From NCBI RefSeq assembly GCF_013004065.1, contig NZ_CP053084.1, positions 310,001 through 374,000 on the forward strand: DNA of 64,000 bases. Reading direction: 5' to 3'. Under the pieces are notes generated by a model that was given only the letters and a program-made list of their open reading frames with translations, did no database searches and was not told where the DNA came from. Numbering within the stretch: position 1 is the first letter of the stretch; every line of letters starts with the position of its first letter. This DNA is from Limnobacter sp. SAORIC-580 (GTDB taxonomy: Bacteria > Pseudomonadota > Gammaproteobacteria > Burkholderiales > Burkholderiaceae_B). A program made the translations under genes and the position numbers. Shown piece after piece: positions 1 through 64,000 of the stretch.

Positions 1-16
1 ATGCAAGCGTCACAAA

Positions 17-709
17 TTATCGTCTGTCCCAAGTCCCCATCAACCAATCCATGATGGGGTAGGTGATGTTGAAATTCTTGTGCGCCATGATCCGCTGGTC
101 GTGGTGCGTGGTGTGCAGGCGCGCAAAGCGTGTGAATCCGGGAATGCGATGCACCCAATGGTCTTCTTTCAGGTGGTACGACAGGTGCAGCAATTCATAG
201 TTCAGGTAATAGGCCATGCCGGTGGCTACCAGCAACAGGGCCACATTGGGGCTGAACAGCCAGGCCAGCAAAAAGCCCATGGGCACGAAAAACGCCACCA
301 CGAAAAAGCCCACAATGGCGATTGGAAACAGCACGGCTTTGAAGTCCTGGTGGCTGTCAATTTCCATGTGGGTGTCGGTGAAAAACTTGTGGTGTTGCAG
401 TGAGTGCCTTTTGTACACAAAGCCCAAACCCTTTACTGGGCGGTGCATGGCGTATTTGTGGCCTGCCCATTCCGCAAAATTGGCATACAAAAAGGTGGCG
501 GGTATGGTTAACCATTCCAGTGCGCTGGGGGAATCAAGCCAGTAAATACATAGCGCGATCACGCCCAATCCCAAGGTCATTGTCATGGCCAAATGCAGGT
601 AGCCTTGGTAACCCGCTGAAATGAATTCAGCCCGGTAGTTGGCCCGAACCGAGCGGACTGCTTCGTCTTGAGATTCTTTGGGCACAAGCTGTTTGACTTT
701 GGCATGCAT
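17..709 (-). CDS. Fatty acid hydroxylase / sterol desaturase family membrane protein
   Basis: A 230-residue integral membrane protein with the histidine-cluster pattern of the fatty acid hydroxylase superfamily (PF04116): HKYAMH, RHSLQHH, HLSYH and HTTHH, spaced as expected for a di-iron centre at the cytoplasmic face. Members insert oxygen into lipids, sterols or carotenoids; the substrate here cannot be read from sequence. Several hydrophobic stretches separate the His clusters. The frame stays open to 898, but that extension would run into the divergent aldolase gene. I chose the ATG at 709 because GGGAGA lies about 10 bases upstream and the conserved part starts soon after. It is divergent from the aldolase gene at 861. 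Confidence 0.8.
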   Translation of the reverse strand: MHAKVKQLVPKESQDEAVRSVRANYRAEFISAGYQGYLHLAMTMTLGLGVIALCIYWLDSPSALEWLTIPATFLYANFAEWAGHKYAMHRPVKGLGFVYKRHSLQHHKFFTDTHMEIDSHQDFKAVLFPIAIVGFFVVAFFVPMGFLLAWLFSPNVALLLVATGMAYYLNYELLHLSYHLKEDHWVHRIPGFTRFARLHTTHHDQRIMAHKNFNITYPIMDWLMGTWDRR

Positions 710-778
710 GGTATTACTGTCTCCCACATTATGAATTTTATTTTGTAATGTTAGATTGCCCCCGATTGCCTTCAATTT

Positions 779-825
779 CAAGTGCTTTTGCAAGCACTTG
801 GCTGCGCGCTGGTACACTTTATAAA
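779..825 (+). promoter_or_regulatory. Promoter of the aldolase gene with an overlapping inverted repeat
   Basis: A perfect inverted repeat has arms CAAGTGC (779-785) and GCACTTG (794-800) around the 8-base centre TTTTGCAA. Its right arm overlaps a plausible -35 element TTGGCT (798-803), which is followed after 16 bases by TATAAA (820-825). An operator overlapping the -35 box would suit a dimeric repressor, possibly TetR- or GntR-like. The regulator is not identified. Confidence 0.5.
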
Positions 826-860
826 AAACACTATTCCAAAAGCAGCCAAGGAGACCCACC

Positions 861-1628
861 ATGAACGCACCGCTTTCAAGTACCCCACCCGCCCACATTG
901 GCCAGCAGGAATGGCAAGCCCGCGTTGATTTGGCCGCAGCTTACCGTTTGGTGGCCATGCACAAATGGGACGATTTGGTGTTCACGCATATTTCGGCGCG
1001 GGTGCCCGGTGAAGAAGGGCATTTCTTGATCAACCCCTATGGTTTCATGTTCGAAGAAATCACCGCCAGCAGCCTGGTGAAGGTGAACATGAATTGCGAG
1101 AAAGTGGACAACAGCCCTTACGATGTAAACCCGGCTGGTTTCACCATTCACAGTGCAGTGCATGCCATTCGGCATGATGCCCATTGCGTGATGCACACCC
1201 ACACTGTGGCCGGCGTTGCGGTGTCTATTCAGGAACAGGGTTTGTTGCCAATTTCACAGCAGTCCCTGTTTCCGTTGGCGGGTTTGGCGTATCACGACTA
1301 CGAAGGTTTGGCCTTGCGCGAAGATGAGAAGGCCCGCTTGCAGGCCGACCTGGGCGAAGCCAACAACCTGATTTTGCGCAACCATGGTTTGTTGACCTGT
1401 GGTGCCACGGTGGCAGATGCGTTTTTGAACATGTTCATTTTGCAGCGCGCCTGTGAGGTTCAAATTGCGGCGCAATCGGGTGGCGCGCAATTGATTCCGA
1501 TTGCCCAGCCGATTGTGGACGGCATCAAGGCAGCGGCTGCACAGGTAACCCGCGGTTTGGGTGGCAATATTGCTTGGCCTGCGCTATTGCGCAAACTGGA
1601 TCGCGAGCAGCCGGATTACAAAAACTGA
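861..1628 (+). CDS. Class II aldolase/adducin domain protein
   Basis: A 255-residue single-domain class II aldolase/adducin family protein (PF00596). It has the zinc-binding HTHT motif after a CVM segment, a later histidine in RNHGLL, and the N-terminal KWDDLVFTHIS motif typical of family members annotated as class II aldolase-like. Family enzymes cleave or epimerise phosphorylated sugars such as fuculose-phosphate or ribulose-phosphate, but many proteobacterial members of this length have no assigned substrate. The start is supported by AAGGAG eight bases before the ATG. It stands alone on the plus strand behind a promoter with an operator-like dyad and converges with the cytochrome gene. 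Confidence 0.85.
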   Translation: MNAPLSSTPPAHIGQQEWQARVDLAAAYRLVAMHKWDDLVFTHISARVPGEEGHFLINPYGFMFEEITASSLVKVNMNCEKVDNSPYDVNPAGFTIHSAVHAIRHDAHCVMHTHTVAGVAVSIQEQGLLPISQQSLFPLAGLAYHDYEGLALREDEKARLQADLGEANNLILRNHGLLTCGATVADAFLNMFILQRACEVQIAAQSGGAQLIPIAQPIVDGIKAAAAQVTRGLGGNIAWPALLRKLDREQPDYKN

Positions 1629-1638
1629 TTGGCAGGCT

Positions 1639-1968
1639 TTATTGCTTGTTTCCACCAGTCACGGTGGAAACATACTTCGCCAGAATTTTCATTTGATCCA
1701 CGGTCAAATGATCAACAAAAGGGGGCATGCCCCCTTTGCCGTTTTTCAGCGCATTCAGCACGCGTTCTTCGCTGGGTTTGAGCACATCGAGCACCGGGCC
1801 AATTTTGCCCTTGGTGCCCGCATCGGCCAGGGTGTGGCAAATGGCGCAGGCCGGGTCGGCATCGGTTTGAAACAGTTTGCGACCCTGTTCAAGAATGGCG
1901 GCGTCGTCCATGGCGAAAGCATTGAATGTGCTCAGGCTTAACACCAACATGCAGCTGAATTTCACCAT
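1639..1968 (-). CDS. Small periplasmic c-type cytochrome
   Basis: A 109-residue exported monoheme cytochrome c. A signal peptide ends near FNAFA, a CAICH heme-binding motif lies at about residue 40, and a GGMPPF segment could supply the distal Met ligand. Such class I cytochromes carry electrons between periplasmic dehydrogenases and terminal oxidases. The partner is not evident here. It lies 21 bases downstream of an Old Yellow Enzyme-like gene on the same strand, so the two could be co-transcribed, but a functional link is only positional. Confidence 0.85.
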   Translation of the reverse strand: MVKFSCMLVLSLSTFNAFAMDDAAILEQGRKLFQTDADPACAICHTLADAGTKGKIGPVLDVLKPSEERVLNALKNGKGGMPPFVDHLTVDQMKILAKYVSTVTGGNKQ

Positions 1969-1989
1969 GGCTGAACTCCCTGTGTTTGA

Positions 1990-3231
1990 TCACGCCCGTA
2001 ATTTGCGGGCTTTGAACAAGCCCCAACTGCTATCCAGAATATAGAAAAACAGGGCTTTCAGGGCGCTCTCGTTCGGGACAGGGTTTTTGCCTTTGCCCAT
2101 GCGGTGAATTTGGCGGGTGTACCACTGAATTTCAAGCAAGCCAGTGCGGTCTACGGCTTTGACACCGGTAATCAACGGCTTCACAGGGTGCAAGGCTTCT
2201 TTGTTGTCCAACAGGCGCTTGGGCAAATCGGGTTCAATGGCAATCGAGCGAGCAAGGCCAATCAAATCCACAGCACCGCTGTTCAGCGCTTCTTTCATGC
2301 CGCCCACGGTGCGAAAACCCCCAGTCAGCATCAGTGGCACTTTGCACACGGCACGTACTTTCTCCGTGAAGTCGATGAAGTAGGCCTCGCGCTTCACGGT
2401 GCTTTCCTTCTTGGGTTTTGCACTTGCACCCGTCATGGCGGGGGCTTCGTAGGTGCCGCCCGACACTTCAATCATGTCGATCCCGCGCGCAGTCAATTCC
2501 TGGATCACAGCCAGTGATTCTTCCTCTGAAAAGCCACCCTTTTGGAAGTCGGCTGAATTCAGCTTGATACCCACCGGGAAGTGAGGGCCCACTTGTTTGC
2601 GCACTTCGTCGTAAATGGCCAGTACAAAGCGACGGCGGTTTTCAGCGTTTCCGCCCCATTGATCGGTGCGCTGGTTGCTTAGCGGGCTTAAAAACTGGCT
2701 GATCAAGTAGCCATGGGCACCATGAATTTGCACGCCGTCAAAGCCAGCGTCTTTGCACACTTTCGCGGTGCGGCCCCAGCGGGCAATCAAATCAAGGATT
2801 TCAGTCTCGGTGAGCTCGCGCGGCGTGGCAAACATCATTTGCAGGCTTTTGTGGAAAGGCACTGCGGAAGGCGACACGGTTTCCTTGTTCATGCCTTTGG
2901 GGCACTGTTTGCCGGGGTGGTTGATTTGCACCCAGATTTTGCTGCCATTGGCCTGACCGGCTTTGGCCCACTGCTGCAACAAGGGCATGTCGCGGTCGTC
3001 TTCAATCACGACGTTGCCCGGCTCTGCACGTGCCCGGCGGTCAATCATCACATTCCCGGTTATATTCAAACCGATGCCACCGGCTGTCCAGCGCTGGTAG
3101 ACCCGCACAATTTGTGGTGTAACCCGGTTGTCGCGCGTGCCCAAGGCTTCGCTCATGGCGGCTTTCACCAAGCGGTTGGGAACAGTGGCGCCGCAAGGCA
3201 GTGTCAGTGGGTCGCGAAGTTCAATGCGCAT
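1990..3231 (-). CDS. NADH:flavin oxidoreductase, Old Yellow Enzyme family
   Basis: A 413-residue FMN-dependent TIM-barrel oxidoreductase (PF00724). Family signatures are visible: HGAHGYLISQFLSP, followed by a WGG segment, which carries the substrate and flavin-binding residues, and a late LTGGFRT phosphate-binding strand. The family reduces activated alkenes or carries out related oxidations; the natural substrate is unknown. The frame is open to 3465, but the ATG at 3231 is preferred because GGAG lies about 10 bases upstream, the protein then begins exactly like family members (MRIELRDPL), and the extension would cross the divergent transporter start. Confidence 0.85.
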   Translation of the reverse strand: MRIELRDPLTLPCGATVPNRLVKAAMSEALGTRDNRVTPQIVRVYQRWTAGGIGLNITGNVMIDRRARAEPGNVVIEDDRDMPLLQQWAKAGQANGSKIWVQINHPGKQCPKGMNKETVSPSAVPFHKSLQMMFATPRELTETEILDLIARWGRTAKVCKDAGFDGVQIHGAHGYLISQFLSPLSNQRTDQWGGNAENRRRFVLAIYDEVRKQVGPHFPVGIKLNSADFQKGGFSEEESLAVIQELTARGIDMIEVSGGTYEAPAMTGASAKPKKESTVKREAYFIDFTEKVRAVCKVPLMLTGGFRTVGGMKEALNSGAVDLIGLARSIAIEPDLPKRLLDNKEALHPVKPLITGVKAVDRTGLLEIQWYTRQIHRMGKGKNPVPNESALKALFFYILDSSWGLFKARKLRA

Positions 3232-3292
3232 CGAGGGGGTCTCCGGTGGTTCTAAATTGAAAATTATTGTTGTCACATGGTAGCTTGGGTGC

Positions 3293-4204
3293 ATGAAAAA
3301 AATTGAAGTCAACACACTAATTTTTACGGCTTTCGCCATGTGTGCGTTTGCGGCCAATTCCTTTTTTTGCCGTGCGGCCTTGGGCGCCGGGCAAATAGAC
3401 CCTGCCAGCTTCACCGCCATTCGCCTGATCAGCGGTGTCATCACCTTGTGGCTGTGTTTGCGCATTCAAAACAAGGGCGGACAGCAAGGCAGTTGGGTGG
3501 GTGCCTGGGCTTTGTTTGGTTATGCGGTGCTGTTTTCCATGGCCTATTTGTATATGAGCACAGGCACGGGTGCGCTGATTTTGTTTGCCAGTGTACAACT
3601 CAGCATGATTGCCTACGCCGCCACACAGGGTGATCGATTGAAAGGCTTGCGTGCTTTGGGTGCGGTGGTAGCGGCAGCGGGTTTGGTGTTGTTGTTGTGG
3701 CCACACCTGCAAACGCCGGCCTCGGTGCTGGCTGCTGCAAGTATGGCTTTGGCAGGCGCTTGTTGGGGTGTGTATTCGGTGGTGGGCAAGGGCTCCCAAT
3801 CCCCTTTGGCCGACACCGCAGGTAATTTTTCCCGGGCAGCATTCCTGATGGTGTTGGTGTGGATGGCCGTGTACTTTTCCGCCAAGGCAGGTGTGCACAT
3901 TCCCGGGGTTACCGTGGAGCGCGGCTTGGCTCTGTACACCGTGTATTTGCCAACGCCCACCGTGGCAGGCGTGTTGTTCGCCTTGGCCTCGGGCTGCCTG
4001 GCCAGTGGCATTGGTTATGCCGTGTGGTACAAGGTACTTCCCGCTTTGCCCACCACCTCGGCAGCCAGTGTGCAGTTGAGCGTGCCGGTGATTGCGGCGC
4101 TGGCGGGCGTTGTTTTCCTGAACGAGGCTGTTACCGCCACTTTGCTGGTGGCCATGGTCATGACGCTGGGCGGCGTGTATCTGGTTTTGCGCGCCAAGCG
4201 TTAA
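3293..4204 (+). CDS. DMT superfamily (EamA) transporter
   Basis: A 303-residue polytopic membrane protein with about ten hydrophobic helices arranged as two EamA repeats (PF00892), roughly residues 8-140 and 150-300. The drug/metabolite transporter superfamily exports amino acids, metabolites or drugs; the substrate cannot be deduced. It is divergent from the OYE gene and lies 36 bases upstream of the AI-2E family gene, so both may share a transcript. Confidence 0.85.
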   Translation: MKKIEVNTLIFTAFAMCAFAANSFFCRAALGAGQIDPASFTAIRLISGVITLWLCLRIQNKGGQQGSWVGAWALFGYAVLFSMAYLYMSTGTGALILFASVQLSMIAYAATQGDRLKGLRALGAVVAAAGLVLLLWPHLQTPASVLAAASMALAGACWGVYSVVGKGSQSPLADTAGNFSRAAFLMVLVWMAVYFSAKAGVHIPGVTVERGLALYTVYLPTPTVAGVLFALASGCLASGIGYAVWYKVLPALPTTSAASVQLSVPVIAALAGVVFLNEAVTATLLVAMVMTLGGVYLVLRAKR

Positions 4205-4240
4205 AGTCTTCTAAATTCAAATTGGCTGGACATTGAATCG

Positions 4241-5398
4241 ATGAATGAAGTTTCGAAACCCAAAGATGAGAACACCAAGCCTGCAGGGCAAGCGGTGCAA
4301 ACGCCTTCAAGCCTTTCTACTCTGGCCAAGCAGTTTTACCTGCAACACTGGGGCTTGCTGCTCAGTGCTGCCTTGGTGTTGGCGGTGGTCATCAATTTGT
4401 GGCCTGTGTTGGCGCCTTTCGTAGCGGCATTTGTTTTGGCTTATTTGTTGGCTGCCCCCAGCCGTTGGGTGCATGGCAAGTTGCGCGGGCGTATTCCCTT
4501 GCCGGTGTGTGCCGTGCTCACCTTTTTTGCGCTGTTGCTGATTTTCTCCAGTGTGGGCTTGTTGTTTATTCCGGTGGTGCTGACCCAGCTTGAACTGATT
4601 CAGAACAATTTGCCGCAGCTGATTGTGAACGTGAAGCGCACGGTGCTGCCTTGGCTCAACGAGGTGTTTGGTTTAACCATTTCTGTGGACAGCACGGAGA
4701 TGAAAGACCGTATTGCGGCTTACATCAGCGAGAACCGCGGCACGTTGGCTGAGCTCAGCACAAAAATATTGCGCTCGGGTTCGCAGTCGGTGTTGGGCAT
4801 TACCGGTTTTGTGTCTTTGACCGTGATTGCCACCTTGTTCATTCTTCCCGGCTGGACTCAAATTACCAAGCAGTTTCAGCAGGTGTTTCCGCCCCATTTG
4901 TGGAAGCGGGCGCAGCCATTGTTCAGTGAAATTGATTCAGTCATGACCGAGTACATCAAGGGCATGATGATCGTCATGTTGTTTCTCAGTACATTCTATT
5001 CAATCGGTTTGAGTGTGGTGGGGCTTCAAAGTGGCTGGGCCTTGGGCATGTTGGCTGGCGTGTTGTGTGTGGTGCCTTACCTTGGTTTTGCTGTAGCTTT
5101 GCTGGTGGGCTTGTTGACAGCTGCGCTTGAATTACAGGGTTTCTTGCCGATTTTTCTGGTGCTGCTTGTTTTTGTGGTGGGGCAGTTTCTGGAAGGTTTT
5201 GTGCTGACCCCTTTGGTGGTGGGCGACAAAATTGGTTTGTCTGCACTGGCGGTTATTTTTGCCCTGGCATTTTTTGGTGCAATTTTTGGTTTGGTGGGTG
5301 TTTTCCTTGCGCTGCCGCTGGCTGCAATTTTCAAAGTGGCTTACCTGCACGCTTTTTCGCACTACGCGCAAAGCGATTACTACCGGCAGGCCCGGTAA
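4241..5398 (+). CDS. AI-2E family transporter (PerM/YdiK-like)
   Basis: A 385-residue member of the AI-2E transporter family (PF01594, formerly UPF0118). It has a hydrophilic N-terminal tail of about 35 residues, paired N-terminal transmembrane segments, a soluble periplasmic stretch around residues 120-190 and a C-terminal bundle of hydrophobic helices containing VPYLGF, GQFLEGFVLTP and a GVFLALP segment typical of the family. Members have been linked to signal export, sodium/proton exchange or unspecified efflux, so the function is not assigned. It converges with the PF10118 gene. Confidence 0.85.
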   Translation: MNEVSKPKDENTKPAGQAVQTPSSLSTLAKQFYLQHWGLLLSAALVLAVVINLWPVLAPFVAAFVLAYLLAAPSRWVHGKLRGRIPLPVCAVLTFFALLLIFSSVGLLFIPVVLTQLELIQNNLPQLIVNVKRTVLPWLNEVFGLTISVDSTEMKDRIAAYISENRGTLAELSTKILRSGSQSVLGITGFVSLTVIATLFILPGWTQITKQFQQVFPPHLWKRAQPLFSEIDSVMTEYIKGMMIVMLFLSTFYSIGLSVVGLQSGWALGMLAGVLCVVPYLGFAVALLVGLLTAALELQGFLPIFLVLLVFVVGQFLEGFVLTPLVVGDKIGLSALAVIFALAFFGAIFGLVGVFLALPLAAIFKVAYLHAFSHYAQSDYYRQAR

Positions 5399-5406
5399 TG
5401 CAGACG

Positions 5407-5442
5407 AAAAAAAACCGGTGGGCTGCTCACTTCTCCCACCGG
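5407..5442 (-). terminator. Intrinsic terminator of the PF10118 gene
   Basis: The stem CCGGTGGG (5415-5422) pairs with CCCACCGG (5435-5442) around a 12-base loop. The A-run at 5407-5414 becomes a U-tract on the minus strand, directly after the stem, so the terminator serves the gene that ends at 5476. It may also hinder read-through from the AI-2E gene. Confidence 0.8.
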
Positions 5443-5475
5443 CTGTTCAGCCCAAAGTTTCTGTCACGAAATTGA

Positions 5476-6396
5476 TTAAGCTGCGTTTGCTTTCAACTGG
5501 CTGCTCATGCGGGCACGAATGGCGTTTGCAATCTCTGTGTTGGGCTTGCGGCCAGAGCCCTCAACAGAGGCCACAAAATTGTCGATCTCAGTCAGGAAGC
5601 GGCTGTTGTCGTGCATCCAGGGGTGGAAGTCGGCTTTGAAGTAGTCCATGAACTCGCCATTGGCCACCGGGTTGCGCAATACGCCCACCTTTTTGCCCCA
5701 CAACATTTTGGTTACGGTCCAGAAGCCTTTCAAATGGCCACCCTGGATTGTTTTGTCGGCAAACACCAAGCGCATGTGGAAGTAAGCCACCAGTGGCCAG
5801 AATATGGCAGTGGCCAACACCATTGCCAGGCGGCGGCTGAAACGGTTGTGCATGTTGTCGGGCAACACATGGTTCCAGACGTCGTAGGCTACAGCCTTGT
5901 GCTCGGTTTCCTCATAGGCGTGCCACATCCACATTTGCTTGTAGGCGGGTTCTGATTTCTCGCCCAGTACATCGGGGTTGCGCAGCAGTTGGTCGGCCAT
6001 CAGCGCGGTGTAATGTTCCAGCGCAATGGTGCCAGCCAGGGTAAGGCGTTTGCCCAGTGCTTTCTTGATGAAGGCCAGAAAGCCCCACAGGAAGTTGTCC
6101 AGCTGGGATGCAGGCAGGCCCGCGCGATCCAGCATCTCGTTGTATTCAACGTGCTCGCGGCTGTGCATGGCTTCCTGCCCGATAAAGGCCACCACTGCTT
6201 TTTTCAATTCGGGGTCGGTGATGTCGTCGCGGTAGTTACGCACAGCATCCATGAACATGCGCTCGCCAGCTGGGAAGAACAGCGAGAGGGCATTCATGAA
6301 ATGGGTCACGTGGGGACCTTGCTCATGCCAATTGGATACCTTTTCTTCAGGCAAATTCAATTTGACATCGCGGCGTACAGGCATGATGTTCTTCAT
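5476..6396 (-). CDS. PF10118 family putative metal-dependent hydrolase
   Basis: A 306-residue protein of the 'predicted metal-dependent hydrolase' family (PF10118). It shows a ferritin-like set of acidic and histidine ligands: IGQEAMHSREH, ALEHYTA and YEETEHKAVAYD. These would form a di-iron or similar centre within a helical bundle. A hydrophobic stretch at about residues 190-215 suggests membrane association. Members are often found near lipid-modifying genes, but the reaction is undefined. The start has AGGAG eight bases upstream. A perfect 14-base palindrome lies about 50 bases before the ATG and suggests repression by a dimeric regulator. Confidence 0.75.
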   Translation of the reverse strand: MKNIMPVRRDVKLNLPEEKVSNWHEQGPHVTHFMNALSLFFPAGERMFMDAVRNYRDDITDPELKKAVVAFIGQEAMHSREHVEYNEMLDRAGLPASQLDNFLWGFLAFIKKALGKRLTLAGTIALEHYTALMADQLLRNPDVLGEKSEPAYKQMWMWHAYEETEHKAVAYDVWNHVLPDNMHNRFSRRLAMVLATAIFWPLVAYFHMRLVFADKTIQGGHLKGFWTVTKMLWGKKVGVLRNPVANGEFMDYFKADFHPWMHDNSRFLTEIDNFVASVEGSGRKPNTEIANAIRARMSSQLKANAA

Positions 6397-6444
6397 GGTT
6401 TGACTCCTACACTTGTTTTATTGTTGTTGCCACGTTTAACCGTG

Positions 6445-6458
6445 ACATTGCGCAATGT
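6445..6458. promoter_or_regulatory. Perfect palindrome ACATTGCGCAATGT upstream of the PF10118 gene
   Basis: A 14-base perfect palindrome lies about 50 bases upstream of the minus-strand start at 6396. On that strand it sits between a possible TTGTTA (-35) and GTTAAA (-10). This is a typical place for a TetR-type operator, but the regulator is not in the window. Confidence 0.5.
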
Positions 6459-6541
6459 AACAATAAAATTTCATGTCCACAATAGCAAAACCTGAGTACC
6501 CATTCTAGAAAACACCGCGGGTTTACCCTGAACCTGCTGTG

Positions 6542-6946
6542 TTATTCCTGCGTGCCAAGTGTGCCTTTGAAGCGGTCTGGAATAGGCGTAGAGCGACCTG
6601 TTTCCGGGCTGACCCACACCATTTTTGCGCTGCCGGTTGCCACCAGAACTTCGGGCGCATCGGTGCGGCGCATCTCGTATTTTTGCACCAGACTGCTGCG
6701 GCCCACCTCGCCCGCAAGCACCTTGATCTCCACCACGCCGGGTGCTTTCAGTTCTTTCAGAAAGCTGCATTCGGTGTGAACGATCACGACATACGCGGGG
6801 TTGTTGTCTGCGCTTTCCGGAAACAGTGCTATCCATTCCACGCGGGCTTGCTCAAAACAACGGAAGTACACAGTGTTGTTCACATGGCCAATCTGGTCCA
6901 TGTCGCCCCAGCGCAGTGGCACAGTGGTGGTGTAGATTTCTTTCAT
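6542..6946 (-). CDS. Acyl-CoA thioesterase (4HBT / YbgC-like hotdog fold)
   Basis: A 134-residue single hotdog-fold protein. The N-terminal motif RWGDMDQIGHVNNTVYFR carries the catalytic Asp and the helix start of the 4-hydroxybenzoyl-CoA thioesterase family (PF03061/PF13279). It would hydrolyse acyl-CoA thioesters in the cytoplasm; chain preference is unknown. It begins three bases after the stop of the upstream nuclease gene, so both are likely co-transcribed. No strong Shine-Dalgarno is visible, which suggests translational coupling. Confidence 0.85.
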   Translation of the reverse strand: MKEIYTTTVPLRWGDMDQIGHVNNTVYFRCFEQARVEWIALFPESADNNPAYVVIVHTECSFLKELKAPGVVEIKVLAGEVGRSSLVQKYEMRRTDAPEVLVATGSAKMVWVSPETGRSTPIPDRFKGTLGTQE

Positions 6947-6949
6947 GTT

Positions 6950-7573
6950 TTATCGCTGGTTGCGTTGTTCGGTGCGCCACTGCCATGGGGCAAGCGGTGC
7001 GGTTTGTTGCCACAGGCCTTTGCGTGCATTGCGGGCCTGGTCCTCCGCAGCTTCGTACATCACACGGTCTTCACTGCTTTGGCTGCGCGCAAATTCCCGG
7101 TACCACCAGGCTTGCCCGGCTTCAATGGCTTTCAGGTTGATGTCGGTTTCACCATCACACAAGCGCTGCTGGCACCCTTCTACGGGCAACACCACTTTGG
7201 CCACTTGCCGTTTGTAGCGGTCCGTGTTGTTCACCACGATCTTCACGTTTTTATTCAACACCTGCTCGGTGAGCCAGCGCCTAGATTGCTCACCACCGGC
7301 CTGGTTTAATTCAGGCGCGTCCACTGCATGCATGCGAATTTTGTGGGTGGCACCGTCAAGGTTGCGCACCGTAATGGTGTCACCATCGGCCACACGGGTC
7401 ACCGTGGCCAGGTAAAAACTGCCCGAGGTGGCCGAGCCCGGCTGGTTTTGACTTTCTGAGGCAACGGGGCCACCAATGCCAATGTTTGGGCCGTAGGGGC
7501 TGACGTAATAACCCAGCAGGGCCAAAACCAGAGCCAACACTTTAAAGATCATATTGGGTTTAAGAATGTTCAA
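6950..7573 (-). CDS. Thermonuclease family (SNase-like) protein, membrane-anchored or exported
   Basis: A 207-residue protein with an N-terminal hydrophobic segment (about residues 9-24) followed by an SNase-like OB fold (PF00565). Conserved parts include VTRVADGDTITV, IRMHAVDAPEL and YKRQVAKV, which hold the calcium-binding Asp and catalytic Arg regions. It probably acts outside the cytoplasm on nucleic acid. A CQQRLC pair could form a disulfide. It is the first gene of a two-gene unit with the thioesterase and is divergent from the crotonase gene. Two in-frame ATG codons (7573 and 7552) are possible starts. Confidence 0.8.
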   Translation of the reverse strand: MNILKPNMIFKVLALVLALLGYYVSPYGPNIGIGGPVASESQNQPGSATSGSFYLATVTRVADGDTITVRNLDGATHKIRMHAVDAPELNQAGGEQSRRWLTEQVLNKNVKIVVNNTDRYKRQVAKVVLPVEGCQQRLCDGETDINLKAIEAGQAWWYREFARSQSSEDRVMYEAAEDQARNARKGLWQQTAPLAPWQWRTEQRNQR

Positions 7574-7627
7574 GGTTAAGATGGCTAGCGAGCCAAACCA
7601 CGATTTTAAAAAACAGCCGAGAGTACC

Positions 7628-8431
7628 ATGGACAGAGTAAACCTGCAGTTCAACAGCGACAACACCGTAGCCACCGTGGCTTTAAACCGCCCGGAAAAAC
7701 ACAATGGCGTGGACTGGCCCATGCTGAAGGAAGTGCGCAAGGTGCAGCAACAACTGGCCAGGCACAAAACCCTGCGTGCAGTGGTTTTGAAAGGCGAGGG
7801 CCCGTCTTTTTGTGCAGGGCTGGATGTGAAGTCGGTCATGAGCAACCCGAAAACTGCTGTGGTGATGTACGCCAACCTGTGGTTGCCCATGCGCAATATT
7901 TTCCAGACCTGGAGCATGGGTTGGCGCGATTTGGGCGTGCCGGTGATTGCACAGATTCACGGCAACTGTTTTGGGGCAGGCATTCAATACGCCATGGGCG
8001 CAGACATTCGTGTGTGCACACCCGATGCGCAATTGTCCATTCTGGAGGCCAAATGGGGTCTGGTACCCGACATGGGCGGTGCTGCGCTAGTACGTGAATT
8101 GTTGCCGGTTGATGTGGCCAAGGAGTTGACCATGACGGGCCGCGTGCTTAGTGGCCTGCAAGCCAAGGAGCTGGGCTTGGTGACCCATGTGGTAGAGAAT
8201 CCGGAAGAAAAAGTGCAGGCCCTGGTGCAGGAAATGTTGACCCGCTCCCCCGATTCTGTGGCGGCAAGCAAGTTCATGTTGCAACGGATTTTTGGTATTG
8301 ACGAAGCGGCGCATTTGACCCAGGAGCGACGCTGGCAGCGCCGCGTGCTTGGTTTTAAAAACCAGCGTATTTCGGTTGTGAAAAACAGCAAACAGCCCAC
8401 CATGCCGTTTGCCAAACGACAAATTCGTTGA
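7628..8431 (+). CDS. Enoyl-CoA hydratase/isomerase (crotonase) family protein
   Basis: A 267-residue crotonase-fold enzyme (PF00378). The oxyanion-hole segments are visible as FCAGLDVKSVM and GNCFGAGIQYAMGADIRV, followed by the acidic AKWGLVPDMGG loop. Family members hydrate or isomerise enoyl-CoA in fatty acid degradation. Annotated homologues of this form are often just called crotonase/enoyl-CoA hydratase family proteins. GAGAG lies upstream of the ATG. It precedes the WS/DGAT gene by 86 bases, which fits a lipid-metabolism setting. Confidence 0.85.
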   Translation: MDRVNLQFNSDNTVATVALNRPEKHNGVDWPMLKEVRKVQQQLARHKTLRAVVLKGEGPSFCAGLDVKSVMSNPKTAVVMYANLWLPMRNIFQTWSMGWRDLGVPVIAQIHGNCFGAGIQYAMGADIRVCTPDAQLSILEAKWGLVPDMGGAALVRELLPVDVAKELTMTGRVLSGLQAKELGLVTHVVENPEEKVQALVQEMLTRSPDSVAASKFMLQRIFGIDEAAHLTQERRWQRRVLGFKNQRISVVKNSKQPTMPFAKRQIR

Positions 8432-8517
8432 AATCTCGGGGCGTGCCGCATCCAGCGGCGCACTTCATGCAGTAACAACAGATTCGGGAATAAAAAACAC
8501 AACACGGAGACATGCCC

Positions 8518-9930
8518 ATGAAGGCCCTGACCCCCAACGACCAATTGTTCTTGTGGCTGGAGCGCCGCAATCAGCCCATGCATGTGGGCGGGCTGGTGTT
8601 GCTGAAACCACCCAAGGGCCAAAGCACAATCGATTACGTGCACAAGGTGGTGGCCGACATGCGCACCTACACCCAGCCGGTGGCACCGTTCAGTTTGCGT
8701 TTGAAGTCGCGATTGGGTATGTGGTTTTGGGTGGAGGACGATGAGTTTGACCTGGAGGCACACTTCATTCATTTGTCGCTGCCCAAGCCAGGCCGCATTC
8801 GCGAATTACTGGAGTTGACCTCCAAGCTGCATGCCGCGCCACTGGACCGCGCAAAGCCCCTGTGGGAAGCGTATGTCATTGATGGTCTGGAAGACGGTCG
8901 CGTGGCTTTGTACACCAAGGTGCACCATGCGTTGGTGGATGGTGTGGCCTGCATGAAAATGTTGCAGCGTTCCATGGCCGATAACCCGGAGATCATGGAC
9001 ATTCCGCCCCTGTGGGCCAACCCGAATTTGCGTGGGTCGGTTCAACGTTCTGAAGCCTCGGAAGGCTTGGTGACCATGCTGGGCCAAGTGCTGGATACCG
9101 CCAAAACCCAACTGTTCAGTCTGCCCAAGGTGGTGAAAGAAGTGGGGCGATCCTTGTGGCAAACCAGTGTGGCTGATCCTGACTTCGTGTCGGTCATTCA
9201 AGCGCCACGCAGTGTGTTGAACCGGCGTATCACGGCCTCACGCAGGGTAGCCGCCCAGTCGTGGTCCATGGAGCGCATCAAGGCTTGCGCAACCGGCCTG
9301 AACATGACTTTGAACGATGTGGTACTGGCCATGTGTGGCTCGGCCTTGCGTTCTTATTTGAGCGAATTGAATGCATTGCCTGCCCGCCCGCTGGTGGCGA
9401 TGGTGCCTGTGTCGCTTCGAAAAGACGACACAGCGACTGGCAACCATGTGGCCTTGTTGCTGGCCAACCTTGCCACCGACACCGAAGACCCCGTGGAACG
9501 GATTGAAACCATTGCGCGTTCAGTGAACCATTCCAAAGAACGGTTTGCCAGCATGAATCAAACTGAAATCATGAACTACGTGGCCACCATGATGGGCATT
9601 AGCGGGTTCAACATGCTGACCGGTTTGGCACCCAAACTGCAGGCTTTCAACATTGTGATTTCGAATGTACCGGGCCCCAAGCACACGCTTTATTTCAATG
9701 GTGCCGAGGTGGATGGCGTGTACCCGGTCTCGCTGTTGCTCGATGGCCAGGCTTTGAACATCACCTTGAACAGCTATGCGGGCAAGCTTGAATTCGGTTT
9801 GGTGGCGTGTCGCAGAACCATGCCCTCGATGCAGCGACTGTTGCAGTTTCTCGAAGACGGCCTGGTCGAGCTGGAGGAGGCGGCGGCCAAGGAAGCCAAA
9901 GCCAATCTGAAAAAGCGCAACGCGGCTTGA
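8518..9930 (+). CDS. Wax ester synthase / diacylglycerol acyltransferase (WS/DGAT)
   Basis: A 470-residue bifunctional acyltransferase (PF03007 plus the C-terminal PF06974 domain). The catalytic HHxxxDG motif is present as HHALVDG, the N-terminus shows the typical LTPNDQLFLWLE start, and NIVISNVPGP marks the C-terminal domain. The enzyme joins acyl-CoA to fatty alcohols or diacylglycerol to form wax esters or triacylglycerol on intracellular lipid bodies. Two ATGs compete (8512 and 8518); the second is spaced 8 bases from GGAG and is preferred. Together with PhaM near 59 kb, it suggests the cell stores both neutral lipid and PHB. Confidence 0.9.
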   Translation: MKALTPNDQLFLWLERRNQPMHVGGLVLLKPPKGQSTIDYVHKVVADMRTYTQPVAPFSLRLKSRLGMWFWVEDDEFDLEAHFIHLSLPKPGRIRELLELTSKLHAAPLDRAKPLWEAYVIDGLEDGRVALYTKVHHALVDGVACMKMLQRSMADNPEIMDIPPLWANPNLRGSVQRSEASEGLVTMLGQVLDTAKTQLFSLPKVVKEVGRSLWQTSVADPDFVSVIQAPRSVLNRRITASRRVAAQSWSMERIKACATGLNMTLNDVVLAMCGSALRSYLSELNALPARPLVAMVPVSLRKDDTATGNHVALLLANLATDTEDPVERIETIARSVNHSKERFASMNQTEIMNYVATMMGISGFNMLTGLAPKLQAFNIVISNVPGPKHTLYFNGAEVDGVYPVSLLLDGQALNITLNSYAGKLEFGLVACRRTMPSMQRLLQFLEDGLVELEEAAAKEAKANLKKRNAA

Positions 9931-9933
9931 AGT

Positions 9934-10143
9934 TCAGTCCTCGCTGTAACGCGAGGCCATGGCAATACCAAACAGGAAGGGCCAGCGCTGGAATGAGTCG
10001 TACATAGCCTGGTCCTGTTGAATGTCTTGATACATGTTGTGATCAAAGCCCTCCAGCTGTGCGCTGAGTGCATAAATGTCATGTGCCATGTCGGCCGGTG
10101 GCATGAACAGGGCTGGCGGTGTGTTGGGGTCAAACTGTGCCAT
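9934..10143 (-). CDS. bcsR: BcsR-like small cellulose synthesis regulator
   Basis: A 69-residue cytoplasmic protein at the 3' end of the cellulose operon. Its C-terminal half follows the BcsR (YhjR) pattern as I recall it from E. coli: DIYAL near residue 22, then a YQDIQQ segment, then the RWPFL motif near the C-terminus. In enterobacteria BcsR pairs with BcsQ and is needed for cellulose secretion. The in-frame ATG at 10143 has GGGGGA about 10 bases upstream and lies seven bases past the bcsG stop; an upstream ATG at 10176 would overlap bcsG. Placing bcsR last, far from bcsQ, differs from the enterobacterial order. The assignment rests on remembered family sequence. Confidence 0.7.
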   Translation of the reverse strand: MAQFDPNTPPALFMPPADMAHDIYALSAQLEGFDHNMYQDIQQDQAMYDSFQRWPFLFGIAMASRYSED

Positions 10144-10150
10144 GGCTTCA

Positions 10151-11863
10151 TTATCCCCCTTGGCTGGATGCCGCAATGTTTTGAACCGGGCCCAGCATTT
10201 TCCATGCGGCTCCCGGGGCCTTGATCCAATACGACCCCTGACTTTCCATCACAGTGATGTTGCCTTGTTGGGATACAAACCGGGTGTCGGGCAGGTCGCT
10301 GAGCAGCACCGGCCAGGTTGGCTTTTGCTGTTGCTCGGCTGGTTGTGCCAGCCAACGTGCCAACAATTCACTGAGTGCTGTGTAACTGACCGACTGCTTC
10401 ACCGTTACAGGCCCGGTGCTTGTTGGCGTGTACCCGGGCGCAATCCAGTAGCCAAATACAGGCACTTTGGTAATGGCGGGGGTTGGCAATTCACGCAAGC
10501 CCACCAGTTGTCCAAATTCACCCGTCAATCCAGCGCCGTGTTCGGGTACCACCACCACCAACGCCTTGCGTTCGCTGCGTCGAATTTCCCCAAGTACGGA
10601 TTGAATATCATTCAACATCCGCTCCAGGCGCAAGGGGTAACTGTTCAGGCTGTTCAGGTTGCTGTTGGGCAAACGGTTGCCGTCGTGCAAAGTAATGCTG
10701 TTGTAGTAATAAGCCACTGCGGGCCCGCTTTGCTGAACGCGTTTGTTCCACCATGCACGCAGGTAATCACCATCGCGACCCACGCGTGAGCCATCAAAGG
10801 CTTGTACCCCCGCAGGCACTTCGTCATGGGCCACCAGTTCAGTGGCTTTGCCGCCCAGGTTTGTTTTAACAAGTTTCGAAAAGTCTTGAAAGCGACCATC
10901 GTGATTCAGCCCCATCTCCACTTCAAAGCCTACATTTCGAAGCTGCTCAAACAACATGCAACTGTTGTTGGGTGTGCTGTAAAGTGCATCGTGCGGTGTT
11001 TGCCCACATTTTCCGCGCAACAGGCGAATGGCTGCTGGCCCCGAGTAACTGGTTGCCGAGTTGAAGTTCTCGAACACAAAATCGGCTTGCCGAATGGCAG
11101 GGTGTTGGCTCTGTTTTGCATACTGCAGGTCGGCCCAGGACAGTGAACAGATTTGCAGCACAATTACATCGAAATCGGGACTTGCCACCGGTGAAAAGGG
11201 TGCCAATGCAATAGTGCGTTGCCGGTCAAAAAAACCAGCGAGTACTGCACCCGGGCCAGCACCCTCATAGGCATTGTCCCGAAGTTTGGTTTGACTTTCC
11301 TGGTCACGGGCTACTCGCAGTTTCTGAAAATCCAGCTGACCCAGAGCCAGCAGTTCGGCAGGTGACAAATTTTCACGGGTTTGAGCTTGAGGTTCAAGCA
11401 CAGCCGCGGTTTTACTTGCTTGAGTTTGTTGTTGAATAAAAGGCAGCGTTTGAATCCCGAGGATGCACACAAGCCCAAACCCAACCCAACTGCTAATGCG
11501 TATGTACCGGTCGAGCACCCGAACCACCATGAAACCAAGTAGCGCGCTCCACAGCATCCAGGGTTGAATGGTGCGTTTAAGCAGTTCCCACAAATAGTCG
11601 AGCGAGAAGCCGAACAACGCCTTGATTTGATCAACCAGCGCCAAGGACACCACCAAACCCAGTTCGTGCAGCAGCAAGGCAATGGCTGGGCCAGTAAACA
11701 CCAGGTAGCGCAGCACCTTCATCAGCTGTTTGTTTTGATAGGCTGCGGGGTTGGTGGCAATCAGCAAGGCAAACAGGCCCAAATTCCAAAGGGGGCTGAG
11801 TGTCAGTTGCCCCGCAAAGTGCAGGCCGAACTTGATGAGAAAATAAAGGTTCCACAACAGCAT
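10151..11863 (-). CDS. bcsG: Cellulose phosphoethanolamine transferase BcsG
   Basis: A 570-residue inner-membrane protein with about five N-terminal transmembrane helices (to about residue 140) and a periplasmic alkaline-phosphatase-fold domain. The zinc and nucleophile residues known from E. coli BcsG are all found at near-identical spacing: Cys239 in QICSLSW, Ser274 in TSYSGP, His393 in TLHDG, and Glu441-His442 in VPEHGAG. BcsG moves phosphoethanolamine from phosphatidylethanolamine to glucose units of nascent cellulose. It starts four bases after the bcsA stop, in the same operon. Confidence 0.93.
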   Translation of the reverse strand: MLLWNLYFLIKFGLHFAGQLTLSPLWNLGLFALLIATNPAAYQNKQLMKVLRYLVFTGPAIALLLHELGLVVSLALVDQIKALFGFSLDYLWELLKRTIQPWMLWSALLGFMVVRVLDRYIRISSWVGFGLVCILGIQTLPFIQQQTQASKTAAVLEPQAQTRENLSPAELLALGQLDFQKLRVARDQESQTKLRDNAYEGAGPGAVLAGFFDRQRTIALAPFSPVASPDFDVIVLQICSLSWADLQYAKQSQHPAIRQADFVFENFNSATSYSGPAAIRLLRGKCGQTPHDALYSTPNNSCMLFEQLRNVGFEVEMGLNHDGRFQDFSKLVKTNLGGKATELVAHDEVPAGVQAFDGSRVGRDGDYLRAWWNKRVQQSGPAVAYYYNSITLHDGNRLPNSNLNSLNSYPLRLERMLNDIQSVLGEIRRSERKALVVVVPEHGAGLTGEFGQLVGLRELPTPAITKVPVFGYWIAPGYTPTSTGPVTVKQSVSYTALSELLARWLAQPAEQQQKPTWPVLLSDLPDTRFVSQQGNITVMESQGSYWIKAPGAAWKMLGPVQNIAASSQGG

Positions 11864-11867
11864 GGCC

Positions 11868-14354
11868 CTAGTTCTCCCACTTCTCGGTTTGGTTCTTGTT
11901 GCCCATCAGGCGATTGCCCAAATCAACAGCACCATCTTTTAACCAGGCAAACAGGCGTACATAGCCGATCATGCCTTTTGCAAACACGTCTTTCAGGCCA
12001 CCCAGTGCGCGGTCACGGGTTTGGTCTTCTTGCCAGTTCAGCCAGGCGTCGGCGCGGCCAAAGGTACACTGAATCAATTGTGTCTCTTGTTCCGGGGTCA
12101 GGTTGGTGAACAGGGCTTCAACCTGTCCGGTTTCGGTGAAGTGAATTTTCGCTGGGAACAGAAATTCTCGGTCGCCCCGGTGCAAGCCAACCTGCACCTG
12201 GCTGAATTCGCTGATGCCAGTGGTATCGGCCACAGCCAATGTCAGCCCCGCTGCTGAATATTCTTCGGTGTAGCAACTGACTGTGTAGCCGCCGGGCAGT
12301 TTCAAAAAGGCAGGCATTACCATGCGCACACGGTGGTGCACATGTTTTTGAACCGACTCGGTTGCAACACCCACGGCCGCACCCAGAATGGCCAGGTTGA
12401 AACCGCACCACAACAAGTTCATCAACACAGTGCCTGTTTCATGGGTATTGAACACAAACAGTCGAAGCAAGCCCACGGAGAAGCCCAGTACATTGATCAA
12501 GAGCAAGATCAGGTAGGGCTTTGCAATGTTGGCATCGAAATAGCTTTTCTCGATCAAGCCGCCTTTCGAGGTGACGTTGAACTTGCCCAGTTTCGGATTA
12601 ATAAAGGCCAGCGTAGTCGGCAGAATGATGTACCAGGACAACACGGTTTCATACACTTCAGACCAGAACGATCGACGGTATTTGCCCTGAATCACCGAGT
12701 TGGTGTAGCTGGAAATCATCAACTGTGGCAAGGCATAACTGAGAATGGTTACTGCCGCAGCATTGATCAGGTGTTGTTCAAAAAACAGGTATGCCATGGG
12801 CATGACCAGGAAGATCATGCGGGGGATGCCATAGAAAAAATGCAGCATGGCGTTGGAATAACAAACGCGCTGAAAAAGGTTTAACCCCTTTTTAAACATC
12901 GGGTTGTCAGTGCGGAAAATTTGCGCCATGCCGCGTGCCCAGCGAATGCGCTGACCAATGTGGCCCGCCAGGGTTTCAGTGGCCAGGCCCGCTGCCTGAA
13001 TATTGTTCAAGTACACACTGTTGTAGCCCAGGCTGTGCAGTTTAAGGGCGGTGTGCGCGTCTTCAGTCACGGTTTCTACCGCAATGCCACCCACTTCCAG
13101 CAATGCTTTGCGTTCAATCACCGCGCAGCTGCCGCAGAAAAATGAGGCGTTCCAGTAGTCGTTTCCGTCTTGGATCAGGCCGTAGAACAAAGAGCCCTCG
13201 TTGGGCATTTGCCGAAATGAGTTGAAGTTGCGTTCGAACGGGTCAGCCGAGAAAAAGTGGTGGGGTGTTTGCACCAACACGCATTTGGGGTCGCGGCTGA
13301 ACCAACCCATGCTGGTTTGTAAAAACGAGCGTGTGGGTATGTGGTCGCAATCAAAAATGGCGATGTACTGGCCATGCGTGTGTTTCAAGGCATAGTTGAT
13401 GTTGCCCGCTTTGGCATGGGAGTTGTCCGGGCGTGAAATGTATTCAACACCAGCTTGTTTTGCAAATTCTTCAAAGGCGGGGCGGTGCCCATCGTCCAGA
13501 ATGTAAACCGTGATTTTTTCAAGTGGCCAGTCCAAGCCCTTGGCGGCATAAACCGTGGGGCGAACTACCGACAAAGGTTCGTTGTAACTGGGAATGAACA
13601 CGTCCACGGTGGGCCAATCATTCAGGTTCAACTCCAGCGGCATGGGTTTGCGTTTCAAAGGCCATGCGGTCTGGATAAAACCGAAAATCAGAATAATCCA
13701 GGTGTAGGCCTCGGCTGCAACCAGGGTATAACCCAAAAAAATTTCAGTGCCAGTTTCAAGATCAAGCGAACTGGTGAAGCGCCAAAACACATAACGTGCC
13801 AGTAGCAACATGGTCAGTGCCATCAGGCACAAGTTGGCAAAACGTTCAGGCAATCGCTTGAACAACATGGCAAACAGATAACACACCACAATGAAAACCC
13901 ACTGCCCTGCCAATGGCAGGGAGGCTTGCGCAGTGAACAGAAACAAGGTCAGGGCAGAAAGGCCCAACGCCCAGCGTAACCATTTGAAGCGCACCACAAA
14001 GTGGCTGGCGTTTTCAATACGCTGTTCAAGCCGGGCGGCGCGCACGGCATAGTCGGTGAACTTGCTAAACAGGGCACGCACTGACCGGTAGGGGCGCTGA
14101 ATCATTAGTTTGAACAGATACGCTATGGGGCTTAGCAAGTCGTGCAAAGCCACGACAACAATTTGAAACACGAAGCCTGGCAGACTTCGGCCTTGTCGGC
14201 CGTTCGATGCTTCAAGCGCACTGTTCAAACTGTTGGGACGTAACCAAAGTGCCTGAAAAAGGCGCAACAAACGAACCCGGGTTTTCAGGTTCGGAAATTC
14301 GCGCAGGTCCAGCAGGCGCTCTAGTCGGTTGATCCAGCTTGATGAGGTACTCAT
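11868..14354 (-). CDS. bcsA: Cellulose synthase catalytic subunit BcsA with divergent PilZ domain
   Basis: An 828-residue membrane GT2 glycosyltransferase that polymerises UDP-glucose and extrudes the glucan. Catalytic motifs are intact: DDG at 287-289, DCD at 335-337, TED at 430-432 and QRIRW at 468-472, with FFCGS before TED. Transmembrane helices flank the GT domain. The C-terminal PilZ region is recognisable but altered. The position of the RxxxR c-di-GMP motif reads HVHHR (671-675), and the D/NxSxxG motif reads EYSAAG. In E. coli BcsA the matching stretch carries RRSHR, from memory. The ATG at 14354 overlaps the bcsQ stop (ATGA), which indicates translational coupling. Confidence 0.95.
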   Translation of the reverse strand: MSTSSSWINRLERLLDLREFPNLKTRVRLLRLFQALWLRPNSLNSALEASNGRQGRSLPGFVFQIVVVALHDLLSPIAYLFKLMIQRPYRSVRALFSKFTDYAVRAARLEQRIENASHFVVRFKWLRWALGLSALTLFLFTAQASLPLAGQWVFIVVCYLFAMLFKRLPERFANLCLMALTMLLLARYVFWRFTSSLDLETGTEIFLGYTLVAAEAYTWIILIFGFIQTAWPLKRKPMPLELNLNDWPTVDVFIPSYNEPLSVVRPTVYAAKGLDWPLEKITVYILDDGHRPAFEEFAKQAGVEYISRPDNSHAKAGNINYALKHTHGQYIAIFDCDHIPTRSFLQTSMGWFSRDPKCVLVQTPHHFFSADPFERNFNSFRQMPNEGSLFYGLIQDGNDYWNASFFCGSCAVIERKALLEVGGIAVETVTEDAHTALKLHSLGYNSVYLNNIQAAGLATETLAGHIGQRIRWARGMAQIFRTDNPMFKKGLNLFQRVCYSNAMLHFFYGIPRMIFLVMPMAYLFFEQHLINAAAVTILSYALPQLMISSYTNSVIQGKYRRSFWSEVYETVLSWYIILPTTLAFINPKLGKFNVTSKGGLIEKSYFDANIAKPYLILLLINVLGFSVGLLRLFVFNTHETGTVLMNLLWCGFNLAILGAAVGVATESVQKHVHHRVRMVMPAFLKLPGGYTVSCYTEEYSAAGLTLAVADTTGISEFSQVQVGLHRGDREFLFPAKIHFTETGQVEALFTNLTPEQETQLIQCTFGRADAWLNWQEDQTRDRALGGLKDVFAKGMIGYVRLFAWLKDGAVDLGNRLMGNKNQTEKWEN

Positions 14355-15091
14355 CCGATCTCCGCGTCGATCCAGTTGCACAGCTTTTGCTGGTCTTCCA
14401 CCAGCTGTGAGCGTGGCGCGTAGTCGGCCAGCGCCAGGCCGGCGGCCAGGCTTTCTGCCAAGGCCTGGTCTTCATGCAAATAAAATGGCAACAGGCGGTG
14501 GCTTAGTTTCATCTTGCACAAGGTCCACAAATCCAGGTGCAGTACTTTGGCCGAGTCGAAGCGATTCATGAGAAAGTACGATGCGCCCCGGCTTTCCAGC
14601 AAATGTGGCAACAGTGTATCGATGCCCAATACGGAGGCAGAGTCTGGAATCAGGGTAATCAGGTTAAGATCAGACAGGGCCATCACTTTCTGGCACCAAG
14701 GGGCGGGCCAGCGTGGCAAGTCGATGATCACCACAGCATCGTCAGCAAATTCGTCTTGTTGAAACAGATCTGTCAGGCGTTGGGGCTGCTCCATCAACAC
14801 GCGGTCTATAGCCAATTGCTGTGCCACGGACACTTCACCGAAAGGCAATAACTTGAAACTGGCATTGGTGGTGTTTAACGCCTGCCCAATCGGTTCGCCC
14901 TGCAAGATGACATGCGCAAGGCCGCGAGCGCTGCGACTGGAGTAGCCCAATTGAAATTCAATGTTGTTGGCCGGGTCAGCCTGCACCAGCGTGACATTGC
15001 GGCCCAACATGTTGAGCTGGGTGGCTGCGGCAATTGCAAGGCTGGTTCGTCCTGCCCCCCCAGTGGGAGACACCAAAGCAATAATGATCAT
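14351..15091 (-). CDS. bcsQ: Cellulose biosynthesis ParA/MinD-like protein BcsQ
   Basis: A 246-residue SIMIBI-class NTPase homologue. The P-loop reads SPTGGAGRTS, lacking the two lysines of a classical deviant Walker A (KGGxGKT), and a Walker B-like VVIIDLPR follows. E. coli BcsQ also has a non-canonical loop, so this is family behaviour. BcsQ is required for cellulose production and secretion with BcsR and is thought to act at the cytoplasmic face of the synthase. It overlaps both the upstream bcsF-like gene and downstream bcsA by ATGA junctions. Confidence 0.85.
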   Translation of the reverse strand: MIIIALVSPTGGAGRTSLAIAAATQLNMLGRNVTLVQADPANNIEFQLGYSSRSARGLAHVILQGEPIGQALNTTNASFKLLPFGEVSVAQQLAIDRVLMEQPQRLTDLFQQDEFADDAVVIIDLPRWPAPWCQKVMALSDLNLITLIPDSASVLGIDTLLPHLLESRGASYFLMNRFDSAKVLHLDLWTLCKMKLSHRLLPFYLHEDQALAESLAAGLALADYAPRSQLVEDQQKLCNWIDAEIG

Positions 15092-15297
15092 GCGTCCTCT
15101 TTGTCATCGGGGCTGGCAATCCACTTGCCATGCCGCACCAACTGATCACAGTCGTCGGGCAGCTGGTTGTTGCTCCAGTTTGCCCAGTCACTTAGCCAGA
15201 TTCGGGTTGTCGGGTTTTTCATCATTTTTCCCACCAACAAAATGGTGAGCAAGACACCCAGCAACAAACCACTCACGATCAGCGCAAACACTATCAT
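15088..15297 (-). CDS. bcsF: Small membrane protein in the BcsF position
   Basis: A 69-residue protein with one N-terminal transmembrane helix (about residues 3-22, MIVFALIVSGLLLGVLLTIL) and a charged cytoplasmic tail ending DDKEDA. E. coli BcsF is a similar single-pass peptide that anchors BcsE at the synthase. Size, topology and position next to bcsE support the same role, but I cannot show sequence homology. GAGGA precedes the ATG at 15297, which overlaps the bcsE stop as ATGA; its own stop overlaps the bcsQ ATG. An upstream in-frame ATG at 15339 would lie deep inside bcsE and is rejected. Confidence 0.55.
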   Translation of the reverse strand: MIVFALIVSGLLLGVLLTILLVGKMMKNPTTRIWLSDWANWSNNQLPDDCDQLVRHGKWIASPDDKEDA

Positions 15298-16700
15298 TTT
15301 GCATCCTCGCTCAGCAGTGCATTCAGGCGTTGTGTCCATGGGCGATTCTGGTTCAGGGCTTCCGGGGCTTCATCCCACAGCTCCGCCAATTTCACTGGCT
15401 TGTTTTCGTCGGCGCCCATCAGGTCTTGTACCGACAAAGGTTCCAGTTCTTCGTGCAAATCGGCAAGCAACTCACTTTGGGTTTCTTCACCCAAAAACTG
15501 AATATCGCCACTGAACAGCACGGGCAGGTTTTCCCGGAAACACGATTCAAGCCAGCCGCGGTAGCTGGCCTCATCGGGCTCACTGGTCCAAACTTTCAGC
15601 AGGTAAATTGCTTCCCTGGTGGCCGTGAACACACAGGTGGCCTGCGACCAATTGGCTAGGCGCAATGCGGTTTGTGCGGTCATGTGACGCATCAGGGAAA
15701 GGCGTGTCAGCGTGCAGTGCATTGACCATCGTTTGGCCAGTTGCATCATCATCAAACCCTGCGCTGCGAATGTGGGGTTGGCCACTACAGTCAACAGGCC
15801 AGGCATGAACACTTCGTGCAAGTCTCTGGCAAACGTGTTCTGGTGATTGTCCGTGGCGGTCAGGTTCATTTCTGGTTTGTTCACCTGCCCGGTGCTCAGG
15901 CCTAGCCAGGTTTCAATGCTTTCGTCTTGTAGCCACACAGTGTCCGCACCCATACGCAGCAGCACTGATGCATCTTGTGCTGTCATTTCGCCGTGTGCCT
16001 GTATGTGAATTCCGTGTTGTTGGTCCGTGCCAAAACGAAGGTTGTGGCAGGTTTGCGCCAGTTGTTTCAGGCTACCCAATACCCCACTGTCCAGCACATG
16101 GTGCATGGGCAGTTTTGACAGCGCCGTTGTGTCGTTCCACAAGTTGGTTTGCAAGCCCCACTGGCTTGGCCACCAAGGGCGAAACTCGAATTCGCCAAGA
16201 TCGCTGACATCGGCCAGTCCGTCGGCAAATGTGCTCCATTCGGGCAGGTCACCTTGCACCGTGGTGACTACATGGGCCTGTGCATGGTGAGCCCATTGGT
16301 GCAGCAGGCGCATTTGCGCCAGCGGGTTTTGCCGGTTCAAGGGTTCGTCGCTGTCGTCAAACCAAAGTTCTGCATGTTCAATCACGACCAAGGCCGGCTT
16401 GAGTACACACAGTGTGTTCAGGGAACGGCAAAGTTGGCGAATGCCGTTTTTGGCATGCCCTTTGGCCCACAAGTTTCGAACTGAGACCACATCCAGACCT
16501 TTTGGGGCGCCAGCGCGTTTGAGCAAATAAGGTTCAAGCAGGTTGCGCACCTCGTTTTTAGGGCTTGCTGTGAGCCACAGGCACGACTTGAATGGTGTTT
16601 CTTCTTGCGAGTCCAGCCAGTGTTGCACCAGGCCCTGCGAAAAATGATTCGCATGGGGCGCGCGTACAACGTAGGCTCCGGGCTTGGGCAAGTCAATCAT
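15294..16700 (-). CDS. bcsE: Cellulose biosynthesis protein BcsE (GIL-domain family), without RxxD motif
   Basis: A 468-residue cytoplasmic protein matching BcsE (PF10995) in character and context, with an N-terminal degenerate NTPase-like region and a C-terminal half where the c-di-GMP-binding GIL domain should lie (about residues 300-430). In E. coli, BcsE binds c-di-GMP through an RxxD motif and raises cellulose output through BcsF and BcsG. I checked every Arg here and found no RxxD anywhere. The gene begins directly after the bcsC stop (TGA then ATG) and overlaps the bcsF-like gene. Because overall conservation is modest, the assignment leans partly on context. Confidence 0.75.
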   Translation of the reverse strand: MIDLPKPGAYVVRAPHANHFSQGLVQHWLDSQEETPFKSCLWLTASPKNEVRNLLEPYLLKRAGAPKGLDVVSVRNLWAKGHAKNGIRQLCRSLNTLCVLKPALVVIEHAELWFDDSDEPLNRQNPLAQMRLLHQWAHHAQAHVVTTVQGDLPEWSTFADGLADVSDLGEFEFRPWWPSQWGLQTNLWNDTTALSKLPMHHVLDSGVLGSLKQLAQTCHNLRFGTDQQHGIHIQAHGEMTAQDASVLLRMGADTVWLQDESIETWLGLSTGQVNKPEMNLTATDNHQNTFARDLHEVFMPGLLTVVANPTFAAQGLMMMQLAKRWSMHCTLTRLSLMRHMTAQTALRLANWSQATCVFTATREAIYLLKVWTSEPDEASYRGWLESCFRENLPVLFSGDIQFLGEETQSELLADLHEELEPLSVQDLMGADENKPVKLAELWDEAPEALNQNRPWTQRLNALLSEDAK

Positions 16701-19124
16701 TCAAAACCTCGAGTAAGGTGCAACACCTTCTGGTGGCACGCTTAATTCGAAAAAATCACCAAACGAATATTTCAAATAAAGTTGCAATCGGTCAGGGTTG
16801 TAACCTTCAGATCGGTCGATCTCAAAATAACCGCCCACCACAAAGTTTTTTAACACCTGGCGTTCAAGTGCAAGGCGCAAACCGGTGCTGGTGCCGCCAC
16901 CCGGGCCACCAATTTGCAAGGTAGGGTTGCCTTGTGCTGCAGCGGCGGCGGCAAGTTCCGGGTTCAGCGGATAAAGCGCAGTGTCGTCTTCTCGTGATTC
17001 ACTGGCACCCACGCGGGCCTGGGCCTGCCAGGACCAGCCATTCATATTGCCAGTCCAGGTAATGGGAAATGTGAGCGAACCAAATGCCTGGGGGCTGTAG
17101 TAACCGCCTTGTCCAAAGGTGTAAAAGCGCAGGTTTTTTTCGAACGACCACAAAAATAACGACGCACCAATTTCTACCTCATGCCCCGGGCGCTGAAACA
17201 CGGTTTTACCCACAATGCCTTGCAGGTTGTACTCGGTGTTGTCGGGTATGTTTTTGCCGGTAATCAGGTTGGCCCGAGCAATGCCAACAAAGTCAAGAGT
17301 GGGGTTGAATGCCTGGTAATACACCGCGCTGACACCGTTGCGCCGTGCGCCCCCCCAGCGCTCACCAGTTAAGGGATCGATGGCCCCCGTGGTCGACAGC
17401 ACGCTGCCGTTGACCATGCGCCGCGCCACTTCAAGCCGCAATGAACCTTCACCCAGGCTAGTGCGCCATTGCACACCACCCACCCAGTCATTGACCGGGT
17501 AGTCGCCCACCGTGGTGCCCAAATCAACCCGGTATTGTTCGGTTTGTACACCCACACCCACCACATGGCCTTTGTAGTTTTGATCCAGTCGGTCGCTGGC
17601 GATGGCTGGGTCGGTGGGCAGTGTGGTGCCCAGCTTTGCAAAGTTACTGGCGGTGGCGGGGTTCACGCGGCCCGAATTCGCATTCAGTGTGTCTGCGCGC
17701 AAAAACAGAGTGCGTTCAAAATCGAGTGGCAAATCCAGTTGCAAGGGGATTTCGTCACTGTCGATGCGGGACACACCTTCATCGCCGTCAATAATTGCGT
17801 TTTCATACGACATCCGCAAGCGCACCTGTCGCTTGCGCTGAAGGTTTTGCTCCAGTGCCTGCACCTCCGGTTCGGCTCGCCACTTGGGTGTTGTGCCAAT
17901 TGAATTGGCCAGCGCATTGAAATCGCCATTCCTCTCTTGCGCACGCAAGCCATCGAGGTACTGGCCGTATTGCACCCGCTTTGCCAGTGCAGTCATGCCC
18001 TCAGTCCAGTTTTCACGGGGTACGGCATCAATTAATTCAATGGCGTCATTGCCACGGTCCTGGCGAGCGGCCAGCAGCGCAGCTGCAAATCGCATTTCCT
18101 GTCCTTTGTCCAGCGCCAGGCCTTCATCCATGACTCGCCGGGCAGCCTGTTTGCTGCCTGCATCGCCTTGGTCATCCAGAAGGGTGGCCAGGTCGTAGCG
18201 AAACCAGGGGTAGCTCGGGTTCAGGTCTACTGCGTTTTGTAGCAGCCGGGCTGCCTCAGTTTTGTTGCCCTGATCAATCTGCTTTTGTGCATTGTCAGCC
18301 AGTTGTTGTCCCTGTTCGAAGTCAGAAAGTACCGGGGCTGTGGGTACTTCAGGCTCTGCAGGCGGGGGTGTCGCAACTTCGGGTGTTGTTGGCTGGGCTA
18401 GAGCTGCCGGTGCGGGTTTTGTACGGTTGGTATTGGCTGGGCGGCGGGGGGGTTGCGCGGCACCGGGTGTTGGCGTTTGTGCAAGTGTGCTGGCACCAGC
18501 ACCGCCCAGTTCAGCAAGCAGGGTTCTGTAACGGCGGTCGTCCGGGTATTGCCTGGCCAGCTCGGCCACTTGCTCGCGGGCGTAGCTGCGGCCTTCCGGG
18601 GTGCGGTTCATCAAGCGATATATTTGTACTGCAGCTTCACCCAAGGGTGGCTGTGGAAGCAATTGCCGAAGACGCTGTGGCAGGTTGGCAGGAACTTGTT
18701 CGCTGTCTGCGATATAACGCAACTCTGCAAATTGCTGCCGCTTGTCCGATGCCAAGGCAATGGCTTGTTGTAACTCAATGGAAAACGGATTGTTTCCGTG
18801 TACCAGTTGCAGTTTGCCCAGCCACACATTGGCTGCCTGCACATCGCCACGCGCAAGGTCAATCAAGCCTTGCCAGCGCAAGGCCGACGCGTTGGTGGGT
18901 TCTATCAACAATATTTTGTTGAAAGACTGCACCGCCAAATCGAAGCGAAAACGTTCGTACCAGTACACCCCTTTTTCACTCAGCGCACGAATATTGGTTT
19001 GCTGCGTATTCACATTGGCATGCACTGGCGTTGGCAATATTATGGGCATTGCCACAAAGCTGGCTTGTATTGCCCATGCAAGCGTGCGGGCCCGCAGGCC
19101 ATAAGTTGATTTGCACTTAGCCAC
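16701..19124 (-). CDS. bcsC: Cellulose export outer-membrane protein BcsC (short form)
   Basis: An 807-residue exported protein with a signal peptide ending near PTPVHA, TPR-like helices in the N-terminal half, a Pro/Thr/Ala-rich linker at about residues 209-268, further TPR helices, and a C-terminal BCSC_C beta-barrel (PF05420) ending in a terminal Phe. It forms the periplasmic scaffold and outer-membrane pore for cellulose. At about 800 residues it is well short of E. coli BcsC (about 1157), so it has fewer TPRs. The GTG at 19124 is chosen because AGAGG lies 9 bases upstream and the signal peptide then has normal length; an ATG at 19205 would overlap bcsZ by 89 bases. Confidence 0.88.
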   Translation of the reverse strand: MAKCKSTYGLRARTLAWAIQASFVAMPIILPTPVHANVNTQQTNIRALSEKGVYWYERFRFDLAVQSFNKILLIEPTNASALRWQGLIDLARGDVQAANVWLGKLQLVHGNNPFSIELQQAIALASDKRQQFAELRYIADSEQVPANLPQRLRQLLPQPPLGEAAVQIYRLMNRTPEGRSYAREQVAELARQYPDDRRYRTLLAELGGAGASTLAQTPTPGAAQPPRRPANTNRTKPAPAALAQPTTPEVATPPPAEPEVPTAPVLSDFEQGQQLADNAQKQIDQGNKTEAARLLQNAVDLNPSYPWFRYDLATLLDDQGDAGSKQAARRVMDEGLALDKGQEMRFAAALLAARQDRGNDAIELIDAVPRENWTEGMTALAKRVQYGQYLDGLRAQERNGDFNALANSIGTTPKWRAEPEVQALEQNLQRKRQVRLRMSYENAIIDGDEGVSRIDSDEIPLQLDLPLDFERTLFLRADTLNANSGRVNPATASNFAKLGTTLPTDPAIASDRLDQNYKGHVVGVGVQTEQYRVDLGTTVGDYPVNDWVGGVQWRTSLGEGSLRLEVARRMVNGSVLSTTGAIDPLTGERWGGARRNGVSAVYYQAFNPTLDFVGIARANLITGKNIPDNTEYNLQGIVGKTVFQRPGHEVEIGASLFLWSFEKNLRFYTFGQGGYYSPQAFGSLTFPITWTGNMNGWSWQAQARVGASESREDDTALYPLNPELAAAAAAQGNPTLQIGGPGGGTSTGLRLALERQVLKNFVVGGYFEIDRSEGYNPDRLQLYLKYSFGDFFELSVPPEGVAPYSRF

Positions 19125-20268
19125 AGCTTTTAACCTCTTTGCCTCGGGGCAATAATTCGCCCAAGGAATTGAATCGATAAAACTTGTCCATGTACCCTTG
19201 AGCAAACAGGCTCAAGGCGCCGTTGTAGTAACCGTATTTCAGCCACGCTTCCTTGTTCGAAGTTTTCAGGCTTTGGGTGTGAAATTTTTTCGCAAGCTCG
19301 GGCATGCCGATGGCTTGAAGAAAAGGTGCCATGCTGGCTTGAAAACCGGAAGGCCCACGCTCTGTGGAAAATTTTCCAGTCATTGGTTCAAACCACTCAG
19401 GCATGTTCTGGCGTTTCAACAACAAGGCCGCCAAGGGCGACAGTTGTTTCAGCAAGGGCGCTGTGGTGGGGTCGTTTTCGCTGCTCATGGCGATCCACAG
19501 ATAGGTGCGTATGGCGTCATAATCGCCACGTTGCTCATCGTCGGGCAAGCTCATTTCACCATTGTTGTACAGCACCCAGTCGGGATACTGGCCTGTGCGG
19601 CCGGTGTCCAGCAGCAGTTTCTGGCTGGCCAGGTAAACTTGGGCCCAGCGCGAGTCGTCGGCCCAGGCATTGGCAAAGCGGGCCATCATGAAAGGCGGCA
19701 GATAGCTGGGGTTAAGTTTCACCGCACCATTGTCCAGCACAAAACCGGTGTGGCCTGGCAATATGCTTAAGCCCAAGCCGCTGACTTCCATACTTTCTTT
19801 GTTCAGAATCAAATCACCCAATGTGCGCGCTTTGTCGGCGTAGGTTTGGTTACACCACACGCGGCTGGCTTCAAGCAGGGCGTAGGCAATCCACAGGTCG
19901 GCATCTGATGCACTGTTGGCATCAATCACGCCCCAGCTTTCCCCTTTCTTGCCCCAAATCCATGCGGGCAATTGTTTGCCCATGTCGCCGGCACTCAGGT
20001 TGTTCTCAGTCCAATTCAATATGGCGTCAAACGCCTTTTGGTCTTGTGCCACCAAGGCAAAGAACAGAGCGTAGGATTGCCCCTCTGACACGGTGCGCAG
20101 GTCTTCCTGACTTCGGTCAATCACGCGCCCGTCCTCGCTCACAAACGCACTTTTGAAACCGTCCCATGCAGGCCAGGCCTGCGCGGGCGTGGCGCTGCAT
20201 GCTGCGGTGGCAGCAAGCAGTAGTGCGCCCTGCCCCAGGCGTTGCAACAAATTACGCCACAAGGCCAT
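19117..20268 (-). CDS. bcsZ: Periplasmic endoglucanase BcsZ (GH8 cellulase)
   Basis: A 383-residue glycoside hydrolase family 8 enzyme. A signal peptide ends at TPAQA and the mature protein starts at WPAWDGF. The SEGQSYALFFA motif holds the general acid (Glu62), and SASDADLWIAYALL and GDYDAIRTYLWI follow as in family 8. BcsZ trims cellulose in the periplasm during synthesis. The ATG at 20268 lies two bases after the bcsB stop; the longer frame from 20412 is rejected as it would overlap bcsB and lack a signal peptide at its N-terminus. Its end overlaps the bcsC GTG by 8 bases. Confidence 0.93.
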   Translation of the reverse strand: MALWRNLLQRLGQGALLLAATAACSATPAQAWPAWDGFKSAFVSEDGRVIDRSQEDLRTVSEGQSYALFFALVAQDQKAFDAILNWTENNLSAGDMGKQLPAWIWGKKGESWGVIDANSASDADLWIAYALLEASRVWCNQTYADKARTLGDLILNKESMEVSGLGLSILPGHTGFVLDNGAVKLNPSYLPPFMMARFANAWADDSRWAQVYLASQKLLLDTGRTGQYPDWVLYNNGEMSLPDDEQRGDYDAIRTYLWIAMSSENDPTTAPLLKQLSPLAALLLKRQNMPEWFEPMTGKFSTERGPSGFQASMAPFLQAIGMPELAKKFHTQSLKTSNKEAWLKYGYYNGALSLFAQGYMDKFYRFNSLGELLPRGKEVKSCG

Positions 20269-20270
20269 TG

Positions 20271-22502
20271 TCAATTGCCTTTTGTGCGGCGCGATGCCCG
20301 GCCAGACAACCAGCCAAATGCAAGAATCGCCAAGATCACCCCAGCCAGGGCACCACCCACCGCAATCAATGCGGGGTATTCTGAAAACGCAATACGCAAA
20401 CGCAACCACCAAGGCAGAGCGCCGCTGATGTATGTTTCTCCCAGGCTGTAGCTTTGAATGTCATCGCCACGAATCAGGCTCACGCTGCCTTTGATTTTAG
20501 CAACGTCGCCATAATCCGACAGGGCAGCCACTGCGCGCTCAAAACTGTCTTGATCTGTGCCAGTTACCACCAGCCCGGCTTTTTTGGGTGCAAGGTGCGA
20601 CTCAAATCCCACAATTGCACCCAGCGAGCCTGCGGTTTGAATCAAGGCACGCGCGCTGTCGCTGGGTTGTAATTCCGTATCGCTTTGCCACAAACCCTTC
20701 AGCCACTGAATGGCAGGTGGCAGGCCCATGCTGCGTTCGGTGGCGTTCAATACCATGGGCAAATTCATGTTGGCATTATTCAGCCAATCCAGGCGATCGC
20801 TGGTGCCCATGGCCAACCAGTTCTTGGTTCCAATGCCTTCGGGCTTGTCAGAAACAATCAGGGTGGTGCGAGTGGCAGGCAGACCTGTCCACTGTCCAAA
20901 CAGGCCCATCACATTCAGGTAGGAACGAATTTCAAGCGGTGTGGGATTGGCGGGCAGCACAATCGCTGTGTCCGACAGGTCTGCCATAATGCTGAAGGGA
21001 TAACCACCGTTGGCAAAGGCGGTCAAGTTCGGCATGCGGGTGTAGTGGGGCAGGTTGGAGAAATCCAGGGTTGATTCCGGATCGATGGATCCTCTGGCTA
21101 CTTGCGTTACCCGCGTGCAAGAACCACCACCTTCGGCCATAAAGCCAAATGCAAAGGCCAGTTCGTTGTTGCCACCCACGCGGAAAGCTGGAATTTGTAG
21201 CGCCTCTTCACTGGTCAGTTCAGCCTGGCCCAACAAATCAATATTGATTTTGTTTTGTACTTGTTCCGAGCGTGGGGCAAGACGGAAGGATTGAATCAGC
21301 GAGTTATTGATTTCAATGTTCAGCAGCGAATCGTTCCAGCGGGAAGGCGCTGTGTAGCGGTATTTCAAATCCATGGGGATATTGCGGCCTGCCCAGCTGA
21401 ACAAGTCGGGTGGAAGGCGCAAATTGATGCTGGCGCGTGGCTTGTCAGAACTCACTTCCAGTTGCCCAGGAAAATCAATCAGCTCGGCAAAGCGCACAGG
21501 CCGGTTGGTGGGCACATAGCGCGGCGCGTCGTAAGGCTTGCGCGGGGCGCCCAAGTCCACTTTCTTGACCAGGGCTTTCTGGCCGCTCAGCACTTGGCCT
21601 TCAATCACCAGGCCATACACGGCTTGCAGCAGTTCCTCGTCGCTGCGGCCCATCACGTACAGGTGTTTTATCCAAGGGTTTTCTTTGGCACTCACAATCA
21701 TCAGTGAGGGGCCTTCAATGTCGGCCTCGCTCATGCCTTCAGGCATTTTTTTGCCTTTGGTCAGAATAATGGTGTGGCGCGTTGGTGATGCAGTTTCAAG
21801 CAATTCAAACTCAGCCTGGCGGTAAAAGGCTTGCGCACCCATCCAGGAGGCCAAAATACCCGCGGCTTTCATGCTGGCTTCGGTTTGTTCCACGGGCAGC
21901 ACAAGAGGCAACCGGAGCTTGCGGTTGTCTCGAGGATCGAAAAAAGGCGCTGGCAGCAGCGCCAGGTCGTTCACCAGATTCAGCGGTGTTGAGCCAATGG
22001 TCAATGTGCTTTCCGGGCGAATGTCAAACCGCAGGGTGGGGTTGCCCGGGTCCACGCACTCACTGTCGTAGGTGCCGTCGTATTCCACGCGAATGGTTGC
22101 AAAATCGGAAAACAGCAACGGGTCCAATTCAATTTCAACAGTGTGCGGTACACCGGCGCGCGCTACACTCAGCTGGGACAAACCTGAAAGCTGGTTGTTG
22201 ACATACACACGCACAAAGGATTGATCGTGGCGCATACCTTGTGGGTAAAGCACCCTCAGGCTAAGGCTTGCGCGGGTTACCAATTCGTCCAGGCGAATGC
22301 CTGAATTCAAGTCCACAAAGCGGTTGATCCCACTCAACCGAACCCCGTTGGGCTGCCCCATTTGGGCAAATGTCAGTGTGCGGGTTCGCTCAACGGCAGG
22401 CGCAGTTTCCTGGCCGGTCGGTACCGCAGCTGGTTCTCCTCTTTCTTGTGAGTACCCTGTCAGGCAAAATAGAAAAAACGCTGAGAATAGTAGGTGTCGC
22501 AT
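20271..22502 (-). CDS. bcsB: Cellulose synthase periplasmic subunit BcsB
   Basis: A 743-residue periplasmic subunit (PF03170). It has an N-terminal signal peptide (cleavage near LTGYSQ), the repeated carbohydrate-binding and flavodoxin-like domains of BcsB, and one C-terminal transmembrane helix (about residues 715-735), which packs against BcsA, followed by a basic tail. It is the first gene of the nine-gene operon, an unusual lead position, since bcsA usually precedes bcsB. The start has only a weak ribosome binding site. The 248-base region upstream is shared with the divergent STAS gene. Confidence 0.93.
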   Translation of the reverse strand: MRHLLFSAFFLFCLTGYSQERGEPAAVPTGQETAPAVERTRTLTFAQMGQPNGVRLSGINRFVDLNSGIRLDELVTRASLSLRVLYPQGMRHDQSFVRVYVNNQLSGLSQLSVARAGVPHTVEIELDPLLFSDFATIRVEYDGTYDSECVDPGNPTLRFDIRPESTLTIGSTPLNLVNDLALLPAPFFDPRDNRKLRLPLVLPVEQTEASMKAAGILASWMGAQAFYRQAEFELLETASPTRHTIILTKGKKMPEGMSEADIEGPSLMIVSAKENPWIKHLYVMGRSDEELLQAVYGLVIEGQVLSGQKALVKKVDLGAPRKPYDAPRYVPTNRPVRFAELIDFPGQLEVSSDKPRASINLRLPPDLFSWAGRNIPMDLKYRYTAPSRWNDSLLNIEINNSLIQSFRLAPRSEQVQNKINIDLLGQAELTSEEALQIPAFRVGGNNELAFAFGFMAEGGGSCTRVTQVARGSIDPESTLDFSNLPHYTRMPNLTAFANGGYPFSIMADLSDTAIVLPANPTPLEIRSYLNVMGLFGQWTGLPATRTTLIVSDKPEGIGTKNWLAMGTSDRLDWLNNANMNLPMVLNATERSMGLPPAIQWLKGLWQSDTELQPSDSARALIQTAGSLGAIVGFESHLAPKKAGLVVTGTDQDSFERAVAALSDYGDVAKIKGSVSLIRGDDIQSYSLGETYISGALPWWLRLRIAFSEYPALIAVGGALAGVILAILAFGWLSGRASRRTKGN

Positions 22503-22576
22503 AAGTGGGTTCGCTGGTCGACTGAAATATAAGAACAGGTTTTTAATAAATGCCTGCTTAAATCACTGCATTCAAA

Positions 22577-22604
22577 AATATTTGATCAATATTTATCAAT
22601 ATTT
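22577..22604. repeat. Phased AATATTT repeats in the bcs / partner-switch intergenic region
   Basis: Three copies of AATATTT begin at 22577, 22588 and 22598, spaced 11 and 10 bases apart, with a perfect 10-base tandem repeat (ATCAATATTT twice, 22585-22604) and an embedded TTGATCAA palindrome (22582-22589). Helical phasing of AT tracts suggests bent DNA or cooperative regulator binding in the control region of bcsB. The factor is unknown. Confidence 0.5.
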
Positions 22605-22678
22605 TAAAAAGTATGCAGCATAGTTCGACACGTTATCCTATTGTTTTTGTATATGCTCAATTTCTAGGGCTTGTTTTA

Positions 22679-22684
22679 TATAAT
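22679..22684 (+). promoter_or_regulatory. Consensus -10 box TATAAT upstream of the STAS gene
   Basis: A perfect TATAAT lies 66 bases before the STAS start codon, within a TTTTATATAATTATT stretch. No good -35 hexamer is found at 16-18 bases, so an activator or another sigma factor may be needed. Confidence 0.4.
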
Positions 22685-22750
22685 TATTGCGTGAAGTGTC
22701 TAAAAGAGCACACTTTAAGAAAAGAGAATTAACAGTTTAGGGCGAACAAC

Positions 22751-23089
22751 ATGGTTTCGACAGAAGAGGTGGGGGATATTTTCGTACTGCGCGTAGACGC
22801 GGTTCGATTGGACAGTGCCGTGGGAACCATCATCCGCAATGCGGTGGTGTCCAAATTGGACCTGACACAAAAATTCGCTTTGGACATTGGGGCTGTCAAG
22901 CTGGTGGACTCTGGTGGTTTGGGGTCTCTGGTTGCTCTGCTGAAAAACATCACCAATCATCAAGGCAAGCTGGCCTTGGTGGGCATGAACAAATCTGTGC
23001 GAATGATGTTTGAGCTTTCGCGCATGGACCGACAATTTTCCCTGCTGGAAGACATGCCCAAGGCAGTTGCCTTTCTACAGCAGGCCTGA
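22751..23089 (+). CDS. STAS-domain anti-sigma factor antagonist
   Basis: A 112-residue single STAS domain (PF01740) of the SpoIIAA/RsbV/HsbA type. The conserved phosphorylation site is present as VDSGGLGSL with Ser54. In partner switching, the unphosphorylated form binds an anti-sigma factor or other target, and a HATPase kinase phosphorylates the serine while a PP2C phosphatase removes the phosphate. Both those activities are encoded in the next gene, six bases downstream, so the two form a complete switch. It is divergent from the bcs operon. Confidence 0.92.
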   Translation: MVSTEEVGDIFVLRVDAVRLDSAVGTIIRNAVVSKLDLTQKFALDIGAVKLVDSGGLGSLVALLKNITNHQGKLALVGMNKSVRMMFELSRMDRQFSLLEDMPKAVAFLQQA

Positions 23090-23095
23090 TTCACA

Positions 23096-26000
23096 GTGAC
23101 GGAACACGAGCCCAACAAACAGCTACCCCGAATCCTGGTTGTCGATGATTCGGTGGTTGAGCGAAACTTGTTCGTTCACATGGTGGCCAAGTGGGGTTAT
23201 CCGGTTGAGTTTGCAGCCAGCGGCCAGGAAGCCATCGAACTCGTTGAGCGGCATCGCTTCCAGTTGGTGCTGGCCGATTGGCAAATGCCCGGCATGCAGG
23301 GCACTGAGCTTTGCGTTGCCTTGCGCCAGCTAGACCTTGGGCAGTACACCTACATTATTTTGATGTCAGCCCAAAATGATGAGGAGTTTCTCATCAAGGC
23401 GCTGGATGCGGGCGCGGACGACGTACTCACCAAACCCGTCGATGGCAATGAACTGGAAGCGCGGTTGCAGTCGGCAGTCCGCCGTATTGAACTTCAAGCC
23501 CGGCTGGCCCGAAAAACCAATGAACTCGCGCATGCCCACGATGTGATTGCGCATGACCTCCGTGCCGTATCCGGCCTTCAGCGCAGTTTTCTGCCCGAGG
23601 CGCAAAGTCCGTTTCAGGGCCTGAACTACCAGTGGTTGTCGGTGCCTTCCAAGTATGTGTCCGGTGATCACCTTCAGGTGTTCGAGCTGCAACGCGACGT
23701 GTATGGTTTTTACCTGCTTGATGTGTCCGGTCATGGCATACCTGCTGCCGTCAAGTCCATGCAGCTGGTTCAAATGTTTGCAGACCGCTCTGCCACCAGC
23801 ATTGTGTTTGAAGGACGTTTGGGATCGGACGGCCAGCGTTTGGTCTCGCGCCCTCGCGACGTTGTGGCGCGCCTGAACCGGCTGTTTCAGCAAACTGAAT
23901 CAGACCTTTCTTATTTCACCATGATTTACGGCGTGTTCAACACTGCCAATCGACAGGTGTCCCTGTGCCAGGCTGGCCACCCTTCGCCTTTGTTGTTGTC
24001 AGCTGGAAAACCAGCCAATGTGCTGGGCAGCGGTGGGTACCCAGTGGGTTTGTTCGATTTCGATGACTTTGAGGACATTGAGCTGACATTGGGCAATGAA
24101 GACGCCCTCATTTTGTATTCCGACGGTGTCACTGAAGTTTTGTCGGCCAGCTCCGAAGCGTTTGGAGAAAAACGCCTGCTCGATTTTGTCAATCAGCAAA
24201 GTAGTCAGGGGCGTTGGTCTGATTTGCCCGAGCGCATTCAAATGCGGGTTCAGCATTGGGGCGGCTCGGTCATTGAGCAAAAGGGTTTTGAGGACGACGT
24301 GTCTATTCTGATGCTTGCCCCGCGCCCCGGTGTATTGGACCAGTGTGATGTGGTAGATGCGGACCGGCAGGTGCCCGAACTGGTGTTTCGTTTGCAGGAA
24401 ATTCAGGCCAATCTACCCAGCTCTTTGCCTGCGAAAGCGGGCAAATCGATTGTTATTGTTGATGATTCCCGCAGCTTTTTAAGAATTTTCGAGGCCATGT
24501 TGCACAGTTGGGGTTACACCGTGCATTCCGCCAAGAATGGCCATGAAGCGCTGGCCCTGATTGAAATACATCAACCCGACTTTGTGCTCACCGATTGGGA
24601 CATGCCGGGCATGAGCGGTATTGAGTTGTGTGAGCAAGTGCGTGCGCAAAAACAAAATGCCTACACTTACATCATCATGATCACAGGTTACGCAAGCCGG
24701 GACGACCTTTTGAACAGCTTGCGCGTTGGGGCCGATGACTTCATGACCAAGCCGGTCAACCCCAGTGAGTTGAAAGTACGCCTGAAAACGGCCGAGCGAA
24801 TCGCAGATTTGCACACGGGCTTAGAGCGCAGACACACTGAGCTTAGCCAGCTGTATGAAGCCTTGCAACGTGACATGCGTGAAGTGTCAAGAATTCAACG
24901 GGCCCTTTTGCCCAAAAGCAAGCAGTACCCCTGGCCATTTGCAATTCAAACCATTTACCAGCCACAGGGTTATGTGTGTGGCAAACAAATGGGTTTGCTT
25001 GAAACCCAGGCCAATGAGCATGGTTTTTTCATGCTGAATATGGCTGGCCAGGACACGGCAACAGCGTTGCAAACGATGGCGTTGGCAAGGTGGTTTTCAA
25101 TGGCCCGTGCCACGCGCGTGTTGTTTCCCGTGGAGGAAACCAGTTCAAAAATTCGGCGTTACCTGGCCAGCCCCGAGCAGGTGCTGGCCCAACTTTCAAG
25201 CATTTCGCCGTCCCTGAAAGACGAGCCTCCACAATTTGACTTGCTCTATGGCTTGATCAATCTTGACCAAGGTACCCTGTTGGTCGCCGGTATTGGCGAT
25301 TGGGCCATGGTCATGGCGCAACCTGGCTTGGCACCCGCATTTTTGGGCACGCACGGCGAGCCGGGGCAGGCCCTTGGTGTTGGGCAGGTCATTTATCAAG
25401 GCGTGATCGCCCCGGGCAGCCGACTTTATTTTTACCCGCGGGAATGCGCAAACACTTTGGGCGTACCCGATATCCAGGTTTGGCAACAGTCCGTGTTGCT
25501 CGACGACACACAAGGGGATGTGCTGAGCCGGGAGTTTTCCCGCCTGCTGGATTCGGGTCGCAATGAAGTAGATATCGTGGGTGACCTGTCATTGCTTGGG
25601 ATTCAGTGGCGTGAAAGTTTTGAAGTGCAGCGCCTTGCCTTGCCTTCTGCGCGGGTATCTGAATTGGCCGATGAATTTGTGCAAACTGGCTTGACCCTGC
25701 AAGACGAGTTTTCATCGCACGAGCATGCCTTCAAATTGGGCGAGTTCCTGAATTACACTGCATTCACTGCTGTTGCAGATACCGTGAACATCGGTGTACT
25801 GAGCCGTGCGGTGCGGGCATTTGTAGAAGAGTTGGCTTACACCGAGGAGGTTTGTTACAACACCGATCTCGTGGTGTCTGAGGCATTGACCAACGTCATG
25901 TTGCACGGCTTTAAAGACAAACGCCCCGAGCCTGCGCAGCTTACTGTGCTGGCCTTTCAGCACGGAGTTGGGGTGTTGATCGAAGACTGGGGCAGCAGTA

Positions 26001-26176
26001 TTCCAGCCCATGTGCTCAGCAAAATGCACCATGAGCACTCTTTTCAAGACGATTTGAGTTTGGGCGATTTGCCTGAAGGAGGCATGGGTCTGGCATTCAT
26101 GCGCATGGTGTCGCGGCGTTTCGTGTACCAGGCCAAGCAGAATCAGCGCGGCAATCGCTTGTTGTTGCTGCTGTAA
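23096..26176 (+). CDS. Multidomain partner-switch protein: REC-PP2C-REC-pseudoPP2C-HATPase
   Basis: A 1026-residue cytoplasmic protein starting at GTG. REC1 (about 11-128) has DD at 17-18, phospho-acceptor Asp61 and Lys113. A SpoIIE-type PP2C phosphatase (about 160-410) keeps its metal ligands Asp191, Asp209 (DVSGHG), Asp343 (YSDG) and Asp401. REC2 (about 450-565) has Asp500 and Lys552. A second PP2C-like region (about 596-835) has lost most ligands. A HATPase domain (about 885-1026) has Glu929/Asn933 in the N box, Asp964, and GGMGLA at 995. Thus one chain holds a STAS phosphatase, a STAS kinase and two receiver inputs. It resembles Pseudomonas HsbR (REC-PP2C-HATPase) but with a duplicated REC-PP2C unit. 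The likely substrate is the STAS protein encoded just upstream. Confidence 0.9.
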   Translation: MTEHEPNKQLPRILVVDDSVVERNLFVHMVAKWGYPVEFAASGQEAIELVERHRFQLVLADWQMPGMQGTELCVALRQLDLGQYTYIILMSAQNDEEFLIKALDAGADDVLTKPVDGNELEARLQSAVRRIELQARLARKTNELAHAHDVIAHDLRAVSGLQRSFLPEAQSPFQGLNYQWLSVPSKYVSGDHLQVFELQRDVYGFYLLDVSGHGIPAAVKSMQLVQMFADRSATSIVFEGRLGSDGQRLVSRPRDVVARLNRLFQQTESDLSYFTMIYGVFNTANRQVSLCQAGHPSPLLLSAGKPANVLGSGGYPVGLFDFDDFEDIELTLGNEDALILYSDGVTEVLSASSEAFGEKRLLDFVNQQSSQGRWSDLPERIQMRVQHWGGSVIEQKGFEDDVSILMLAPRPGVLDQCDVVDADRQVPELVFRLQEIQANLPSSLPAKAGKSIVIVDDSRSFLRIFEAMLHSWGYTVHSAKNGHEALALIEIHQPDFVLTDWDMPGMSGIELCEQVRAQKQNAYTYIIMITGYASRDDLLNSLRVGADDFMTKPVNPSELKVRLKTAERIADLHTGLERRHTELSQLYEALQRDMREVSRIQRALLPKSKQYPWPFAIQTIYQPQGYVCGKQMGLLETQANEHGFFMLNMAGQDTATALQTMALARWFSMARATRVLFPVEETSSKIRRYLASPEQVLAQLSSISPSLKDEPPQFDLLYGLINLDQGTLLVAGIGDWAMVMAQPGLAPAFLGTHGEPGQALGVGQVIYQGVIAPGSRLYFYPRECANTLGVPDIQVWQQSVLLDDTQGDVLSREFSRLLDSGRNEVDIVGDLSLLGIQWRESFEVQRLALPSARVSELADEFVQTGLTLQDEFSSHEHAFKLGEFLNYTAFTAVADTVNIGVLSRAVRAFVEELAYTEEVCYNTDLVVSEALTNVMLHGFKDKRPEPAQLTVLAFQHGVGVLIEDWGSSIPAHVLSKMHHEHSFQDDLSLGDLPEGGMGLAFMRMVSRRFVYQAKQNQRGNRLLLLL

Positions 26177-26186
26177 ACCCGCCGGT

Positions 26187-27059
26187 TCAGTTTTTATTGT
26201 CGCCCGTGGCCGGTGCTTCTGGTGGTACCCAGCCAGTGGGTTGAAACGCAGGATTGTTCGGCATTTCCTCTGCCATTTTGTCGATCAAGCCCACAATTCG
26301 TTCATCCACAAATTTGCTGGCCGATTTTTGCAGGGCCCGTGACACTTCCGATTCAATCGCCGTCATGGCCAAGGGGCGAATTTTCCAGATCAATTGCGCC
26401 AGCCTGGGCAATTCTTCCTTGGGTGGCAGGTTGTCGCCGTACTGGTCCAGTTCTTTCACAAATAGCGAAACGGCTTGGTCGCAAAAGCTTTCAAGATGAC
26501 CGCGCAGCGACGCAATCAAATCCAGCAAGTCGAGCAAAGGCAAACCGGCGCTGGCCATTTCCGCACCGGCGTGCAAAATTTTCGGGCTGGGTGCACGGTA
26601 ACGCAAACCATCGGGTTCCAGCAGGCCAAGCTCAATTGTTTTGGCCAGGGCACCACGGCTTAAGCTGGTGCCAAACAGGGTGGCCAAATGCACCGGGTTG
26701 TAATTCTTCGGTATTTCATCTGTCCACGGGCTGGTAATTGCATGCGTTAAACCCAACAGCTGGCGAAGGTCGTAACCCTTGTCAATGGCGTCCAGCATTT
26801 CCTGAATATTGCTCAGGGTGTAACCGCGCCCCAACATTTGCCCAATCAGTTTGAGTCGCGACAAATGGTCTTCACTGTAAAAACCCACGCGCCCACGTTT
26901 TTCGGGCGGGGCCAACAGCCCCCGGTCCTGATAGGCACGTACATTGCGCACTGTGGTGTTGGCGGTGCGCGCAAGTTCATCAATGGTGAACTCGCGACCC
27001 TGCCCACTGGTGGAAGTGTCTTTGTTTGCCGACGATTTTTTGAAGCGGAATGAAACCAT
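26187..27059 (-). CDS. MerR family transcriptional regulator
   Basis: A 290-residue regulator with a MerR winged-helix domain at about residues 23-92: FTIDELARTANTTVRNVRAYQDRGLL then a GRVGFYSEDHLSRLKLI wing. The long C-terminal region (about 100-290) is largely helical and not a known metal- or drug-binding domain to me; no Cys cluster is seen, so metal sensing is unlikely. It converges with the partner-switch gene and is divergent from pldA, a position that suggests control of pldA or itself. Its ATG lies at the predicted transcription start and has no Shine-Dalgarno. Confidence 0.85.
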   Translation of the reverse strand: MVSFRFKKSSANKDTSTSGQGREFTIDELARTANTTVRNVRAYQDRGLLAPPEKRGRVGFYSEDHLSRLKLIGQMLGRGYTLSNIQEMLDAIDKGYDLRQLLGLTHAITSPWTDEIPKNYNPVHLATLFGTSLSRGALAKTIELGLLEPDGLRYRAPSPKILHAGAEMASAGLPLLDLLDLIASLRGHLESFCDQAVSLFVKELDQYGDNLPPKEELPRLAQLIWKIRPLAMTAIESEVSRALQKSASKFVDERIVGLIDKMAEEMPNNPAFQPTGWVPPEAPATGDNKN

Positions 27060-27065
27060 TTAAGA

Positions 27066-27096
27066 ATTGTAACCAAATGTGAGAGTATCTAGCCAA
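27066..27096 (-). promoter_or_regulatory. Candidate promoter of the merR-type gene with 19-base spacer
   Basis: On the minus strand, TTGGCT (27096-27091) and TACAAT (27071-27066) are separated by 19 bases, the long spacing typical of promoters bound by MerR proteins. The expected transcription start falls at or next to the ATG at 27059, which would make the mRNA leaderless. No clear dyad is visible in the spacer. Confidence 0.35.
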
Positions 27097-27120
27097 CCAA
27101 GCTTGACGCAGTACGCGATT

Positions 27121-28209
27121 ATGAACAAAACCCTACTTGTTGCGCTGGGCCTTTTCGGCTTGGGCAGTTGGGCCAACGCCCAAGACATTCAAAACAAAAC
27201 CCTGGACGAAGAGGCACTTCGTGCCTGCCTGTTTCTTGAAGACGACCAACTTCGCCTGCGCTGCTTTGATGATGCCACAGGCAGAAGCCTGGTGGTCAAA
27301 GATGGTTCCGCTCCTGAAGCAGCCGCAGCCATTGACGGGGGGTTGTTGTTGTACAAACGCAGCGAAGACACCACCCTGAGCTGGCTGGATCGCCGCTGGG
27401 AGCTGGCCCCTTCAGCCAAACGAGGCACTTTTTCCATACGCCCGTACCAGCCTGTTTACCTGTTGCCGGTGTATCACAACAAATCACCGAACATTCGTCC
27501 CACCAGCCCGAACCCCGCCAACACAGTGCAGCCGGGCGATGCGCCCGAGAATCTCGATCGCAATGAATTGAAATTTCAGCTCAGCCTGAAAACCAAGGTG
27601 ATGGAGAATATGTTTGGTGACAATGGTGATTTGTGGTTTGGCTACACGCAGTCCAGCCGTTGGCAGGTTATGAACCAGGACATTTCCCGCCCTTTTCGGG
27701 AAACAAATTATGAACCAGAGCTGATTTTCACCTGGCGCTCCAGCTGGAGCGAGTTCAGGGAGGCCACTGGTTGGGAACCTCGCCTACTGGGCTTGAGCCT
27801 GAATCACCAGTCCAACGGGCGGGCCTTGCCACTGTCGAGATCGTGGAATCGCTTGATCGGCATGGTCGGGTTTGAGCGTGAAAACACCATGGTTCAATTC
27901 AGGCCCTGGTTGCGCATTGCCGAAGATGCCGCCGAAGATGACAACCCCGACATCAGCGATTTCATGGGCCGTGGCGACATGTTGCTGGTCCACAAACACA
28001 ATGGCCATGAATATTCCCTGCTGACCCGCCATAACTTTCGCGGTGGCGATGAATCTCGGGGCGCTGTTCAATTTGACTGGGCATTCCCGCTCACCAGCAA
28101 CTTGCGTGGTCATTTGCAATACTTCACCGGTTATGGCGAAAGCCTGATTGATTACAATTACAAATCCGATTATCTGGGTATTGGTTTGTCTTTGGTGGGG
28201 TGGTATTGA
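27121..28209 (+). CDS. pldA: Outer-membrane phospholipase A (OMPLA)
   Basis: A 362-residue outer-membrane phospholipase A1 (PF02253). It has a signal peptide ending ANAQ, a proline-rich stretch of about residues 120-150, and a 12-strand barrel. The active site is visible as NHQSNGRALPLSRSWNR, with the His, Ser and Asn of the OMPLA triad in that order. It hydrolyses mislocalised outer-leaflet phospholipids after dimerisation with calcium. The N-terminal extension of about 120 residues before the barrel is longer than in E. coli PldA. The ATG at 27121 is preferred over 27079 since it starts the signal peptide. Confidence 0.9.
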   Translation: MNKTLLVALGLFGLGSWANAQDIQNKTLDEEALRACLFLEDDQLRLRCFDDATGRSLVVKDGSAPEAAAAIDGGLLLYKRSEDTTLSWLDRRWELAPSAKRGTFSIRPYQPVYLLPVYHNKSPNIRPTSPNPANTVQPGDAPENLDRNELKFQLSLKTKVMENMFGDNGDLWFGYTQSSRWQVMNQDISRPFRETNYEPELIFTWRSSWSEFREATGWEPRLLGLSLNHQSNGRALPLSRSWNRLIGMVGFERENTMVQFRPWLRIAEDAAEDDNPDISDFMGRGDMLLVHKHNGHEYSLLTRHNFRGGDESRGAVQFDWAFPLTSNLRGHLQYFTGYGESLIDYNYKSDYLGIGLSLVGWY

Positions 28210-29084
28210 ACGTGTGGTTGAAGTGTGCTTTTGTCGCCTGCCTTTTGTTCACCGGGGTGGCGCAGGCCAATGAGCCCGTTGTTTTTGTCCTGGCCGCCAC
28301 TGAGAAGGTGGTGGTCACCAATCCGAAGGGGCAACAATACAGTGCCCTTCCCACCCAACGCCTGTTGCATGGTCATACCATTGCAGTGCCCAACGGGCAG
28401 CGATTCTCTGTGTTGATCTTGAACACCGGCAATCGAAGGGTCTACAACGGACCCGCCCGGCTCAAGGTAATCGCTGACACTGTTCGCGTGTTGAGCGGGC
28501 CAGCTGTGAAAGTCTTTCCTCTGGAGCAAGCCCATCTGGATTTGGTTGATCAATGGATTAATCTGTATACCCGCCCGCGCGGTGTGTTGCCGGTTAAAGG
28601 TGACAAAGCTGATAAAACCGAATCGGCCGAAAGTGACGCACTTCGCGTTTTGCAACCCATCGACGGATCGCTGCTGTTGACCCGTAATCCGGAATTTATA
28701 TTTCAGGGCGATTTGCCGAGAGAAGGCAACTTGATGTTGTTTGATTCAAGAGGCAAGCGATTTTGGGTTGAACCCCTGGAGAGCGAGTATGTCAGTTTGC
28801 CGCCTGCCGCAAAATTTGAGTGGGGCCAAAGTTTTACCTGGGAAGTACGGCGCCTGACCGGTGGCCGTGTGGTCAGTGGCAGTTTTCACATTGCCAGTGA
28901 AGAAACCGCGCGCAGTTTGCTGGAGGCACGGGTGCCGGACACTGCAGGCACTTTGCCCGAGGCAAAGCTGTTTTATGGCATGCGCCTTCAACTGGCCAAG
29001 GCCTACAAGGAAGCCGATGAGGTGTGGGCGTCTTTGGGCATGGTATTGACCGCGCAGGGGCAACCCAGCCGAATTCGTCCTTAG
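28200..29084 (+). CDS. Exported protein of unknown function downstream of pldA
   Basis: An exported protein of 290-294 residues that I do not recognise. It has a signal peptide ending GVAQA. The N-terminal half is beta-rich and includes a HGHTIAVPNGQRFSVLILNTGNRRVYNGPARL stretch reminiscent of FecR-like sandwiches, and the second half (about 155-250) resembles an Ig-like fold. The C-terminus is helical. It overlaps the pldA end, so coupled expression is likely. The start is uncertain: GTG at 28200, TTG at 28206 and GTG at 28212 are all in frame, and the last is best spaced from a GGGGTGG. A periplasmic or envelope role is an inference. Confidence 0.6.
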   Translation: MVLNVWLKCAFVACLLFTGVAQANEPVVFVLAATEKVVVTNPKGQQYSALPTQRLLHGHTIAVPNGQRFSVLILNTGNRRVYNGPARLKVIADTVRVLSGPAVKVFPLEQAHLDLVDQWINLYTRPRGVLPVKGDKADKTESAESDALRVLQPIDGSLLLTRNPEFIFQGDLPREGNLMLFDSRGKRFWVEPLESEYVSLPPAAKFEWGQSFTWEVRRLTGGRVVSGSFHIASEETARSLLEARVPDTAGTLPEAKLFYGMRLQLAKAYKEADEVWASLGMVLTAQGQPSRIRP

Positions 29085-29102
29085 TCGCTGCCTGGTAAAT
29101 CC

Positions 29103-31025
29103 CTAGCCGTCCAGTTCTTCCCAGCGGGCATACGCTTTCAGCAGTTCATTTTCCAGGTCAACCATGCGGGCTTGCGCGGCAGTCACTGTGCTGGCTTCTT
29201 GCTGGTAAAAATTAGGGTCACCAATTTTTGCCACCAGTGCTTCCTGTTCTGTTTCCAGTTTCTCGATCAGCGCGGGCAGCATTTCGAGTTCACGTTGCTC
29301 TTTGTAACCCAGTTTTTTAGTCTTCTTGACAGGTGTTGGTGCAGTAGCTGCAACTGTCGGTTGTGCAACGGCGGGTGGGGCAGGTGGTGCAGCGTTGGGC
29401 GTGTTGGTCTTGCCCACATTGGCCCAGGGGTCGGTGGTGCGTTGGCGCAACCAGTCGTCATAACCGCCCACGTAGTCGCCCACCACACCATCGCCTTCAA
29501 AAACCAGGCAACGGGTCACAATCTGGTTCAAAAATTCCCGGTCGTGGCTCACCAAAATCAGTGTGCCCTGGTAGGCCATCAGTTTTTCTTCCAGCAACTC
29601 CAGGGTTTCAATGTCCAGGTCGTTGGTGGGTTCATCCAGCACCATCACGTTCGAGGGTGTTGAAAACAGCTGTGCCAGAATCAGCCTTGCGCGTTCTCCA
29701 CCCGACAAACTGCGCACGGGTTGGCGGGCGCGGTCGGGTGTGAACAGAAAGTCTTGCAAATAGCCGATCACATGCTTGGCCTGCCCATCGATGGTAATGA
29801 ATTCCTTGCCTGCACCAATAATTTCAACTGCGGTGTCTTCTTCATTGAACTGGCTGCGCAACTGGTCGAAGTAGGCAATTTCCAGTTTGGTGCCCAACTT
29901 GATGTGGCCTGAATCGGGTGGCAACTGCCCCAGCAACACTTTCAGTGCAGTGGTTTTGCCAATGCCGTTGGGGCCGAGGAAGCCGATTTTTTCACCGCGC
30001 AAAATGGTGTTGGTGAAGTTGCGCAAAATTGGCAAGTCGCCCAACTGTTTATTGATGTCGGTCATCTCAGCGACTACTTTGCCGCTGCGTTCAGCCTCCT
30101 GCACCTGTACTTTCGCACTGCCCACCACATTGCGTCGATCTGAAAACTGTTTGCGCATTTCCATCAATGCGCGCACGCGGCCTTCGTTGCGGGTGCGTCG
30201 CGCTTCAATACCACGGCGAATCCACACTTCCTCTTCAGCCAGTTTTTTATCGAACAGCGCGTTGGCCTTTTCCTGGGCATGCAGAAATTCCGCCTTGCCT
30301 TTCAAAAATCCCTCATATCCGCCCGACCAGCTTTTCAGCATGCCGCGATCAAGGTCGCACACCCGTGTGGCCAGCTTTCGCATGAATGAACGATCGTGAC
30401 TCACGAAAATCACAGCACCTTTGAACTGGCGAATCTGCTCTTCCAGCAATTCAATGCTGGGAATGTCCAGGTGGTTGGTGGGTTCATCCAGCAACAGCAC
30501 GTCGGGGTTACTCACCATGGCTTTGGCCAGCATCACCTTGCGCTTCATGCCGCCCGACAACTTGGCAAAGGGCAAGTCCGCAGGTAACTTCATGCGGGAA
30601 AGCATTTGATCTACTTCGCTTTCCAGATGCCAGCCGTGGTGCTCGCCCAACTCATGTTGTGCTTCTTCAAGCACTTTGGCCTGTGCGGGTGTCAAAGAAT
30701 CATGATCCAGCGGACCCAGTGTGCGGCTGATGCTGATGTGTTTGCCCAAGGTACCGAAGCCTTGTGCTACAACATCAAAAATGGTGTCGTCATGTTCCTG
30801 GGGCACGGCTTGTTCAAGGCAGGTCATGCGCAGGCCGTCCTGTTTAATCACCAGGCCATCTTCAGGCGTGGTTTCGCCCGTCAGAATGCGAAACAGTGTA
30901 CTTTTGCCCGTGCCGTTGCGGCCCACCAAGGCCACGCGCTCACGTTCTTCAATTGAAAAATCAACCTGATCCAGCAGCACAGTGGTACCTATCCGGTACG
31001 TGGCGGCTTTTAAGCCCAACAACAT
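29103..31025 (-). CDS. uup: ABC-F family ATPase Uup
   Basis: A 640-residue soluble ABC-F protein with two ATPase domains. Walker A motifs are GRNGTGKST and GPNGIGKTT, signature motifs are LSGGMKRK and LSGGERAR, and Walker B ends are LLLDEPTNHLD and MVLDEPTNDLD. A PQT-rich linker at about 530-560 leads to a C-terminal coiled coil as in Uup, which binds DNA or the ribosome. ABC-F proteins act on ribosomes and on excision of transposons; no transport domain is present. The ATG at 31025 has AAAGGA upstream and lies two bases after the Nudix gene stop; the frame from 31076 is rejected. Confidence 0.9.
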   Translation of the reverse strand: MLLGLKAATYRIGTTVLLDQVDFSIEERERVALVGRNGTGKSTLFRILTGETTPEDGLVIKQDGLRMTCLEQAVPQEHDDTIFDVVAQGFGTLGKHISISRTLGPLDHDSLTPAQAKVLEEAQHELGEHHGWHLESEVDQMLSRMKLPADLPFAKLSGGMKRKVMLAKAMVSNPDVLLLDEPTNHLDIPSIELLEEQIRQFKGAVIFVSHDRSFMRKLATRVCDLDRGMLKSWSGGYEGFLKGKAEFLHAQEKANALFDKKLAEEEVWIRRGIEARRTRNEGRVRALMEMRKQFSDRRNVVGSAKVQVQEAERSGKVVAEMTDINKQLGDLPILRNFTNTILRGEKIGFLGPNGIGKTTALKVLLGQLPPDSGHIKLGTKLEIAYFDQLRSQFNEEDTAVEIIGAGKEFITIDGQAKHVIGYLQDFLFTPDRARQPVRSLSGGERARLILAQLFSTPSNVMVLDEPTNDLDIETLELLEEKLMAYQGTLILVSHDREFLNQIVTRCLVFEGDGVVGDYVGGYDDWLRQRTTDPWANVGKTNTPNAAPPAPPAVAQPTVAATAPTPVKKTKKLGYKEQRELEMLPALIEKLETEQEALVAKIGDPNFYQQEASTVTAAQARMVDLENELLKAYARWEELDG

Positions 31026-31027
31026 GG

Positions 31028-31888
31028 TTATTCCTTTCGTATTTGTCTGGTGGTGGCCAGTGCCAATGCACAGCACAGGGCAGCATCGGGGGTGAACTGC
31101 CAGGCGTTGATTGCTTCAACGCAGGCATTGGGTGTCATTAACTGAAATGCACCCACTTCGCCATCGCGGTTTTTGGGGCGGCGCCCCGGCTTTAACTGGC
31201 CATGAAACAGAATGACTGTTTCGTAATGCCAGCCACCATACAGCAAGGGGCGGCTTAACACCAGTTCATGGCAGTTTAAAGGTTCAATCCAGGCAAAATC
31301 GTCTGAATTCAGCCCGGCTTCCTCCTCCAGTTCCCGCCACAGTGTGTTGTCAATACTCTCAGCGCTTGCAATACCGCCTGCTGCCAGGTTATCCAGCATG
31401 CCCGGGTTTTCGTGCTTGGTCGCGGCGCGCACACCTGTCCACACGCAACCTTTGTGGTTCTCAACATGCACATGCACTGCTCGGCTGCGAAATCCCAGCG
31501 TTTTGAACAAAGCCCGCTCGGCCGTGGCCAACACCTGTCCTTGCCTGGTCAGCAACAATTGTTCTTCATTGCGCCAGCCCGGCACCAGGCCCATGGCTTT
31601 CAGCATGTTCCCAGCAGTGGCCAGTTTGGCGCTCAGTGCTTGTGGCCCTTCTGTATGTTTGCACTCTATGCCCTGGCCAGTGCTCACGCAGACCAGGCCC
31701 GCTGCATTGAAAACTTTCTCAAAGGTTTGCTGGTGTTGGGTGTCCCAATGGCCCAGGTGCTCGCCATTGAGCAACCATGGAATAAATTGTCGGGCCAGCG
31801 CGCTGGTGTTGTCGCGCCAGCGGCTGACGAAGGGTTGAAACTGCACTGGCAATGTGTTTTGCAACCAGGCTTTGCTCGCGTCAATCAT
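31028..31888 (-). CDS. Nudix hydrolase with N-terminal DUF4743 domain
   Basis: A 286-residue protein with an N-terminal DUF4743-like region (about 1-120) and a C-terminal Nudix domain. The Nudix box GX5EX7REUXEEXGU is seen as GGIASAESIDNTLWRELEEEAG with intact REXXEE glutamates, written here in two overlapping parts: GGIASAES and LWRELEEEAGL. This architecture matches the plant/bacterial TPK-associated Nudix family that removes damaged thiamine diphosphate derivatives; whether it does so here is inferred from family. It lies between rodA and uup on the same strand, with gaps of 10 and 2 bases. Confidence 0.85.
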   Translation of the reverse strand: MIDASKAWLQNTLPVQFQPFVSRWRDNTSALARQFIPWLLNGEHLGHWDTQHQQTFEKVFNAAGLVCVSTGQGIECKHTEGPQALSAKLATAGNMLKAMGLVPGWRNEEQLLLTRQGQVLATAERALFKTLGFRSRAVHVHVENHKGCVWTGVRAATKHENPGMLDNLAAGGIASAESIDNTLWRELEEEAGLNSDDFAWIEPLNCHELVLSRPLLYGGWHYETVILFHGQLKPGRRPKNRDGEVGAFQLMTPNACVEAINAWQFTPDAALCCALALATTRQIRKE

Positions 31889-31898
31889 GGCAAGGCCT

Positions 31899-33023
31899 TC
31901 AGGTTTGAATCAGTTTTTTGGTGTTTTGAATACTCATCAAAATACCGGCACCCATACCCAGTGTCACCATGGCGGTGCCACCGTAACTCATCAAAGGCAG
32001 AGGCACGCCCACCACAGGCAAAATGCCGCTGACCATGCCAATGTTGACAAAGGCGTAGGTGAAAAAAATCAAGGCCATGGCACCTGCCATCAGGCGTGAA
32101 AACAGGGTGGGCGCGTTGCCGGCAATCACCAAGCCTCGCACAATCAGACAGGTGTAGAGCGTCAATAGCACCAGGCAACCCAGCAGGCCGAATTCTTCTG
32201 CAAGCACCGCAAAAATAAAGTCGGTGGTGCGTTCGGGAATAAATTCCAGGTGGGTTTGGGTACCCTGTAAAAACCCTTTGCCGGTAAATCCGCCCGAGCC
32301 CACGGCCACTGTCGATTGAATAATGTGAAAACCTTTGCCAAGCGGGTCTTGCGTGGGGTCTAGCAATGTGAGCACCCGCTGGCGCTGGTAATCGTGCATC
32401 AGCGTCCAGAACAGGGGCAGGCTGGCCAAAAACAAGCCAGTGAGCCAAGCGATCACTTTCCACGACAAACCTGCAAAGAAAATCACAAAGAAGCCCGAGC
32501 CCAATACCAGCAGTGCTGTACCCAGGTCGGGTTGTTTCAGAATCAAAATACCGGGAATGGCCAAGATAACCGAAGCCACCGCGAATTCACGCCAGCCTGA
32601 CACATTCTCCCGTTGCTGGAAAAACCAGGCCAACATCAGAGGCATGGCAATTTTCATAATCTCCGACGGTTGAATCCGGATAAAACCCAGGTTAAGCCAA
32701 CGTTGCGCACCTTTTGAAATGTCGCCAAACAGTTCAACAGCAATCAGCAAAACCACGCCCACCACGTACAGCGGCACTGCGATTCGCATCAAAAATTGGG
32801 GTTTCAGGTTGGCGGTTACCCACATCACCAAAAATGCAATCAGCAAGTTGCGTGAGTGGTCGATAAATCGCCCCTCGAAATCAAATGCTGCGCTGTACTG
32901 GGTGATCAAGGCAAACACAACCAACGACAGCAAAATCGTGCTGAGTACCGGGTCAAAAACGGTCAGGAATGGCTTGATTCGCGGCCAAATGGGTTCACGT
33001 TGAATGGCGCGGTTTCGGTTCAC
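31899..33023 (-). CDS. rodA: Rod-shape peptidoglycan glycosyltransferase RodA (MrdB)
   Basis: A 374-residue SEDS-family polytopic protein with about ten transmembrane helices. Conserved elements are KQPDLGTALLVLGSG (with the essential Asp region), a GFTGKGFLQGTQTHLEFIPERTTDFIF-like loop, visible as EFIPERTTDFIF, and the late GVPLPLMSYGGTAM. RodA polymerises glycan strands in the elongasome together with PBP2. Its ATG overlaps the mrdA stop by four bases. Confidence 0.95.
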   Translation of the reverse strand: MNRNRAIQREPIWPRIKPFLTVFDPVLSTILLSLVVFALITQYSAAFDFEGRFIDHSRNLLIAFLVMWVTANLKPQFLMRIAVPLYVVGVVLLIAVELFGDISKGAQRWLNLGFIRIQPSEIMKIAMPLMLAWFFQQRENVSGWREFAVASVILAIPGILILKQPDLGTALLVLGSGFFVIFFAGLSWKVIAWLTGLFLASLPLFWTLMHDYQRQRVLTLLDPTQDPLGKGFHIIQSTVAVGSGGFTGKGFLQGTQTHLEFIPERTTDFIFAVLAEEFGLLGCLVLLTLYTCLIVRGLVIAGNAPTLFSRLMAGAMALIFFTYAFVNIGMVSGILPVVGVPLPLMSYGGTAMVTLGMGAGILMSIQNTKKLIQT

Positions 33024-34954
33024 GGCAGAGACTCTCCGCTGATTGTTCGATCGGCAGCCTGTTCAGCAGCCTGAGGTAGCGGCAATACAATCGAGGGGTC
33101 GTTCTCCGCTTCAATTTGCCAGTAAGTGTCGAGCACTTTCTTAATGGCGGGTGCGGCAGACTGGCTGCCAAACCCCCCGTTCTCAACAATTGCAGCCAAG
33201 GCAATTCGAGGTTGTTCCATGGGTGAAAACGCGATAAACCAGCCGTGGTCTCGAAGGCGTTCGGCCGAGGCAGCACGGTCTTTGTAGGTTTCGCCCTGCT
33301 TTAGTCCAAACACCTGTGCAGTTCCTGTTTTACCCGCCACTTCATAGCTTACGTCCCTGAAAACGCCGCGGGCCGTGCCTTCAAGCACCGCGCCTCGCAT
33401 GCCCAGTTTGACTGAATCAACATGCCGTTGTTGCAAGTTTAGCTGTTTAAAAGCTTCCAGTGGTTTTTCAGTCACCTGGCCGCTGACCGGGTTCTGGAAG
33501 GCCCGAACCAGCCGGGGTGTTGCGTTCATGCCGCCGCTGGCCAGCACCGCTGTGGCGTGGGCCAATTGCAGCGGGGTGTAGTTGTTGTAGCCTTGCCCAA
33601 TCGCCACTGAAATGGTCTCGCCCGAATACCAACGCTGCGCTTCGGCCTTCTTGAAAGCGCCTGCTTTCCATTCCCGAGAGGGCAGCACACCCGTGCGTTC
33701 GCCGTCCAGGTCGATGCCTGTGCGCGATCCAAAGCCAAAACGGCCCATGAACTCCGAAATAATGTCGATGCCCATCTCGCTGCCCAGCATGTAGTAGTAG
33801 GTGTTGCACGACTCGGCAATCGACTTGTACATGTCCACCATGCCGTGTCCGCCAATTTTGTCGTCCATGAACCGGCGTGAACCAAAATCAAAATAGCCAG
33901 GGTCACGCAGCGTGCTCGATGCGGTGCGAAAGCCTCGCTCCAGCGCGGCCAGTGCCATAAAGGGTTTGAAGGTAGAGCCTGGCGGATAGGTGCCCGCCAA
34001 AGGGCGGTTCAGCAATGGCCGGTCAATACTTTCGTTCAGCAATTTCCAGTTTTCGGAATCAATGCCTTCCACGAACAGGTTGGGGTCAAAACTGGGTGCG
34101 CTCACCATGGCGAGAATGTCACCGTTGCGCGGGTCAATTGCCACCAGGGCGCCACGTTTGCCCTCCAGGGCTTTCTCGGCCGCTTCTTGCAGGCGAATAT
34201 CGATGGACAACATCAGGTTTTCACCCGGCACCGCAGGTGAGCGTGACAGCACGCGCACGGCCCGCCCGCCTGCCGAGGTTTCTACCTCTTCAAAGCCCGT
34301 TCGCCCATGCAGCTCGGTTTCATAGCGCTTCTCAAGGCCGTCTTTGCCAATGTAGGCAGTACCCCGGTAGTTGTTGGTTTGGTCCAGTTCTTCGATCCGT
34401 TCCTGATCCCGTGCAGAAATACGACCGATGTAGCCCAGCAAGTGCGCTGCATGGGGACCGTATGGGTACTGACGGAAAAGGCGAGCGCGAATTTCCACGC
34501 CTGGAAAGCGGAAGCTTTGTACCGCAAAACGGGCCACTTCTTCATCGGTGAGGCGTGTGCGAATCGGGATGGACTCAAACCGTTTGGATTCAGCGCGCAG
34601 TTTTTTGAACCGTCTGCGGTCCAGAGCTGAAATTTCGACAATCTTGCCCAGCTCGTCGATCATCTCGTTCAGATTGTCGATTTTCGAAGGCGTGATTTCC
34701 AGCGTGTAGGCCGAGTAATTGTTGGCCAGTACCACCCCGTTGCGGTCCAGAATCAGACCCCGGTTCGGCACCAGCGGCACAATCGTGATTCGGTTGTCTT
34801 CCGCTTTGGATTGGTACTTGTCATAGCTGATCACTTGCAACCATAGCAAGCGTGCCACCAACACCAGAAACAACAGCACCACAAAGAGCCCGGCCAGAAA
34901 CAACCGAAACCGGAACTGTTTGATGGCTTGTTCTGGGTGGTTAAACTCGGTCAT
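33020..34954 (-). CDS. mrdA: Penicillin-binding protein 2 (MrdA), D,D-transpeptidase
   Basis: A 644-residue class B PBP. It has one N-terminal transmembrane helix (about 17-40), a pedestal domain, and a transpeptidase domain with SxxK at Ser327-Lys330 (STFK), SxN at 382-384 (SCN) and a KTG in GKTGTAQ near 545. It crosslinks peptidoglycan in lateral wall synthesis with RodA. Its start overlaps the mreD stop and its end overlaps the rodA ATG, which places both in the mre operon. Confidence 0.95.
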   Translation of the reverse strand: MTEFNHPEQAIKQFRFRLFLAGLFVVLLFLVLVARLLWLQVISYDKYQSKAEDNRITIVPLVPNRGLILDRNGVVLANNYSAYTLEITPSKIDNLNEMIDELGKIVEISALDRRRFKKLRAESKRFESIPIRTRLTDEEVARFAVQSFRFPGVEIRARLFRQYPYGPHAAHLLGYIGRISARDQERIEELDQTNNYRGTAYIGKDGLEKRYETELHGRTGFEEVETSAGGRAVRVLSRSPAVPGENLMLSIDIRLQEAAEKALEGKRGALVAIDPRNGDILAMVSAPSFDPNLFVEGIDSENWKLLNESIDRPLLNRPLAGTYPPGSTFKPFMALAALERGFRTASSTLRDPGYFDFGSRRFMDDKIGGHGMVDMYKSIAESCNTYYYMLGSEMGIDIISEFMGRFGFGSRTGIDLDGERTGVLPSREWKAGAFKKAEAQRWYSGETISVAIGQGYNNYTPLQLAHATAVLASGGMNATPRLVRAFQNPVSGQVTEKPLEAFKQLNLQQRHVDSVKLGMRGAVLEGTARGVFRDVSYEVAGKTGTAQVFGLKQGETYKDRAASAERLRDHGWFIAFSPMEQPRIALAAIVENGGFGSQSAAPAIKKVLDTYWQIEAENDPSIVLPLPQAAEQAADRTISGESLP

Positions 34955-35475
34955 ATCGGGCGGTCGTTGTCACGGTTTTCTGGCAGTTTTTGTGGGGCCA
35001 GCAGCAAGAACTGTGTCAGCGGCCACAAGGCGGCTGTCAGTACGCTCTCCGCGAATATCCAGGCGCCCGGGAAGGTGCCGCCGAACATCACCCGAATAAT
35101 GACTGTGATGGCTTGGGCCGCCAGCAGCAAGGGAAAAATGTGGGCCGCTTGCATCATCGGGGAAAACCACATCACCCTGCGGTGAATGGTGATCGCGAAG
35201 TAAGACAGCAGGGTGTAGGCCAGTGCGTGTTCCCCGAACACGCTGGCCGAATGTACGTCGACTGCCGCGCCGAAGCACCAGGCCACGCCAATTCCGATTC
35301 GTCGCGGTTGCCGAATGTTCCAGAACACCAATACCAAAGCCAATAAATCGGGCGTAACCCAATTTCGGTCGACTGGAATGAATTTGAACAGCAAGGCAGC
35401 CATCAGCGAAAATGCAATGAACCAAGGGTTTACCGGGCGCAAAATTTCGGAGTTGCCGAATGGATTAATTCCCAT
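34951..35475 (-). CDS. mreD: Rod shape-determining protein MreD
   Basis: A 174-residue inner-membrane protein with about five transmembrane helices and the MreD features RPVNPWFI near the N-terminus and DVHSASVFGEHALAY mid-protein. It links MreC and the SEDS/PBP pair in the elongasome. The ATG at 35475 has GGAGG about eight bases upstream and overlaps the end of mreC by 11 bases. A longer frame reaching 35646 contains a proline-rich, non-conserved stretch and is rejected. Confidence 0.92.
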   Translation of the reverse strand: MGINPFGNSEILRPVNPWFIAFSLMAALLFKFIPVDRNWVTPDLLALVLVFWNIRQPRRIGIGVAWCFGAAVDVHSASVFGEHALAYTLLSYFAITIHRRVMWFSPMMQAAHIFPLLLAAQAITVIIRVMFGGTFPGAWIFAESVLTAALWPLTQFLLLAPQKLPENRDNDRPI

Positions 35476-36454
35476 TGCCAGCCTCCGTTGTGTTTGTCGA
35501 GGTGGGGGCGGTGGCTGGTACTGGGTTGTTGGTGGGCGGGCTGGCCGATTCTGTGTTCGGTGCATTATTCCCCGGCATGGGTGCACTGGCGGCTGGCTGC
35601 GCATCGTTTGCAATTTTTTCGCGGAAGGTGTCGAGCACCAGCACAAACCGGTGTCGCTCTACGCCAGCAATGGGTTCACAGAAAATACTGGCAAAGGCAT
35701 AGCGCGAATTTCGTTCGACCCGAATGACTCTCGCCACAGGAATTCCTCTGGGGTATACGCCGTCAAGCCCCGATGTCACCAGCAGGTCATTGTTTTCAAT
35801 GTCAGCGTTGGCCGCCATGAAGCGAAGTTCAATCAGCCCACCGTCCAGCCCGCCATAGGCAACGCTGCGAATGCCATTCCTCAGGTTTTCAACGGGAATA
35901 ATCTGTTCTTTGTCGGTGATCAGGCTAACCTCGGCCCGACTCGGGAAGGCGCGGGTGACCTGGCCCAGCAAGCCCAATTCGTCGATCACCGGCATGCCTT
36001 CTTTGACACCCTGAATCAAACCCTTGCCGATGATTATTTTGCGCGAGAACGGGTCGCGTGCATCGCTGACAATTTCGCTGAGAATGGAGCGCTTTACTTT
36101 CAGTGTGTTGCCCACGTTCATCAATTTGCGCAGCTTTTCATTTTCCTGGCGCAGGGTTTCAAGTTCGTGCAGGCGTTGTTTGTCTTGAAGTTGCTCGAGA
36201 ATCAAGGTTTTATTCTCGGATTGGAGTGTGTCCAGCGATGTGGCGTAGTCCACACCAGCCTGACTCCATTCGATGGGCAGGCTGGCAATTTTTTGCAAGG
36301 GGTAAAGCACCGTGCCCACTGCTTTGCGCACCACTTCCATGGCGGCAAAGCGTGAATCGAGAAACAACAAACCCACCGAAAGCGCGACAAAAAAGGCCAG
36401 CCGCACGCGTGCGGATGGACCTTGTTTGAACAACGGTGGTGGTGTGTACTCCAT
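35465..36454 (-). CDS. mreC: Rod shape-determining protein MreC
   Basis: A 329-residue protein with a short cytoplasmic N-terminus, one transmembrane helix (about 20-37), a coiled coil (about 70-112) and paired beta-domains (about 115-270), ending in a Pro/Ala/Asn-rich tail rich in low-complexity residues. MreC activates PBP2-RodA in the periplasm. It follows mreB by 63 bases, with no terminator between. Confidence 0.94.
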   Translation of the reverse strand: MEYTPPPLFKQGPSARVRLAFFVALSVGLLFLDSRFAAMEVVRKAVGTVLYPLQKIASLPIEWSQAGVDYATSLDTLQSENKTLILEQLQDKQRLHELETLRQENEKLRKLMNVGNTLKVKRSILSEIVSDARDPFSRKIIIGKGLIQGVKEGMPVIDELGLLGQVTRAFPSRAEVSLITDKEQIIPVENLRNGIRSVAYGGLDGGLIELRFMAANADIENNDLLVTSGLDGVYPRGIPVARVIRVERNSRYAFASIFCEPIAGVERHRFVLVLDTFREKIANDAQPAASAPMPGNNAPNTESASPPTNNPVPATAPTSTNTTEAGNGN

Positions 36455-36517
36455 AGGCTTTTAGCCGGTTCAATGCTGGCTATGTAACAAGCCGGAGTTC
36501 GAACCGTTTTAAGTTAC

Positions 36518-37570
<1,053 letters not shown>

Positions 37571-37662
37571 CTAACCTGTGTTGTGTAGTTGGAGAGCTGC
37601 CAAGCCCGCGAAGCTCAAAGTTGTCTAGAAGTTGTCCGGTTCGCCACTATTTATGGGACTTC

Positions 37663-37701
37663 ACTTGTCAAGTGGCATAACTACCGATGATAACCTATAA
37701 A
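37663..37701. promoter_or_regulatory. Divergent mreB / gatC promoter region
   Basis: The odd-centred palindrome ACTTGTCAAGT (37663-37673) supplies a consensus TTGACA on the minus strand (37671-37666, towards mreB) and TTGTCA on the plus strand (37665-37670, towards gatC). On the plus strand GATAAC follows after 18 bases and a better TATAAA lies at 37696-37701. On the minus strand no good -10 is clear. The 233-base gap holds no gene that I can see. Confidence 0.35.
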
Positions 37702-37794
37702 ATAAGCAGACTTTGATCAACACAGACTTTCACCAAGCGGCTTTTGCATCATTTAGAAGCGATGCTCAGGCCTGCTGGTCGGCGGAGAAAATTT

Positions 37795-38094
37795 ATGTCC
37801 CTTGATTCCGGACAAATTGCAAAAATTGCGGCCTTGTCGCGCTTGAAAGTGGCGCCCGAGCAGGCTCAGGTCCTTGAGCAACAATTGAACAACATCATGC
37901 AACTGGCCGATCGCTTGAGCAGTGAAAACACCGAAGGCGTTGAGCCGTTGGCGCATCCTCTGTCGCTGATTCAACCCATCGCGCTGCGCTTGCGCGAAGA
38001 CGCCGTGACTGAGGTCGACAATCGCACCGCCAATATGGCCAACGCACCGGCCGCCGAGAAAGGCCTGTTTTTGGTGCCCAAGGTCATTGAATGA
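37795..38094 (+). CDS. gatC: Asp-tRNA(Asn)/Glu-tRNA(Gln) amidotransferase subunit C
   Basis: A 99-residue GatC. The family pattern is clear: IAKIAALSRLKV near the N-terminus, then NNIMQLADRL, and VEPLAHPLS. GatC wraps around and stabilises the GatA-GatB complex that converts misacylated Glu-tRNA(Gln) and/or Asp-tRNA(Asn). GGAG lies eight bases before the ATG at 37795; an upstream ATG at 37744 is not conserved. First gene of gatCAB. Confidence 0.93.
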   Translation: MSLDSGQIAKIAALSRLKVAPEQAQVLEQQLNNIMQLADRLSSENTEGVEPLAHPLSLIQPIALRLREDAVTEVDNRTANMANAPAAEKGLFLVPKVIE

Positions 38095-38158
38095 TCGTTT
38101 ATCAAGAATTCAGTCCTCCTAATTTAAGAAAATCCGATATTGGAATGTGGTTTTAAGC

Positions 38159-39643
38159 ATGTCATCCAGAATTCAAAGTATTTCCCAGCTGCGCGCCTTG
38201 CTGGACGAGAAAAAAACCAGTGCCGTTGAGTTGGCGCAAGATGCTTTGCGCCAAGCTGGTGAGCAGTCCAGGTTGAACGCATTCGTGGACATTCGCGATG
38301 ACCTCACCCTGCAACAAGCCAAGGCCGCTGACGCACGCATGGGCGCGGGTGAAACCGGTGCCTTGTTGGGTATTCCCACTGCACACAAAGATATTTTCGT
38401 GACCCAGGGCTGGACCAGCACAGCGGGCTCCAAAATGCTGGCTGGCTACCAAAGCCCTTTTGACGCCGAAGTGGTATCGCGTTTGAACGCTGCGGGCGCA
38501 GTGAGCATTGGCAAATTGAATTGCGATGAATTTGCAATGGGTTCATCGAATGAAAAAAGTGCCTATGGCCCTTGCCTGAACCCTTGGGACACCTTGGCCG
38601 TGCCGGGTGGTTCGTCTGGCGGTTCAGCTGTGGCAGTGGCCGCGGGTGTAGTGCCGTTTTCAACCGGTACCGACACAGGTGGTTCCATCCGCCAGCCCGC
38701 TTCACTGTGTGGCATTACCGGTATCAAGCCCACTTACGGCAGTTGCAGCCGCTACGGCATGATCGCTTACGCCAGCAGCCTGGATCAAGCTGGTCCCATG
38801 GCACATAGCGCACGTGATTGTGCTTTGGTGCTCAACACCATGGTGGGCTTTGATGCGAAAGACAGCACCAGTGTTCAACGGCCCACTCCGGATGAAGATT
38901 TCACCGCCAGCTTTGGAAAGCCCCTTCGCACTGGTAATGCTGCAAAGCCACTGGCTGGTGTGCGCGTGGGTTTGCCCTGCGAATTTTTTGGTGAGGGTTT
39001 GGCTGCCGATGTGCGTGCACCGATCGACGCTGCATTAAAACAGCTGGAAGCCATGGGCGCCGCGCTGGTGAACATCAGCTTGCCGCGCACGGAATTGTCC
39101 ATTCCCGCGTATTACGTGATTGCGCCTGCTGAAGCCAGCTCTAACCTGTCGCGTTTTGATGGTGTGCGTTACGGCCACCGCGCAGCCGAGTACAGCGATT
39201 TGAAGTCCATGTACGAGAATTCGCGCAGCGAGGGCTTCGGCCTTGAAGTACAGCGCCGAATTATGGTGGGTGCGTATGTGTTGTCGCATGGTTATTACGA
39301 TGCGTATTATCTGCAAGCCCAGAAAATTCGCCGCCTCATTGCGCAAGATTTTCAAGCTGCTTTCCAGCAGTGTGATTTCATTGCCGGTCCGGTTAGCCCC
39401 ACGGTTGCATGGAATTTGGGCGAGAAGTCGGCTGACCCGGTGCAAATGTACCTGGCCGACATTTACACGCTCAGCACAAGTTTGGCCGGCTTGCCCGGCA
39501 TGAGCGTGCCCGTGGGGTTTGGCGACAAAAATCGCCCTGTCGGCATGCAATTGATTGGCAATTATTTCAAGGAAGGGGAATTGCTGGCGCTGGCTGACCA
39601 TTATCAAGCTGCCACCGATTGGCACCTTCGTACACCGTCTTAA
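38159..39643 (+). CDS. gatA: Glutamyl-tRNA(Gln) amidotransferase subunit A
   Basis: A 494-residue amidase-signature protein with the Ser-cis-Ser-Lys triad Lys77, Ser152 and Ser176 (in [14 protein letters not shown] and TGGSIRQPA). It releases ammonia from glutamine and channels it to GatB. The ATG at 38159 is preferred over a GTG at 38147, since MSSRIQSI begins the conserved region; the ribosome binding site is weak. Confidence 0.96.
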
Positions 39644-39657
39644 AAAGGGATCGCACC

Positions 39658-41097
39658 ATGCAATGGGAAATTGTGGTGGGTCTTGAAACCCACACCCAGT
39701 TAACAACCGAGTCAAAAATTTTCTCCGGTGCTAGCACTGCTTTTGGTGCTGAGCCCAACGCGCAAGCCTGTGCTGTGGATTTGGCACTGCCTGGTGTGCT
39801 GCCCGTGATGAACAAAGCGGCAGTTCAACGCGCCATTCAATTTGGCCTGGCAGTGGGCGCCAAAGTGGCCGAGCAGTCGGTGTTCGCCCGCAAAAACTAT
39901 TTCTACCCGGATCTGCCCAAGGGTTATCAAATCAGTCAGTTTGAAATTCCGGTGGTGCAGGGCGGTACGGTCAGCTTTTTGCTGGGCGATCAAATGAAAA
40001 CAGTACGCTTGGTTCGCGCGCATCTGGAAGAAGACGCGGGCAAAAGCCTGCATGAAGACTTCGCAGGCCAGTCGGGCATCGACTTGAACCGTGCAGGTAC
40101 GCCCTTGCTTGAAATTGTGACCGAACCCGACATGCGTTCGGCCGAGGAGGCAGTGGCCTACGCCAAAACCCTGCACACACTGGTTACGTGGCTTGGTATT
40201 TGCGATGGCAATATGCAGGAAGGCAGTTTCCGCTGCGACGCCAACGTATCGGTTCGCCCCAAAGGCGAAACCAAGCTGGGCACACGCTGCGAAATCAAAA
40301 ACCTGAACAGCTTCAAGTTTTTGCAAGCCGCCATTCTTTATGAAGCACAGCGCCAAATCGAGATCATCGAAGATGGCGGCACAATCAAACAGGAAACGCG
40401 ACTTTACGACCCCGATCGCAACGAAACCCGCTCCATGCGCAGCAAGGAAGATTCGGAAGACTATCGTTACTTCCCCGATCCCGACCTGCCACCGCTGATG
40501 ATTTCTGCGCAGTGGGTTGAGCAAGTGCGTGCCGAAATGCCCGAATTGCCTGGTCAAAAGCAGGCGCGTTACACCGCTGAGCTGGGTTTGAGTGAATACG
40601 ATGCGGTGACGCTCACAGCCAGCCGCGCCATGACCGATTACTTCGAGGCGGCGCTGGCCGCGGCGGGCGCAGACAAAGCCAAGCCTTTGGCCAACTGGTT
40701 GTTGGGCGAGTTCTCTGCAAGCCTTAATCGTGACGACAAAACCCCAGCGGAATCGCCAATTGCTCCCGCCCTGATGGCGGCTTTGGTGAAACGTGTGGTA
40801 GATGGCACTTTGAACAACAAAACCGGTAAAGTGGTGTTTGCTGCTTTGTGGGACGGCAAGTACAGCGATGTTGATGCTTGTATCAAGGGCGAGGGTTTGG
40901 AGCAAATCTCCGACTCGGGTGCTGTTGAAAAAATGATCGACGACGTACTGGCAGCGCACCCTGGGCCAGTGGCCGAGTACAAAGCCGGTAAAGAGGCGTC
41001 ATTTAACTTTCTGGTGGGGCAGATCATGCGTGCAGCGCGTGGAAAGGCCAACCCGGCGCAGGTGAATGAGATTTTGAAAGCCAAGTTGAGTGCGTGA
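39658..41097 (+). CDS. gatB: Aspartyl/glutamyl-tRNA amidotransferase subunit B
   Basis: A 479-residue GatB with the catalytic kinase-like cradle, [14 protein letters not shown] at the start, [15 protein letters not shown] and QETRLYD, then the C-terminal helical YqeY-like tail (about 330-479) that binds tRNA. It phosphorylates and amidates the misacylated aminoacyl-tRNA. AAAGGGA precedes the ATG at 39658, 14 bases after gatA. Together with gatC and gatA it makes a complete complex. Confidence 0.96.
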
Positions 41098-41163
41098 TTC
41101 CTTCGCCAACCCGACGGGGTTGCCCGATTTCGCACTGAAAACCGCCTGATCAGCGCGCCATCC

Positions 41164-41946
41164 TCAAAGCGGATAGTCGTAATCCGCAATCAAGGGCGCG
41201 TGGTCTGAAAACTTCTGGCCCTTGTACACACTGACCTCCTGAATTTTGTCTCGCAATGCCGGGCTGACCATTTGGTAATCAATTCGCCACCCCACATTCT
41301 TGGCATAAGCCTGCCCGCGGTTGCTCCACCAGGTGTAGCAACCGTCCGTTTCTTCCGGGTACAGCACACGGTAGGCGTCCACCCAACCACGTTGTTCAAT
41401 CACATTGCCAATCCAGGCACGTTCCTCGGGTGTGAAGCCGCTGTTCTTTAAATTGCCTTTCCAGTTTTTCAGGTCAATTTCTTTGTGGGCGATGTTCCAG
41501 TCGCCGCACAATACAACAGGCTTCTTTTTGCTTTCAAAATCATCAAAAATTTGCCCAAAATGATCTAAAAACCGGAATTTTGCTTCTTGTCGTTCTTCGG
41601 AGCTGCTGCCGGATGGAAAGTAGATCGACGACACAATCATATTCTCGAATTCAGCCGTCACCATGCGTCCTTCTGCGTCGAATTCCGCATTATTCAGCCC
41701 GTAAATTACATTAAGTGGTTCTACTTTGCAGTAAAGGCCAACACCGCTGTAGCCTTTTTTTTCTGCGGCCTGAAAGTAGCCTTTGTACATGCCGGGTTGT
41801 AAGTGCTCAGGGCCAAGGTCCGCCAGGTGGGCCTTGATCTCTTGCACGCACACCACATCGGCCTGGCTTTGGTTCATCCAGTCGAAAAACCCTTTTGTGT
41901 GGGCAGAACGAATTCCATTCAGATTTGCTGAGATAATGCGGGTCAT
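41164..41946 (-). CDS. xthA: Exodeoxyribonuclease III
   Basis: A 260-residue exonuclease III/AP endonuclease. Motifs are ISANLNGIRSA, CVQEIKA (metal-binding Glu), GDWNIAHKEID, WWSNRGQAY and the C-terminal DHAPLI histidine. It incises abasic sites and degrades one strand of duplex DNA. It is divergent from pyrE with a 30-base gap. Confidence 0.95.
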   Translation of the reverse strand: MTRIISANLNGIRSAHTKGFFDWMNQSQADVVCVQEIKAHLADLGPEHLQPGMYKGYFQAAEKKGYSGVGLYCKVEPLNVIYGLNNAEFDAEGRMVTAEFENMIVSSIYFPSGSSSEERQEAKFRFLDHFGQIFDDFESKKKPVVLCGDWNIAHKEIDLKNWKGNLKNSGFTPEERAWIGNVIEQRGWVDAYRVLYPEETDGCYTWWSNRGQAYAKNVGWRIDYQMVSPALRDKIQEVSVYKGQKFSDHAPLIADYDYPL

Positions 41947-41976
41947 TGTGTGCAGTCAGTTTTTTAGGGATTGATC

Positions 41977-42675
41977 GTGGTCGATTCAAATCAAAATTTG
42001 CAGGTTCTTTCCGATCAGTTTTTGCAGTTTGCGGTCGAAAAGCAAGTGTTGCGCTTTGGCGAATTCAAAACCAAGGCGGGCAGAATGTCGCCGTATTTTT
42101 TCAATGCGGGTCTGTTCAACACAGGCTCGTCGTTGCAAAAGCTCAGTGAATTTTACGCACAAACCTTGCTTGAGCAAACCGCAGAGCGTGGAATTCAGTT
42201 TGACATGCTGTTTGGCCCTGCTTACAAAGGCATCCCTTTGGTGGCCGGAGCCACCATGGAAATGGCCCGCCGCGGGCGTGATGTACCTTACGCATTTAAC
42301 CGTAAGGAAGCCAAAGATCACGGTGAGGGCGGTTCTTTGGTGGGTGCGCCACTGGAAGGTCGGGTTGTGATTGTTGACGATGTTATTTCAGCAGGAACAT
42401 CGGTGCGTGAATCTGTTGAAATCATTCGCGCCAATGGGGCTGAACCTGCTGCGGTATTGATCGCACTGGATCGCATGGAAAAAGGCATGCGAGACGGGCA
42501 GGACACCCAGCATTCAGCCGTTCAGGAAGTAGAGCAGTTGTACGGAATCCCGGTTCTGGCCATTGCCAACCTGCAAGACTTGTTGCGTTACCTGCTTACC
42601 CGCCAAGCTGCCAATGTTCGCCTTGCGGGCTGGTACGAGAAGGTGAAGGAATACCGTAGCCGTTACGGCGTGTAA
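41977..42675 (+). CDS. pyrE: Orotate phosphoribosyltransferase
   Basis: A 232-residue enzyme with the PRPP-binding motif VVIVDDVISAGTSVRES and the upstream FGPAYKGIPL loop. It converts orotate and PRPP to orotidine monophosphate in pyrimidine synthesis. The start is uncertain between TTG at 41971 and GTG at 41977; AGGGA is six bases from the GTG, which I prefer. A strong terminator follows the stop. Confidence 0.95.
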   Translation: MVDSNQNLQVLSDQFLQFAVEKQVLRFGEFKTKAGRMSPYFFNAGLFNTGSSLQKLSEFYAQTLLEQTAERGIQFDMLFGPAYKGIPLVAGATMEMARRGRDVPYAFNRKEAKDHGEGGSLVGAPLEGRVVIVDDVISAGTSVRESVEIIRANGAEPAAVLIALDRMEKGMRDGQDTQHSAVQEVEQLYGIPVLAIANLQDLLRYLLTRQAANVRLAGWYEKVKEYRSRYGV

Positions 42676-42688
42676 GGTCACCCAGAAA

Positions 42689-42727
42689 AAAGCCGCACCA
42701 CTTCGTAAAGCTGGTGCGGCTTTTTTT
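42689..42727. terminator. Bidirectional intrinsic terminator between pyrE and ybeD
   Basis: AAAGCCGCACCA (42689-42700) pairs with TGGTGCGGCTTT (42712-42723) around an 11-base loop, with an A-run before and a T-run after. It can end both the plus-strand pyrE and the minus-strand ybeD transcripts. Confidence 0.92.
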
Positions 42728-42742
42728 ATGAAACAAACCCGT

Positions 42743-43027
42743 TTACAACACAACCGATACCAATTCATGCCCTGAAAGGGCCCGGTAAATGTTGTCCAGC
42801 TCGTCCTGGTTATTCACATACACGGTGCAGGTTAGGCTCAAGTAGTTGCCCTTGCTGCTGGGCCGCATGTCAACGGCAGCTACATCAAATCCAGGGCTCA
42901 TGCTGAGCAATAAATCGCAAATGACCTGAGAGAACTCCGGCACGTTCTTTCCCATCACTTTGATGGGAAAATGTGTCGGAAACTCAATTAGGCTTTTTTT
43001 GCCTTCACTGGGTGTTGGTGTGTTCAT
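42743..43027 (-). CDS. ybeD: YbeD/DUF493 family protein
   Basis: A 94-residue DUF493 protein (UPF0250), ferredoxin-like fold, with FPIKVMGKN and SLTCTVYVNNQDELDNIYRALS patterns. Its function is unknown; in E. coli it lies between dacA and lipB, and here it also follows a dacA/C-type gene by three bases. That conserved pairing supports the assignment. Confidence 0.88.
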   Translation of the reverse strand: MNTPTPSEGKKSLIEFPTHFPIKVMGKNVPEFSQVICDLLLSMSPGFDVAAVDMRPSSKGNYLSLTCTVYVNNQDELDNIYRALSGHELVSVVL

Positions 43028-43030
43028 TGT

Positions 43031-44224
43031 TTACTCTTCAAACCACAGTTTGGCGGAGTCCACCATACGGCCGAACAGGCCAGCCTCTTCAACCGTAGAC
43101 AAGGCCAGCAGCGGCACTGTACCGATGGTTTCACCGTTCAGTGTTAGTTTCAGTTTACCCAGTTCGGTTCCGGCCGGAATCGGAGCAATCAATGTGCCTT
43201 TTTTCTCGACTGTGGCTTTCAGTTGTTTGGCCATGCCGCGTGGCACGTTGATCAGCAAATCTTTGTTCACGCCAAGTTTCACTTCCTTGGCTTGTCCTTT
43301 GTACACTTCACTGGTGCTGATGGCTTGCTTGGCGGAGTACAACTTCACGGTTTCAAACATCTGATAACCGTAGTTCATCAGCTTCAGGCTTTCCTGCGTG
43401 CGGGCCTGGTCGGAGGTGGTGCCCAGCACCACGGAAAGCAGGCGGCGATCAACGCCGTTGGGCAATGTGCGATTGGCTGAACTGACCAGGCAATAACCGG
43501 CCGACTCGGTGTGCCCGGTTTTCATGCCGTCCACGGAGGGGTCAATCCACAGCAGGCGGTTGCGGTTGGGTTGGCGAATGCCGTTGTAGGTGTATTCCTT
43601 GGTGGAATACATTTTTTTGTAGTATTCCGGAAAGTCGGTGATGATGCGTTTGGCCAAAATGCCCAAATCGCGGGCGGTGGTGTAGTGCTGTGGGTCGGGC
43701 AGGCCAGTGGAGTTCTTGAAGTTCGTGTCCGTCAGGCCCAGCCGTTTGGCTTGCTGATTCATCAGCGTTGCAAAGTTGTTTTCGTCGCCAGCCAGCAGTT
43801 CTGCGATTGCGCGGCTTGCATCATTGCCCGATTGCACAATCACACCGTACAGCAGCTCTTCAACAGTCACAGGCTTGTTCGGTTCGATAAACATGCGCGA
43901 ACCTTCGGCTTTCCAGGCGTAGGGCGAAACGGGTACTTGCTGATCCATCCGAATTTGCTTGCTGTCGAGTGCAGCAAAGGCCATGTAGGCTGTCATCAGT
44001 TTGGTCAGTGATGCGGGGTCGAGGCGTTCACGGCTGTTGAATTCCGCCAGGGTTTGACCGGTGGTCAAGTCGAGCAGCATGTAGCCTTTTGCACCGATTT
44101 CGGGTGGAGGTGGCATCACACTGGATTGGGCCGCGGCTTGCGTGGCAACTCCGATACCAAGCCCCAGAACCAACGAGAGTTGACCCACATGGCGTTTGAA
44201 TCGGGAAATTCCTGAATTAAACAA
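43031..44224 (-). CDS. D-alanyl-D-alanine carboxypeptidase (PBP5/6 type)
   Basis: A 397-residue class C low-molecular-weight PBP. A signal peptide ends near TQAAAQ. The active-site motifs are SLTK (Ser72, Lys75), SGN (132-134) and KTG (235-237). A C-terminal beta domain and an amphipathic helix (KLWFEE end) anchor it to the periplasmic side of the inner membrane. It trims the terminal D-Ala from muropeptides. It corresponds to DacA/DacC; I do not separate these. It is co-directional with ybeD. Confidence 0.92.
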   Translation of the reverse strand: MFNSGISRFKRHVGQLSLVLGLGIGVATQAAAQSSVMPPPPEIGAKGYMLLDLTTGQTLAEFNSRERLDPASLTKLMTAYMAFAALDSKQIRMDQQVPVSPYAWKAEGSRMFIEPNKPVTVEELLYGVIVQSGNDASRAIAELLAGDENNFATLMNQQAKRLGLTDTNFKNSTGLPDPQHYTTARDLGILAKRIITDFPEYYKKMYSTKEYTYNGIRQPNRNRLLWIDPSVDGMKTGHTESAGYCLVSSANRTLPNGVDRRLLSVVLGTTSDQARTQESLKLMNYGYQMFETVKLYSAKQAISTSEVYKGQAKEVKLGVNKDLLINVPRGMAKQLKATVEKKGTLIAPIPAGTELGKLKLTLNGETIGTVPLLALSTVEEAGLFGRMVDSAKLWFEE

Positions 44225-44271
44225 GTAAAAAGCTCCTGTACTAGAAATGGGGAAGAAAAGTGGCTTGGCGT

Positions 44272-44910
44272 TCAGCTTGGGTAATAACGCACAACCAGCT
44301 CTTTGAGTTGAGGCAGTTTGCCGTGAAAAAAATGTTCCACTCCTGGCATGACCATCACCGGCAGGTTTTGTTCACCCGCCCAGCGTAAAACATCTGTAAG
44401 CGGCACTGTGTCATCGACTTCACCATGAATGACCAGTGTATTGTCTGGCACCGCAGCTACTTTAAAGCGGCTTGTGGCAGTGCCCACCAGCACCAGTTTG
44501 CCAATATTCGTTCCGGCCTCGCGCAACCGTTGCGCGCCATGGCTGGTTACAAAGGCGCCGAACGAAAAGCCAGCCATTGCAATCGGCTCATTTTGTAGCT
44601 CGGCAGGCAGCAGAGTGGCGCGGGCCAATTCGGTCAACTGAACCAGATCGTCCGTTTCGCCTTGTCCGTTGTCGTGCTCTCCCGCGCTTTGACCTACGCC
44701 TCGAAAATTAAAACGAAGCGTTACATAGCCCATTTGAAGAAATGCACGGGCCAGTGTTTGTACTACTTTGTTGTCTTTGGTGCCGCCGAACAAGGGGTGG
44801 GGGTGCGCAATTACGGCCAGCCCGCGCAATGGGGCCGCAGGTTCATCAATCGATACCTCGATTGGGCCCGCCTGACCGTTCCACAACTCATGTCGGGTTT
44901 TTGGATTCAT
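44272..44910 (-). CDS. Alpha/beta hydrolase (COG2945-like)
   Basis: A 212-residue small alpha/beta hydrolase. The nucleophile elbow is GFSFGAF; the strand VIAHPHPLFGGTKDNKVVQT and a later HGEVDDTVPL plus a VEHFFHGKL supply the Asp and His of the triad. The family resembles dienelactone hydrolases or acyl esterases, but no substrate is known. Its ATG overlaps the ferredoxin-like gene's stop by four bases. Confidence 0.85.
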   Translation of the reverse strand: MNPKTRHELWNGQAGPIEVSIDEPAAPLRGLAVIAHPHPLFGGTKDNKVVQTLARAFLQMGYVTLRFNFRGVGQSAGEHDNGQGETDDLVQLTELARATLLPAELQNEPIAMAGFSFGAFVTSHGAQRLREAGTNIGKLVLVGTATSRFKVAAVPDNTLVIHGEVDDTVPLTDVLRWAGEQNLPVMVMPGVEHFFHGKLPQLKELVVRYYPS

Positions 44911-45218
44911 GGCAACCGCAGGCGTTCGACAATTTCGCCGCCCACCAGGTGAGAGTCAATAATTTCATCTACGTCTGATATATCCACATAGGTATACCAA
45001 ACGCCTTCCGGGTACACCACCATCACTGGGCCTTCATCGCATCGATCAAGGCAGCCAGCCTTGTTCATCCGGATTTTTCCTTGCCCGTTCAAGCCCAGTT
45101 TCTTGATCCGTTCTTTGGCATGCGCGTGCGCCGCAGACGCATGGCAGTCCGCACAGCAACTCTCATTGTTGGGGCGTTGGTTGGTGCAAAAGAAAACATG
45201 TTTCTCGAAGTAGCTCAT
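44907..45218 (-). CDS. Thioredoxin-like [2Fe-2S] ferredoxin
   Basis: A 103-residue protein resembling the thioredoxin-like ferredoxin family (Shethna type): FFCTNQRP at the start, a CCADCHAS pair and a NKAGCLDRCDEGPVMVVYPEG segment whose cysteines would bind the 2Fe-2S cluster. It is a small electron carrier of unknown partner. Overlaps the hydrolase gene downstream. Confidence 0.85.
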   Translation of the reverse strand: MSYFEKHVFFCTNQRPNNESCCADCHASAAHAHAKERIKKLGLNGQGKIRMNKAGCLDRCDEGPVMVVYPEGVWYTYVDISDVDEIIDSHLVGGEIVERLRLP

Positions 45219-45259
45219 GGCTGGTTGAATCCGCGTGAGTGCTCAGGGTATGGGCACTA

Positions 45260-46405
45260 TTATCGCCGAAAACGTCGCTCGGGCAGGCTCAAAAAAGTCA
45301 AAACAGTCAGTGCTAAGATTGGCCACAATTCACTCACCCAGCGCCCGGCTTCTTGCAGGCTTCGGAAAATTGCCAGAATGCCGCTGCCCGGATTGCCCAG
45401 ATCGGGGTCGTATACCCCGGGCAGCAGCAAGGTGATCAGCCACCCGCCCAGCAGGTGCAGTAGCCCGATTCTCGCCATGTGGTGGGGCAGCACCTGCATC
45501 ATTGAAATGGTCAGTGCCACTACAAAGGCTATCAGTAAGCCCAGGCTGTTGGCCTCAAACCAACGTTGACCCAGGTAAGTCCAGGCCGACACTGGAGCCA
45601 GCACCAGGTAATCAAGAAGTCGAATGAGCAAGGTCAATGCAATGAGTACAATCAGCAAGCGTGTTCGTGGCGAGCCCGCCTGTGTTTGTGCCAACCCAAT
45701 CATCCAGGCGCACATTAAAAAACAGTAATTGATGAATGTCGGTGCGATGGTTTCAATTTTCAGCAACACTTCCAGCGGTATCCCAAACGGCGTGCTGTGT
45801 TGCAGTGGGCCCGGAATTTCAAGCAGGTTCCCCAGCCAAAGCCCGGTGCTGAATGTGGGATTTTGTGGCGGCAAAATACTGAGGAACCAAAGGCTAAGCA
45901 AGCCCATGCCTATCCACGCGCGTTGAATTAGCCAATGCTCAATTCGGCGGTTCAGCAGTGGCGCAATTCGGTGGTGTGCGGTCACGTAAATGCCCAACAA
46001 CACACCCAAAGCGCCCCCAATTGTGTTGGTGACCAGGTCCATTTTGGAAGGCACGCGGCTTGGCAAAAATGTTTGCATGGATTCCAGGGCAAGCGAAATA
46101 AATGCACACACCAGCACAACGAGTATTTTGTCGAATGTTCGCGGCTGTCTGTTCAAGCCCAGCAGCATCAGGAAGCCCAGTGGAATGTAGCCTCCAATGT
46201 TAATAAACACATCGGCCCACAATACTTTTTGATGCACAGGAATCCAGGGGCCAAATAAAAACTCAAATGGCCCGATGCCAATGTGTCTCCAATCGCTGTA
46301 GGGGAAGAGGCTAAGGTGAATCACAACGCACGCATACAGGCTGGCAAACATGAGAATCCCGGTGTAGGGGGTTCGTTTCAGCAGGCTGGAGTGGATTGGC
46401 GGCAT
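45260..46405 (-). CDS. VanZ-like family membrane protein
   Basis: A 381-residue multipass membrane protein. The N-terminal half carries the VanZ-like domain: FINIGGYIPLGFL and VTNTIGGALGVLLG, with an acidic LESMQ helix. The C-terminal half adds more transmembrane helices of no known function. VanZ proteins confer low teicoplanin resistance in enterococci, but the role in Gram-negative bacteria is unknown. The ATG at 46405 is divergent from birA; an upstream ATG at 46459 would overlap the birA start. Confidence 0.8.
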   Translation of the reverse strand: MPPIHSSLLKRTPYTGILMFASLYACVVIHLSLFPYSDWRHIGIGPFEFLFGPWIPVHQKVLWADVFINIGGYIPLGFLMLLGLNRQPRTFDKILVVLVCAFISLALESMQTFLPSRVPSKMDLVTNTIGGALGVLLGIYVTAHHRIAPLLNRRIEHWLIQRAWIGMGLLSLWFLSILPPQNPTFSTGLWLGNLLEIPGPLQHSTPFGIPLEVLLKIETIAPTFINYCFLMCAWMIGLAQTQAGSPRTRLLIVLIALTLLIRLLDYLVLAPVSAWTYLGQRWFEANSLGLLIAFVVALTISMMQVLPHHMARIGLLHLLGGWLITLLLPGVYDPDLGNPGSGILAIFRSLQEAGRWVSELWPILALTVLTFLSLPERRFRR

Positions 46406-46451
46406 GGCGTTTGAGCGATTCCTTGGTTTTGTGTCCCGTTCGGAGGTTAAG

Positions 46452-47246
46452 ATGAGCAAAATTTCGCAACTAGCCCGAAGTGACCCGCATTCGATGTTAA
46501 CCCAAGCCGATGTGCACTGGATCGAACTCGATTCAGTCGACTCAACAAATGATTACCTTGCCCGCGCTTACCAGCAGGGGCGGGTATCCGGCCTGAATGC
46601 CGTGTTGGCGCACATGCAAACCGCAGGCAGGGGGCGTGCAGGGCGGCAATGGCGCGCGCAGCCAGGCGCAAGTTTATGCCTGTCTGTGGGCTTGCCTATC
46701 GCTGGGCAGCAAATGCCTTTTTTGCCCCTGTGTGTGGGTGTTGCCGTGGCGCAGGTACTGGAGCATTGGCATGTGCCTGTGCGGCTGAAATGGCCCAACG
46801 ATTTATTGGCAGATCAGCAAAAATTGGGCGGTGTGTTGTGCGAGTCTTTTCAAACCGGGCAGGGTGCAATCACCGTGGTTGGTGTGGGGCTGAATATTCA
46901 GGGTATTGACGTTCCCGAGGCATTGTCTGGTCTGGGTGCTGCAAGTTTGTCGAATTATTTGCCTGCCCCGAGTTTACCCACCCCACGTGAGCTAGCCGAG
47001 GCGGTCGTGTCATCGATTTTAATGCGGATCGAGGCTGCCAGTGTTCAGGGCATCGACTCAATTTTTGCCGAGTTCAGCCAACGGGATGCGTGGCTGCGCA
47101 GCCAGGTACAAGTTGAAGACCAGGGTGTGGTGTGTTTCGCGGGTGAGGCCATGGGCATCGACCGGCAAGGCGCGTACCTGGTGAATACCGAGCACGGCTT
47201 GCGTGCGGTTCATGCAGGTGATTTGTCCTTGAGGGTAAGGCCGTGA
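46452..47246 (+). CDS. birA: Biotin-[acetyl-CoA-carboxylase] ligase (monofunctional)
   Basis: A 264-residue biotin protein ligase. The biotinyl-AMP motif reads GRGRAGRQW and KWPNDL follows. There is no N-terminal winged-helix repressor domain as in E. coli BirA, so it is a class I enzyme without DNA binding. GGAGG lies six bases before the ATG at 46452. Its stop overlaps the coaX start codon. Confidence 0.93.
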   Translation: MSKISQLARSDPHSMLTQADVHWIELDSVDSTNDYLARAYQQGRVSGLNAVLAHMQTAGRGRAGRQWRAQPGASLCLSVGLPIAGQQMPFLPLCVGVAVAQVLEHWHVPVRLKWPNDLLADQQKLGGVLCESFQTGQGAITVVGVGLNIQGIDVPEALSGLGAASLSNYLPAPSLPTPRELAEAVVSSILMRIEAASVQGIDSIFAEFSQRDAWLRSQVQVEDQGVVCFAGEAMGIDRQGAYLVNTEHGLRAVHAGDLSLRVRP

Positions 47247-48061
47247 CCAACGCTGGGAATTTGTTGTGCATCGATGCTGGAAACACCTTTGTAAAGTGGT
47301 GCTTGCACGCTTGCGTCAATGTCCGGTTTGAGCAGCCCTCGGCTTTTTTTAGTCACGCCACTGCTGAATTCAAACCTTTCTCCGGATCCTTGAGTGCTTT
47401 GCAACAGCATTTGGCACCCGGTTTGAATTCGACCCATGCAGTAAAGGCGGTTTTGCTGAGCAATGTCTTGGGCCCAGATTTCGAACAGTCCGTGCGCTCA
47501 GTGTGCGAAGCGGCTGGCGTACCTCTGCATGTATTGACTGTGAACAGGCATGCTGAGATTCAGTCTGCGTACGAAACCCCGGCGACTCTGGGCAAAGACC
47601 GTTGGGCAGCATGCATGGCGCTCATGGAGGTGAGCCAGGTCAAGGTCAATTTGCTGGTTAGCTTTGGCACAGCCACCACCCTGGATGTGGTGGTTAAAAA
47701 TACCCATTGGCAGCACTTGGGCGGATTTATCGTGCCGGGTGTTGAAACCATGTTGCGCAGCCTGCATTTAAATACAGCTGAATTGCCCAAAGTGCAGTTG
47801 GACAGTACCGGCACAAACAGTTGGCCTGTCAGCACGCAGCAGGCGATTGGCAGGGGTGTGGGGCGTATTCAAAAAGCAATGGTCGATTCCGTGGCTGCCC
47901 AGTTACAGAGTGAACACGGCAGCCCCCCGGCCATCTGGCTGACCGGTGGTTTTGCACCCGCCATGCAGGTTCATTTGCCGCAGGCTACCCTGCTTGAATA
48001 CGCTGTATTCAAGGGCTTGGTGCTTGATTATCGTTTGGCACAAAAAGGTGCAACAGCATGA
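47243..48061 (+). CDS. coaX: Type III pantothenate kinase CoaX
   Basis: A 272-residue ASKHA-fold kinase. It has the DAGNTFVKW phosphate-1 motif, GKDRWAA and SFGTATTLD, all typical of CoaX. It phosphorylates pantothenate in CoA synthesis. It starts at GTG, overlapping the birA stop (GTGA), which is the usual birA-coaX pair of betaproteobacteria. Confidence 0.94.
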   Translation: MTNAGNLLCIDAGNTFVKWCLHACVNVRFEQPSAFFSHATAEFKPFSGSLSALQQHLAPGLNSTHAVKAVLLSNVLGPDFEQSVRSVCEAAGVPLHVLTVNRHAEIQSAYETPATLGKDRWAACMALMEVSQVKVNLLVSFGTATTLDVVVKNTHWQHLGGFIVPGVETMLRSLHLNTAELPKVQLDSTGTNSWPVSTQQAIGRGVGRIQKAMVDSVAAQLQSEHGSPPAIWLTGGFAPAMQVHLPQATLLEYAVFKGLVLDYRLAQKGATA

Positions 48062-48789
48062 ATGGTTGGCGTGTTCTGGCTGTGTTGCTGCTGCTGGGTA
48101 ATTTGGCGTTGCTGGGTTTTGGCGTTTTAACAGGCAACAGCTCGCAAAAAGCAATAGATTCTCCGGGTTTACGTGCCGAGTGGGTTGGCGTGGAGCGGCC
48201 CTGGGATCAGCCCGTGGAAGTGATTCGTGCGCCCGCACCTGTGGCTCCTAAGATTGATTTGAAACAGGGGCAGGCCCAGCTTGATACAGCCATTGAAAAT
48301 GCCAGCAAACAGGTTTTTGAGAATCCGAAAAGTACCCAGGCATGTTGGTTGTGGGGCCCCTTGTTGCAAAGTGAGTCTGCACGGGTTCAAGAGGCTTTGC
48401 TGAATTGGGGTGGCGAAACGGATCGACTCGAGCGCCAGGTGCCTGTGGGCTATGTGGTTTACTTGCCGCAAGACATTGTGAACAGCGGGGTGGGTATCGA
48501 TCAACTCTCGGGCAAGGGTATTGCCGACATGTTCTACATCACTACGCCGGGGCCTTTGCAGGGCACCATTTCACTGGGATTGTTCCGCGACCTGGATCGG
48601 GCGAATGCCCAGAAGGCTGATCTGGCGCGACGTGGCGTCGAGGGTGTCCAGATCCGGGAGCGGTTGGGCCCGGTGCGCGTGTTTTTTGAACTTCGGGGAA
48701 ATGCCTCGCAAATCGAAACTGTGCGCTCGGTGTTTGAGTTGAACAGAAAGGGTGAGCTCAAGCCTTGTGAGTTGTCAACAGGCGGCTGA
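48058..48789 (+). CDS. Membrane-anchored SPOR-domain-like protein
   Basis: A 243-residue protein with an N-terminal transmembrane helix (residues 5-25) and a C-terminal SPOR-like domain (about 145-225), shown by ISLGLFRDLDRANAQKADLARRG and IRERLGPVRVFFEL. SPOR domains bind denuded peptidoglycan. Start ATG overlaps the coaX stop. Function unknown; it may belong to the cell-division or envelope set. Confidence 0.75.
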   Translation: MNGWRVLAVLLLLGNLALLGFGVLTGNSSQKAIDSPGLRAEWVGVERPWDQPVEVIRAPAPVAPKIDLKQGQAQLDTAIENASKQVFENPKSTQACWLWGPLLQSESARVQEALLNWGGETDRLERQVPVGYVVYLPQDIVNSGVGIDQLSGKGIADMFYITTPGPLQGTISLGLFRDLDRANAQKADLARRGVEGVQIRERLGPVRVFFELRGNASQIETVRSVFELNRKGELKPCELSTGG

Positions 48790-48790
48790 G

Positions 48791-49888
48791 TTACAGGTTT
48801 CCGCTTCGGTCCTTGTCCAGAAAAACCTGCGCAAACTGTGTGTTCTCGGCATTCACACCTTTGCTCCAGCAAATTACTTTGAATGCCTCGCCCATATCGG
48901 CTTCATTCAGCAGGGTATTCAAATTCTGGCGCATCAATGCACCGTGTGTTGGGTGGGTAAATTCCGGTTGTTTTCGTGCCAACTCAAGAATGCCGTGTGC
49001 CAATAAAAACTCGCCTTGGTGCGCGTACCCTTCAAGCTCGCCACCGCAGCTTGTCAGGGCTTCATAGATTGCGCTGAAGTTCACATGGGCGGTTAAGTCC
49101 TGCTGCCCCACGTTCACCAGAAAATCATCATGTGCAGTGTGGCGACTTGTGGCGCGCAAAGTGCCCTGCCTGCGTGTCGGGTGATAGTACATGGCTTCGT
49201 GAAAACCATAGTCAATCATCAGCGCAAGGCCGTTCAGACGCTCCGTGACTGTTTTTACCCATGCAATGCTTTGCTCCGCAATTTCCGATTCGTAACCTTC
49301 TGGCCATGGCCCGTGAGCATCCTGCAACTGAGAAACCACGGCAGCGAAGACCGGGTCGGCCGGTTTCCACACCCAGTGCAACTCACCATTCAGGTGCTGT
49401 ACCCACGCTTCCTGCGAATTGCCTGCCTGCCATTTGAATCGACGAACCGGTGTGGCATCCAGCACCTCATTGCCTAAAACCACCCCCTGAAGTTCCGCAG
49501 GCAGCTCGCCCAGCCAATGCACCTTGTGTTCTACCTGCGGGCCATGCAGTGCCTTTAACTTGGCCAATTGCACAGGCTTTAATCCGGCCGACACATCCAC
49601 AATGTTGTATTGGGTAATCAAATCGCCAGCCGCTTGAAGAATGTCGCAAGCCAGTTGCCCGGTCCCGGCCCCAAATTCATACACCACACCATTGCAGCGG
49701 GGCAGCACCTCCCGCAGGGCCTTGCCCAGTGTTTGCCCAAACAGCGGGCTCAATTCCGGGGCGGTAATAAAATCGCCCCGACGACCAAAAATTTGCTCGC
49801 CTCTTGCGTAGTAGCCATATTGGGGATCGTAAAGCGCAAATCGCATGAACTCGTCAAAGCGAGTGGCTTGATTAAAATTCGACAGCAT
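48791..49888 (-). CDS. SAM-dependent methyltransferase of the MidA/NDUFAF7 family
   Basis: A 365-residue protein of the COG1565/DUF185 family. It shows FMRFALYDPQYGYYARG, GRRGDFITAPELSPLFGQ, YEFGAGTGQLA (SAM loop) and VVLGNEVLDATPV, all diagnostic. The mitochondrial homologue NDUFAF7 methylates an Arg of complex I; bacterial function is not proved. It is convergent with the SPOR gene and divergent from the pteridine reductase. Confidence 0.92.
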   Translation of the reverse strand: MLSNFNQATRFDEFMRFALYDPQYGYYARGEQIFGRRGDFITAPELSPLFGQTLGKALREVLPRCNGVVYEFGAGTGQLACDILQAAGDLITQYNIVDVSAGLKPVQLAKLKALHGPQVEHKVHWLGELPAELQGVVLGNEVLDATPVRRFKWQAGNSQEAWVQHLNGELHWVWKPADPVFAAVVSQLQDAHGPWPEGYESEIAEQSIAWVKTVTERLNGLALMIDYGFHEAMYYHPTRRQGTLRATSRHTAHDDFLVNVGQQDLTAHVNFSAIYEALTSCGGELEGYAHQGEFLLAHGILELARKQPEFTHPTHGALMRQNLNTLLNEADMGEAFKVICWSKGVNAENTQFAQVFLDKDRSGNL

Positions 49889-50006
49889 GAGGCAGGTCTG
49901 GTTTAGAATAGCGGGTTCTTTTAAAAATCAAAGCCTTGAAGTAAACCCTGGTTTGCTTGATGGTCGTTGTTCACTGATTTTCCAGATTCTAACCGATGGC
50001 GCACGA

Positions 50007-50771
50007 ATGACACATGCCAATCCACAATTTGCCCTTGTAACCGGGGGAGCCAAGCGACTGGGCAAAGCCATCTCGCTTGAACTGGCGCGTGCCGGTTGGT
50101 CTATTGTGCTGCATTGCCGTTCATCACTGGCAGAGGCCCGTGACACCGCGGCTCAAATTGAAGCACTGGGTGTGCACTGCGTGGTGGTTCAGGCTGATCT
50201 TGAGCAGCCCAGCGAAGTTGAAGCGTTGTTTGATGCTGCTGAAAAAGCGGGCCCAATTCGATGTGTTGTCAACAACGCCTCGTTGTTTGAATTCGACTCT
50301 GGCGAAACTTTTCAGCCCGAGCTTTTTCACCGGCACATGGCCTCCAACCTGGCTGCGCCCATTCAATTGGCCAAACGCCTGTATCAGCATGTGCCCGACC
50401 ATGAGCAGGCCGTGGTGGTTAATTTGCTGGACCAAAAACTGAAAAACCTCAATCCCGATTTTTTAAGTTATACCCTCACCAAAGCCGGGCTTGAAACCGC
50501 TACCACCATGCTGGCCATGGAGCTGGCGCCCAAAGTGCGTGTAGTGGGTGTGGCCCCCGGGCTCACCTTGATTTCGCACCTGCAAACCGATGCGCAGTTC
50601 GAGAGTACCCACCGAATTTCGCCTTTGAACAAATCCTCCGAGCCTCAGGACATCGCCAACACGGTCTTGTTCCTGGTGCAAAGCCGCGCAATTACTGGTA
50701 CCACCATTCTTGTGGATGGCGGGCAGCACTTGGTGCCCATGGCGCGTGATTTCAGCATGATGACACCATGA
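50007..50771 (+). CDS. SDR-family pteridine reductase (FolM-like)
   Basis: A 254-residue short-chain dehydrogenase. TGGAKRLGKAIS is the cofactor loop of the PTR1/FolM type, followed by NNAS and the YTLTKAGLE active site. It probably reduces dihydrobiopterin/dihydromonapterin or dihydrofolate with NADPH. A four-base overlap with folB (ATGA) supports a pterin role. The longer frame from 49887 is rejected as unconserved. Confidence 0.85.
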   Translation: MTHANPQFALVTGGAKRLGKAISLELARAGWSIVLHCRSSLAEARDTAAQIEALGVHCVVVQADLEQPSEVEALFDAAEKAGPIRCVVNNASLFEFDSGETFQPELFHRHMASNLAAPIQLAKRLYQHVPDHEQAVVVNLLDQKLKNLNPDFLSYTLTKAGLETATTMLAMELAPKVRVVGVAPGLTLISHLQTDAQFESTHRISPLNKSSEPQDIANTVLFLVQSRAITGTTILVDGGQHLVPMARDFSMMTP

Positions 50772-51160
50772 CAGACTGGTTCTTTGATCCCCGCCTGGCC
50801 GACTGCCGTCGCGTTTTTATTCGCGACTTCGATGTGTCCGCCGCAATTGGCGTGTTCCCCCAAGAGTTGGGGCGTACGCAGGCTGTGCGTATTAACATTG
50901 ATTTTTGGGTAAAGTGCGCATCCACCCCTTCCGAGCGCGACTTGCTGGTCGATGTGGTTGATTACGATTTCGTTCGACCAGGAATTCATGGCCTCATTCA
51001 ATCGGGCCACATTGGCCTGCTTGAAACCCTGGTGGACAAAACCCTGGCGCTGGTGCTGGAGCATCCCAAGGTGGTGGCCGCCCGCGTACGCGCTGAAAAA
51101 TCCGAGGTTTACCCCGACTGCGAATCCGCAGGTGTCGAGGTATTCCGCTTCAAATCCTAG
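50768..51160 (+). CDS. folB: Dihydroneopterin aldolase
   Basis: A 130-residue Fol[22 protein letters not shown] and LLETLVDKT follow the family, with a late active-site Lys in RAEKSEVY. It makes 6-hydroxymethyl-dihydropterin in folate synthesis. It is paired with a pteridine reductase and followed 14 bases later by ttcA. Confidence 0.92.
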
Positions 51161-51174
51161 AAAGCTGTCAGACC

Positions 51175-52047
51175 ATGCAAACCATCACGATTTTCCCCAA
51201 CAAGGCTGAACAAAAAGAGGCCTTTGAATTCAACAAGCTGGAAAAGCGCCTCACAAAGCAAGTGGGCCAGGCCATTGCCGACTTCAATATGATTGAAGAG
51301 GGTGACAAAGTGATGGTGTGTGTATCGGGCGGCAAAGACAGCTATGGTCTGCTCGATATTTTGTTGTTGCTGCGTCAGCGTGCGCCCATCAACTTCGATA
51401 TCGTCGCTGTGAATCTGGATCAGAAACAGCCTGGTTTTCCCGAGGAAGTGCTGCCGAATTACTTGCGTAGTATTCATGTGCCGTTTCACATTGAGGAACA
51501 AGACACCTACTCGATTGTGAAACGAGTCATTCCCGAAGGCAAAACAACCTGTTCGCTGTGCTCGCGTTTGCGTCGTGGCATTTTGTACCGTGTGGCGTCT
51601 GAACTGGGTGCCACCAAGGTCGCTTTGGGGCACCACAAAGACGACATATTGCAAACCCTGTTGCTTAATCTGTTTTATGGCGGTCGTATCAAGGGTATGC
51701 CTCCCAAACTGGTCAGTGACAACGGAGAGCACACAGTAATTCGTCCACTGGCTTATTGCCGAGAGCGCGATTTGGCCCGTTATGCCGAAGAGAAGAATTT
51801 CCCGATCATTCCCTGCAATTTGTGTGGCAGTCAGGAAAACCTGAAGCGCAAGGAAATGGCCGCACTGCTGAAGCAGTGGGAAAAGCACAACCCCCGATGG
51901 ATCGCCAATCTGTTTACCTCGCTGTCAACTGTGGTGCCTTCGCACCTCATGGACCGCAAGTTGTTTCCGTTTGAAGCCATTCGCCCTGGCGTAGCACTTG
52001 AAGACGGTGCCGGTGACAAAGCGTTTGATGCGGATGACGAGTGCTAA
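51175..52047 (+). CDS. ttcA: tRNA 2-thiocytidine(32) synthetase TtcA
   Basis: A 290-residue PP-loop ATPase: [10 protein letters not shown], plus [10 protein letters not shown] and a second CNLC pair that bind the 4Fe-4S cluster. It thiolates C32 of tRNA in an anaerobically active pathway. The C-terminal tail is short. It converges with ilvA, with stops one base apart. Confidence 0.95.
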
Positions 52048-52048
52048 C

Positions 52049-53569
52049 TCACTTCAAAAACAGCTTGTATGCCGGGTTTTCGGTTTCATTCACCGCCGGG
52101 TAGCCAAGTTGTTTCACAAATTTGTCGAATTCAGCGTGGTCTGCAGGTGGAACCTGAATGCCTACCAAAATACGGCCATAGTCGGCACCGTGGTTTCGAT
52201 AGTGAAACAGGCTGATGTTCCAGCCCGGGTTCAAGGCGGTTAAAAATTTCGTCAATGCCCCAGGCCGTTCCGGAAATTCAAAGCGGTACACCAGTTCATG
52301 GTCGGCCAAACTGGACCTGCCCCCAACCATGTGGCGCAAATGCAGCTTCGCCATTTCATCGTCGGTCAGGTTCAGGGCGTCGAAACCCGATGCAATAAAG
52401 CGCTGCTGCAATTCATCTGCCTGCGCACGGTTGCCAATTTGAATGCCCACAAAAATATTCGCTTTGGCTGAATCCGACATTCTGTAGTTGAACTCAGTCA
52501 CATTGGTGGGACCCAACAAGTCGCAAAACTTTCGGAAGCTGCCGCGTTCTTCCGGCACAGTGATCGCAAAAATCGCTTCACGTTGCTCACCCACCTCAGC
52601 GCGTTCAGCCACAAATCGCAAGCGATCGAAGTTCATGTTGGCGCCACAAGAAATTGCGACCAGTGTTTGGTTTTGCAAACCCATTTCCGCAGCATACTGT
52701 TTCAAGCCAGCCACAGCCAGTGCACCTGCGGGTTCAAGAATACTGCGAGTGTCCTGAAAAACGTCTTTGATTGCAGCGCAGGCTTCGTCGGTGGTCACCC
52801 GCACAATGCCGTCCACATACTTTTCGCACAGTCGGAATGTTTCTTCGCCCACCAGTTTTACTGCGGTGCCATCCGAGAACAAACCCACTTCCGCCAGGGT
52901 GACGCGTTTGTGCTGTTCCATGCTCTGCGCCATGGCATCGGAGTCCACGGTTTGTACACCAATAATTTTGATGTCCGGACGCAACTGTTTCACATAGGCA
53001 CCTACGCCAGCTGCCAGCCCACCCCCGCCGATCGCGATGAAAATGGCGTGTATCGGGCCTTGATGCTGACGCAAAATTTCCATGCCCACGGTGCCTTGGC
53101 CCGCAATTACATCAGGGTCGTCAAAGGGGTGTACAAAGGTCAGGCCTTTGGCTTGTGCCAATTCTGATGCATGTCCGGCTGCATCGCTGTAGCTGTCGCC
53201 AAACAGCACCACATTCACCCAGTCACCCCCAAACCGTTTTACTGCATCAATTTTCAAGGCGGGGGTGGTAGTGGGCATCACAATGGTGGCCGGGCAGCGC
53301 ATCCTGGCGGCAGAGAGTGCAACGCCTTGCGCGTGGTTGCCGGCAGAGGCAGCAATCACGCCACGTTCCAGTTGCATGGGGCTGAGGTGGGCCATTTTGT
53401 TGTAAGCACCGCGCAGCTTGAAGCTGAACACCTCTTGCATGTCCTCACGCTTGAGCAACACCTCATTGGCAGTGCGAACCGACAGGGAATGTGCGCGCTC
53501 CAATGGTGTCTCAATGGCCACGTCGTAAACCTTGGCGGTCAGTATGCGTTTTAGATAGTCAAGACCCAC
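52049..53569 (-). CDS. ilvA: Biosynthetic threonine ammonia-lyase (threonine deaminase)
   Basis: A 506-residue PLP enzyme. The Schiff-base Lys51 is in SFKLRGAYNK, and AAASAGNHAQGVA and a IGGGGLAAGVG phosphate loop follow. Two ACT-like regulatory domains (about 330-410 and 425-500) mark the biosynthetic, isoleucine-inhibited form. It converts threonine to 2-oxobutanoate. Normal length for the family. Confidence 0.95.
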   Translation of the reverse strand: MGLDYLKRILTAKVYDVAIETPLERAHSLSVRTANEVLLKREDMQEVFSFKLRGAYNKMAHLSPMQLERGVIAASAGNHAQGVALSAARMRCPATIVMPTTTPALKIDAVKRFGGDWVNVVLFGDSYSDAAGHASELAQAKGLTFVHPFDDPDVIAGQGTVGMEILRQHQGPIHAIFIAIGGGGLAAGVGAYVKQLRPDIKIIGVQTVDSDAMAQSMEQHKRVTLAEVGLFSDGTAVKLVGEETFRLCEKYVDGIVRVTTDEACAAIKDVFQDTRSILEPAGALAVAGLKQYAAEMGLQNQTLVAISCGANMNFDRLRFVAERAEVGEQREAIFAITVPEERGSFRKFCDLLGPTNVTEFNYRMSDSAKANIFVGIQIGNRAQADELQQRFIASGFDALNLTDDEMAKLHLRHMVGGRSSLADHELVYRFEFPERPGALTKFLTALNPGWNISLFHYRNHGADYGRILVGIQVPPADHAEFDKFVKQLGYPAVNETENPAYKLFLK

Positions 53570-53743
53570 AAAGCACCTATTTATTGCAGATTTTTAAGCA
53601 AATTTCGAGCTTTTGCCCATGAAGGCTACACTTTACAGCATGAGGGCAATCCCAAAAGCCGGCTTGCGCGTTTGGGTCGCATCTGCAGGTCGCCTTCGGG
53701 CATAATTTAGGCTCAGTTTCTCAAGGACAGGTTCGAACCCCCA

Positions 53744-54322
53744 ATGGCATCTACGAAATCATCTAAACCCAAAGCAAAACCGCAAGCTAGAAAATCTCTT
53801 GGCAACACCATTCCCGCGTTTGTGTTCGGCATGGTGTTCGGGCTTTTGATTGCGTTGGGTGTGGCTTTGTTTGTCAGCAAGTCACAGCTGCCATTTTCCG
53901 GTGCTGAAACTCAGGGTGCCGTGCCCAATGTGTCTCCGGGCCCAGGCAACAGCCCCCCTGATCCCAACAGCGCCATTTATGGCAAAGCAAACGCCAACCA
54001 GGGCAATGTGGTTACCATCGACCCATTTCAGCAAGGCACGGAACCTCAGACAGGGGATGCCACTCCAACTGAACAAATTGAACCTGTGGCCCAAACCATT
54101 TACTTTCTGCAATTGGGCAGTTTTCGCAATCGTGAAGACGCTGAACAATTGCGGGCTCAGCTTGCGTTTGTGGGCACTGAATCCGAAATTGCCGTGGGCG
54201 AGGTCAACGGCAATGTTGTAAACCGCGTTCGTGTGGGGCCATTTGGCAGCGCGAATGAAGCCTATCAGGCCCGAATTCCCCTCACGAAAGGCGGATTCGA
54301 GGCAACTGTGGTCAAGGAGTAA
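53744..54322 (+). CDS. Inner-membrane SPOR-domain protein
   Basis: A 192-residue protein with a basic cytoplasmic N-terminus, one transmembrane helix (about 25-46) and a C-terminal SPOR domain (about 118-190), with IYFLQLGSFRNREDAEQLRAQLAF as the key pattern. It would bind septal peptidoglycan like FtsN/DedD. It is first in a SPOR-dsbA-rlpA run seen in betaproteobacteria. Confidence 0.85.
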   Translation: MASTKSSKPKAKPQARKSLGNTIPAFVFGMVFGLLIALGVALFVSKSQLPFSGAETQGAVPNVSPGPGNSPPDPNSAIYGKANANQGNVVTIDPFQQGTEPQTGDATPTEQIEPVAQTIYFLQLGSFRNREDAEQLRAQLAFVGTESEIAVGEVNGNVVNRVRVGPFGSANEAYQARIPLTKGGFEATVVKE

Positions 54323-54328
54323 ACAAGT

Positions 54329-54970
54329 ATGAAACGTCGTGAATTGATTCAAAGTGCGGTGGCATTGAGCGTGATGGGTGCTTTCGGTGGCTTGTCCCCG
54401 GCACTGGCCCAAGATGCCGGCGCATTCCGAAAAGCACGCCGGGAGGTTCCACGTTCCACACCTGGAAAAATCGATGTGGTCGAATTCTTCTGGTATGGCT
54501 GCATTCACTGTTACAACTTTGAGCCCAAAGTAAACGCTTGGCATAAAAAGTTGCCCAGTGATGTAGTCTTCACGAAAATCCCCATCGCTTACCAAAGTCA
54601 GCGTGTCAATTTCCAGGGTCATCAGCGCCTGTATTACACACTGGAAACCATGGGCAAACTCGACATGGCCCACAGCAAAGTGTTTGAAGCCATGCACAAA
54701 GACAAAAAGCAGTTGGCCAACGACGAGCAGATTTTCGATTTTGCTGAATCGATCGGTTTGAAGCGCGAAGAATTCGCCAATGTATTCAAATCGTTTGGCG
54801 TGAATGCTAAATGTGCCCAGGCCAAAACCATTTTCGAAGCTTATGGCGCAGATGGCGTTCCCACCTTGGGAATTGATGGCAAATTCTTTACTTCTGCGTC
54901 CATCGCCGGTTCTGAAGACAATGCCATCCGAGTTGCGGAAGCCTTGATTCGACGACAGCGTCAGGCCTGA
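54329..54970 (+). CDS. dsbA: Thiol:disulfide interchange protein DsbA
   Basis: A 213-residue periplasmic oxidoreductase. A signal peptide ends LSPALA, the active site is CIHC (Cys58-Cys61) in FFWYGCIHC, and the cis-Pro is in GVPTLG. It introduces disulfide bonds in exported proteins. Starts six bases after the SPOR gene. Confidence 0.95.
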   Translation: MKRRELIQSAVALSVMGAFGGLSPALAQDAGAFRKARREVPRSTPGKIDVVEFFWYGCIHCYNFEPKVNAWHKKLPSDVVFTKIPIAYQSQRVNFQGHQRLYYTLETMGKLDMAHSKVFEAMHKDKKQLANDEQIFDFAESIGLKREEFANVFKSFGVNAKCAQAKTIFEAYGADGVPTLGIDGKFFTSASIAGSEDNAIRVAEALIRRQRQA

Positions 54971-54986
54971 AGCGCAGGGAGAAAAA

Positions 54987-55985
54987 ATGAGGGAGGCATT
55001 TATGCGCAGTGGTGTTTTTAGGTTTGTTTCGATTGCGTCACTGTCATTGATCCTTGCTGCGTGTTCCAGCGTTCCGCTTGACAAGCCGGTCTCGCCGCCC
55101 CCGGCGAAAACCGTGGCCAAGCCCTCTGTTCCCCCACCGGTCAAACATGAAAACTGGGAGCCCGCGCCTCAGGGCGGTGGTTATTATCTGGACGATGGTC
55201 CCGGCGATTTACGCCCAGCCAATCTTGATGACTTGCCCTCCGCCAGCCCCCAGCTTGAACCCATTGCAATTCGTAATACCCGGCCTTACACCGTGATGGG
55301 GCAAAGTTTCACGCCGCAAACATCACTTGAAGAGCCCTACAGTCAAAAAGGTCGGGCCAGTTGGTATGGCAAGAAATTTCATGGCGCGAAAACCGCCAAT
55401 GGTGAAATTTACGACATGCACCAAATGACGGCTGCGCACCCCACCTTGCCTTTGCCCAGTTATGCCAAAGTCACCAATTTGGCCAATGGCAAGTCCGTTA
55501 TTGTTCGCGTGAACGACCGTGGCCCGTTTTTGCGGGGCCGAATCATCGATCTCAGCTACGCGGCCGCCTATCAGCTGGACTACATCAAGCAGGGCAGTGC
55601 TGAAGTGCTTGTCGAGAAGATGACACCCGATGCAATCGCTCAATACCACGCTGAGAAGAACGGCACCGTGGTGGCAAAAAATGGCGCGCAAGTACAGCAG
55701 GTTGCACTCAGCAACCCGTCCACATTGGTGCCGGTTCACCGAGCACCCTTGTATCTTCAAATTGGCGCGTTCGGCAACAAAAACAACGCAGAGGCTCTGG
55801 TCTCGCAAGTTTCTTCCAATCATCAGGCTTTCGGCAAAGCCAGCCAAATTCTTTCCGAATCAGGCGTTCACCGCGTGTTGGTGGGGCCGTTCACCACCAT
55901 TGATCAAGCCAACGAGGCTGCAATCGAGCTCAGCGCCTTCGTTCAGGTTCAGCCTGTCATCAAACAAGACTTGATCCTGCCCTGA
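54987..55985 (+). CDS. rlpA: Septal ring lytic transglycosylase RlpA (lipoprotein)
   Basis: A 332-residue lipoprotein with a lipobox LILAAC near residue 26. A proline-rich linker leads to the DPBB domain (about 112-200): [18 protein letters not shown] and [18 protein letters not shown], which cuts naked glycan. A C-terminal SPOR domain (about 250-330) targets septal peptidoglycan. A second start at 55002 has an equally good GGAGG. Confidence 0.92.
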
Positions 55986-55997
55986 TTGTCCCCATAT
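55970..55997 (+). promoter_or_regulatory. Sigma-32 (RpoH) heat-shock promoter of hslVU
   Basis: CTTGATC (55970-55976) and CCCCATAT (55990-55997) are separated by 13 bases. Both match the E. coli sigma-32 consensus CTTGAAA-N13-CCCCATNT closely. The site lies at the end of rlpA, about 50 bases before the hslV ATG, and transcription would begin near 56004. Confidence 0.85.
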
Positions 55998-56043
55998 CGT
56001 GACATCAGCGCACACAGCGCAACACCCCAACCAAAGGATAGGC

Positions 56044-56607
56044 ATGGAGCAATATCACGGCACCACTATATTGTCAGTACGCAGAGGAAAGCACGTCGCA
56101 CTTGGTGGTGACGGGCAGGTTACCCTGGGGCATATCGTGGTCAAAGGTTCGGCCCGAAAAGTAAGGCGTCTTCACCACAACAAAATTCTGGCGGGTTTTG
56201 CAGGCGGCACCGCCGATGCTTTTACTTTGTTCGAGCATTTTGAAGCCCAGCTCGAGAAGCACCAGGGGCACCTGTTGCGTGCCGCAGTCGAGCTTGCCAA
56301 AGAATGGCGCACTGATCGCATGCTTCGCAGGCTTGAAGCCATGCTTGCCGTGGCGGATGAAAATCATTCCCTGATCATTACCGGCAATGGCGATGTGCTT
56401 GAGCCCGAACAAGGCTTGGTCGCGATTGGCAGTGGCGGTGCCTACGCACATTCCGCGGCGAAAGCCCTGCTTGAAAACACTGAACTTTTGCCCGAAGAAA
56501 TCGTCAAGAAATCCCTGACCATTGCAGGCGAACTGTGCATTTACACCAACCAACATCACACCATTGAAGTGTTGGGTGCCCCTGAAGCATCTGGCAGCAA
56601 AGGTTAA
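56044..56607 (+). CDS. hslV: ATP-dependent protease subunit HslV
   Basis: A 187-residue HslV peptidase. The N-terminus is MEQYHG followed by TTILSVRR, so the catalytic Thr7 must be exposed by removing six residues; this is a known betaproteobacterial feature. GDGQVTLG and [10 protein letters not shown] follow. It forms the HslVU protease with the next gene. AAAGGATA precedes the ATG. Confidence 0.96.
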
Positions 56608-56611
56608 TACC

Positions 56612-57943
56612 ATGACTCAACTTACACCTTCAAACATTGTTGAAGAACTCAACAAGAACATTGTTGGCCAGGATGCCGCCAAGCGTGCCGTCGCTGTGGC
56701 GCTTCGCAATCGCTGGCGCCGCATGCAGGTGCCCATGCCCCTGCGTCAGGAAATTACTCCCAAGAACATTCTCATGATCGGCCCAACCGGTGTGGGTAAA
56801 ACAGAAATTGCCCGTCGCCTGGCCAAGCTCGCCAATGCGCCCTTCATCAAAATTGAAGCCACCAAATTCACTGAAGTTGGTTATGTGGGCCGCGACGTGG
56901 ACACGATCATTCGTGACCTGATTGAAATTGCTCTGAAACAGGTTCGAGAAGAGGCTCAGCTTGGCGTGGTCGAAGAGGCAAAGTCCGCCGCCTTTGACCG
57001 GGTGCTGGATGCACTGCTTCCCCCCGCCCGGGATTTCGGCTTCACCGAGAAAGCCCCCGAGCCCGATGAAAACCGCACGCGTATTCGATTCCGGGAAAAG
57101 TTGTTCGCTGGTGAGTTGGATGACAAGGAAATCGAGATTGAGGTGGCGGCCGCTTCGCCCTCACTGGATGTAGTCGGCCCACCCGGCATGGAGGAACTCA
57201 CCGGGCAGTTGCAATCCATGTTTCAGAACATTTCAGGTGGCAAGAAAAAGCTGCGCAAAATGAAAGTGGCCGAGGCGCTGAAGGCGATTCAGGATGAAGA
57301 AGCCGCCAAGCGCGTGAATGAAGAAGAAGTGCGTGCCAAAGCGATCGCCAGGGTCGAGCAAGACGGCATTGTGTTTCTCGATGAAATCGATAAAATTGCG
57401 ACCAAAGCCGACGGCCGGGGAACCGACGTGTCGCGCCAGGGGGTCCAGCGCGATTTGCTGCCGCTGGTGGAGGGCACCACAGTCAACACGAAGTACGGCA
57501 TGATCAAAACAGATCACATCCTGTTTGTCGCCAGTGGTGCTTTCCATTTGTCTCGCCCTTCTGATCTCATTCCTGAGCTGCAGGGGCGCTTTCCGATCCG
57601 GGTTGAGCTGGAGTCCTTAACCGTTGACGATTTCAAACGAATCCTGACCAGCACCGACGCCTGTCTCACCGAGCAGTACAAAGCCTTACTGGCAACGGAT
57701 GGGGTTGAGCTGGAATTCACCGACGAAGGTGTTCGCCGGCTGGCTGAAATCGCATTCACAGTGAACGAGAAAACCGAGAACATCGGGGCCCGCCGCTTGT
57801 ACACTGTCATGGAGCGCCTGCTTGAAGAGGTGGCATTCGAGGCCAATGGTCAGCCCAGGCCTGTGAAAATTACAGCCGAGTTTGTCGACTCCCGGCTGGG
57901 TGAGGCGGCCAAATCCGAGGATCTTGCCCAATTCATTCTCTAG
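56612..57943 (+). CDS. hslU: ATP-dependent protease ATPase subunit HslU
   Basis: A 443-residue AAA+ unfoldase. It has Walker A GPTGVGKT, Walker B FLDEIDKI, the insertion I domain (about 110-235), sensor 2 in [16 protein letters not shown] and the C-terminal LAQFIL tail, which inserts into HslV. The ATG at 56612 lies four bases after the hslV stop. The frame extends upstream to 56522 inside hslV, which is rejected. Confidence 0.97.
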
Positions 57944-57971
57944 AATCCGTCGATCGGCATTCTCGCCACCG

Positions 57972-58027
57972 TTGTCCGGGTAGATTCGCTTTAAAATGCT
58001 TTTTGTGCCCAGATTCTACCCGGACAA
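57972..58027 (+). promoter_or_regulatory. 13-base perfect inverted repeat directly before argB
   Basis: Arms TTGTCCGGGTAGA (57972-57984) and TCTACCCGGACAA (58015-58027) flank a 30-base centre with a -10-like TAAAAT (57992-57997). The right arm ends three bases before the argB ATG and includes its only SD-like sequence (GGA). It could act as an mRNA hairpin that hides the start, or as a two-site operator. Confidence 0.6.
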
Positions 58028-58030
58028 TTC

Positions 58031-58918
58031 ATGACCACAGACAATCTCACTTCCGCCATCAAAGCCAAAGTTCTGTCCGAGGCTTTGCCCTACATTCGCC
58101 GTTTTCATGGCAAAACCGTGGTGGTCAAGTACGGCGGCAACGCCATGACCGATGTCAATCTGCAAAAATCCTTCGCTCACGATGTGGTGTTGCTCAAACT
58201 AGTCGGTATCAATCCGATTGTGGTGCATGGCGGTGGCCCTCAAATCGATGAAGCCCTGCGTCGCATTGGCAAGCAAGGCACCTTTATTCAAGGCATGCGC
58301 GTTACCGACGAAGAAACCATGGAAGTGGTGGAGTGGGTTCTGGGTGGTCAGGTGCAGCAAGACATCGTCATGATGATCAACGAGCACGGTGGCAAGGCGG
58401 TGGGTTTAACCGGCAAAGATGGTGGGCTGATTCAAGCCCGGAAAATGAAGTTGGCGGACAAAAGCGAGCCTGGCAAGTTTCATGACATTGGTTTCGTGGG
58501 CGAAATTGCATCGATTGACCCCGCCATTGTGAAAGCCCTGCAAGACGACGCCTTTATTCCCGTTATCTCACCCATTGGCTTTGGTGAAGATGGAATGGCC
58601 TACAACATCAATGCCGACCTCGTGGCCGGAAAAATCGCCGAAATCCTGAAAGCTGAAAAACTGATCATGATGACGAATACCCCCGGGGTGTTGGACAAAG
58701 ACGGCAAGTTGCTCACTGGCCTGACTGCCAAACGAATCGATGAATTGTTCGAAGATGGCACCATTTCAGGTGGAATGCTGCCCAAGTTATCTTCCGCGAT
58801 CGAGGCAGCAAAAAGCGGAGTAAACTCAGTTCACGTGGTAGATGGTCGTGTTCCGCACTGCCTTCTGCTTGAAATTCTGACAGACCAAGGCGTGGGCACC
58901 ATGATTCGCAGTCACTGA
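58031..58918 (+). CDS. argB: Acetylglutamate kinase
   Basis: A 295-residue NAGK with [19 protein letters not shown] and the [14 protein letters not shown] loop, as in arginine-synthesising bacteria. It phosphorylates N-acetylglutamate. The basic ending with VGTMIRSH suggests the hexameric, arginine-inhibited type. It follows hslU after 87 bases containing a long inverted repeat. Confidence 0.95.
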
Positions 58919-58974
58919 GTTCGCAGTCACCAGGCCACTCAGCAAGGCAGTCCGCGTCAAACGCAGGGGGAAAC

Positions 58975-59631
58975 ATGTCGAACAAAAGAATACCCAATTT
59001 GTCGGTTACTGATGGATTTGATTTTGTGAAGAAAATCTGGGGAAGTCTGCCGATCCCCAGCGTGATGAACCCAACCACTGATCTCGATGAGCTTGACAAG
59101 CGCATCTCTGATCTCAAAGCAGTTGAGCAATGGCTCAATGTCAACCTCAGTATGTTGCGGGCCACCATTCAGGGGCTGGAAGTGCAGCGCGGCACCATTG
59201 CCACCATCAAATCTTTCAGCTCCAATCTGGGCTTGGGTGGTGACCGAGTCAGCGATGTCAATCAAGCTGTAAACGAGGAAATCATTCGGAACGCCATGCA
59301 GGCCGCGGTTGCGCCACCACCTGTGCCTCGTGTTGAGCCCGTTGCACCCAAAATTCCCGATCCCGAGCCCGCCGCGCCTGCTGCTGCAAGCGATGCGGCT
59401 GCGCAAGAATCCTCGAAGGCCATTGTGTCAAATGCCACCGCTTGGTGGGGGTTGTTGCAGGACCAGTTCAACAAAGTGGTTGCCACTGCAGCCATGGCAA
59501 GTTCCGGTACCGAAGCCAGTCCCAATGCAGCTGAACCATCTCCAAAACCTGCCAAGCCCAAAGCCAAGCGTGCGGCCACGCCCCGTAAAAAAACCTCAAG
59601 CAGCACCCGCCCCGCGCGCACAAGGACATAG
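58975..59631 (+). CDS. phaM: PHB granule-associated protein PhaM
   Basis: A 218-residue PhaM-like protein: DFVKKIWGSLPIPSVMNPT, then LDKRISDLKAVEQWLNVNL in a helical segment (about 38-85), then an Ala/Pro-rich stretch and a Lys/Ala/Pro C-terminal tail (KPAKPKAKRAATPRKK) that can bind DNA. In Ralstonia eutropha PhaM activates PHB synthase and attaches granules to the nucleoid. GGGGGA precedes the ATG. No PHB synthase is in the window. Confidence 0.85.
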   Translation: MSNKRIPNLSVTDGFDFVKKIWGSLPIPSVMNPTTDLDELDKRISDLKAVEQWLNVNLSMLRATIQGLEVQRGTIATIKSFSSNLGLGGDRVSDVNQAVNEEIIRNAMQAAVAPPPVPRVEPVAPKIPDPEPAAPAAASDAAAQESSKAIVSNATAWWGLLQDQFNKVVATAAMASSGTEASPNAAEPSPKPAKPKAKRAATPRKKTSSSTRPARTRT

Positions 59632-60903
59632 ATGTTTCGTTTTGGCCACGCCACACACCCCAACTGGAGAGAGGCACTTGAACTCGTGTTGGTGCAGCTC
59701 GAAGGCCAGATGCAACTGGAGCAGTTCGCAAGCGATATTTCCCGGCCTCAAAAGCTGGGTTTGATTTACGCCACAGAAGCCTTCGCAGAAAACATGCCTC
59801 AAATTCTTCAGGGTTTGCGCCAGCGAACCAATATCAAGGAGTGGGTTGGCGGTTTGGCGCCTGGCGTGTGCAGCAGTGGAGTGGAGTATTACCAAGAGCC
59901 TGCACTGGCAGTCATGCTGATGGAGTTCCCAGCCGATTCTGCGCGAGTTTTTTCAGGCAAATTGCCATTGCCCAAACCTGGCACAGTGACTGCGTCGGGG
60001 CGGGAAGCCATGTCCTCCGCGCTCATTCACATCGATCCGCTCACTGAGGACATTGACGATCTGCTCGATGATCTGTCGCTTAAAGTCAGTACTCGTCAAA
60101 TTTTCGGTGGTCTTGTCTGCGCAGGTACGGCCAATACCCACATTGCCTTTGAACCCCTGTCCGGTGGTGTGTCTGGCGTGGTATTTGCCAGTGGTTTGCC
60201 TATCGAAGTGCGCATGACACAAGGTGTTCAAGTGGTGGGCATGGAACATGAAATCACCGGGCTTCGCGGTAATTTTGTCGAAGAACTCGATGGTTTGCCG
60301 GCGCTCGATGTACTGCTCGCTGATTTGGGTTTGCAACCCGACTCGGACGAAGGTGATCCCGCAAGCCAGGCCGCCGAGGTGTTGGCCAAACGTTTTGCTC
60401 ATGGTTTGTTTGTCGGTCTCACTGACCGTGCACTTGCTGAGTCCATTGCGCTTAAGGGTTACACGGCGGGTCGCTCCGAGGCGCACCAGCTGAAAGTACG
60501 TCCCGTGGTTGGAATGGATCCCAACAAAAAATCCCTGGCTGTTGCTGAAGATTTCAAGTTGGGCGATCGATTGTCTTTCTGTACTCGCGATGAAAATTCT
60601 GCGCGGGTCGATTTAACCAGAATGTGTGCAGAGCTGCGTGAAGATCTCGACGCGCCGGCACCCAAACTCAACGAACTTCAGGCCGCTGGTTTTTCTGGAA
60701 TCCATTCTCAGCGCAAACCTCGCGGCGCGGTGTACATTGCCTGCAATGGTCGTGGCGCGGCATTGTTCGGCCTGCAAGGCGTTGAGCAGCAAATTGTGCG
60801 AGAGCAATTGGGGGACATTCCCCTGATTGGTTTTTCAGCCAACGGCGAAATTTTCCGTGGTGCTTTGTACGGTTACACCGGTGTGCTGGCTTTATTTTTC
60901 TAA
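59632..60903 (+). CDS. FIST-domain sensory protein
   Basis: A 423-residue protein with FIST_N (about 25-230) and FIST_C (about 235-400) domains: [11 protein letters not shown] and GFSANGEI are typical C-terminal patterns. FIST domains are thought to sense small ligands such as amino acids, usually fused to outputs; here there is none. It starts directly after the phaM stop with AAGGA before it, so the pair is likely co-transcribed. Function is unknown. Confidence 0.85.
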
Positions 60904-60917
60904 ATTTGATTATTGAC

Positions 60918-62285
60918 ATGAATATTTTGATACTCGCAGCAGGCAAGGGCACCCGCATGAAGTCAGCCTTGCCCAAGGTGTTGCACCCGGTGGGTGGCCA
61001 GTCCATGTTGGGCCGGGTGGTGGGTACCGCTTTGCAATTTGAAAACCCACATGTGGTGGTCGTGGTCGGGCACGGTGCCCAAGCGGTTCAGCAGCATTTG
61101 TCTCACCAATCAGGCATTCTGTTCGCCTCTCAGTCAGATCAACTGGGTACAGGCCATGCGGTTCAATGTGCAATCCCGGCCTTGGCCGATCATCCTGTTA
61201 CCCTGATTTTGTATGGTGACGTCCCCCTCATTCAATTCGAATCTTTGCAGCCCTTGGTTCAGGCCGCGAAAGCCGGGCAGATGGGCTTGATGACCTTGCA
61301 TATGCCCAACCCACACGGTTACGGCCGCATTCTTCGCGATACCGAAGGTGCAGTGGTTGGCATAGTCGAACAAAAAGACGCAACTCCCTCGCAGCTCACT
61401 ATCACCGAAGTCAACACCGGCATTCTTGCTTGCCCCACCGCGCAGTTAAAAAACTGGGTAGGCAAACTGAGTAACAACAACGCGCAAGGCGAGTATTACC
61501 TCACCGACATCATCGCGATGGCACATGAAGATGGGCTGCTGGTGCGCACCTGTCAGCCCAGGCACAGTTGGGAAGTGTCGGGCGTCAATTCCCGAGTTCA
61601 ACAGGCCGAGCTTGAGCGTATCTGGCAACTTCATCAGGCTGAAAAATTAATGATCGAAGGTGTGCAGCTGCTCGATCCCGCCCGGATCGATTTGCGTGGC
61701 ACGCTGCACTGTGGCGCAGATGTATCCATCGATGTTGGCTGTGTGTTTCAAGGTCAGGTCACCTTGGGCGATGGGGTGTCCGTCGGCCCATATTGCGTGC
61801 TCAACAACGTCAGTATTGCGGCGGGTACCCGTATCGAAGCCTATTCCCATCTCACCGATGCCACCGTGGGCGAAAAGGCGGTCATTGGTCCCTACGCGCG
61901 TCTGCGCCCTGGTGCCAAATTGGGCAATGAAGTGCACATTGGAAACTTTGTCGAAGTCAAAAATGCCAGCATTGCCAACCAGTCCAAAGCCAATCACCTG
62001 GCCTACATTGGCGACGCACAAATTGGTGAACGGGTGAATGTGGGTGCAGGCACCATTACCTGCAATTACGATGGTGCCAACAAGCACCTCACGATCATCG
62101 AAGACGATGTTTTTATCGGCTCAGATACCCAATTGGTCGCACCCGTGACGGTGAAGAAGGGTGCCACCCTCGGCGCGGGAACCACCCTCACGAAAGACGC
62201 GCCCGAGAATGCACTTACCGTGTCACGTGCCAAACAAATCACGATCACGGGCTGGAAACGCCCGGCCAAATCAACCAAAAAATAA
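60918..62285 (+). CDS. glmU: Bifunctional GlcNAc-1-P uridyltransferase / GlcN-1-P acetyltransferase
   Basis: A 455-residue GlmU. An N-terminal uridyltransferase domain starts LAAGKGTRM, with QLGTGHAVQ and LYGDVPLI; a left-handed beta-helix acetyltransferase domain (about 250-455) carries hexapeptide repeats, GNFVEVKN and [10 protein letters not shown]. It makes UDP-GlcNAc for peptidoglycan and LPS. The ATG at 60918 follows the FIST gene by 14 bases; glmS follows. Confidence 0.96.
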
Positions 62286-62301
62286 AGGAATACCTCACAC
62301 C

Positions 62302-64000
62302 ATGTGCGGAATCGTCGGCGTACTCTCAAAAACCAACAGCGTGCCAGTGTTGATTGATGGCCTGAAGAAACTTGAATACCGCGGATACGACTCAGCCGGG
62401 CTGGCCATTCAGTCCGATCTCGATCATTCCATTCACCGTGCGCGCAGCGTGGGTCGTGTGGTTGAGCTCGACTCCAGTACCAAAACCCTGAGTGCACGAA
62501 TGGGCATTGCTCACACCCGTTGGGCTACACATGGTGTGCCCAGTGAGCGCAACGCACACCCTCACATCAGTGAAGGGCGGGGTGTTTCGGTCAGCGTGGT
62601 TCACAACGGTATTATTGAAAACCACGAGGAAATCCGCAAGGCGCTGACTGCTGAAGGCTACGTTTTTCAGTCCGACACCGACACCGAGGTCATCGCCCAC
62701 CTCACCCACAAGCATTTGGTTCAGGGGCTTGAGTTGATGGCAGCCGTGCAGGCCACAGTAAAAAAGCTGGAAGGTGCTTTTGCCATCGCGGTTATTTGTA
62801 ACACAGCACCGCTGACCTTGCTGGCTTCCAAGAAAGGTGCACCTCTCTTGGTGGGGCATGGCGAAGGTGAATACTTTTTGGCTTCCGATGCTTCGGCACT
62901 CGTGGCCTACACCAAGCAAATTACCTACCTGGAAGAAAACGACGTGGTGCAGTTGCACACCACTGGGGTTTCATTCTTTGATGGCGCAGGTCTTCAGGTT
63001 GAGCGGCCCATCATCGAAAGTCAGCTTTCGGCTGATGCCGTGGAACTGGGCCCCTACGCCCACTACATGCAAAAGGAAATTTACGAACAGCCTGGCGCAA
63101 TCGCAGCCACGCTGGAAATGGTCAGCAATGCATCTGCCGTAAAACCAGAACTGTTTGGCGCAGAGGCTGGCAATATTCTACCGGGCATTCAGCAAGTGCT
63201 TATTCTGGCGTGCGGCACCAGCTACCATGCTGCGCTGGTTGCGCGCTATTGGCTCGAATCGATTGCCGCCTTGCCGACCAATGTTGAAATCGCAAGCGAA
63301 TACCGCTATCGCACCAGCGTCAGTCTGCCTAACACATTGGTGATCACCATTTCGCAATCGGGTGAAACAGCTGACACCCTTGCTGCGCTAGAGCACGCCA
63401 AGTCTCAGGGCATGGTTAATGCCCTGTCCATTTGCAACGTACCTGAATCTGCACTCATTCGCGCCAGCAAGCTGAAGTTTTTAACACGTGCAGGCCCTGA
63501 AATCGGTGTGGCTTCAACCAAGGCATTCACCACGCAACTGGCTGCGCTTTTCACTTTCACGCTGGTCATGGCCAAGCTGCGTGGAAAACTCACCGCCGAG
63601 CAAGAAAAAACCTTACTCACGCAACTGCGTCATTTGCCCTCGGCCATGCAAAACATTCTGGCACTCGAGCCTGAAATCAAGGCCTTGGCTGCCAGTTTTG
63701 CAGAGAAGCGCCATGCGCTCTTTTTGGGGCGTGGCGTGCACTATCCCATTGCCATGGAAGGCGCGTTGAAGCTGAAGGAAATCAGCTACATTCATGCTGA
63801 GGCTTACGCTGCTGGTGAATTGAAGCACGGCCCCTTGGCCCTTGTCGATGCCGACATGCCAGTGGTTGCCGTAGCCCCCAAAGACACTTTGATCGAAAAG
63901 TTGAAGTCAAATTTGCAGGAAGTTCGCGCACGTGGCGGTGAGTTGTATATTTTTGCTGACCGAGACACAAAGATCGAAAAAGCCGACGGTGTGCACGTGA
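62302..64000 (+). CDS. glmS: Glutamine--fructose-6-phosphate aminotransferase (partial, cut by window edge)
   Basis: The first 566 codons of GlmS; about 40 C-terminal residues lie beyond 64000. Cys2 is the N-terminal glutaminase nucleophile (MCGIVGVLS), with RGYDSAGLA and HTRWATHG following. Two SIS domains (from about 285 on) include [10 protein letters not shown] and [11 protein letters not shown], and [11 protein letters not shown]. It forms glucosamine-6-P. AAAGGA precedes the ATG at a rather long 12 bases. With glmU it gives a complete UDP-GlcNAc entry route. Confidence 0.97.

Follow-up and report, generated by a model that had tools for sequence, protein, structure and literature searches.

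A putative partner switch with a duplicated receiver-phosphatase half beside the cellulose genes of Limnobacter

Introduction

How could two receiver domains be connected to one serine kinase and one phosphatase, and what would such a device control? The question is raised by a pair of genes of Limnobacter sp. SAORIC-580, found next to a cellulose operon in a window of 64,000 nucleotides, the whole stretch of DNA that was analysed. An earlier note on this DNA, made from the letters alone, had described a STAS protein of 112 residues with a DSGG motif, six bases before a protein of 1026 residues: both reading frames are present as described, and their features are collected in Table 1.

Table 1. 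Coordinates of the gene pair, of its domains and of the neighbouring features in the window.
Feature	Positions	Strand	Remarks
Cellulose operon, divergent	10151..22502	-	BcsB, BcsZ (GH8), BcsC, orf468, BcsQ, BcsA (with PilZ), BcsG
Dyad AAGTGT-N10-ACACTT	22694..22715	.	candidate operator; intergenic, bcsB to STAS gene
STAS gene	22751..23089	+	112 aa; ATG 22751, stop 23087-23089
Spacer, STAS gene to five-domain gene	23090-23095		six bases
Five-domain gene	23096..26176	+	1026 aa; GTG 23096, stop 26174-26176
Order in the five-domain protein			REC1-coil-PP2C1-REC2-coil-pseudoPP2C-HATPase
REC1	23129..23467	+	residues ~12-124, Asp61
PP2C1	23603..24325	+	residues ~170-410; metal Asp in 56/56 rows
REC2	24437..24793	+	residues ~448-566, Asp500; site in 56/56 rows
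Pseudo-PP2C	24920..25615	+	residues ~609-840; metal ligands gone
HATPase, RsbW-like kinase domain	25766..26173	+	residues ~891-1026; N box intact

Domains and their conservation

The canonical partner switch consists of a PP2C phosphatase, a STAS protein and an RsbW-like kinase: all three are present here, with their catalytic or acceptor motifs intact. Pfam reports STAS in the short protein and, in the long one, Response_reg twice, in keeping with the two receivers already announced, SpoIIE once (residues 201-407), and HATPase_c_2 (895-1022). The putative phosphoacceptor of the STAS protein is Ser54, the serine of a DSGG motif that is present in all 14 Limnobacter loci read.

The alignment of 56 homologues agrees with the earlier claims of a phosphatase with all its metal Asp and of an intact kinase N box: positions 191, 209, 343, 400 and 401 of PP2C1 are Asp in 56/56, and E929, N933 and H937 are present in the 52/52 rows that reach the N box. 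The receivers differ from one another: REC2 is invariant at D456, D457, D500, T530 and K552 in all 56 homologues, whereas D61 of REC1 is Asp in 52, Thr in three and Asn in one, so that the REC1 input appears to be dispensable in some lines. Conservation by domain was computed from 52 of the 56 rows, four partial or broken ones being excluded. The segments with the highest identity to the window protein are REC2 (0.86), the most conserved domain, and coil2 (0.82); the HATPase, at 0.61, lies below both receivers.

The five-domain protein is the sole SpoIIE-type PP2C of the host genome, judging from a reading of three PF07228 matches, and it ranks first among the HATPase_c_2 matches, with 55.8 bits against 31.2 for the next. 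As to sigma factors in the genus, the genomes G002 and G015 each hold a second, weaker match of the RpoS/RpoD type, so that a sigma factor other than RpoS is conceivable as a target.

Duplication and spread in the genus

All 16 Limnobacter genomes contain the five-domain protein, and two REC-coil-PP2C copies are seen in 57/57 rows (the 56 of the alignment and the protein P0121). Beyond Limnobacter, the tandem form was not found in the samples searched, which gave only single REC-PP2C matches. We built a tree of 70 rows, without the short frames. Of these rows, 24 are single-copy proteins; the others are the two halves of each of 23 tandem proteins, of which 18 come from the 56 bcs-type rows, one is P0121 and four are paralogs. 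The named sequences of HsbR, CrsR, SypE and RssB are not part of the tree. This tree fits a single tandem duplication, with modest support (68/38, 90/79 and 83/90). The idea of a duplicated REC-PP2C unit stands at the level of sequence, and the two halves share, by this comparison, a common descent.

Divergent tandem paralogs occur in three of the 16 genomes: two are members of a pilus-like cluster in which a STAS gene is also present, and one, in G002, lies near flagellar genes, identified by reading as flagellin-like and rod/hook-like ORFs. No STAS gene was detected within the loci L112-L115 (tblastn, E 1); in a scan of the genus, the pilus-like clusters of G002 and G004 proved to carry STAS genes, located at the far end. 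In paralogs, REC2 is partly decayed and other halves retain metal ligands; the proposed division of labour between receivers is therefore not fixed.

The second, inactive-looking phosphatase

Pfam makes no report for the second PP2C of the window protein. This segment nevertheless matches, with 40.3 bits (E 2.7e-12), a PP2C-only profile built from single-copy relatives, for which 200 shuffled versions of it reached E 1 at best, and hhalign aligns it over 212 columns with probability 99.1. Match and alignment together rule out an unrelated filler: the second PP2C is, by these profiles, a genuine PP2C relative without metal ligands. Of the 18 bcs-type second halves tabulated, none has Asp at the position of D191 (17 have other residues and one has Glu) or of D209, and one has it at that of D343. 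The earlier description of this domain as a pseudo-PP2C holds at the level of sequence.

The front part of the pseudo-PP2C has an identity to the window protein of 0.69-0.77, and the back part (residues 746-835) one of 0.40, a variability similar to that of linkers. Comparing the window with eight of the 14 Limnobacter loci, we obtained pN/pS values of 0.07-0.43 for the pseudo-PP2C in the eight pairs, several of which have a saturated dS: by these ratios and identities, the front part is evolving under purifying selection. The two copies seen in 57/57 rows and the ratios below 1 in all eight pairs, even with dS saturated in several, rule out chance or artefact as the origin of the arrangement.

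The cellulose neighbourhood

For the counts of neighbouring genes, 47 loci were collected, from which L063 and L064, being receiver-only matches, were removed; this leaves 14 Limnobacter loci and 31 others. The order of STAS gene, five-domain gene and divergent BcsB is found in 14/14 Limnobacter loci, and the order of the operon is the same across them, as far as each contig extends. The frame orf468 has no Pfam family above cut-off, and its match to BcsE is weak (19 bits, for a cut-off of 244.65). In the 31 other loci, which belong to gammaproteobacterial single-copy relatives, a GT2 synthase and OpgC adjoin in 19, and STAS and HATPase genes are present in 23; 12 are without a GT2 match within the stretch examined.

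The exact spaced form of the dyad between bcsB and the STAS gene occurs once within the window; of 15 intergenic regions of Limnobacter, 11 contain a more relaxed version, AAGTG-N11to13-CACTT. Between 22300 and 23100, no sigma-70-like promoter and no terminator was found, shuffled sequences giving about one of each.

Comparison with known switches

HsbR-HsbA of Pseudomonas aeruginosa and CrsR-CrsA of Shewanella oneidensis likewise hold a REC, a PP2C and a kinase or anti-sigma domain in one chain, with a separate STAS partner, and likewise belong to a context of biofilm and motility (PMC6482189). Their order of REC, PP2C and HATPase, with an adjacent STAS gene, is found again in Limnobacter, with an extra REC-pseudoPP2C before the HATPase: HsbR and CrsR have one REC-PP2C unit and no pseudo-PP2C, the Limnobacter protein has two units. 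The comparison with HsbR-HsbA proposed earlier (one REC, one PP2C, one HATPase) is sound at the level of sequence (PMC6482189). HsbR and CrsR bind RpoS and are not described there beside cellulose genes (PMC6482189), whereas the Limnobacter pair belongs to genomes of which 0/16 have RpoS over cut-off.

In SypE-SypA of Vibrio fischeri, which governs biofilm (PMC3610818, PMC10120452), serine kinase, REC and phosphatase are likewise joined in a single chain, and the STAS protein under its control governs a polysaccharide biofilm; but SypE has the order kinase-REC-phosphatase, with one REC, one PP2C and another polysaccharide locus, while the Limnobacter kinase is C-terminal. RssB of E. coli and P. 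aeruginosa has the same REC-coil-PP2C arrangement, the PP2C of E. coli being inactive and C-terminally truncated (PMC12143880); it is a precedent for a pseudo-phosphatase, and the control of a PP2C through coil and switch-helix has precedents as well (PMC12143880, PMC5468089). RssB differs in having no kinase domain, no second REC-PP2C, and RpoS/ClpXP as clients. NCBIfam RssB models match both halves of the Limnobacter protein far below their cut-offs (205.4 bits for 700, and 161.7 bits for 329), and the top match among solved structures is P. aeruginosa RssB.

In Enterobacterales, a cassette of REC-PP2C, STAS and HATPase lies beside GT2, OpgC and DUF3131 genes: the same three activities adjoin a polysaccharide synthase, but as separate genes, with a single REC-PP2C and polysaccharide genes other than those of Limnobacter. 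For Klebsiella pneumoniae, the literature mentions a similar island that includes an anti-sigma factor and an antagonist (PMC12974863). In the open-licence PMC literature, we found no description of the five-domain order. The same literature gave no match for Limnobacter with an anti-sigma factor, only a plant system for two receiver domains with PP2C, and, judged from the listing, no account of the present system for partner switching with cellulose and STAS.

A proposed switch and its rivals

On the observed sequence, motif conservation, synteny and common descent of the two halves, we base the following proposal, to which we give about an even chance: a switch resembling HsbR and SypE, in which the phosphatase would be under REC1 and the kinase under REC2-pseudoPP2C, the STAS protein tuning cellulose or biofilm. 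Given their intact motifs, the C-terminal HATPase would phosphorylate Ser54 of the STAS protein, and PP2C1 would strip the phosphate off. Phosphorylation of REC1 would set PP2C1 through coil1, and REC2 would set the neighbouring kinase through coil2 and the conserved front of the dead PP2C: the anatomy suggests two inputs to one kinase/phosphatase, and the balance between them would be read out in how far the STAS protein is phosphorylated. Through a partner that it binds, the STAS protein would then control biofilm or the making of cellulose. RpoS is probably not that partner; a diguanylate cyclase that supplies the PilZ domain of BcsA may be, or one of the Bcs components.

Adjacency to bcs genes alone is no proof of a cellulose output, and the neighbourhood might merely mirror the choice between sessile and motile life if the output were of the HsbA type, the unphosphorylated STAS protein binding FlgM and freeing FliA. 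Unphosphorylated HsbA does bind FlgM (PMC6482189), the host genome has two FlgM matches over cut-off, one of them with a FliA-like frame some 3 kb away, and the G002 paralog has flagellar neighbours; we still think this output unlikely, for in 14/14 loci the window's pair stands at bcs and not at flagellar genes. Far less credible is an output of the CrsR type, with the HATPase acting on RpoS as an anti-sigma factor, and the STAS protein as its antagonist, in spite of the two-hybrid tests in which the kinase domains of CrsR and HsbR bind RpoS (PMC6482189). Since neither the host genome nor any of the 16 Limnobacter genomes has RpoS above the curated cut-off, and the three sigma matches of the host read as RpoD, RpoH and FliA, an RpoS output is rejected on gene content.

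The second half of the protein may also be read otherwise. The RssB matches, and the inactive, truncated PP2C of E. coli RssB (PMC12143880), which resembles the variable back part here, would suit an adaptor that binds a client once REC2 is phosphorylated, and not a relay to the kinase; this is improbable, the module being fused to a kinase, unlike RssB, and the client RpoS being absent over cut-off from all 16 genomes. We give equally little credit to a passive spacer or decaying relic, adding little to an ordinary HsbR made of REC1, PP2C1 and HATPase: the loss of the metal ligands and the linker-like residues 746-835 speak for it, but the phosphorylation site of REC2, the most conserved domain, is whole in 56/56 rows, and purifying selection acts on the front of the pseudo-PP2C.

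More tentatively than the switch itself, we suggest that a pseudo-phosphatase born of duplication relays the second receiver to the serine kinase of the same chain, the pair of receivers driving removal against addition of phosphate, and that the module with its own STAS partner was copied, in some Limnobacter, to further surface systems, namely a type IV pilus-like cluster and perhaps flagella. This is possible rather than probable.

Conclusions

The locus seems to hold a known type of switch in an unusual version, with a duplicated sensor half and a second phosphatase that has no active site and yet is retained. It ties, across a whole genus, the cellulose genes to a partner switch that probably does not act on RpoS, and it offers a natural case in which one PP2C copy seems active and its sister in the same chain is a conserved pseudo-enzyme. 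The relatives range from separate genes to single-copy fusions and to tandem fusions in which different halves have decayed; with such a range, the relay of a receiver signal by a pseudo-phosphatase becomes testable with defined mutants.

The pair and its pseudo-PP2C

The earlier note had described two open reading frames, a STAS protein followed by a large one, and both were recovered with exactly its coordinates and lengths. The Pfam search assigns the small protein to STAS, and recognises in the large one a receiver twice, a SpoIIE-type PP2C once and a HATPase_c_2 once. The pseudo-PP2C that the note had placed between REC2 and the HATPase is indeed a relative of PP2C, by profile and by profile-profile comparison, with its metal ligands replaced. 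A profile built from single-copy relatives, restricted to their PP2C part, finds this interval at E 2.7e-12, the best of 200 shuffles reaching E 1; the profile-profile comparison aligns 212 columns with a probability of 99.1. For the relative at locus L028, Pfam itself gives two SpoIIE stretches. The anatomy of the five-domain protein is solid; the mechanism of the switch is one that we infer.

Features of the pair and its surroundings
Feature	Position	Location or remark
STAS protein, 112 aa	22751-23089 (+)	
Five-domain protein, 1026 aa	23096-26176 (+)	
Dyad AAGTGT-N10-ACACTT	22694-22715	between bcsB and STAS gene; candidate operator
orf468, 468 aa	15294-16700	between BcsQ and BcsC

A first homologue search, which scored only the 8000 candidates with most words in common, yields 56 close relatives (P0001-P0056), after which the score falls from 807 to 204 bits. 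Wherever the given name includes an organism, that organism is Limnobacter. Residues 572-880 alone retrieve 50 proteins, every one within this set, and the best 120 of 267 proteins retrieved by residues 130-410 add one deeper tandem protein, P0121. Its second PP2C shows less decay at the sequence level, yet also lacks the Asp at positions 191, 209 and 343.

Over 52 rows, mean identity to the window's protein is 0.86 for REC2, 0.82 for coil2, 0.75 for REC1 and 0.61 for the HATPase; it is 0.77 in the front and 0.64 in the back of PP2C1, and in the pseudo-PP2C 0.69 to 0.77 in the front and 0.40 in the back (746-835). The nearest precedent that we have seen for a pseudo-PP2C with a conserved front is RssB of E. 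coli, whose PP2C, in the available text of two papers, is C-terminally truncated and inactive, and controlled via a linker and switch helices (PMC12143880, PMC5468089). By alignment, the switch helices of the five-domain protein would lie within residues 651-700.

The genome that holds the window gives three PF07228 matches; those outside the five-domain protein are, by reading, two PPM-type phosphatases, one of them fused to a protein kinase. A single open frame near 1.811 Mb (locus L002, G000:C1) reads as a PPM-type phosphatase with a Ser/Thr protein kinase. The window's HATPase_c_2 match ranks first of 14, at 55.8 bits versus 31.2 for the next. There are six STAS matches, the window's included: by reading, two of the others are in short frames, one adjoins ABC-transporter genes (MlaB-like) and one adjoins CheY- and CheA-like genes.

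Distribution and origin of the tandem

The switch is present in every Limnobacter genome searched: the five-domain protein has a match in 16 of 16, and in all 13 of good quality. The gene is broken across contigs in G006, and the match is partial in G007, G008 and G013, G008 also having an internal stop. With P0121 as query, the family sample of 268 genomes yields 16 with a match at E 1e-40, all of the window's genus. At E 1e-30, the overlapping order, class and phylum samples give 7 of 399, 15 of 369 and 41 of 398 genomes, of which 2, 1 and 1 are Limnobacter. Among the matches listed, those outside the genus all end by residue 404 of 1002, and thus cover a single REC-PP2C only. As the samples overlap and few candidates were scored per genome, rare tandem proteins from other organisms may have escaped these searches. 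The restriction of the tandem protein to Limnobacter applies to the genomes covered here and does not extend to all life.

Around the single REC-PP2C gene, STAS and HATPase matches are adjacent in 23 of 31 non-Limnobacter loci. GT2 and OpgC matches occur in 19, 17 of them with DUF3131; in the other 12, GT2 has no match within the available stretch. Pfam confirms DUF3131, GT2, OpgC, REC-PP2C, STAS and HATPase at L034, and OpgC, HATPase, GT2 and DUF3131 at L033. These two and 17 others of L032-L062 place a partner switch at a glucan-like locus that has been little described in Enterobacterales; a similar island is mentioned in one sentence of the available text of a Klebsiella paper (PMC12974863).

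Further divergent tandem proteins are found in 3 of 16 Limnobacter genomes: two in G002, one in G004 and one in G013 (loci L112-L115). Those of L112 and L113 (with L166 and L167) are five-domain paralogs inside a type IV pilus-like cluster. The neighbouring genes at L113 (G004) encode a T2SSE ATPase, a T2SSF protein and two products whose weak N-methylation motifs score slightly below the Pfam cut-off; at L112 (G002) a similar cluster was identified by reading. In both genomes a stand-alone STAS gene with DSGG stands at the opposite end of the cluster, with about 9 kb between it and the tandem gene; its product shares 34% and 35% identity with the STAS protein of the window. L115 (G002; 7453-9999) lies, by reading, between a flagellin-like and flagellar rod/hook-like ORFs, several genes distant. 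Pfam gives no HATPase match for the tandem proteins of L115 and L114 (G013; 5918-8932). In both, the second PP2C still has Asp at positions 191, 209 and 343 and no longer at 400. The first PP2C of L114 has lost two metal Asp (191, 343), and receiver sites are lost in part at L112-L115 as well: the pattern of decay differs between tandem lines.

A 70-row tree of halves, unrooted and with long branches, has one branch that sets apart the first halves, one the second halves and one the single-copy proteins, with supports of 68/38, 90/79 and 83/90; none of 500 shuffles was as low. With this modest support, the tree fits one tandem duplication that would precede the split of the bcs-type, P0121 and paralog lines.

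The cellulose locus and the possible output

The genes BcsB-BcsZ-BcsC-orf468-BcsQ-BcsA-BcsG lie divergently to the STAS gene, and BcsA carries PilZ, a c-di-GMP receptor domain. The order BcsB, STAS, five-domain gene is kept in 14 of 14 Limnobacter loci, followed by a MerR gene in 12, the remaining two contigs stopping before that position. Of 15 Limnobacter intergenic regions, 11 contain a looser form of the dyad. The product of orf468 has no Pfam family and matches BcsE weakly, far under the cut-off; it is 29-98% identical among the Limnobacter loci carrying it, evolving faster than the neighbouring genes.

The main rival to an output in cellulose or biofilm is one via FlgM and motility. In the available text of PMC6482189, unphosphorylated HsbA binds FlgM and phosphorylated HsbA binds HsbR or HsbD, and CrsR and HsbR bind RpoS through their kinase domains. 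Here the genome has two FlgM matches and one FliA-like frame, and RpoS has no match over its curated cut-off in any of the 16 Limnobacter genomes. In V. fischeri, biofilm is promoted by unphosphorylated SypA, and SypE is reported to act below syp transcription (available text of PMC3610818). On this basis we favour an output on cellulose or biofilm.

Two side observations touch these regulators. The second FlgM-like small ORF (L066:1474-1809, 30.8 bits) is not near the FliA-like gene, and lies about 3 kb from an RpoD-like frame. A second RpoD/RpoS-type sigma match, under the RpoS cut-off, occurs at G002:C1:193968-194768 (frame of 836 aa) and G015:C1:3441799-3442509 (frame of 865 aa).

The pair at this cellulose locus is an HsbR-like partner switch in a tandem, half-dead form: the variant is new, the kind already known.
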